Shown here: positions 1-27,362 of the stretch, one piece after another | Numbering within the stretch: position 1 is the first letter of the stretch | Layout of the letters: each line of letters opens with the position of its first letter | Virus record (IMG/VR): IMGVR_UViG_3300010233_000067 | Span: 14,268-41,629 of that record | Length of the DNA: 27,362 bases | Strand: one strand, 5' to 3' | From: a virus | The notes under the pieces: generated by a model | Told to the model about the DNA's origin: nothing | Seen by the model: the letters and a program-made list of their open reading frames with translations, nothing else | Database searches by the model: none | Translations under genes and position numbers: made by a program

Positions 1-864
1 TCAGTCGGTATGGACGTCCTGCCGGATATCATGCAACTCCAGGTAATGACCCGTCGTATGGCGGAAGCGATAGAGAAACAGGTCCGTCCGCCGTTGATCG
101 GCTCTATGGAACTCAAGAACAAGCCTACGTCGACTTTGCCTGGTCATCTGACTTACGTCTCGGATATGACGAAGGGCGCTGGTATCCGTCCAATCTATGA
201 AGTCAATCCAGACGTCAAGGCGATGGCGGAGAACATTGCCCAGATCGAAGCCAGAATCCAGAAGGGTTTCTTCAACGATCTCTTCCTGATGCTTGAACAG
301 CAGCAGAATATGTCTGACCGTATGACGGCGTACGAAATCGCCCAGAAGCTTCAGGAGAAGCTCCAGGTACTCGGCCCGGTTATTGAATCACTCCTGTCTG
401 ACAGTCTTAAGCCGAAGCTCAAGAGAGTCTTCAACATCCTGAAACGGAAAGGCATGATCGATCCGCCTCCTCCGTCACTACAGGGTATTCCTCTTGACGT
501 CGAGTTCGTCTCGATGCTTGCCCTTGCACAGAAGGGTGCCGCGACTGGTGGTATCGAACGTCTGGCTCAATTGGTTGGTTCCATGGCTGCTCTCTTCCCG
601 ACGGTGAAGGACAACCTGAATACCGACTCACTGGTCAGGGAATACAACGACCTACTCGGTAATCCTGAGAAGGTCCTGTACTCACCGGAAGAAGTCGCCG
701 CTATCCGCCAGCAACAGGCCCAGCAACAGCAGCAGGAACAGCAGATGCAGGCTATGGAAAGAACAGCGGCCGCAGCCGGACAAGCCGCGCCCGCCGCCAA
801 GGTGCTGCAAGACACCCCTGCTGGTGGTGGTTCTGATGTTTTATCTAAACTTATTGGAGGTTAA
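1..864 (+). CDS. Portal (head-to-tail connector) protein, C-terminal part
   Basis: This is the 3' part of a podovirus portal gene. The reading frame is open from the first base of the window, so the true start lies to the left. Portal dodecamers sit at one capsid vertex, where DNA is packaged and ejected. The visible 287 residues match the end of the phage head-to-tail connecting protein family: a helical segment with a Met/Gln-rich stretch, a Pro-rich PPPPS turn about two thirds of the way in, then a Gln-rich tail (about residues 225-250) and an Ala/Gly-rich end. The family assignment rests on this pattern and on position just before Bbp19-like, scaffold and capsid genes, as in epsilon15 and BPP-1. 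The Gln run is coded mostly by CAG/CAA. The next gene starts directly after its stop codon. Confidence 0.82.
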   Translation, partial: SVGMDVLPDIMQLQVMTRRMAEAIEKQVRPPLIGSMELKNKPTSTLPGHLTYVSDMTKGAGIRPIYEVNPDVKAMAENIAQIEARIQKGFFNDLFLMLEQQQNMSDRMTAYEIAQKLQEKLQVLGPVIESLLSDSLKPKLKRVFNILKRKGMIDPPPPSLQGIPLDVEFVSMLALAQKGAATGGIERLAQLVGSMAALFPTVKDNLNTDSLVREYNDLLGNPEKVLYSPEEVAAIRQQQAQQQQQEQQMQAMERTAAAAGQAAPAAKVLQDTPAGGGSDVLSKLIGG

Positions 865-1293
865 TTGGTACTATATATCAACGAGTCTGAGATGATTTCC
901 CGCTTCACTGAGTCACTCAAGAAGTCGGCATCCAGAGCTAAAGAGTTCACTGAAGTTGAACTAGATAAGAAACCAGCACTATTTCTTGATTTCATCGAAG
1001 GCTTAAAGGCAGCGGCGGGCTCGTCTCACCAGTTGGCACACGCCCAGATGAATCCGTATTGGTTAGATATCCGAGACAGGCTTGAAAAGATTATCGAAGT
1101 CGGTCAGAGTCTTCCTAGTTTCAATAACCCGAATTACGCCCTGTGGCTACAAATCAGCCAATCCCTGCTGTATCTGGCAGAACAGGGTAACAAGATGTTC
1201 CTCAAGAAGGCCATATCGGTCCAGAAGGTCAATGAACTCCTGGACGTACGTCTTAAGAACCTGCCGGAATTGAAGGACAGTCCTCTTGGCTAA
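865..1293 (+). CDS. Conserved hypothetical protein between portal and Bbp19-like gene
   Basis: A 142-residue protein of unknown function. The start is TTG at 865, immediately after the portal stop, with a strong Shine-Dalgarno GGAGG at 856-860. The protein is predicted mostly helical and amphipathic, with several Lys/Glu-rich stretches and no signal peptide or membrane segment. I recognise no catalytic motif. It lies in the head-assembly operon, so a role in head completion or packaging is a reasonable inference but nothing more. Its last codons overlap the start of the next gene by 8 bases, which suggests coupled translation. Confidence 0.75.
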   Translation: MVLYINESEMISRFTESLKKSASRAKEFTEVELDKKPALFLDFIEGLKAAAGSSHQLAHAQMNPYWLDIRDRLEKIIEVGQSLPSFNNPNYALWLQISQSLLYLAEQGNKMFLKKAISVQKVNELLDVRLKNLPELKDSPLG

Positions 1294-1618
1294 TACTGTA
1301 CAGATTCCTGAAGAGCCAGAAGTCAGTTACGACACCTCCGACAAGGAACAGGTAAACACTGCCCGTAAGAAGGCAGCCAGGACTAAGGCAGACCGACTGA
1401 AGTTCATTTCTGCCGCTATGACCCATGAACAGGGTCGTGCATGGTTTTATGACATCCTAGTCTTCTGCAAAGTCTTCCAAGGTCCTTATGCAGACGATCC
1501 GTATAGGACGGCTTTTCTCTGTGGTGAACAGAACGTGGGCCTCCGTATCCTTTCAGATATCCAAGAAGCAGCCGCAGATAATTATCTAGTGATGCTCAGA
1601 GAAAATAAGGCTAAGTAA
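1286..1618 (+). CDS. Bbp19-like small head protein
   Basis: A 110-residue protein. The start is TTG at 1286, supported by AAGGA at 1273-1277 eight bases upstream. The central part shows the pattern of the Bbp19 family first named in Bordetella phage BPP-1: a Gly-Arg-x-Trp-Phe-Tyr segment followed by a CKVF element, a TAFLCGEQNVG segment and a helical end carrying YLVMLRENK. Members sit between portal and scaffold/capsid genes, as here. The biochemical role of the family is not established as far as I know. It overlaps the following gene by one base (TAATG). The family call is from motif memory and gene order. Confidence 0.7.
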   Translation: MANTVQIPEEPEVSYDTSDKEQVNTARKKAARTKADRLKFISAAMTHEQGRAWFYDILVFCKVFQGPYADDPYRTAFLCGEQNVGLRILSDIQEAAADNYLVMLRENKAK

Positions 1619-2460
1619 TGGCAGATCCAGTTTCCCTATCAACCACGTCTTCCGCCGATCCGGCACCAGCTCCTGTGGCCCCCGTAGTAGCCCCGGTCAC
1701 AGCACCAGTCGAGGTAGCACCAGCACCTGCCCCTGTCGAAGTGGCACCTATAACAGCACCCGTAGAAGCCTCTCAGACGCCTCAGGAAGCTCCTGTAGTC
1801 CCTGTTACCGAACCGACGGTACTGGGTGAGGCGCCTAAAGAAACACCCGCTGTAGAAGCTCCCAAGGCTCCTGAAGGGGAAGTAAAGACAGAGGTTACAG
1901 AACCTCCTAAAACAGAATCTGAAGGGGGCCAGTCCGAAGACCCGGCTCCGCCTCCGAAGTACGACCCTTTTACTCTTCCAGAAGGAATCAAACTGGATGA
2001 CACAAAGGTCGGTGAATTCACGAATCTACTGGCAGAACTAGAGAAATCAAAGGCGGATCATTCCGTCGTTCAACAGACTGGACAGAAACTCGTAGAATTC
2101 CACATCAATGAAGTCAAATCGGCCGTCGAAGGCATCCAGAAGTACTACCAAGACAGCTGGGACAAACAAAAGACGGAATGGCGTGAGTCGTTCCTGAAAG
2201 ACCCAGACATCGGAGGTAACCGCTTCCAGACTACCGTAGACGCCGCCAATACCTTCATTCGAACCCACGGAGGCAGCGTGGAACAGCAGACTGAATTCAG
2301 AGCACTGATGGATTCTTCAGGGTTAGGGAATCATCCGATCATGATTCGTATCCTGGCGAATGCAGGCAAGGCGATGTCCGAAGGACGGCCACTGGCTTCT
2401 GTCAAACCGGTTTCACAGCCTAAATCTAAGACCCAGACGCTATATGGCGGCAAGGGTTAA
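1618..2460 (+). CDS. Probable scaffolding / capsid assembly protein
   Basis: A 280-residue acidic protein directly upstream of the major capsid gene, the usual place for a scaffold that guides procapsid assembly and later leaves. The first ~110 residues are low complexity, built from Ala, Pro, Val, Thr and Glu with repeated APVEVAP-like units, and are presumably disordered. A helical region follows (about 115-250) with a charged coil and a conserved-looking block WRESFLKDPDIGG followed by a GLGNHP element. That block is frequent in phage proteins annotated as scaffold or head-maturation factors. The end is basic (Lys-rich, TLYGGKG). The start is ATG overlapping the previous stop. I see no protease motif, so scaffold is preferred over protease. 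Confidence 0.65.
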   Translation: MADPVSLSTTSSADPAPAPVAPVVAPVTAPVEVAPAPAPVEVAPITAPVEASQTPQEAPVVPVTEPTVLGEAPKETPAVEAPKAPEGEVKTEVTEPPKTESEGGQSEDPAPPPKYDPFTLPEGIKLDDTKVGEFTNLLAELEKSKADHSVVQQTGQKLVEFHINEVKSAVEGIQKYYQDSWDKQKTEWRESFLKDPDIGGNRFQTTVDAANTFIRTHGGSVEQQTEFRALMDSSGLGNHPIMIRILANAGKAMSEGRPLASVKPVSQPKSKTQTLYGGKG

Positions 2461-2484
2461 CACAAATAATAAGGATTATAACAT

Positions 2485-3531
2485 ATGAGCACTAACGTGT
2501 TCCCCAATCTCGTTGACTGGGCTCGTCGGGCCGATCCGGATGGTTCAATCGCCATCATCGCCGAACTACTGTCCCAGTGCAACGAAGTAATGAAGGACAT
2601 GATCTGGCAGGAAGGCAATCTTCCTACTGGTCATAAGACCACCGTCCGTGTCGGTCTCCCCCAGGGTGTCTGGCGTGCGGCTAACCAAGGCGTTCCGTCC
2701 AGCAAGACCCTGACTGCCCAGTTCCAGGACAGCATCGGCGAGCTACAGGACTATTCAATCGTTGACAAGTCGATTGCAGACCTGAACGGCAACGTCGCTA
2801 AGTTCCGGTACTCGGAAGACATGGGTCATATCGAAGGTCTGTCCCAGCAGGTCGCTTCCGCGTTGTTCTATTCGAACGAAGCAACGAATCCGACCCAGTT
2901 TACTGGCTTCGCCCCTCGTTATAACACTGTGAATACTGCTACCGCCAAGAACGCCGTCAACGTCCTAGACGCCGGTGGCACTGGTTCAAGCAACCTCTCG
3001 ATCTGGCTCGTAGGCTGGGGCGATCATACCACGTTCGGTATCTTCCCAAAGGGCTCACAGGCCGGTCTGGTCTACAAGGACCTCGGCGACGTCGTGCCTG
3101 CGTATGACTCGAATCAGAACCGTTTCGAGGCGTATACGTCTATGTTCCAGTGGAAGGTCGGTCTCTGTGTCCGTGACTGGCGTTACAACGTCCGTATCGC
3201 GAATGTAGACACCACGACTGCCGGTCTCCAGGGTACGACTCCTCCGGATCTGTTCGCGTTGATGTCCCGTGCAGTAGTCCGTCTACCGACTGCTTCCCGC
3301 CGTCTGTCTGGCATCACCGAGTCTGATGCTCCGGATGATCCAGTCCCCGGTATCGCTCCTGCCTGGTACGTCAACCGTACAGGTCGTGAGTACATGGACA
3401 TCCAGGCTATCCGTGACCGTAACGTCTTGCTCTCCAGCAAGGACTACGCCGGTGAACCCATCGTGATGTTCCGTGACGTTGCCATACGCGTTGTGGATGC
3501 GTTGACCAACACTGAAGCCCGCATCGTTTAA
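2485..3531 (+). CDS. Major capsid protein, epsilon15 gp7 / BPP-1 type
   Basis: A 348-residue coat protein forming the icosahedral shell. The length and sequence style fit the HK97-fold coat family of epsilon15 and BPP-1: an N-terminal stretch NVFPNLVDWARR, a central KTTVRVGLPQGVWR loop, a long segment with FQWKVGLCVRDWR, and a C-terminal block with a TGREYMDIQAIRDRNVL helix/strand followed by FRDVAIRVVDAL. There is no propeptide-like N-terminal extension, which fits use of a separate scaffold. AAGGA at 2471-2475 gives a good ribosome site. Codon use is strongly biased toward C-ending codons (GTC, GAC, ATC), as expected of the most highly expressed virion gene. Confidence 0.88.
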   Translation: MSTNVFPNLVDWARRADPDGSIAIIAELLSQCNEVMKDMIWQEGNLPTGHKTTVRVGLPQGVWRAANQGVPSSKTLTAQFQDSIGELQDYSIVDKSIADLNGNVAKFRYSEDMGHIEGLSQQVASALFYSNEATNPTQFTGFAPRYNTVNTATAKNAVNVLDAGGTGSSNLSIWLVGWGDHTTFGIFPKGSQAGLVYKDLGDVVPAYDSNQNRFEAYTSMFQWKVGLCVRDWRYNVRIANVDTTTAGLQGTTPPDLFALMSRAVVRLPTASRRLSGITESDAPDDPVPGIAPAWYVNRTGREYMDIQAIRDRNVLLSSKDYAGEPIVMFRDVAIRVVDALTNTEARIV

Positions 3532-3549
3532 TAAGAATAGGAAAAAATA

Positions 3550-4083
3550 ATGGCTTTCTTTGATAATACCTTCGTCTTCTCCAGCCTGACTGCTGGCCAG
3601 GAGGTGACTGCGACTGCGTCTTCGACTGTCGTAGATCTGACTGGTGCAGGCTCAGGCAATGCCCCGGCGATGATCAACGGCTTCCCCGCGACTAACACCG
3701 CCATCGGTTTCGATATCGGTCTCGGTGACGGCGTGGCTATCCCGTATCTCTTCGTCGGTGTCAAGGCCAAGGGCACTAATTCCGGTACGATTACTATCGC
3801 TCTTCAGGCAGCCCCTGATAACGGCAGTTATTCCCCGGGTTCGTACACGACGCTGTACACCACGGCTGCAATTACTGCCAACAATCTCGTAGTCGGTGAC
3901 TACCTGATCGTCCAGGTTCCTCCGACGCTGTTCGAGTTCCCGTCTGAAGCACTTCCCCGCTTCTACAAAGTCCTCTACACCGTAGGTGGCACTGTCGATC
4001 TGACTTTTGAAGCCGCGCTGCTCCTGAATCCTCCGAGCTCGCTCATCAACGGCCAGTACAACAACAACTTCGTAGTTGTGTAA
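3550..4083 (+). CDS. Capsid cement/decoration protein, Bbp16-like
   Basis: A 177-residue beta-rich protein without Cys, directly after the capsid gene. Proteins of this kind bind the outside of the shell and stabilise it against internal DNA pressure. The arrangement FVFSSLTAG at the start, a central GFDIGLGD block, a segment rich in Gly, Thr and Ser that should form strands, and the ending LINGQYNNNFVV match the cement proteins of the BPP-1 Bbp16 family. AGGAAA at 3539-3544, five bases before ATG, is the ribosome site. The gene is followed by a perfect GNRA hairpin (4097-4118), which may set the level or stability of the capsid/cement mRNA. Confidence 0.78.
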   Translation: MAFFDNTFVFSSLTAGQEVTATASSTVVDLTGAGSGNAPAMINGFPATNTAIGFDIGLGDGVAIPYLFVGVKAKGTNSGTITIALQAAPDNGSYSPGSYTTLYTTAAITANNLVVGDYLIVQVPPTLFEFPSEALPRFYKVLYTVGGTVDLTFEAALLLNPPSSLINGQYNNNFVVV

Positions 4084-4096
4084 TACACATCCTGAT

Positions 4097-4118
4097 GGGC
4101 CTGGCGAAAGCCAGGTCC
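4097..4118 (+). promoter_or_regulatory. 9-bp hairpin with GAAA tetraloop after the cement gene
   Basis: GGGCCTGGC (4097-4105) pairs with GCCAGGTCC (4110-4118) through nine pairs, one of them G-T, closed by a GAAA tetraloop. It is flanked by a near-perfect direct repeat, TCCTGATGG at 4090-4098 and TCCTGACGG at 4116-4124. No U tract follows, so it is not a classical intrinsic terminator. Likely roles are an attenuator, an RNase processing site or a 3' stabiliser that separates highly expressed capsid genes from downstream genes. Confidence 0.6.
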
Positions 4119-4141
4119 TGACGGACTAAAAGGAATAAAGA

Positions 4142-4600
4142 ATGAAAATGTACGTCGAAAACCACGAAGGCAAGACTATCTCCATCGACGGAGATCGTCC
4201 GGCTTATCGTGTCCTTGCTGTGTCTGGCTTCTATGCCGACAACGACCACCTGTACCCCGAGAATCATGTCATCTACTACGACGGCGAGCCGAATGAAGAG
4301 CTAGAGCCTTTGACTCCGTCTGCTGAAGAAAACCTCACTGTCTTCCTTGAGAAGCTTGAGGCTCTTGGCCGTGAAGTCGCACAGAAACTTGGTCGTGCCT
4401 ATACCGGTCGTCCTCGTAATCTAGATGGTGCCCTGAGTCTTGCTACTGCCGTCCAGCGTGCCGAGATGGGTCTGATGGGTGTCAAGCGTTCTGAGTCCAC
4501 GGTTGTGGAGTCTGCCGACAAGGAAAGCACTCCTGAAGTCGGTTCGGCAAACTCGAAGCGTCCCCGTGGTCGTCCTAGGAAAGAAGTCCAGGCGGCCTAA
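4142..4600 (+). CDS. Unknown protein with C-terminal AT-hook motif
   Basis: A 152-residue protein I do not recognise as a family. The N-terminal ~50 residues look like a small beta domain ending in NHVIYYDGEPNEELEPL. The middle (60-112) is helical. The last 35 residues are disordered and end in KRPRGRPRK (139-147), which matches the AT-hook core (RGRP flanked by basic residues) that inserts in the minor groove of AT-rich DNA. AAAAGGA at 4128-4133 is a good ribosome site. Location among capsid and tail genes suggests a virion-associated or packaging-time DNA contact rather than a classical regulator; this is inference. Its stop overlaps the next small ORF (TAATG). Confidence 0.75.
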   Translation: MKMYVENHEGKTISIDGDRPAYRVLAVSGFYADNDHLYPENHVIYYDGEPNEELEPLTPSAEENLTVFLEKLEALGREVAQKLGRAYTGRPRNLDGALSLATAVQRAEMGLMGVKRSESTVVESADKESTPEVGSANSKRPRGRPRKEVQAA

Positions 4601-4734
4601 TGAAGGTGATTAAGGCTCCGGAAGCCGAACAGAAAGTCAAAGAGTTGACTGAGGTGAAAGAGCCCACCAAAAGGTCGGCACAACAGATACGTAATCTACT
4701 CTACGGTAAGGAAGTTATTAATGAGCAAAAGTGA
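4600..4734 (+). CDS. Small basic protein of 44 residues
   Basis: A short frame from ATG 4600 (overlapping the preceding stop by one base) to TGA 4732-4734. The product starts MKVIKAPEAEQ, is rich in Lys and Glu, and should be a single amphipathic helix followed by an SAQQIRNLLYGKEV segment. It overlaps the next gene by 14 bases and exactly fills an otherwise empty 120-base gap in a genome that wastes little space, which is the main reason to believe it. No family recognised. Confidence 0.5.
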   Translation: MKVIKAPEAEQKVKELTEVKEPTKRSAQQIRNLLYGKEVINEQK

Positions 4735-5005
4735 TAAGTTATACAAGGACTCCCCTTCCGTGGGTAAGGATGCCGATGGCAAGCCTGAAGTCCAGAAGAC
4801 GCCTGCTGAAACTACTGGTACCGAAACTGTAGGTGCCGACGGCAGCAACGCCGAAATGGGCAATGAAAGTAACGACGCAGAACGGTCTAGCATGCATCGT
4901 CGTCACGAAGAAGAACAAAAGGCGATGCATGAACGTCATAGCAAGGACATGAAAGAGATGCACAAGCGTCACGAGAAGAAGTCTGAAGGTAAGGAAGAAA
5001 AGTAA
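4721..5005 (+). CDS. Charged protein with three 11-residue Met-His repeats
   Basis: A 94-residue very hydrophilic protein. Residues 1-55 are disordered (Ser, Thr, Gly, Glu, Asp). Residues 58-90 are three exact 11-residue units beginning at Met58, Met69 and Met80, each of form MHxRH plus six charged residues. The period of 11 and the all-helical composition suggest a right-handed (hendecad) coiled coil or long single helix with paired His at i and i+3, spacing that could bind metal ions. AAGGAAG at 4708-4714 supports the start. Function unknown. It overlaps the genes on both sides, placing it in the virion-gene operon. Confidence 0.72.
   Translation: MSKSDKLYKDSPSVGKDADGKPEVQKTPAETTGTETVGADGSNAEMGNESNDAERSSMHRRHEEEQKAMHERHSKDMKEMHKRHEKKSEGKEEK
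4892..4990 (+). repeat. Three tandem 33-bp coding repeats
   Basis: Units at 4892-4924, 4925-4957 and 4958-4990 each begin ATGCAT or ATGCAC and encode Met-His-x-Arg-His plus six charged residues. The protein repeat is cleaner than the DNA repeat: third codon positions have diverged, so the duplication is not recent. Confidence 0.85.
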
Positions 5006-5322
5006 TGGCTAATACACTCCGTCAATACATCCTACATAAATATAACGCCATCGTGACGGGCAACGTAGTCCAGGGTCCGGCTGCTACTCTTCAGGACCAC
5101 ATCCAGACGTACGGATCATTCGTACTCAACGGTGCGACTCCTGTCACAGTCGCTGACGCAAACTTCAAGGCCGTGACTCAGTTGATTACGATCTCGCTGA
5201 ACACTGTTGGTGGTACGGTAGGTGCCTCGCCTGCAGTCCAAACCGTTACTGCCGGTACTGGTTTTACAGTCGCCGGAACTGCTGGTGACACGAGTACCTA
5301 TAACTATAAGATCGAAGGCTAA
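5005..5322 (+). CDS. Probable small virion structural protein
   Basis: A 105-residue protein with ATG overlapping the previous stop. The first 35 residues are mixed (LRQYILHKYNAIV). The rest is beta-strand rich and ends in a block TAGTGFTVAGTAGDTSTYNY that I associate with small structural proteins of phages with this type of head. It lacks Cys, membrane segments and catalytic motifs. The setting between the repeat protein and the staple-like gene also suggests a head or head-tail component. The exact position in the particle cannot be told. Confidence 0.65.
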   Translation: MANTLRQYILHKYNAIVTGNVVQGPAATLQDHIQTYGSFVLNGATPVTVADANFKAVTQLITISLNTVGGTVGASPAVQTVTAGTGFTVAGTAGDTSTYNYKIEG

Positions 5323-5326
5323 GTAA

Positions 5327-5653
5327 ATGGTCACTAAATTGCCGAGCATGGTTGACATGGCCTTGACTAAAGACGAACAGGTAGAGATGATGACTCCGTC
5401 TCTTCCTCGATACCCATACGGTCTTTGTATCTCACTTTGTGAAGACGAACTAGAGAAACTTGGCATCTCTAAGGAAGACGTAGAGTCTGGCGATATGATT
5501 CATTTCCAGGCACTGGCTAAGGCTACTTCGGTTACAAGATGTGACACGGATAACGGTGAGACTTGTCGTGCCGAGTTTCAAATCATGTTTATGTCTGCCG
5601 AAGACGAAGACAACGAAGGCCGTATGGATACGGTAAGTAAACTCTATCGATAA
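5327..5653 (+). CDS. Capsid staple-like protein (epsilon15 gp10 role)
   Basis: A 108-residue protein resembling small head proteins annotated as capsid staple proteins, which in epsilon15 (gp10) clamp neighbouring capsomers from outside. The key pattern is a short N-terminal tail MVTKLPSM, a Tyr-Pro-Tyr-Gly-Leu element near residue 30, an acidic DELEKLGI helix, then strands carrying the HFQALAKATSV block and a FQIMFM strand. The C-terminal part here is unusually acidic and Cys-containing (C34, C38, C71, C79). The gene ends in a TAA after which the same frame stays open into the next gene (see 5666-6481). The family call is from motif memory. Confidence 0.6.
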   Translation: MVTKLPSMVDMALTKDEQVEMMTPSLPRYPYGLCISLCEDELEKLGISKEDVESGDMIHFQALAKATSVTRCDTDNGETCRAEFQIMFMSAEDEDNEGRMDTVSKLYR

Positions 5654-5668
5654 GGGATCTGTGTCATA
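5651..5668 (+). promoter_or_regulatory. Ribosome site with apparent ATA start
   Basis: AAGGGA at 5652-5657 overlaps the TAA of the staple-like gene and lies eight bases before ATA at 5666-5668. No ATG, GTG or TTG exists in this frame between the TAA and GTG 5771, although the protein pattern of the tail adaptor family clearly begins before 5771. The site therefore points to ATA initiation or to a changed ATG. Confidence 0.5.
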
Positions 5669-6481
5669 GCGGACCAACTTTCAATCTCCAACCGTAGTTT
5701 ACTAGCAATCGGAGCAAGGACACAGATTTCTTCCCTGAACCCTTCAGACGGTTCGGTTGAAGCCAATGCCGTGTCTGTATTATACACCCCGACGTTTGAA
5801 CAACTCGGAAGAGCGGCTCATTGGAACTGCCTCGGCCGCGAGATAGCGATGAGTCTACTCCAGGCAGCCCAGGGGACACCAGAGAATCCTAACGGCAGTA
5901 CATTCAACAATCCACCTTATCCTTGGTTGTATTCATACGCCTATCCTTCTGACTGTCTAGACGTCAGGTACATCACTCCGAGTAATCCACTGGGTACGCA
6001 GTCAGGTGCTCCTCAGACTAGCATCAATAACTCTATAGGCCCCTGGGTTCCAGGCGGTGGGCAGATTCCATACAAAGTCCAGACTATTCTTGACGTCAAC
6101 AACGCCCCGGTTACCGTCGTATTAACCAACCAGTCTCAGGCTACTCTCGTCTACACGGCTAATCAACCTAATCCTGCCGGTTGGGACAGTCTGTTCCAGG
6201 AAGCCATGGTGGCTGCTCTCGGTGCCTTTCTTGTCCCTGCTTTGTCTTTAGACCTTCCGTTGATGGATCGTTGCATCGCCCAGGCAGAGAAAGCCATCAA
6301 GATCGCCCGCACTGCTGATGGCAACGAAGGCGTCACCAGCATGGACCATCTGCCTGACTGGATTCAAGCCAGAGCCGGGGCACAAGGGATGGGTACGTTC
6401 TCTTCCTTCTATAACAACGGTTTCTTTTGTTATTCGAATATGTGCTGGCCAGGATTTTCTGGGGGAAGTTATGGTGATTAG
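5666..6481 (+). CDS. Tail adaptor / tail tubular A-like protein
   Basis: About 271 residues if started at ATA 5666; the first conventional start, GTG 5771, gives 236. The frame upstream of 5771 reads ADQLSISNRSLLAIGARTQI and continues with SSLNPSDGSVEAN. That is the usual N-terminus of the head-tail adaptor (gp4/gp11-like) family: a first helix ending in a Leu-Leu-x-Ile-Gly turn, an isoleucine-serine-serine-leucine element, then an aligned LYTPTFEQLGRAAHWNC helix. The downstream part has a PWLYSYAYPSDCLDVRYI block, a strand-rich middle (LVYTANQPNPAGWDSLFQEA) and a helical end. The product would form the ring joining portal and nozzle. Translation must use ATA, TAA readthrough from the preceding same-frame gene, or reflect an altered base. 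Confidence 0.72.
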   Translation: MADQLSISNRSLLAIGARTQISSLNPSDGSVEANAVSVLYTPTFEQLGRAAHWNCLGREIAMSLLQAAQGTPENPNGSTFNNPPYPWLYSYAYPSDCLDVRYITPSNPLGTQSGAPQTSINNSIGPWVPGGGQIPYKVQTILDVNNAPVTVVLTNQSQATLVYTANQPNPAGWDSLFQEAMVAALGAFLVPALSLDLPLMDRCIAQAEKAIKIARTADGNEGVTSMDHLPDWIQARAGAQGMGTFSSFYNNGFFCYSNMCWPGFSGGSYGD

Positions 6482-6484
6482 CTA

Positions 6485-9400
6485 GTGGGTGCTACACTTA
6501 CTACCCTTAAGAACTCTCTGAATGCGGGCGAGCTTGCTCCCGGTATCTGGGCCCGCCAGGACCTGGATAAGTACGCCCATGGCTGTTCCACGGCTCGCAA
6601 CTTTTTTTCCAACTACAGAGGGGGTATGTCCTCCAGGGCAGGTCTCGCCTATGTCGGGACTTGTAAGCAGCAATACCCGATTCCTCCCCGTGACATTCCG
6701 TTCCAGTTCTCTTTGAACCAGGGCTACGTCCTTGAGTTCGGTGAACTCTATATGCGTGTCAAGTTCCAGGGAGCGTATGTCGTAGAGAATGAGATGATTA
6801 TCACCAGTATTTCTCCGTCTGGTGTATTCACTATCTCTGGTTCTGACGGGTATTCCGTGGGTGATTGGGTCTTCATCAGGACTAATCCTAACGATCCGTT
6901 CAACGACCAGACCTGGATAATAAACACTACTCCTACTGCAGGGACATTTACGGTCACTGATCTCTTCGGCGTACCTCAGACTTCTTTCACTAGTACGTTC
7001 TTCGCAGGTTCGGCCTCAAGGGTGTATACCGCTGTATCTCCGTATCATGCCGTCGATCTCCCGTACCTGAAGTACACCCAATCTGCAGACGTCATGACTC
7101 TGACGTGTGTCAACACGAGTAGTAATACAGAGTACTCCCCGTACTCTCTTGCACGTATCAGTAATACAGACTGGACGTTTACTCCTGATACCTTTGCCAG
7201 TAGCATCTCTGCTCCGACGAGCCTTACTGCCGTGGCTCAATCTTCTGGAACTGTAACTACCTGGTATAGCTATGTCGTAACAGCGGTAGATAACGCCACC
7301 GGTGAGGAAAGTAACCCAAGTACTCCTGTCAATATTCAGAACGTAGATATCTCGATCAATCTAGGAAGTAATACTCTGACCTGGGCTGAGGTATCTGGTG
7401 CCAGTAGTTATAACGTCTATGCCTCGGTTCCAAGTTATACCGTAAATGTTCCTGTATCCAGTCTCTATGGCTACGTCGGGACTGCCCTTGGTCCGTCATT
7501 CACGGACACTAACGTTACACCTGATTTCACCCAGGTCCCTCCGACACACACAGATCCATTCGCCAGAGGCACGGTATCAGAAGTCAACGTCACGGCTGGT
7601 GGCAACGGGGATTACTCACAGCAGACTATTGGTTGGTCGGTTACTACAAGTACAGGCTCTGGCTTCGCCGGGACTCCCGTAGTCAACAATGGCGATCTGG
7701 CTGGATTCGTAATCACTGATCCCGGCAAGAATTACCAGCCTGGTGACACGATTGCGTTTACAGACTCAGGTGGTGGTCTAGCGACTGGTCACTTCACGAT
7801 TACATCACTTCCTGGTAACGGCCAGACATTTACATTAAACACTGTGGTGATTTCATTCTCTGACGTTCCTGTCTTAGGGCCTGATCCTAACGTCATCCTC
7901 GTACCCATCGAGGCGAATACGACACTGACTGCCCAGTCCGTGGCTAACTATCTCAACGCCCAGACGTCGGTGTCTTTGTCACTCTCAGTAGCCCAGTACA
8001 CTTCTTCAGGTAACGAAGTCTTTATTACGTATAAGACTCCTGGAACAGTCGGCAACAGTTATACTATGGGGACGGGTTCTGCTCCGGTGACTATCTCTGG
8101 CGCTACATTGACAGGCGGTGGTACGATGGGATCGGGCGCTACAGCTACATTGAGTATCTCCCCTGAGTCTGGGACTTATCCTGCCGTGGCTGCGTATTAC
8201 CAACAACGCCGTGTCTACGGCAGTAGCCTTAATAATCCTGATACGTACTGGATGACCCAACCAGGTCTCTTTAGTAACATGGACTCAAGTATTCCTGTCA
8301 CCGACGCCGACGCAATTACTGGTACTCCGTGGGCCCAACAGGTCAACGGGATACAATTCCTTGTTCCTATGCCTGGCGGTCTCGTAGTTCTGACAGGTAA
8401 AGGCGCTTGGCAACTCAACGGTGGTGGTACTGCGGCTCTGACTCCTAGCAACCAGGTAGCGACCCCTCAGGCGTATAACGGCTGTAACGGCCTTGTCCCT
8501 CCGATCACGGTGAATTACGACATCCTTTACGTTCAGGCTAAGGGAAGTATCTTCCGAGATCTGGCGTATAACTTCTTCACGAATATCTACACAGGTACTG
8601 ATCTGACGACTCTATCGAGTCATCTATTCACCGACTATTCGATGGTTCAGGCCGCTTATGCCGAGGAGCCTTATAAGCTCGTCTGGGTCGTCCGTAACGA
8701 CGGAACTCTTCTCTGCCTGACTTACCTGAAGGAACAAGAAGTCTCTTCATGGTCTCGCCATGACACGAATGGTCTCTTCATAGGTGTAGTTTCTATCACA
8801 GAACCACCCGTCGATGCCGTTTATGTCATCACCCAGAGATACGTCCAGGGTGGTTGGAGGTATTATTCCGAGAGAATGGATGACAGGACTTGGAACGACG
8901 TCGAAGACGCGTATTGCGTCGACGCAGGCCTGGCTTCCGGTATGGCTACGTTTCCTTATACTCTGACGGTGACTGGTGGTTATAAACTAGGTGACACTGT
9001 GGCGTTATCAGCCACGGGAAATAGTTTCACCGGTGCCCAGATAGGAAGTATCCTTAGGGTCGGTGGCGGTAAGATACAGATCACCGGAATCAACACCGGG
9101 ATGTCGGCGACTGGAACCGTGACCCAGACTATAACAAGCATAGTCCCGAATGATCCGAGTAACACAGTAGAACCTGCAACGGCAGGGACATGGTCTATCT
9201 CTCCTGTCATCACCCAGGTTACTAATCTGAATCATCTCAACGGATTGACGGTGACTGGTTTGGCGGATGGTTCGGTGATACCTCCACAGGTCGTAGTGAA
9301 TAACACAGTGACACTTCCTAATCCTGCGTCACAGGTTCTTATCGGCCTGCCGTTCACGGCACAGGTCCAGACGGTGTATTGGGACCACGAGAGCCAACAA

Positions 9401-9727
9401 GGCACTGCCCAGAATAGATTCAAGAATATCACAGCCGCTGGTGTCCGTGTCGAGTCATCCAGAGGTATCCAAGTCGGTGCAGACCAACCCGACAGCAGCA
9501 CCCTTCAGAATTATCCCCAGACGACTTGGACGGATATGAATGAAATCAAGGAGAGGACTAATCAAGTCTTTGCTGGATCGGCCGTACCTTTGTTTACCGG
9601 AGATTTCTATAAAACAGTAACCAGTGGCTGGAATCTAAAAGGTCAAGTAGCTATCCAACAAGTCTATCCCCTGCCTGCCAATATCCTTGGTATTATCTTT
9701 TACGTCACAGAAGGCTCAGACAAGTGA
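6485..9727 (+). CDS. Tail nozzle-like protein with inserted Fn3-like domain
   Basis: A 1080-residue virion protein; start GTG at 6485, three bases after the preceding stop. Residues 1-100 carry the diagnostic opening of podovirus nozzle/tail tube proteins: a KNSLNAGELAPGIWAR segment, a DLDKYAHGCSTARNF helix and a GGMSSRAGL turn. Residues 242-350 look like a fibronectin type III fold (APTSLTAVAQ, TWYSYVVTAVDNATGEESNPS, TWAEVSGASSYNVYA). Residues 360-565 are Gly/Thr-rich strands. The conserved core resumes at 566-815 with AYYQQRRVYGSSLNNPDTYW, VLTGKGAWQL, DLTTLSSHLFTDYS, a WVVRNDG strand and YYSERMDDRTW. The end (820-1080) is again beta-rich and closes the tail tip. It overlaps the next gene by 4 bases (GTGA). 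Confidence 0.8.
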   Translation: MGATLTTLKNSLNAGELAPGIWARQDLDKYAHGCSTARNFFSNYRGGMSSRAGLAYVGTCKQQYPIPPRDIPFQFSLNQGYVLEFGELYMRVKFQGAYVVENEMIITSISPSGVFTISGSDGYSVGDWVFIRTNPNDPFNDQTWIINTTPTAGTFTVTDLFGVPQTSFTSTFFAGSASRVYTAVSPYHAVDLPYLKYTQSADVMTLTCVNTSSNTEYSPYSLARISNTDWTFTPDTFASSISAPTSLTAVAQSSGTVTTWYSYVVTAVDNATGEESNPSTPVNIQNVDISINLGSNTLTWAEVSGASSYNVYASVPSYTVNVPVSSLYGYVGTALGPSFTDTNVTPDFTQVPPTHTDPFARGTVSEVNVTAGGNGDYSQQTIGWSVTTSTGSGFAGTPVVNNGDLAGFVITDPGKNYQPGDTIAFTDSGGGLATGHFTITSLPGNGQTFTLNTVVISFSDVPVLGPDPNVILVPIEANTTLTAQSVANYLNAQTSVSLSLSVAQYTSSGNEVFITYKTPGTVGNSYTMGTGSAPVTISGATLTGGGTMGSGATATLSISPESGTYPAVAAYYQQRRVYGSSLNNPDTYWMTQPGLFSNMDSSIPVTDADAITGTPWAQQVNGIQFLVPMPGGLVVLTGKGAWQLNGGGTAALTPSNQVATPQAYNGCNGLVPPITVNYDILYVQAKGSIFRDLAYNFFTNIYTGTDLTTLSSHLFTDYSMVQAAYAEEPYKLVWVVRNDGTLLCLTYLKEQEVSSWSRHDTNGLFIGVVSITEPPVDAVYVITQRYVQGGWRYYSERMDDRTWNDVEDAYCVDAGLASGMATFPYTLTVTGGYKLGDTVALSATGNSFTGAQIGSILRVGGGKIQITGINTGMSATGTVTQTITSIVPNDPSNTVEPATAGTWSISPVITQVTNLNHLNGLTVTGLADGSVIPPQVVVNNTVTLPNPASQVLIGLPFTAQVQTVYWDHESQQGTAQNRFKNITAAGVRVESSRGIQVGADQPDSSTLQNYPQTTWTDMNEIKERTNQVFAGSAVPLFTGDFYKTVTSGWNLKGQVAIQQVYPLPANILGIIFYVTEGSDK

Positions 9728-10176
9728 TTACCCTTGTCCCGTCTGAACTGAAACACGTCCGTGAACTCTCTAGGAGTATGCGTGAGAACGACAAAAAAGA
9801 GGCTAGAGCCCTTGGATTGATCCCACACCATGCCCTGTTTTATGCGTATAAGCACGCCTGCTTCAGAAGAACGGCATTGGTTGACGGGAGGGTGGCGGCG
9901 ATGTGGGGCGTCGTAGGAACTCCTCTGGGTCTTGTGGGTCAGCCCTACCTGATCACCGGGACTGAGTGTGACGGTGTCTCCCCGATTGCTTTCGCTAAGG
10001 TTTATCTCAAAGAACTTCAGGCGATGGCCAGGATATTTCCTATCTTAGAGAACTACGTCGATGCCGAATACACGGGAGCCGTAGGGATGCTCGAGCTCGC
10101 AGGTTTCAACCTGACTGAGGAAACGACCTTCCATGGTCATAGATTCTATAAATTCACGATGAAGACGGGTATATAA
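9724..10176 (+). CDS. T7 gp13-like internal virion / GNAT-fold protein
   Basis: A 150-residue protein with a GTG start overlapping the nozzle stop. It resembles the T7 gp13 (internal virion protein A) family, which has an acetyltransferase-like (GNAT) fold: an N-terminal ELKHVRELSRSMRENDKKEARAL-type helix, a central strand pair with TALVDGRVAAMWGV, a LGLVGQPYLITGTE strand, a helix, and a late YVDAEYTGAVGMLELAGF segment as in GNAT C-termini. T7 gp13 is needed for making functional virions, though it is not retained in quantity. Whether this one acetylates anything is unknown. The clear acetyl-CoA P-loop Q/RxxGxG/A is not evident, so a non-enzymatic role is possible. Confidence 0.72.
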   Translation: MITLVPSELKHVRELSRSMRENDKKEARALGLIPHHALFYAYKHACFRRTALVDGRVAAMWGVVGTPLGLVGQPYLITGTECDGVSPIAFAKVYLKELQAMARIFPILENYVDAEYTGAVGMLELAGFNLTEETTFHGHRFYKFTMKTGI

Positions 10177-10177
10177 T

Positions 10178-10879
10178 ATGGCATTTATCGCCCCTGCTCT
10201 TGCTTTACTAGGTTCTGCTGCTGCCCCGGCAGGAGCTGCCGCTGCTGATATAGGATTCACGGGTGCCTCGGGTGCCGCTCTATCGGCAGGTGCTCTTTCG
10301 GCGGCTACTCCAGCCCTTGGGGCGACTGCTGCAGCCTCGTCCTTCCTTCCGGTACTAGGATACGCCAGCACGGGTCTTAACGCCCTAGGGGGCGCTGTAG
10401 GAGCTCTGGGAGCAATCCAGACTGCACAGGCCCAGGCAGGGGCGGCTAAAGAGAATGCCGCTATTGCTACTATCAACCAGAATCAGGCGACAGAGAATGC
10501 CACACTAGCCAGTGAGGCGGGTTCTGCCCAGGCAGGTATCCAGTCCCAAAAGGCTCGTGCCCAAGTCGGTTCGATTATAGCCAACCAAGCCGCCGGTGGT
10601 ATCGACGTCAACACAGGCTCGGCTAAAGATACACAGCTTTCAGAGAGAGACGTCGGTGAACTAGACGCCCTACAGGTCAGAAGCAATGCCACGAAGGAAG
10701 CCTACGGCTACCAGACCCAGGCGACGTCTTTTGGTGACCAGGCGGCTCTTGATACCACAGAAGCCAAGAACGCCCAGACGGCAGGTAATCTAAACGCCGC
10801 CAGTACCTTCCTGGGTGGACTCGGCTCTGCCGGTAGCACGTATGCGAAGTATCAACTCTCTGGCGGATTCGGGTACTAA
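10178..10879 (+). CDS. Ala-rich ejection protein, T7 gp14-like
   Basis: A 233-residue protein in the place of the T7 gene 14 (internal virion protein B), whose product forms the outer-membrane part of the ejection channel. The first ~85 residues are rich in Ala, Gly and Ser with hydrophobic runs. Residues 85-200 form a long Gln/Ala helix with AQAQAGAAKENAAIATINQN and a central IIANQAAGGIDVNTGSAKDT turn, a recurrent pattern in gp14-like proteins (helix, Gly-Val/Ile-Asp-x-x-Ser turn, helix). The Gly-rich end reads SGGFGY. The call is from composition, this turn motif and gene order. Confidence 0.7.
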   Translation: MAFIAPALALLGSAAAPAGAAAADIGFTGASGAALSAGALSAATPALGATAAASSFLPVLGYASTGLNALGGAVGALGAIQTAQAQAGAAKENAAIATINQNQATENATLASEAGSAQAGIQSQKARAQVGSIIANQAAGGIDVNTGSAKDTQLSERDVGELDALQVRSNATKEAYGYQTQATSFGDQAALDTTEAKNAQTAGNLNAASTFLGGLGSAGSTYAKYQLSGGFGY

Positions 10880-10918
10880 ATGGCACGAACTGCACTTAAA
10901 ACCAGAGAGGTCGCTTGA
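10880..10918 (+). other. 12-codon bridging minicistron
   Basis: ATG 10880 directly follows the TAA of the gp14-like gene, and the frame ends in TGA 10916-10918, which shares its A with the ATG of the next gene. It encodes MARTALKTREVA and contains the next gene's ribosome site (AGAGAGG, 10904-10910). It probably serves translational coupling rather than making a functional peptide. Confidence 0.35.
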
Positions 10919-13263
10919 TGGCTGGTCCTGCTCCAAGAGATACGTACAACCCGACTCAATCCGTAGAACCACAGACCAGCACCCCGAATGACTATCTAAA
11001 CGTCAGGGCGACTCCTCAGGACTTCGGTGCCCAGGTCGGGCAGGCGACGGAAGGTCTCGGTAAGACTACAGAAGCCGTGGGTACAGAGGCAGGTAATGCC
11101 GGTGTGGCTTACCAGGGTATGCTTAACGAACACGCAGCCAACCAGGCAGAACTCGCCCTCGCTACAGACGGCGGTGAGGTGTATAATAAGTATAAGAGTC
11201 TCGCCGGCCTGGATGCAGCCAACGCCCGTCCTCAGGCTATCCAAGACTATCTAGCCGTAAACGACAAGATCAGGAACTCCCTTGGTAATCCGGCGGCCCA
11301 GCGTGCCTACGACCAGATGGCTTCCCGGAGGATCTCGTTCACCGTCCAGGACATGAACGGCTACGCTGCAGAACAGACCCAGAAGGCATTCAAGACTGGT
11401 AATCAAGCCAGCCAGGCTCTTGCGATAGACACGGCCAGCAGATATTCAGTCGCTACCGATCCGAAGCAGTTCGGGACTCTTTCTACAGGCCCGGTGATCT
11501 TCACGACTAATACAGATTTCACCGCCCCTGGTTGGGGTAAGTACCAGACGCTGCCAGTCAGCACAGACAAGACTACCGGCAGGTTGCAGTTCGATACGAG
11601 TACGGATCAAGGGAAAGTAGCTCAGGCTGACTACGACAACACGTTGAATGTCGCCCTAGGCAAGGCGTATTCTAATGCCGCGATCTCTATCGCCATCGAT
11701 CCCGATCATGGTAACTACACGAATGCCATGAACTTCGTCCTACAGAACAAGGACAAGATGCCTAGTGCTACGTTCAACGAACTCTCCCAGAGACTAGATC
11801 CGATGTATCGGTCGGAACAAACTCGGATCATAGCGACTAACGTCATCGCCGGAGGACATGCCGCCTATCTCAACGGACAGATCGGGCCGAGTACTCCTGA
11901 CACCCTGACGAATATCTTCCTGAATCAAGAATCCGGTAACGGAGCCACGAGTACGAACATCGGACAGATCCAACCCGGTACATGGTCACAGTTCGCAAGA
12001 CCCGGTGAAGATATCAACAACCCGAATGACAACCGTGCAGTCACCCAGAGGATACTAAGTAAGTATAACTCCGACTACCAGGGCGACGTCTCTCGTATGG
12101 CCGTGGCTTACTTCTCGGGTCCGGGTAACGTCGCTCCACCTGGTTCGGCAACGCCATGGATTCAAGACAGAACAGATAAGACCGGTAAGTCTGTATCCAG
12201 CTATGTCTCAGACATCAATTCCAAGGCTGGTAGTACGGGTAATCTAGTAGACTACCTGGGTATGCACGAGGCAGATTACGCCCTCCAGGCCCGGAAGGAC
12301 GCCGCAGATCACGGCTTCGATATCACTGTCCAAGACGCAGCAGCCGAGAGGGTCCATACCCAGATCGCCGAAGCGAGGTCGTATCAGCAGAGTGAAGCCC
12401 GTGCTCTACGTGATAACTTCGTCAAGATGGTTACAGACGACAAGCATCCTATTACTTCTGAAGCCGCACTGGATTACAACCAAGACCCGAAGGTGAAACA
12501 GGACTGGATAAACTACCAAGCCCTTGATCCCTGGGGTGCGTCTGCCATCAAGTCAAGAATCAACCAGCAGGCTAGAGGTTTATCCAAAGTCTACGGTACA
12601 GACTTTTATTCCCACTACGCCGATGTACTGGACGGTAAAGTAAAGCCCGACGATCTCCAGAGCTACTTCGGTGGAGACAACGCCCCAATCTCTGCGTCTG
12701 GGACTGCGATCTTAGACAAGGCTTATGCCAACATGCAGACCCCTCAGGGACAGGCGTTTGCCCACGCAGAGAGACAATTCCTTGACAGTGTCGAAGGACA
12801 GGTCACTGGAAGTAAAGTCTTTCCAGGTATCAATCCGGCTATCCTTAAGGGTGCATTCGATAAGCAATTGATGGAACTGATCCCTCAGATTGAAGCCAAG
12901 AGAGCCGATCTTACCAGCCAAGGCAAGAATCCTGCTGATATGTTTGATCCGAATAACAAGACGGATTACGTCGGTAAGAATGTCCGTCCTGTAGATCTCG
13001 ACAAAGCCATCAAGGCGATGGTTACATCAAGTATGTCCAGGACTTCTTCCTCAACCACTGCGGCTACGTCTACCCAGCCTCAGGCTCAATCTCAAGCCCC
13101 TCAAACTACTCAGGCCCCTGAGACATATAAGACTATAGACGACGTCGGTCGTGCCTGGCAGGCAGGTAAGTTTGGCAAAGGTCCGGCTGCAGAAGCCAAG
13201 GCTTACAAAATCATTCAAGATCAGTTCGGCGGTTTCGCCCCTGGAATCCCTAAACCCCAGTAG
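10918..13263 (+). CDS. Ejection protein with lytic transglycosylase domain
   Basis: A 781-residue virion protein that would be injected to open peptidoglycan, as T7 gp16 does. The start at ATG 10918 is preferred over the in-frame TTG one codon earlier because AGAGAGG ends seven bases upstream and the ATG overlaps the bridging TGA. A goose-lysozyme/SLT-type transglycosylase domain lies about residues 325-440: catalytic Glu338 in FLNQESGNG, then NIGQIQP (about 347-353) and VAYFSGPGNV (about 396-405), equivalent to the AYNxGPG motif. The N-terminal 320 residues are helical and Gln/Ala-rich. The C-terminal half is helical with a Ser/Thr/Gln linker (about 705-735). No signal peptide, as expected for a packaged protein. 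Confidence 0.85.
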   Translation: MAGPAPRDTYNPTQSVEPQTSTPNDYLNVRATPQDFGAQVGQATEGLGKTTEAVGTEAGNAGVAYQGMLNEHAANQAELALATDGGEVYNKYKSLAGLDAANARPQAIQDYLAVNDKIRNSLGNPAAQRAYDQMASRRISFTVQDMNGYAAEQTQKAFKTGNQASQALAIDTASRYSVATDPKQFGTLSTGPVIFTTNTDFTAPGWGKYQTLPVSTDKTTGRLQFDTSTDQGKVAQADYDNTLNVALGKAYSNAAISIAIDPDHGNYTNAMNFVLQNKDKMPSATFNELSQRLDPMYRSEQTRIIATNVIAGGHAAYLNGQIGPSTPDTLTNIFLNQESGNGATSTNIGQIQPGTWSQFARPGEDINNPNDNRAVTQRILSKYNSDYQGDVSRMAVAYFSGPGNVAPPGSATPWIQDRTDKTGKSVSSYVSDINSKAGSTGNLVDYLGMHEADYALQARKDAADHGFDITVQDAAAERVHTQIAEARSYQQSEARALRDNFVKMVTDDKHPITSEAALDYNQDPKVKQDWINYQALDPWGASAIKSRINQQARGLSKVYGTDFYSHYADVLDGKVKPDDLQSYFGGDNAPISASGTAILDKAYANMQTPQGQAFAHAERQFLDSVEGQVTGSKVFPGINPAILKGAFDKQLMELIPQIEAKRADLTSQGKNPADMFDPNNKTDYVGKNVRPVDLDKAIKAMVTSSMSRTSSSTTAATSTQPQAQSQAPQTTQAPETYKTIDDVGRAWQAGKFGKGPAAEAKAYKIIQDQFGGFAPGIPKPQ

Positions 13264-13296
13264 ATGTATAACGTCGTAACGGAATTTCATTCCTGA
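13264..13296 (+). other. 10-codon bridging minicistron
   Basis: ATG 13264 abuts the TAG of the transglycosylase gene. The frame ends at TGA 13294-13296, whose A starts the next ATG. It encodes MYNVVTEFHS. The following gene has only a weak, distant ribosome site (ACGGAA, 13280-13285 region), so translation coupling through this tiny frame may matter. Confidence 0.35.
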
Positions 13297-15218
13297 TGCC
13301 AAGTAATATAGATCAAGAAACCTTTGCTAACCAGTACCGTCCTGATGTTACGCAGGAAGATTTTGCTAATAAATTCAGACCAGACGAATCCAGTGGTGTC
13401 AATCAGTGGAATATAGACGCCTATACTAATATGGCTCCTCCTGATGTCGATAAAATGGTATCGAATATACATCAGGCGTATGTCCAAAAAGGTCCATTCA
13501 CAGGGAGTGTCTCAGACCAACTCTTTAATCAAGGACCAATAGGCCGTATCATGTCCGCCTTTGGTCAGAATTTCAAAGACAGTTGGGACGGATCTGGTGA
13601 AAGTAACTATCAGATTGAACTTGAAAAAGAAGCCAAGGAACATGACGTCAATCTACTGACGGCCATCAGGAATGCAGTAAACAAACCTGCTGCTGCTGCC
13701 TTAGACTTTATTTCGAAGGCTCCATATGCCGCTATGGCTGGTGTTTCGGGTGCAGTAGAGCAGTCTGCCGAAGAACTTAATAAGACCGGGCAAGTCTTCT
13801 ATAACGATCCGAATTCAGCTATTCTGGGAAAAGCTCTTGGTTATCCCTTATTGGCTGGCGCTGAAATCTTGTCAGGCTATGCCCACGGTGCGGGTATGGA
13901 AGGTGGTATCGAAGACCCGATTCATCAAGTCGATCACGTCCAGCAGATACTAGAAGCCCGTTCGAAGGGCCAAGTAGGTGAAGGCGAGGCCGGTTTCTTT
14001 AAAGTCAAAGAACCATCTCCTGAAGATATCGAAGCAAGACAGAACGCAGCCCACTTAGCCGGAATCGACATGAGTCCTCCAGAAGAGGCTCCGAAGTTTG
14101 TTCCTACCGTGGATGAACTTGCTGCCCAGATGGACCCAGATACATTTAATAAATTAAACCATCTGACTGATGTTCAAGAAAATCTTCGTAGCAGTCGTGA
14201 CAGTCTTATGGCGCAGGTCAAGGACAGCACTGATCCTCAGTATCTGTATAAAGATCAACAGAGAATCAAAAGCCAGCTCGAAGACATTCCGACTCGTCTA
14301 CAAGAAATAGACGAACAGTTACGAGACTTAATTCCCGATGTAAACTCTGCCCGTGAAAGGTCAGAAGAACTCCTGAATTCCCAGAGTCCTGAAGGCGACG
14401 CGTATAGGAATCTAGTCCAGGCCCAGGCATTCGAGAAAGCTCTGGCTGCACAACCAGTAAAGGCCAAGGCAGAAGAGACTCTTCGTCTTGCTAACGACCT
14501 CAAAGAAGTCAGTCAACCTGATGCTAAGCCTGGTACTACAGGAACAGACACCAAGACGAATCCTCAAGCCACAGATACATCTCCCGCAGGTACATCTAAG
14601 ACTACTATTACTAAAACCAAGAAACAGCCAGAAGTCAAACTCTCTCCCGAAGCTGTATCAGGGATGAGTACACTTAAGAAAGTCCAAGGTACTGGTGAAA
14701 AGACTCCGTTATCATTAAACCAAAGACTCGAAATCGACTCTGTCTTAAAGGGTTGGAAGTCTGAAGTCGGTGAAGTCCCACAGGAAGAAGCCCTGAAGAC
14801 TGAGCAACAGCTGACAGAAGCCCAAAGATTGGCTGATGACAGTCTACCGACTGCTACAAGAGTCGCTATGGGCGATGCCGAAGTTCCTGAAGGCTATAAC
14901 GTACACCCAGAAGCAGTTCTTAGGATACTTAAGAAAAGAGCCGAGGATACTGGAGACGTTGCTTTAGGCCTGAAACTTGCAGACACTAGACTGGCGGGTG
15001 AGGCCCGTACGATGGGTCAGAGGTTGAACTTACTCCGTGGGATATATGACATCGATCCCGTGGGTATCATCCAAGATCTGAATAATTCTTGGAAAGACGT
15101 CGCTAGCAAAAAGATAGCTGACACAGTGAAAGACATCAAAAAAGAAGTAGATGACGCCATGGCGACGTTCGCGCCCGATCTCAAGGCTTTTGCCGAATCC
15201 ATAAAGTGTGATTACTGA
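13296..15218 (+). CDS. Large internal virion (ejection) protein, first part
   Basis: A 640-residue helical, hydrophilic protein between the transglycosylase gene and a second large internal protein. Residues 7-32 are two tandem 13-residue units (QETFANQYRPDVT and QEDFANKFRPDES). Residues ~115-205 contain short hydrophobic stretches (AAAALDFISKAPYAAMAGVSGAV, read as an amphipathic or membrane-active segment). Residues ~300-410 are a likely coiled coil rich in Glu, Arg and Gln. A Thr/Lys-rich linker (~425-465) leads to a helical C-terminal region ending KLADTRLAGEARTMGQRL. This architecture fits proteins carried inside the capsid. Gene order gives the ejection role; no enzyme motif was seen. 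It overlaps the next gene by one base (TGATG). Confidence 0.68.
   Translation: MPSNIDQETFANQYRPDVTQEDFANKFRPDESSGVNQWNIDAYTNMAPPDVDKMVSNIHQAYVQKGPFTGSVSDQLFNQGPIGRIMSAFGQNFKDSWDGSGESNYQIELEKEAKEHDVNLLTAIRNAVNKPAAAALDFISKAPYAAMAGVSGAVEQSAEELNKTGQVFYNDPNSAILGKALGYPLLAGAEILSGYAHGAGMEGGIEDPIHQVDHVQQILEARSKGQVGEGEAGFFKVKEPSPEDIEARQNAAHLAGIDMSPPEEAPKFVPTVDELAAQMDPDTFNKLNHLTDVQENLRSSRDSLMAQVKDSTDPQYLYKDQQRIKSQLEDIPTRLQEIDEQLRDLIPDVNSARERSEELLNSQSPEGDAYRNLVQAQAFEKALAAQPVKAKAEETLRLANDLKEVSQPDAKPGTTGTDTKTNPQATDTSPAGTSKTTITKTKKQPEVKLSPEAVSGMSTLKKVQGTGEKTPLSLNQRLEIDSVLKGWKSEVGEVPQEEALKTEQQLTEAQRLADDSLPTATRVAMGDAEVPEGYNVHPEAVLRILKKRAEDTGDVALGLKLADTRLAGEARTMGQRLNLLRGIYDIDPVGIIQDLNNSWKDVASKKIADTVKDIKKEVDDAMATFAPDLKAFAESIKCDY
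13314..13391 (+). repeat. Two tandem 13-residue coding units
   Basis: Residues 7-19 and 20-32 of the internal virion protein align without gaps, sharing Q-E, F-A-N and R-P-D positions. The DNA copies differ in many third positions, so selection is keeping the peptide pattern. Confidence 0.75.
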
Positions 15219-17434
15219 TGGCTTATTGTCTACCAAGAGCCCTTGTAAGTAAGTTCCAAGCTGCCGTAGATTCTGGCTTTCTTAATCCCAAAGAATTAGG
15301 AAAGATATCATCAGAAGATCGGTTCAACCGTATCTCTTCTGTAGTAGGTGAAGACAACGCCAGCCAAGTCAATGCCACATTCGAGAAAGGCATCTTACTA
15401 GAACGTCGTCAACTCGGTTTCAACAACTGGGTCCGACAGATGCGTGGTGAAATGAAAGGTCAGGTTTCTCAGAAAGAGAGGGCCCTGGAGAATGTCGTTG
15501 ACAAAATCAACAACCTCGATGATCGGATTCTGAATCCGCACTTCGAGAAGAACTTTATGGCAGATCTAGCCGCCGAACAACTCGGAGCCAAGGTCTCGTT
15601 AGAAGACGCCAAAGGTATCTTCGAGCTTGCCCAGAAAGCCAAGGATGCCAAGACTGAGTGGCAGAAGGATCTCGCGACTAAGGTAAAGTATAGAGACTAT
15701 AACAATCCTCTTTATAAGGTCCGTATAGACTACGGCGATGCCTTACAGGCACTTCAAGACAAGATTGATACATCTAAACCTAACGGTAAGGGTTTCATCG
15801 AAAATGCCCTGAATACCCTTCTTGTACCTAAGACGGCTGAGACAGGCATTTTCCATCTCTCGGCTTTCGGTGTCCAGTCCTGGGGTTCTTTAGGTCGAGC
15901 GGCGACATACCAAGCCCTGGTCCATCAGTTTAGATATCTTTGGGATCAGAAGCACTACGACGAATTGATGTCGTACATCGTGTCACATCCTGATTATAAG
16001 ACATTGAAGGATGCCGGGTTGGGTCTTGTAGACGTTTCTGACCAACTCTCTAGTAGAGAAGAGGCAATTCAGAGTTCTCTCCTTCAGCAGTTAAATACAT
16101 ACGTAGCCGAACAAGGTGGCAAAGCTCTTAACTTAAACCAACCACTTCCTATCAATATCGTTGGTGCGTCTAGCAGAGCCTTTACAGGATTCCTGAATTA
16201 TCAGAGATTCACGATTGCGACGCAGCTTCTAGACAAGGCCCGTAGAGCCCAAGGAGAAGGCTTCTTCAATCAACTTCTGGATAGAGGTACGGCAGAAGGT
16301 AAAGAGCCTCTGGATCAACAGACTATCTCCGACATAGCAAGTACTGTTAATAACTTTTCCGGACGAGGTAACCTGGGTCCTGCAGAAGGAGCCCACAAGA
16401 TGCAGCAGCTTCTGAATGCCTTGTTCTTCGCTCCGCGTAAAGTCGTGGCGACGGCTCAGATGTTTAACCCCTGGGAATACGGCAGGTTGTACGGTGAAGC
16501 CAGCAAGACTGGAAACTACACGGCGGCCAACGCAGCAGTTCAGAATCTTATGTCTTCTGTGGTAATCACAGGGGCAGTTATAGGAACAGCCAAGGCATTC
16601 GGGTATCAAGTCAACCTAGACGCCACGAGCCAAGACTTTCTCAAAATCGTCCATGGCGAAGAAAAGTATGACATCACCGGTGGTTCTGCTATCTGGCTTC
16701 GTCTTCTTGGTAGGTTGTATGCCAATAGAGAAATTATGGCTAGGAATAAAGAGATCGAACTCGGAGGTTCGGGATACAAGCCCCTGACTAGGGCAGATCT
16801 TATCACTAAGTACATCTCCGGGAAGTTCTCTCCTGCGGCAAGCATCTTCTCTGACGCCCTTATGGGCGAAGATCCCGTTGGTAACGACTTCTCGATGACA
16901 AGAGAATTTCGTGACAAGATGCAACCAATCGTGATGGGTTCGTTGATCTCTTACTGGAGACAGAATCCAGACAAGAGTATCTATGACCTACCCGTCCTGG
17001 CTAGTATCCTTGGTATACAGGCAGAGAGCCCTACACCGCCATTGATTCGTAAAGGGATGTCTGTCTGGGGAGAACCTGATCCTGTGTGGACCGACCCCGT
17101 ACGGACTGACTTTGATAACAAACTGGACAAGACGGGGTACATTCCTAATTTTCCTGGTGATACTATTAAAGGCGTCAAACTAACAGACAATCAGTATAGA
17201 CAGTATATCCAGATGTCTGGAAGCTTTGCAAAAGCAAGACTCGAGAATCTTCTATCGTCTCCTAGTTTCAACACGACTAGGCCAGAGCTTCAACAACTTC
17301 AGGTTAAGCAATTCGTTCAAGGGGCCAGGAATCAAGCTTCGGGCATCATCGAACAGCAGAGTAAAGGTACGTCTAACGACATAGTCGATAAGATGATTAA
17401 AGACATCAAAGAAAAATATGGGATAACCAATTAA
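15218..17434 (+). CDS. Large internal virion (ejection) protein, second part
   Basis: A 738-residue helical protein; ATG shares its A with the preceding TGA. It carries motifs that recur in the C-terminal parts of very large phage internal or polyvalent proteins: VNNFSGRGNLGPAE (about 377-390) followed by LNALFFAPRKVVAT (399-412), then DFLKIVHGEEKYDITGG (473-489) and WLRLLGRL (493-500). A hydrophobic helix, VVITGAVIGTAKAF (448-461), could touch membrane. The opening MAYCLPRALVSKFQAA also resembles an internal boundary of such proteins, so this gene and the one before it may correspond to a single longer protein in relatives (combined 1378 residues, close to the T7 gp16 size). An ejection role is inferred. 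Confidence 0.7.
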   Translation: MAYCLPRALVSKFQAAVDSGFLNPKELGKISSEDRFNRISSVVGEDNASQVNATFEKGILLERRQLGFNNWVRQMRGEMKGQVSQKERALENVVDKINNLDDRILNPHFEKNFMADLAAEQLGAKVSLEDAKGIFELAQKAKDAKTEWQKDLATKVKYRDYNNPLYKVRIDYGDALQALQDKIDTSKPNGKGFIENALNTLLVPKTAETGIFHLSAFGVQSWGSLGRAATYQALVHQFRYLWDQKHYDELMSYIVSHPDYKTLKDAGLGLVDVSDQLSSREEAIQSSLLQQLNTYVAEQGGKALNLNQPLPINIVGASSRAFTGFLNYQRFTIATQLLDKARRAQGEGFFNQLLDRGTAEGKEPLDQQTISDIASTVNNFSGRGNLGPAEGAHKMQQLLNALFFAPRKVVATAQMFNPWEYGRLYGEASKTGNYTAANAAVQNLMSSVVITGAVIGTAKAFGYQVNLDATSQDFLKIVHGEEKYDITGGSAIWLRLLGRLYANREIMARNKEIELGGSGYKPLTRADLITKYISGKFSPAASIFSDALMGEDPVGNDFSMTREFRDKMQPIVMGSLISYWRQNPDKSIYDLPVLASILGIQAESPTPPLIRKGMSVWGEPDPVWTDPVRTDFDNKLDKTGYIPNFPGDTIKGVKLTDNQYRQYIQMSGSFAKARLENLLSSPSFNTTRPELQQLQVKQFVQGARNQASGIIEQQSKGTSNDIVDKMIKDIKEKYGITN

Positions 17435-17475
17435 TGACGCAGCTAAATAAACAGCTAAGAAGGGCTGCTACATGA
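17434..17475 (+). other. 13-codon bridging minicistron
   Basis: ATG 17434 shares its A with the preceding TAA. The frame encodes MTQLNKQLRRAAT and stops at TGA 17473-17475, overlapping ATG 17472 of the fibre gene (ATGA). The AGAAGGG ribosome site of the fibre gene (17458-17464) lies inside it. Confidence 0.35.
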
Positions 17476-18311
17476 CAATCAGTACAGTAACGAGTACAAT
17501 TACGTATGTAGGTAACGGGGCTACTACGGTCTGGACTTTTCCGTTTGTCGCCGATAGTGCGTCAGACCTGACTGTGGTTCTTATCAATACCAGTACGGGT
17601 GTCATCACTACTCTCGGTCCGACACAGTATTCAGTAGTCCTGAACAACCCTCCGACTGGAGGTCTCTGGGGTATCGGTGGAGCAGTGACTTATCCGTTGT
17701 CTGGCAGCCCGATTCAGATCGGTACGAATATCGCTATCACCAGGGATGTCCCGTATGAACAGAACATAAGCATCTCTAACCAGGGTTCGTTTTATCCCCA
17801 GGCGGTAGAGCAAGCCCTTGACATCCTAGAACTCCAGATACAGCAACTCGCTACCGACCAGGAATACTCTCTCCAGGTTCCAGTCACTGATCTGATTCCC
17901 CCCAACGTTCTACCTTCAGCGGCGGCCAGGGCGGGTGGTACGTTGAGTTTCGACAGCACGGGTCAGCCTGTGATAACCTTCCCTGGATCTGGCAACATAC
18001 CTACTCCGGGTCAGTTCGCTAATCCCAGAAGGATCGCCGTCTCGGGGACGAATACGACTAACATCCTGGTCGGAGATTCCTTCGCAGGTGTGTCTATCTC
18101 CCAGGCCAGTCCTAGTACGACTACGCTCCAGCTACCAGCCACCGAGGGTCCTTGGCCTATCTTTGACGCATCAGGCAACGCAGGTACATACCCTATCACT
18201 GTCCTGCCTTCGTCTGGTAAGACTATCAATGGTCAGACAAGCTATATACTAGCCTTCAATTATCAAAGTATTACCGTTTATTTCGACGGAACTCAGTTCC
18301 TCGTAGCCTAA
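17472..18311 (+). CDS. T7-type tail fibre N-terminal / adaptor protein
   Basis: A 279-residue protein whose first ~155 residues match the virion-attachment domain of T7-type tail fibres: YVGNGATTVWTFPF at the start, a YSVVLNNPP strand, GGAVTYPL, an ITRDVPYEQ block, a FYPQAVEQALDILELQIQQL helix and a terminal LQVPVTD. The remaining ~125 residues are a small beta domain (SGTNTTNILVGDSFAGVSIS and later strands) ending in a YFDGTQFLVA strand. There is no long shaft or depolymerase-like beta helix, so it is either a very short fibre or an adaptor to which another receptor-binding protein docks. AGAAGGG eight bases before ATG is the ribosome site. Confidence 0.78.
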   Translation: MTISTVTSTITYVGNGATTVWTFPFVADSASDLTVVLINTSTGVITTLGPTQYSVVLNNPPTGGLWGIGGAVTYPLSGSPIQIGTNIAITRDVPYEQNISISNQGSFYPQAVEQALDILELQIQQLATDQEYSLQVPVTDLIPPNVLPSAAARAGGTLSFDSTGQPVITFPGSGNIPTPGQFANPRRIAVSGTNTTNILVGDSFAGVSISQASPSTTTLQLPATEGPWPIFDASGNAGTYPITVLPSSGKTINGQTSYILAFNYQSITVYFDGTQFLVA

Positions 18312-18320
18312 GGAGTCATT

Positions 18321-18659
18321 ATGTCATTCACAGACTATTTTATTAACAAGGCGATTGATTCAGGCTTCCTGAAGAGTCGTATCCAGGCTGCTGTTAGAGC
18401 CCTTGCAATGGCCGGAGGCAGCTATCTTGTCCAGCATGGGCTGGCTAACCAGGAGATCTCACAAGCCGTTGTAGGTGCCGTTGTAGGCCTCGTAGCCCTG
18501 TATCTACAGGACCTAGACGTAAAGGTCGTGGACGGTAAGATCAAGATCGCCCTGAAGACTAATCCACCCGACTCTATCCCGTCTGGTAATTTGACACCAG
18601 ATGAAGAAAAGGCCGAGACTGCCGTACTCAACAACGCCGAAGCAAATAAAAACAAATGA
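18321..18659 (+). CDS. Putative holin (two membrane segments)
   Basis: A 112-residue protein in the lysis position at the end of the late operon, with AAGGAG upstream. Two hydrophobic helices, about residues 22-40 (AAVRALAMAGGSYLVQHGL) and 47-63 (SQAVVGAVVGLVALYLQ), are followed by a polar, charged tail ending in NAEANKNK. The pattern of Arg-x-Leu, AGGSYLVQHG and a Gly-rich second helix is like the small holin-like proteins of the Pam3 gp28 group. Holins make the inner-membrane lesion that lets the endolysin act. The identification rests on topology, context and this resemblance, so I keep it as putative. Confidence 0.6.
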   Translation: MSFTDYFINKAIDSGFLKSRIQAAVRALAMAGGSYLVQHGLANQEISQAVVGAVVGLVALYLQDLDVKVVDGKIKIALKTNPPDSIPSGNLTPDEEKAETAVLNNAEANKNK

Positions 18660-18832
18660 ACACCCATCCGCTTCAACACGCCGGGGCTATACTCGTGTCT
18701 AGTACGTTTATTTCATTCCTTGCCGATTGGTCTCCCGTCGTTACCTGGGCCGTGGGTACTCTGGCCCTGGTGTGGTATGGCGTACTATTCTACGACAGAT
18801 TCGTGAATAAGAAAAAAGGGCTGCCAGACTAG
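18656..18832 (+). CDS. Second small membrane protein, class II holin-like, 58 residues
   Basis: A short gene reading from ATG 18656 (ATGA overlap with the previous stop) to TAG 18830-18832. It has two membrane helices, approximately residues 10-24 (GAILVSSTFISFLAD) and 28-46 (VVTWAVGTLALVWYGVLFY), with a short loop and a basic end NKKKGLPD. Size and topology match class II holins such as T7 gp17.5. It is the last gene before the terminator. With the preceding gene it could form a holin/antiholin pair. Coding potential is supported by the exact ATGA coupling and by clear helix topology. Confidence 0.65.
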   Translation: MNTHPLQHAGAILVSSTFISFLADWSPVVTWAVGTLALVWYGVLFYDRFVNKKKGLPD

Positions 18833-18853
18833 CCGACAACCCTTCAGTTACTT

Positions 18854-18888
18854 AAAAGAGGCTCCTTAACCGGGGCCTTTTTTATTTT
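18854..18888. terminator. Bidirectional intrinsic terminator between convergent operons
   Basis: AAAAGAGGCTCC (18854-18865) pairs with GGGGCCTTTTTT (18872-18883), 12 pairs including G-T, around a TTAACC loop, and is followed by ATTTT. The upstream A tract makes it work on the opposite strand as well. It sits between the stop of the rightward late operon (18832) and the last leftward gene (stop at 18887). Confidence 0.88.
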
Positions 18889-19120
18889 AACGCTCTGAGA
18901 ACTTCTGGTCTTCTAATACAGGTTCACAACGTCCAATTACTTTCTTAAGATCCTCCTTCTTCGGTCCGTCGTCGAATCTCCCTTGCTGGTACAACCGGAT
19001 GCTCAGCGGCTTCGCGATTTCACAGGCGTGTTCGGAGTCTTCTTCATAGCCGTATACGATACTAGTCCTGGCTTCGATCTGCCCAGACTTAAGGAACAGG
19101 AAGATAAGAAGTAGGTACAT
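18887..19120 (-). CDS. Small protein with N-terminal hydrophobic segment
   Basis: A 77-residue product, last gene of the leftward operon. The first ~14 residues (MYLLLIFLFLKSG) are strongly hydrophobic and could be a short signal peptide or membrane anchor. The rest is hydrophilic with two Cys (ACEIAK and GRCEP) that could form a disulfide if exported. Its ATG shares one base with the stop of the preceding 34-residue membrane gene. A periplasmic role, for example in host envelope modification or lysis, is possible but unproven. The stop lies in the arm of the terminator. No family recognised. Confidence 0.6.
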   Translation of the reverse strand: MYLLLIFLFLKSGQIEARTSIVYGYEEDSEHACEIAKPLSIRLYQQGRFDDGPKKEDLKKVIGRCEPVLEDQKFSER

Positions 19121-19224
19121 TACTTAAATATATCCTTCCATATCATAATACTTAAAGGTAAAAGAAGACCTACAAATATAAAAATGATTAATACACCAAA
19201 GACTACTGGTATTAAAAACTCCAT
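19120..19224 (-). CDS. 34-residue single-span membrane protein
   Basis: A very short frame from ATG at 19224 to TAA at 19122-19120. Almost the entire product is one hydrophobic helix (IPVVFGVLIIFIFVGLLLPL) with a short basic end WKDIFK. GGAAGGAT lies just upstream of the ATG, a strong ribosome site. It shares one base with the stop of the gene before it (TGATG) and one with the start of the gene after it (TAATG). The excellent ribosome site and exact junctions support a real gene. Function unknown; one-helix phage proteins often modulate host membrane proteins. Confidence 0.6.
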   Translation of the reverse strand: MEFLIPVVFGVLIIFIFVGLLLPLSIMIWKDIFK

Positions 19225-19421
19225 CAAATCCTTCCAAACCCGATTTCATTAGGAAATCTATAAAGCATGTCGCCATGGGTATCAAGGATACCAGTGCTTC
19301 TGTACTGTCCGTCTAAGACTATGACGTCTCTGGCGTCCCGGAATTCATTCCTTGGATGCATCGTCTCAGTCTCTTCAGGAGGTGACCAGAAACCATCACG
19401 AATAGTTCCGTACTTACTCAT
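19224..19421 (-). CDS. Hypothetical 65-residue protein
   Basis: A small acidic-to-neutral protein with no membrane segment, no Cys pair and no recognisable family. Features are an SPPEETETMHPRNEF stretch and a strand-like DVIVLDGQY segment followed by GILDTHGDMLYRF, suggesting a small beta fold. It overlaps the preceding gene by 8 bases and the next by one base, consistent with a translationally coupled chain. Confidence 0.55.
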   Translation of the reverse strand: MSKYGTIRDGFWSPPEETETMHPRNEFRDARDVIVLDGQYRSTGILDTHGDMLYRFPNEIGFGRI

Positions 19422-19581
19422 CGTTGCTCCAATTTATGAAATTATCCCACATACTTTCATAACACCCTTGACACCAATGGAAAGAATGTCCTACTCCATT
19501 GGGAGCTTTCATATCTATTTCGTACATAACTGCATGACTTAGGAGGAGTTCTTTCCCGCAATGGATACACTCTTTAGTCAT
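19414..19581 (-). CDS. 55-residue CxxC...CxxC zinc-ribbon-like protein
   Basis: A short frame starting at ATG 19581-19579 (ATGA overlap with the preceding gene) and ending at TAA 19416-19414. It opens MTKECIHCGKELLLSHAV and has a second pair in HWCQGCYESMW, so the four Cys (C5, C8, C37, C40) could bind one zinc ion. Phage proteins of this type may contact nucleic acid or host proteins; no function can be assigned. The Trp/His-rich middle and the exact overlaps with both neighbours argue that it is expressed. Confidence 0.6.
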   Translation of the reverse strand: MTKECIHCGKELLLSHAVMYEIDMKAPNGVGHSFHWCQGCYESMWDNFINWSNDE

Positions 19582-19784
19582 GATTCATCCTCCTGTATCA
19601 GTTTGATCAGCTGGGCATGTGTAAGACCTTCAAGATCGTGTTCTCTGCCTCGTTTGTCACGAACGATACGCTGTTGATACTTCCCTGACACGATGAGCTC
19701 CTTTGCGATTACAGAACGGACTCGTTCTTTCTTCTTACGTTTCAAACGCTTGCTATGACGAATCTTGTCTTCCATACTTCCCAT
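19578..19784 (-). CDS. Small very basic protein of 68 residues
   Basis: Lys/Arg-rich N-terminal half (KIRHSKRLKRKKKERVRS), then a folded-looking part with KYQQRIVRDKRGREHDLEGL and a helix THAQLIKLIQEDES. Such charge suggests nucleic-acid binding. ATG 19784 follows the RNR stop by two bases; a second ATG at 19775 is possible but is only one base from a GGGAAG sequence, so the first is preferred. No family recognised. Confidence 0.6.
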   Translation of the reverse strand: MGSMEDKIRHSKRLKRKKKERVRSVIAKELIVSGKYQQRIVRDKRGREHDLEGLTHAQLIKLIQEDES

Positions 19785-19786
19785 CT

Positions 19787-22471
19787 TTAACTACAGGTTG
19801 GTTGACCCGTAACCTCATCTATCTTGCAGACTTCTACAGAGTCCTCATCCGAGACATACTCTTTTACTTCGGGTTTCTTCTCAACGAGGATTCCCATCCT
19901 CTTACCTGCACTTCTGAAGGTAGTTACTCCCTTACAGTTACCGTCATAAGCCGTCATGTAGATATCCTTGAACTGCTCCCAGGTGACATCAGGTCCGACG
20001 TTACATGTCTTACTACAGGCGGAATCGACCCATCTCTGGGCATTGACCAGTACCGAGACATGTTCTTCTGGTGAGAGTTCATTGGCAGTCCTACCCTTTA
20101 CTCCCCACTCCCTGAATCCAAAGTCGGTGACGTCTTCGTGTACCGCCCCTTCTTCTTTGATAATCGTCCGGGTATAACTATGAGTAAACACGGGCTCGAT
20201 ACCTGACGAGATGTTGTCTGCCGCGAGGGAGATAGTTCCCGTCGGTGCGATTGATAACAGGTGTGAGTTACGTATCCCGTACTTGGCAATCCCTTCGCGA
20301 ATGGGATCAGGAAGGGTTCTGATAAAGGACCCTTCGAGATACTTCTCTGAGAAAAGAGGGAACGGGCCTTTCTCTTTAGCGAGTTCGATGCTTGTTTCAT
20401 AAGCAGTGTCACGGAGAATCCTGAGTATGTCATTCATTACCTCTATAAATGCAGAAGAACCGTAAGGCATCTGGAGCCTCTCTAGAGCATTGGCCAGACC
20501 AGTTACTCCGAGACCCATACGACGCTTACTCTTGCCTTCAGTCTCCTGTTGAGGCAAAGGATAGATTCCTAGGTCCATGATGTTATCCATCGCCCTCACG
20601 ACTGCACGGATATCTTCCTTGAAGAGTTCGTAGTCAAACCTTGCTCCTTCGGCCTTCAGAATTTTGAAGTCCTGGATGTACTTAGTCAGATTGAACGAGC
20701 CTAGGAGACATGCGCCATAAGGAGGAAGAGGTTGTTCCCCGCAGTTGGATACGAGAAGACCCCCGGTCCAATACGTATGTTCATCTGCTTCTACGGTGAT
20801 ATCATAAACAGGATGGATACCTAGATCGCGGACTTCAGTGATTTCAAAAGTAGTCTTGGCTTTATTTGAAAGCCTGGCTGTATCTAATAACCTGGCTTGC
20901 TTATAGGTATGAATGAATCCAATGATGTCTCTGAACTTGAATCGATCCTTACTGATATTTAGATCATAACTCTGTTTACATTCATATTCTCCATTACTAA
21001 ACAGGACAGTGTTAGGCTTGTTAGTAGTAATATATGAGCTGATACCAATAGAGGATAGCATCTCTTGAACGTCTTCAATAAGACCTCTGGAGGCTGCCTT
21101 AAGTGTCACTCTGTTACCACAGACAGAGCCATTAGCTGCATACAACCCTTGAAGAAAACCTACGACAATCCCAGAAGATCCTTGAAAGAATCTCTTCGGT
21201 ACACGGCGTTCATAAGTCTTAGGGAGTTCATCTGAAGTAATAGTAGTCTTGACTTCCCAACCATGTTTAAAGCTACGACGTCGGTCGGCTACTACATATT
21301 CACCAAGGAAATCATGAAAGACGTCATCGTTGTTACCGAGACAAAGATAGACTAGATCATTACTGGCCTTATGGACAGATCCGTCTCCCAGTACCCAGCC
21401 ATCCACTATGTGCTGTTTACTAAATCCTTCATAGAAAGATAAAGGTCCAGTAGAAATATCTATAGCGTCTGCGTCTTTGACTTCGATCTTATAACCATTT
21501 TGAACTACACGATGATTCTCTGTTCCAAGGAATCTACCTGCATTAGTTATATACTCGTTGACTTGTTTATCACCTGTGTATTCTATGTTAGTCACTTTAG
21601 TCCAACGCTGACCAGACCAAATCGTAGAGCCACACTCTATGTCGTCAAGAGTGACTATACCATTAGGCGTAAGAACAGTCGCAAAACCTGGTTGACAGGG
21701 ATTCGTGGCAGCAATAGTCTCACAGTACCAAAGATTGTTCTCCTTGTTGATCCTGTCGATGAAGAGGACACCAGGCTCTGCCCAATCCCAAGTACTCCGC
21801 ATAATCGCGTCCCAGAGAGTCCTGGCTCTGACAGTCTTATGGACCTTGCCATGGAAGCGGAGATTGAAATCCTTATCCTTCTTGACACAGTCCATGAAGT
21901 GATCCGTGATACCGACAGAGATATTAAACGCAGTAAGTTTATTCTCATTCCTTTTGGCATGAATAAACTCTTCAATATCGGGATGGTCTACTCGAAGAAC
22001 CCCCATCTGCGCCCCACGTCTATGACCGGCGCTGCTAATAGTCCCGCAGACGCTGTTAAAAATGTCCATGAAGCTAACAGGACCTGAGGATGACGAACCA
22101 AGAGACTTGATAAGACTACCTCTGGGACGTAGAGTAGAAAAATCGTATCCAATACCACCACCAAGTCGCATCGTATGACCGGCCTCTTTCGCAAGGTCCA
22201 TGATGGAATTGAAGTCATCTGAGATAGTCCCACTTACAAAACAATTCCAAGGAGTGACTCTTTTAGGGGCCCCAATGGCAGCCTGCACTCTCCCGGCAGG
22301 CATGAAGCGCATGTCTCCGAATATATCCGTAAGGGCTCGCCTGTGGGCGTCGTTGTCTGATAGATTACTTGACAACCTGTTGACGCAGTCCTCGAACGTC
22401 TCACCCACGTTCCGGTACTTGGTTTCATGGATTTCCTTAGAGATAGAAAGGGTAGGACCGTACTTAATCAA
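19787..22471 (-). CDS. nrdJ: Class II ribonucleotide reductase with intein
   Basis: An 894-residue precursor of an adenosylcobalamin-dependent ribonucleotide reductase, which reduces ribonucleotides to deoxyribonucleotides for phage DNA synthesis. Class II signs are GGGIGYDFSTLRPRG (104-118), a SSAGHRRGAQMGVLRVDHPD run starting at 146, and SIAPTGTISLAADNISSGIEP starting at 740. Residues 259-576 are an intein; splicing leaves 576 residues with the restored motif NPCGEQPLPPYGAC. Cys77 (WNCFVSG) and Cys588 are the expected reducing pair, and Cys577 carries the thiyl radical; the 11-residue Cys577-Cys588 spacing equals that of Thermotoga maritima NrdJ Cys322-Cys333. Cys882 and Cys893 form a plausible C-terminal shuttle. 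The start is TTG (TTGA overlap), preceded at once by an in-frame TAA. No small subunit is needed. Confidence 0.92.
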   Translation of the reverse strand: MIKYGPTLSISKEIHETKYRNVGETFEDCVNRLSSNLSDNDAHRRALTDIFGDMRFMPAGRVQAAIGAPKRVTPWNCFVSGTISDDFNSIMDLAKEAGHTMRLGGGIGYDFSTLRPRGSLIKSLGSSSSGPVSFMDIFNSVCGTISSAGHRRGAQMGVLRVDHPDIEEFIHAKRNENKLTAFNISVGITDHFMDCVKKDKDFNLRFHGKVHKTVRARTLWDAIMRSTWDWAEPGVLFIDRINKENNLWYCETIAATNPCQPGFATVLTPNGIVTLDDIECGSTIWSGQRWTKVTNIEYTGDKQVNEYITNAGRFLGTENHRVVQNGYKIEVKDADAIDISTGPLSFYEGFSKQHIVDGWVLGDGSVHKASNDLVYLCLGNNDDVFHDFLGEYVVADRRRSFKHGWEVKTTITSDELPKTYERRVPKRFFQGSSGIVVGFLQGLYAANGSVCGNRVTLKAASRGLIEDVQEMLSSIGISSYITTNKPNTVLFSNGEYECKQSYDLNISKDRFKFRDIIGFIHTYKQARLLDTARLSNKAKTTFEITEVRDLGIHPVYDITVEADEHTYWTGGLLVSNCGEQPLPPYGACLLGSFNLTKYIQDFKILKAEGARFDYELFKEDIRAVVRAMDNIMDLGIYPLPQQETEGKSKRRMGLGVTGLANALERLQMPYGSSAFIEVMNDILRILRDTAYETSIELAKEKGPFPLFSEKYLEGSFIRTLPDPIREGIAKYGIRNSHLLSIAPTGTISLAADNISSGIEPVFTHSYTRTIIKEEGAVHEDVTDFGFREWGVKGRTANELSPEEHVSVLVNAQRWVDSACSKTCNVGPDVTWEQFKDIYMTAYDGNCKGVTTFRSAGKRMGILVEKKPEVKEYVSDEDSVEVCKIDEVTGQPTCS
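20744..21697 (-). mobile_element. Intein with LAGLIDADG endonuclease region in the RNR
   Basis: A 318-residue protein intron, residues 259-576 of the RNR precursor. The splicing blocks are clear: Cys1 in CQPGFATVLTPNG with TLDDIECG (block A), GTENHRVV (block B, usually TxxH), and VYDITVEADEHTYWTGGLLVSN (blocks F/G) before Cys +1. The penultimate residue is Ser, not the usual His. The middle holds a homing endonuclease region: the first dodecapeptide HIVDGWVLGDGSV (354-366) keeps the acidic residue before Gly. The second, VGFLQGLYAANGSV (437-450), has Asn where catalytic Asp is expected. By eye the segment is more AT-rich than the flanking RNR, as for a transferred element. Confidence 0.92.
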
Positions 22472-22854
22472 TTAATCACTACTCTATGATTTGTTAGTGT
22501 CAAATACTTATCTTCATTTGGATGATATTCATCCCAGTCTTTCTTCCATGGGCCTCTGAAAGACAGAACCCAACTACGTCCAGTACTTCGAACTTGATGG
22601 AAAGGAATTCTTTTAGTCAGAATAGGCTTCCAAGAAGGGTTGTGGATATTTAATGACCCGTCTCTGAAAATTTCCTTAAGACATCCCTTAAATAACCATG
22701 ACATAGAATTGAATGCATGAGTATGAAAAACTTCTCTACTTCCATCTTCAAACTTAAGCAGTAGGATACTGAAGAGGGGTTTAATTTCTAAGAAAGTGAA
22801 AGCCCACACTCTTGAGAGAGGACCACCATCTTTACCGTACGTTAGTAGTTTCAT
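22468..22854 (-). CDS. Cupin-like phage protein
   Basis: A 128-residue protein with the look of a small cupin: strands LLLKFEDGSREVFHTHAFN (His44, His46) and SWLFKGCLKEIF, then KPILTKRIPFHQVRS (His86) and a final WVLSFRGPW strand, with a conserved TLTNHR end. In cupins the His of strands 3 and 4 and a later His bind a metal. The pattern FHTHAFNSMSW resembles a family of small metal-binding phage proteins of unknown substrate. It overlaps the MazZ-like gene by 23 bases and the RNR start by 4 bases, so it is co-translated with nucleotide-metabolism enzymes. Role unknown. Confidence 0.6.
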   Translation of the reverse strand: MKLLTYGKDGGPLSRVWAFTFLEIKPLFSILLLKFEDGSREVFHTHAFNSMSWLFKGCLKEIFRDGSLNIHNPSWKPILTKRIPFHQVRSTGRSWVLSFRGPWKKDWDEYHPNEDKYLTLTNHRVVIN

Positions 22855-23152
22855 TCTTACTTTCTAGATGAAGTTGAAGTTCTGCCAGAAGACGCCAGGC
22901 AGCCTTGGCTAGATGATAACCACCATCGGTATCAATAGGATTACTCAGATGATCCATCTGATGTCGGAGAGAACTATCTAGTTGGTCCGTGCTCTTCTCT
23001 CGGGCCCAGTGAAGTGGTTGGCCAGGGTTGTGTTGGTCGTTACCGGCCCTAGACACACGAGCGACTTCAAGAAGAGCATCGGGGAAATAAGCCAGTACAC
23101 CAGTAAAAATAGGAAGAGCTTTACGTTCTTTCGGATCAGTCGGAAGCGCCAT
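22832..23152 (-). CDS. dATP/dGTP pyrophosphohydrolase-like (MazZ / DUF5664-type) protein
   Basis: A 106-residue protein with the helix pattern of the small family that includes MazZ of phages with diaminopurine DNA: ALLEVARVSRAG (27-37), a short H-N-P-G loop, a TDQLDSSLRHQMDHL helix (about 55-69), an acidic loop PIDTDGGYHLAKAAW (72-86) and a final LLAELQLHLE helix. Acidic residues in these helices would bind Mg2+ and the nucleotide triphosphate. Members convert dATP or dGTP to the monophosphate, or their activity is unknown. Genuine MazZ works with PurZ, which is not in this window, so the family call does not prove a modified genome. It overlaps the HAD gene by 17 bases. Confidence 0.6.
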   Translation of the reverse strand: MALPTDPKERKALPIFTGVLAYFPDALLEVARVSRAGNDQHNPGQPLHWAREKSTDQLDSSLRHQMDHLSNPIDTDGGYHLAKAAWRLLAELQLHLESKNETTNVR

Positions 23153-23504
23153 CTGCCCTCACACCCTTGTTTGGGATTACTTGTACTGCTCTGTCGTCCC
23201 AGAGTTCGATCATATTGTAGTCCTTACGACAAGTGATGGGTAAGACCTGGCCTATATACTTCTGACACCAGTCCCGTACCTCTCCTAAGATATAGTCCTC
23301 AGACACGGCTTTACCAAACATATCAGTAAACGGCCCTGCCGCTCTTGCCGTAAAGATACGGACGTCTTTGCCTTGCTTGACCCATCTCTTGACACGTTCA
23401 AGCATCAGAGGAACAGGTTCACCGATACCGTGGGGAACACCAAACGTACCAGGATATACAGCAAGTGTTCCATCTAAGTCTACTCCGATCCAACCATTAC
23501 TCAA
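23136..23504 (-). CDS. HAD-superfamily phosphatase
   Basis: A 122-residue enzyme with the four HAD motifs: nucleophile and general acid in VDLDGTLA (Asp9, Asp11), FTARA (Thr52), a Lys in TCRKD (Lys94) and the acidic pair LWDDRA (Asp103, Asp104). It lacks a large cap domain, so the active site is open; small phage enzymes of this kind act as nucleotidases or 3'-phosphatases on nucleic acid. Setting between dCMP deaminase and MazZ-like genes favours a nucleotide substrate, but that is inference. The start is TTG at 23504; no in-frame ATG gives the complete first strand. It overlaps its upstream neighbour by 8 bases. Confidence 0.75.
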   Translation of the reverse strand: MSNGWIGVDLDGTLAVYPGTFGVPHGIGEPVPLMLERVKRWVKQGKDVRIFTARAAGPFTDMFGKAVSEDYILGEVRDWCQKYIGQVLPITCRKDYNMIELWDDRAVQVIPNKGVRADGASD

Positions 23505-23733
23505 AGAAATCTACCTCAGTTATATCAGGACCTATACTAGACGAGTAGTGCGGAATATCCCTTAACCAGTACTCTCCAGTCTTTTCTCTGTGTTCCTTCA
23601 TTCTTTTTCTTCCTGAGTCGATCTTTTCTTTCTCTAGGTTGTATCTGTCCTGGGCGTCGGACTCATTGATATAGACAGCCAACGGCTGGAATTCTTCGTA
23701 GTCAAGAAGTGATACTAGATAAGCTTTAGTCAT
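23497..23733 (-). CDS. Hypothetical 78-residue phage protein
   Basis: An acidic protein starting with the strand MTKAYLVSLLDYEE, then PLAVYINESDAQDRY, a charged helix (EKEKIDSGRKRMKEHREK) and a final strand ending in DITEVDFFE. This strand-helix-strand layout is common among small phage proteins that report on, or inhibit, host functions. A loose resemblance to DUF7336-type proteins is noted but not relied on. It is coupled to the dCMP deaminase (8-base overlap). Confidence 0.55.
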   Translation of the reverse strand: MTKAYLVSLLDYEEFQPLAVYINESDAQDRYNLEKEKIDSGRKRMKEHREKTGEYWLRDIPHYSSSIGPDITEVDFFE

Positions 23734-24187
23734 TGTATACCACCGTCTCTATCCCGGCTTCGTCACACATCTTCTGGGCTAATGCCAAGGAAGGACCCCA
23801 TCTCTTAAGTCTTTCCGGATCAACGTCGCCAACCAGTCCGACAACTCTTCTGACGCCGCTCTGGATAACGATTCCTGCACATCTCGTGCACATATTCGGA
23901 CTTCCGAATCCAGGATAGACGTAAAGCGTTCCACCATCCGTTCTGCCCTTTGCTGAAACGACGGCGTTGACTTCGGCATGTACGACGAGTTCGAGCTTGA
24001 GATTTCTGTCTTGTAGTCGTTCGTCTGTGTCATCGACACCTTCCGGAAATCCGTTGTAACCTACTGATACAATCCTGTTGTCATTCACAACGACGGCACC
24101 TACACGAGTACTCGGGTCCTTGCTCCATGAACTTACTATCTTAGCTAATTCGAGATACCTACGATCCCATTTCTCTTGTCTATTCAT
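23726..24187 (-). CDS. dCMP deaminase
   Basis: A 153-residue zinc deaminase that converts dCMP to dUMP, feeding dTMP synthesis. The active site is clear: HAEVNAV (His70, Glu72) and CTRC (Cys100, Cys103) bind Zn2+ and activate water. The N-terminal SKDPSTRVGAVVV block and GYNGFPEG loop are typical of phage and bacterial dCMP deaminases. One departure is that the residue before the first zinc Cys is Met (SPNMC) rather than the usual Pro. ATG is coupled to the preceding 54-residue gene by an ATGA overlap. Together with the RNR this raises the pyrimidine deoxynucleotide supply. Confidence 0.9.
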   Translation of the reverse strand: MNRQEKWDRRYLELAKIVSSWSKDPSTRVGAVVVNDNRIVSVGYNGFPEGVDDTDERLQDRNLKLELVVHAEVNAVVSAKGRTDGGTLYVYPGFGSPNMCTRCAGIVIQSGVRRVVGLVGDVDPERLKRWGPSLALAQKMCDEAGIETVVYND

Positions 24188-24348
24188 CTGAACTTCAATT
24201 CCATTATTCGTTCATCACCAAAGATATCCAGTATGTCATCCTCCGTAAGATTCAAAGCCTCGATGAAGAGTTCGCAGAGTTCGATAGGAGAATATCTATC
24301 CTTAAGGGATGCAGAAAACTCTTCTAGAATGTCATAGTCTGTAGACAT
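24184..24348 (-). CDS. Hypothetical 54-residue acidic protein
   Basis: A short gene from ATG 24348 to TGA 24184-24186, sharing four bases with the dCMP deaminase start and lying two bases after the exonuclease stop. The product begins MSTDYDILEEFS and has a helix with RYSPIELCELFIEALN and an acidic LTEDDILDIFGDE stretch. It is a likely small helical protein, acidic enough to act as a nucleic-acid mimic or a binder of a host polymerase, but no function is known. The exact fit in the operon supports it. Confidence 0.58.
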   Translation of the reverse strand: MSTDYDILEEFSASLKDRYSPIELCELFIEALNLTEDDILDIFGDERIMELKFR

Positions 24349-24349
24349 A

Positions 24350-25138
24350 TTAATCATCATCATTCACAAGGATAGATTTCAAAGAAGACTTCTCAAATTT
24401 ACCGGAGCTCCAAGAACCACAAGATGTACATTGATATCGCTGACGCTTGCCGGTTCTCGTTATAGAAAAGCCACGTTTGATGACTTCAGTACTTTGACAA
24501 GTTGGGCAAGATGAGTCGCTCTCAGAACCAGACAACAAACCCAAATGGGGATGGTTCTCCATGAACGGCCTTAGGATTAAATACACACGTTCGAGTAAAA
24601 CTACATCCTGAGAGTTATACTCCTTCATACGAGCCCAGGCTTCTTTATCCCCCTGCATACATCTATCCCACAAGGAGAACCCACCAGTCTCTGCTTTGGC
24701 CCCCAGATTAAGATACGACGCCAGGTTGTTAAGAGAATTGCTGTCGAATTTGAAATAACGGCTTGCTACCTTCTTGGTGTCCACGGTCTTATATGCAGAC
24801 GGGGCAGTGAGGCCGTAGTAAATGAATCGGGCATTTAGTTTCGGCAGGTCGAATCTATCAGAATGATGACCAATGACGACGTCAGATTTATCTAGAACTT
24901 CCCAAATCTCTTTGACAAGCTTTTCGTCGTCTACTACACCCTTCTTATAACCCTTGTAATCAGGTAAAGCTTTGCAATAAACCTCTGGTTCATACAGGTC
25001 CTTCCAAGACACCGAAAGAATCTTAGAGAATTCCAGAATCTTCAAAGCGTTGTCATCGAACGCCCTCCATGTATAGGCCGTTAGAGGACTACTTTCTATG
25101 TCAATCAAAGTGACTCTAGGCTTGGTGTTCTTGTACAA
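24350..25138 (-). CDS. DEDD 3'-5' exonuclease with C-terminal zinc ribbon
   Basis: A 262-residue protein of the RNase H-like exonuclease group related to the proofreading domain of family B polymerases. Metal ligands are visible: LIDIESSP (Asp13, Glu15), GHHSDRFDLPKL (Asp97) and YNSQDVVLLERVY (Asp178); residues 10-195 form the nuclease. A second domain at ~208-245 has CPTC and YQCTSCGSWS (Cys211, Cys214, Cys237, Cys240), a transposase-type zinc ribbon likely to bind DNA. The fusion suggests a nuclease targeted to specific DNA structures. The start is TTG at 25138, 23 bases inside the preceding gene. Possible roles are proofreading, host DNA breakdown or recombination. Confidence 0.82.
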   Translation of the reverse strand: MYKNTKPRVTLIDIESSPLTAYTWRAFDDNALKILEFSKILSVSWKDLYEPEVYCKALPDYKGYKKGVVDDEKLVKEIWEVLDKSDVVIGHHSDRFDLPKLNARFIYYGLTAPSAYKTVDTKKVASRYFKFDSNSLNNLASYLNLGAKAETGGFSLWDRCMQGDKEAWARMKEYNSQDVVLLERVYLILRPFMENHPHLGLLSGSESDSSCPTCQSTEVIKRGFSITRTGKRQRYQCTSCGSWSSGKFEKSSLKSILVNDDD

Positions 25139-25424
25139 TAATCTTCTTCTTTGCTGGGCTCTTCGGACGGAGTTCCTTGACTGATTTGATACACGACTTC
25201 GGAATTATGATGTAATGCGAGACATGTTCTTCATACGTCTCGTCGGCGGTGATACTAGACGCCAGTATGATCCTGTCTTCCTTGTCTGCCACGACGTAAC
25301 CGACTGAACGACAACTCAGTGACCCCTGGTCTGTCAGGATGTCTTCGAGCTTACCCCAGTCGGCACCCTGCTCAGAATCCTCCCAGAGGACTTCTACGAG
25401 TCTGAAGGCTGACTTAGGACTCAT
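25116..25424 (-). CDS. Hypothetical 102-residue protein
   Basis: A small beta-rich protein: VEVLWEDSEQGADWGKLEDI, then a RSVGYVVADKEDRIILASSI strand pair, and YIIIPKSCIKSVKEL near the end. This sequence style (strand, acidic loop with Trp, VGYVV, IP at the end) is common in unannotated phage proteins. The C-terminal tail is basic (SPAKKKI). It overlaps the exonuclease gene by 23 bases and is coupled to the previous gene (ATGA). No function. Confidence 0.58.
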   Translation of the reverse strand: MSPKSAFRLVEVLWEDSEQGADWGKLEDILTDQGSLSCRSVGYVVADKEDRIILASSITADETYEEHVSHYIIIPKSCIKSVKELRPKSPAKKKIIVQEHQA

Positions 25425-25609
25425 GACTCACTATCATTCGTAGTGTACTGCAGGACTTTAATCATCTGAGGATTCAACCGAGGCCGCTGTCTGATGTAAT
25501 CCAATCGGAGTTTCTCTGCCTGTTTGATGTCGGTGATGTCTTCATGCAGGATATGGAGATGGACTTCGTCTTCCCAGATAGAACACTGAAGGATAAGATA
25601 CTTAGTCAT
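25421..25609 (-). CDS. Hypothetical 62-residue protein
   Basis: A short protein with strand-like LILQCSIWEDEVHLHIL and a helix IKQAEKLRLDYIRQRP. No motif recognised. ATG overlaps the preceding stop and its own stop overlaps the next ATG, each as ATGA, so it belongs to the coupled operon. Confidence 0.52.
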   Translation of the reverse strand: MTKYLILQCSIWEDEVHLHILHEDITDIKQAEKLRLDYIRQRPRLNPQMIKVLQYTTNDSES

Positions 25610-25917
25610 CTGCGTTTCTTTTTCCTTTTCTTCTTCGTCGGAACTTTCCAGCCCGTGTCTTGTGAGATATAGTCTGCTACTCTACGTAGCATCTCTGGAT
25701 CTTCGTGCCTTCCAATTCGATATCTGTTGCAGTATGTGCAAGCCAATCCTCTTATCATTTTAGTTCGATGTGAATGTTCGACCGCTAGATTCTTATTGAA
25801 AGACGATGCCTCCCTAAGACAGATTGCACACCGGAAGTTCTGCTTCTTAAGAAGTTCTTGGTATTGCTTCTCAGTGATGCCATAAGTCTTAAGGAGGTGT
25901 CGTTCCCGTGGTGTCAC
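25606..25917 (-). CDS. Recombination endonuclease VII-like
   Basis: A 103-residue protein of the T4 endonuclease VII (gp49) family, HNH enzymes that cleave branched DNA before packaging. Zinc ligands are CAIC (Cys30, Cys33) and CTYC (Cys60, Cys63). The active-site block LAVEHSH has Glu47, His48 and His50, followed by MIRGLACTYCN (Asn64). T4 Endo VII uses Asp40 where this enzyme has Glu47, a conservative change. The end is a basic tail KKKRKKKRR. It lacks the long C-terminal domain of T4 gp49 and may act as a simple HNH nuclease. The start is GTG, overlapping the preceding gene as GTGA. Confidence 0.85.
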   Translation of the reverse strand: MTPRERHLLKTYGITEKQYQELLKKQNFRCAICLREASSFNKNLAVEHSHRTKMIRGLACTYCNRYRIGRHEDPEMLRRVADYISQDTGWKVPTKKKRKKKRR

Positions 25918-26201
25918 AGACTGAGAGTAGCCTGGACACTGCCATCGGCATCGACACGACGGATGAACTGTACCGCACCGGTAGCAACCGTGAAGACTAC
26001 TGCGTCGGTGTCATTCGGCCCTTCGAGGACTGCGATGAACTGGGGGCCGAACTTAAGGAAGCCCTTGGTGTTTACTACTTCACCCTTCGTGTCATTTGCT
26101 ACGGGATAGAAGTGGACTTCGTACTCGATAGGATCAGGAACTGAGGCAGGAACTACTGTAGGCTTACGTGTCATTAGATCTACGATGTTTTCGTCGGACA
26201 T
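25914..26201 (-). CDS. Hypothetical 95-residue protein
   Basis: A beta-rich protein with a short disordered N-terminus (ENIVDLMTRKPTVVPASVPD) followed by strands YEVHFYPV, GFLKFGPQFIAVL, DAVVFTVATGAVQFI and a final VQATLSL. No catalytic motif, Cys or membrane segment. Such proteins are frequent in early phage operons; no specific function. ATG 26201 is 18 bases after the nuclease stop, with an AAGAAAGAAC ribosome site. Confidence 0.55.
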   Translation of the reverse strand: MSDENIVDLMTRKPTVVPASVPDPIEYEVHFYPVANDTKGEVVNTKGFLKFGPQFIAVLEGPNDTDAVVFTVATGAVQFIRRVDADGSVQATLSL

Positions 26202-26219
26202 ATTTAGTTATGTTCTTTC

Positions 26220-27086
26220 TTAGGCCTTTAGGCCGGTTACGTCGCTCTGCGACTTAGAGAATACGTTAGGTTCTTTTACGACCTTGGTTAAATAAACCGG
26301 GCCTGTGCTGTAGTAGTAAGTCTTCAACCCCTTGCCGTTATTACTGTCTTTATGACATTCAAACTTATGGCTGCAGTAGGAGCACCCTACTGAGAGTTTG
26401 AGATTTCCGGATTTTTGGTGAGGCTCGTCTTCGTAGCATCTTTCAGGAGGTGACGCATTTCCGCAAGTTTCCCGAACCAGTCTGATACGGGAACGGACGT
26501 CGAATTCATCAATCTTTTCTTTAGGTAATTCAAGGGTAGTTATTTCTCCTGATTGTTTGTCGAATGCTATCCAGGCTGCTGGTAAGTCAAGGGCATGTGC
26601 ATATCCACATAACTGGTGGGCGTAGCCAAAAACGTCATTCCCTGGTTCAAGCAATGAACCGTCTTTGAACTTCCTGAATGAGAACGCCGAGCAGGATTTG
26701 ATATCCACAAGGACTCCGTCAATTACGCAATCGATGTGGCCTAAGATTCCGTCTACAGAAATCTCTTCCTGTAGTCTCTCGACTTTATGGCCTGCTGCTT
26801 GTGCCAGAAAGATAAGAAGCGCTTCTGTGCTGTCCCCGTACGCAAATTTTAACAGGGTTTGTCCAGAGATCTCCTCCCCCTTGAAGCCGTTCAGCTCATA
26901 CCAAAGCATTCTTAAAGGGCGGCCTATGTTTGACATCCTGAGAGTAGGCTCCCTGGCGTCGGACTTAAACCGACTACCAAGGACTTCACCTACAGTTCTG
27001 GAGTACTCTTCGACCAGACTGGTATCAGAAAGCTTCCTAGACTCAAGGAGCCTATAGACGTCTTCTACGAGTGTAGAGATTACCAA
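26220..27086 (-). CDS. PD-(D/E)XK exonuclease
   Basis: A 288-residue nuclease in the RecB/Cas4 superfamily. The core is GDSTEALL (Glu89), GHIDCVIDGVLVDIKS (Asp119, Asp128, Lys130), and a later QLCGYAHAL helix, i.e. the D...(D/E)xK metal site. A Cys cluster at the end, CSYCSHKFEC (Cys235, Cys238, Cys244) with a Cys at 208 or 217, resembles the Fe-S or zinc cluster that holds Cas4/AddB-type enzymes together. N-terminal RPLRMLWYELNG is the family's arch element. It probably degrades DNA ends or acts in recombination next to the ssDNA-binding protein. The start is TTG, overlapping the upstream gene by 7 bases. A DNA exonuclease role fits better than Cas4 since no CRISPR genes are present. Confidence 0.82.
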   Translation of the reverse strand: MVISTLVEDVYRLLESRKLSDTSLVEEYSRTVGEVLGSRFKSDAREPTLRMSNIGRPLRMLWYELNGFKGEEISGQTLLKFAYGDSTEALLIFLAQAAGHKVERLQEEISVDGILGHIDCVIDGVLVDIKSCSAFSFRKFKDGSLLEPGNDVFGYAHQLCGYAHALDLPAAWIAFDKQSGEITTLELPKEKIDEFDVRSRIRLVRETCGNASPPERCYEDEPHQKSGNLKLSVGCSYCSHKFECHKDSNNGKGLKTYYYSTGPVYLTKVVKEPNVFSKSQSDVTGLKA

Positions 27087-27362
27087 GTATCAGAGGCCTC
27101 TGTGGGTTCGGCAGGCTTCGTAGGAAAGTTCGCTTTGCCTGCATACTCGAGATGCTCCCAGACCTGAATCGCCAGACAGGACGGCTTCAGACGCTTGGCT
27201 TTCTTGTGTTCGATCTCGTTGTTAGAGTACTTGACATTAAGTACCGACCCGTTGCCAATCAATCTCTTCTGATCCCACTCCGCGCCATCCGGACCTACGA
27301 CTGAAAACGGCTTACCGGCAGTCCCGTCCTTCTTGACGGCCTTGCGGGAGAACCGGACGTAT
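27080..27362 (-). CDS. ssDNA-binding protein, C-terminal part
   Basis: An incomplete gene running off the right edge; the frame is open through the last base, so the TTG at 27262 is internal. The visible ~94 residues include KDGTAGKPFSVVGPDG, the LIGNGSVLNVKYSNN strand and LAIQVWEHLEYAGKANF, the pattern of T7 gp2.5/Enc34-type phage ssDNA-binding OB-fold proteins. A short acidic-polar tail (PAEPTEASDTW) matches the acidic C-terminal arm of this group, ending in an aromatic residue as in gp2.5. It protects single-stranded DNA in replication. Confidence 0.7.
   Translation of the reverse strand, partial: YVRFSRKAVKKDGTAGKPFSVVGPDGAEWDQKRLIGNGSVLNVKYSNNEIEHKKAKRLKPSCLAIQVWEHLEYAGKANFPTKPAEPTEASDTW

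Follow-up and report, generated by a model that had tools for sequence, protein, structure and literature searches.

Three tiny open reading frames bridging gene junctions in a podovirus ejection module are candidate ribosome relays

Three gaps between the ejection and tail-fibre genes of a viral genome are each filled by an open reading frame (ORF) of 10–13 codons, which begins at the stop codon of the preceding gene and ends on the start codon of the following gene. The homologous junctions in relatives are tight and free of such ORFs. Here, we propose that the tiny ORFs are relay mini-cistrons, which would have arisen in this lineage as 32–38 nt were gained at overlapping or nearly overlapping junctions. 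We hold this reading tentatively, with a probability of about 0.48. The analyzed stretch of DNA, called the window, is 27,362 nt long and is part (positions 14,268 to 41,629) of the 41,629-base virus record IMGVR_UViG_3300010233_000067.

A PHROGs search identified the plus-strand block 2485–18311 as the head–tail–ejection module of an epsilon15/SPN1S-like podovirus. It encodes, in order, the major head protein (PHROG 212), a tail protein (PHROG 376), two small internal virion proteins (PHROGs 308 and 418), three large proteins, and a tail-fibre protein. The succession of a tail protein, two small internal virion proteins, and large ejection proteins is that of an epsilon15/SPN1S-like ejection module, and the order matches that in Salmonella phage SPN1S (NC_016761). 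The large proteins are designated ej1, ej2, and ej3, which are working names of the present analysis. The genes around the three gaps are as follows.

10178..10879, plus strand: ivB, internal virion protein, PHROG 418 (PHROGs E = 7e-18), ending in YQLSGGFGY before the stop codon
10918..13263, plus strand: ej1, ejection protein of 781 amino acids with a weak SLT transglycosylase domain (Pfam PF01464, E = 7e-5); homologues in the relatives L002, L003, and L004
13296..15218, plus strand: ej2, 640 amino acids, without a database family (no PHROG match); 43% identity to L004
15218..17434, plus strand: ej3, 738 amino acids, without a database family (no PHROG match); 50% identity to L004
17472..18311, plus strand: tail fibre/tail protein with a conserved N-terminal domain (PHROG 1640, E = 2e-23)

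The ej2 and ej3 genes are joined by a direct TGATG overlap. A holin-like protein of the Pam3 gp28 family (PF23987) is encoded directly 3' of the fibre gene (18321–18659, plus strand). On the minus strand, 19787–22471 encodes a ribonucleotide reductase large subunit (PF02867) with a LAGLIDADG domain at residues 436–488, which is probably an intein.

When the sequence was read directly, the coordinates, the codon counts of 12, 10, and 13, and the junction types given in the original prediction proved exact to the base.

10880..10918, plus strand: tiny ORF 1, MARTALKTREVA and a stop, 12 codons. TAA (10877–10879) is followed immediately by ATG GCA CGA ACT GCA CTT AAA ACC AGA GAG GTC GCT TGA, and the TGA overlaps the ej1 ATG at 10918 (TGATG)
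13264..13296, plus strand: tiny ORF 2, MYNVVTEFHS and a stop, 10 codons. TAG (13261–13263) is followed immediately by ATG TAT AAC GTC GTA ACG GAA TTT CAT TCC TGA, and the TGA overlaps the ej2 ATG at 13296 (TGATG)
17434..17475, plus strand: tiny ORF 3, MTQLNKQLRRAAT and a stop, 13 codons. From TAATG (17432–17436) it reads ATG ACG CAG CTA AAT AAA CAG CTA AGA AGG GCT GCT ACA TGA, with an ATGA overlap with the fibre ATG at 17472

The start-to-start distances at junctions 1, 2, and 3 are 38, 32, and 38 nt, respectively. Tiny ORFs 1 and 2 lie in the frame of the upstream gene (ivB and ej1), and tiny ORF 3 overlaps the ej3 stop codon in another frame. At both ends of all three tiny ORFs, stop and start codons overlap or lie within a few nucleotides, as at termination–reinitiation junctions.

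The original prediction also held that such a repeated pattern is hard to see as chance, and a strict test agrees. In the strict pattern, an ATG abuts or overlaps the stop of the gene before, and the frame closes with a stop that shares bases with the ATG of the gene after. With gap sequence drawn from an order-2 Markov model, its probability per gap was 0.0006, 0.0015, and 0.029 for junctions 1, 2, and 3 (product ~3e-8). In a survey of 793 same-strand gene pairs from the present genome and its relatives, which yielded 133 gaps of 18–70 nt, 4 strict cases were observed versus 0.77 expected from shuffles, and 3 of the 4 lie in the window. With a looser definition, the count was only about twice the expectation over the whole panel (8 observed, 3.7 expected). 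By arithmetic from the survey counts, the probability of at least three cases in the present genome, with about nine such gaps, is ~2e-5 (strict) or ~2e-3 (loose); these and the other P values overstate the surprise, because gene starts in the survey were mechanically called and the pattern was chosen post hoc.

The nearest relatives covering the ejection genes are L004 (39–65% protein identity), L003, L002, and L070; the searched collections may omit records very near the window, and closer relatives could exist. At the ivB–ej1 junction, the ivB stop overlaps the ej1 start as TAATG in L004, L003, and L002, and the two genes overlap by 8 nt in L070. The distance is mostly −1 to +14 nt among ~30 more distant relatives, the next gene being not callable at a few junctions; the exceptions are L044 (43 nt) and L075 with its near-identical copies (80 nt), and neither gap is bridged. 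The ivB proteins of the window, L004, and L003 all end at one aligned position, and ej1 begins with MAGP in both the window and L004. With both the end of ivB and the start of ej1 in register with L004 and L003, the window has extra DNA between them. Junctions 2 and 3 are covered in fewer relatives than junction 1 and are also tight there. The ej1–ej2 junction of L004 is a 2-nt gap without tiny ORF 2, which is likewise absent in L002, and the ej3–fibre junction is TAATG in L004 and TAAATG in L002. The fibre start lies in an ATGA overlap in L061 and behind a 3-nt gap after an unrelated gene in L060.

Several relatives differ in other ways around these genes. L081 has a differing ivB end followed by a 2-nt gap. 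A single ORF of 1545 codons (9925–14562) stands in place of ej2 and ej3 in L003, and the two genes may be fused or replaced there. In L060 and L064, the gene before the fibre gene ends in sequence that, read by eye, resembles an HNH-type homing endonuclease.

None of the relatives (L004, L003, L002, L070, and the ~30 distant ones, comprising viral and genome contigs) carries any of the tiny ORFs. The original prediction had named the same junctions in related genomes as its check, and the lack of conservation in every relative examined amounts to half of the outcome that it set against itself. Annotated phage relatives are only distant for ivB, and none was found for ej1. As a control, a 44-codon ORF at 4600–4734 (plus strand; MKVIKAPEAEQKVKELTEVKEPTKRSAQQIRNLLYGKEVINEQK) bridges another gap; its start overlaps the stop of the gene before as TAATG, and it also overlaps the gene after it. 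It is conserved at 50–60% in L004, L073, L002, and others, and thus a real bridging gene of this size is detectable by the present methods. Peptides of 10–13 codons are near the limit of homology search; more telling is the lack of space for them at the homologous junctions. Based on these comparisons, the window lineage probably gained 38, ~32, and 38 nt at junctions that had been tightly coupled. We infer the direction of change (gain here, not loss in the relatives) by parsimony from few close relatives.

The ribosome-binding sites differ among the three junctions. Two Shine–Dalgarno (SD) sites and two predicted hairpins lie within or next to the tiny ORFs.

10904..10910, plus strand: AGAGAGG, SD site of ej1 within tiny ORF 1 (duplex energy dG −7.1)
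17457..17463, plus strand: AAGAAGG, SD site of the fibre gene within tiny ORF 3 (duplex energy dG −5.5)
10856..10909, plus strand: predicted hairpin of CUCUCUG (10856–10862) at the ivB 3' end with CAGAGAG (10903–10909) in the ej1 SD region (z = −1.5, weak)
17434..17473, plus strand: predicted hairpin of the tiny ORF 3 AUG with CAU at the fibre start, and of GCAGCU (17439–17444) with GGCUGC (17463–17468) (z = −1.4, weak)

The SD of ej2 is weak and badly spaced (duplex energy −3.5 kcal/mol). At the starts of tiny ORFs 1, 2, and 3, the values are −4.8 (at a poor distance), 0.0, and −4.0 kcal/mol, compared with a median of −2.5 at random positions; the ATG of tiny ORF 2 has no SD upstream. Since the tiny starts have little SD, translation there would depend largely on ribosomes arriving from the preceding gene. 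Tiny ORF 2 and ej2 have the poorest sites among the three junctions, and because ej2 is without a usable SD, junction 2 is the critical case, at which a relay would make the largest difference. The predicted hairpins would make the ej1 SD and the fibre start codon inaccessible to de novo initiation, which is suggestive only. No significant RNA structure was detected at junctions 1 and 3 (z ~ −1.5) or at junction 2, and the L003 junction gave a similar value. The junctions had no Rfam match, and no tRNA was found. A frameshift from a tiny ORF into the next gene was also considered and rejected, as no slippery sequence was seen by eye.

In the proposed mechanism, a ribosome ending ivB, ej1, or ej3 would restart at the ATG touching the stop codon and read 10–13 codons, melting local structure, and would then reach a stop codon overlapping the start of the next gene. 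In this way, the spacer would not interrupt the overlap-type coupling within the ejection/fibre operon, and two of the spacers would additionally supply a good SD for the gene that follows. Nothing is required of the peptides themselves. In E. coli reporters, a gap of ~20 nt nearly abolishes termination–reinitiation (PMC10666635), and therefore spacers of 32–38 nt would uncouple the genes if nothing bridged them. Termination–reinitiation needs no more than the final 15 nt of the upstream ORF, and engineered upstream nonsense ORFs of at least 8–10 codons with an internal ribosome-binding site raise the expression of the next gene (PMC13255528). That the tiny ORFs may be translated and relevant to expression is suggested by the exact stop–start chain at all three gaps, which is beyond chance by the strict test, and by relatives with the same gene order, in which the junctions are TAATG, TAAATG, or no more than a few bases wide. 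Against the relay stand the occurrence of the pattern in one genome only, without conservation or codon evidence, and the good SD sites of ej1 and the fibre gene within the tiny ORFs, owing to which these two genes may not need a relay. The idea of the original prediction that the tiny ORFs carry ribosomes across the gaps is therefore partly upheld: the direct overlaps and near-overlaps of the relatives and the published effect of a ~20-nt gap speak for it, and the unconserved tiny ORFs and the downstream SD sites speak against it. Overall, the relay reading is plausible and partly backed by the comparison, though not by tiny-ORF conservation.

A neutral origin is nearly as good an explanation and follows close behind the relay; we regard it as a serious possibility. 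Here, the junctions would have overlapped in the ancestor, the tiny ORFs would be what is left of short insertions or of C-terminal tails cut off there, and the downstream genes would start independently from their own SD sites. Either the ATG at the stop would be the original start or the stop overlapping the next ATG would be the original gene end, with the remainder due to chance. With the overlap inherited, one half of each pattern needs no selection to account for it. If an ATG is already present at the stop, the probability of a bridge is 0.012, 0.079, and 0.53 at junctions 1, 2, and 3; the high value at junction 3 suits the neutral origin, but chance closure of all three is still ~5e-4 with an inherited ATG, or 5e-5 with an inherited stop. 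Direct repeats flank the extra DNA at junction 1 (ATGGC...ATGGC) and junction 3 (ATGAC...ATGAC) and give the impression of a start duplicated on either side of an insert. L075 illustrates the severing of a tail: its 80-nt gap after ivB (19717–19796) contains, in the +1 frame, GSVAPTVDSSFGTVGSGSAYPSQ and a stop (~23 codons), which is apparently the severed C-terminal tail of ivB, with no bridging ATG. In L004, AGAAGG precedes the fibre gene inside the last ej3 codons, and its likeness to the AAGAAGG inside tiny ORF 3 of the window would fit an ej3 tail cut off as tiny ORF 3, although the match is too short to decide. The SD sites of ej1 and the fibre gene would permit independent starts, but junction 2, without a good SD, speaks against this reading.

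Programmed or leaky stop readthrough is improbable. It would add in-frame extensions of 12 and 10 codons to ivB and ej1 after TAA/ATG and TAG/ATG, consistent with the frames of tiny ORFs 1 and 2, and the ivB tail of L002 is ~11 residues longer than the others. However, the extensions are dissimilar to that tail, the shared ivB end residue in L004, L003, and the window argues against an extension, no readthrough motif was identified, and junction 3 is left unexplained because tiny ORF 3 is out of frame with ej3. Slightly less probable still is a mobile element resembling the mycobacterial interspersed repetitive units (MIRUs), which would have targeted stop/start overlaps three times and duplicated ATGGC or ATGAC. 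The flanking repeats and the equal length of 38 nt at two sites would suit such an element, but the three inserts share no sequence (pairwise ≤50% ungapped) and have no copies elsewhere in the genome beyond chance. Functional micropeptides, the other option raised for these open frames with ATG starts, are the least probable, as the peptides are absent at all homologous junctions examined and the tiny ORF 1 pattern had no match in 2.9 million viral contigs, whereas the real small gene at 4600–4734 is clearly conserved.

If functional, the relays would represent natural short ORFs that serve solely to deliver ribosomes between genes with co-required products, and would show how coupled operons absorb spacers while keeping their coupling. 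A clean test is possible, because the corresponding junctions of the relatives lack the spacer. By analogy, the tiny ORFs would work like overlap-type coupling, nonsense-ORF boosters, and MIRUs. Overlap-type coupling (TGATG/ATGA, termination–reinitiation; PMC6728339, PMC10666635) resembles both ends of each tiny ORF and the homologous junctions of the relatives; the difference here is an additional cistron of 10–13 codons between two real genes. The synthetic upstream nonsense ORFs (nfORFs; PMC13255528) and bicistronic designs likewise place an ORF of ~10 codons immediately upstream of the target, with the target SD inside, as at junctions 1 and 3. The lengths of 12, 10, and 13 codons are within the range of at least 8–10 codons, and two of the three tiny ORFs have a good internal SD. 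The engineered ORFs have their own upstream ribosome-binding site, whereas the tiny starts are nearly or wholly without one, and initiation there would draw on ribosomes from the preceding gene. MIRUs insert at coupled starts, and their internal ORF keeps the coupling (Supply et al. 1997, as reviewed in PMC12548453). The common features are short DNA at a coupled start, a small ORF overlapping the downstream gene, and coupling left intact. MIRUs are repeated, related elements, whereas the present inserts are unrelated, 32–38 nt long, and in a phage; the tiny ORFs share no repeat and are thus not members of MIRU-type repeats. The inserts do carry a small overlap-restoring ORF at an ancestral coupling site, with gain rather than loss resting on parsimony. 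The broader proposal, that three independent, sequence-unrelated mini-cistrons evolved in one lineage as ribosome relays restoring or tuning coupling after overlap loss, and so form a nonrepetitive counterpart of MIRUs, is rather unlikely.
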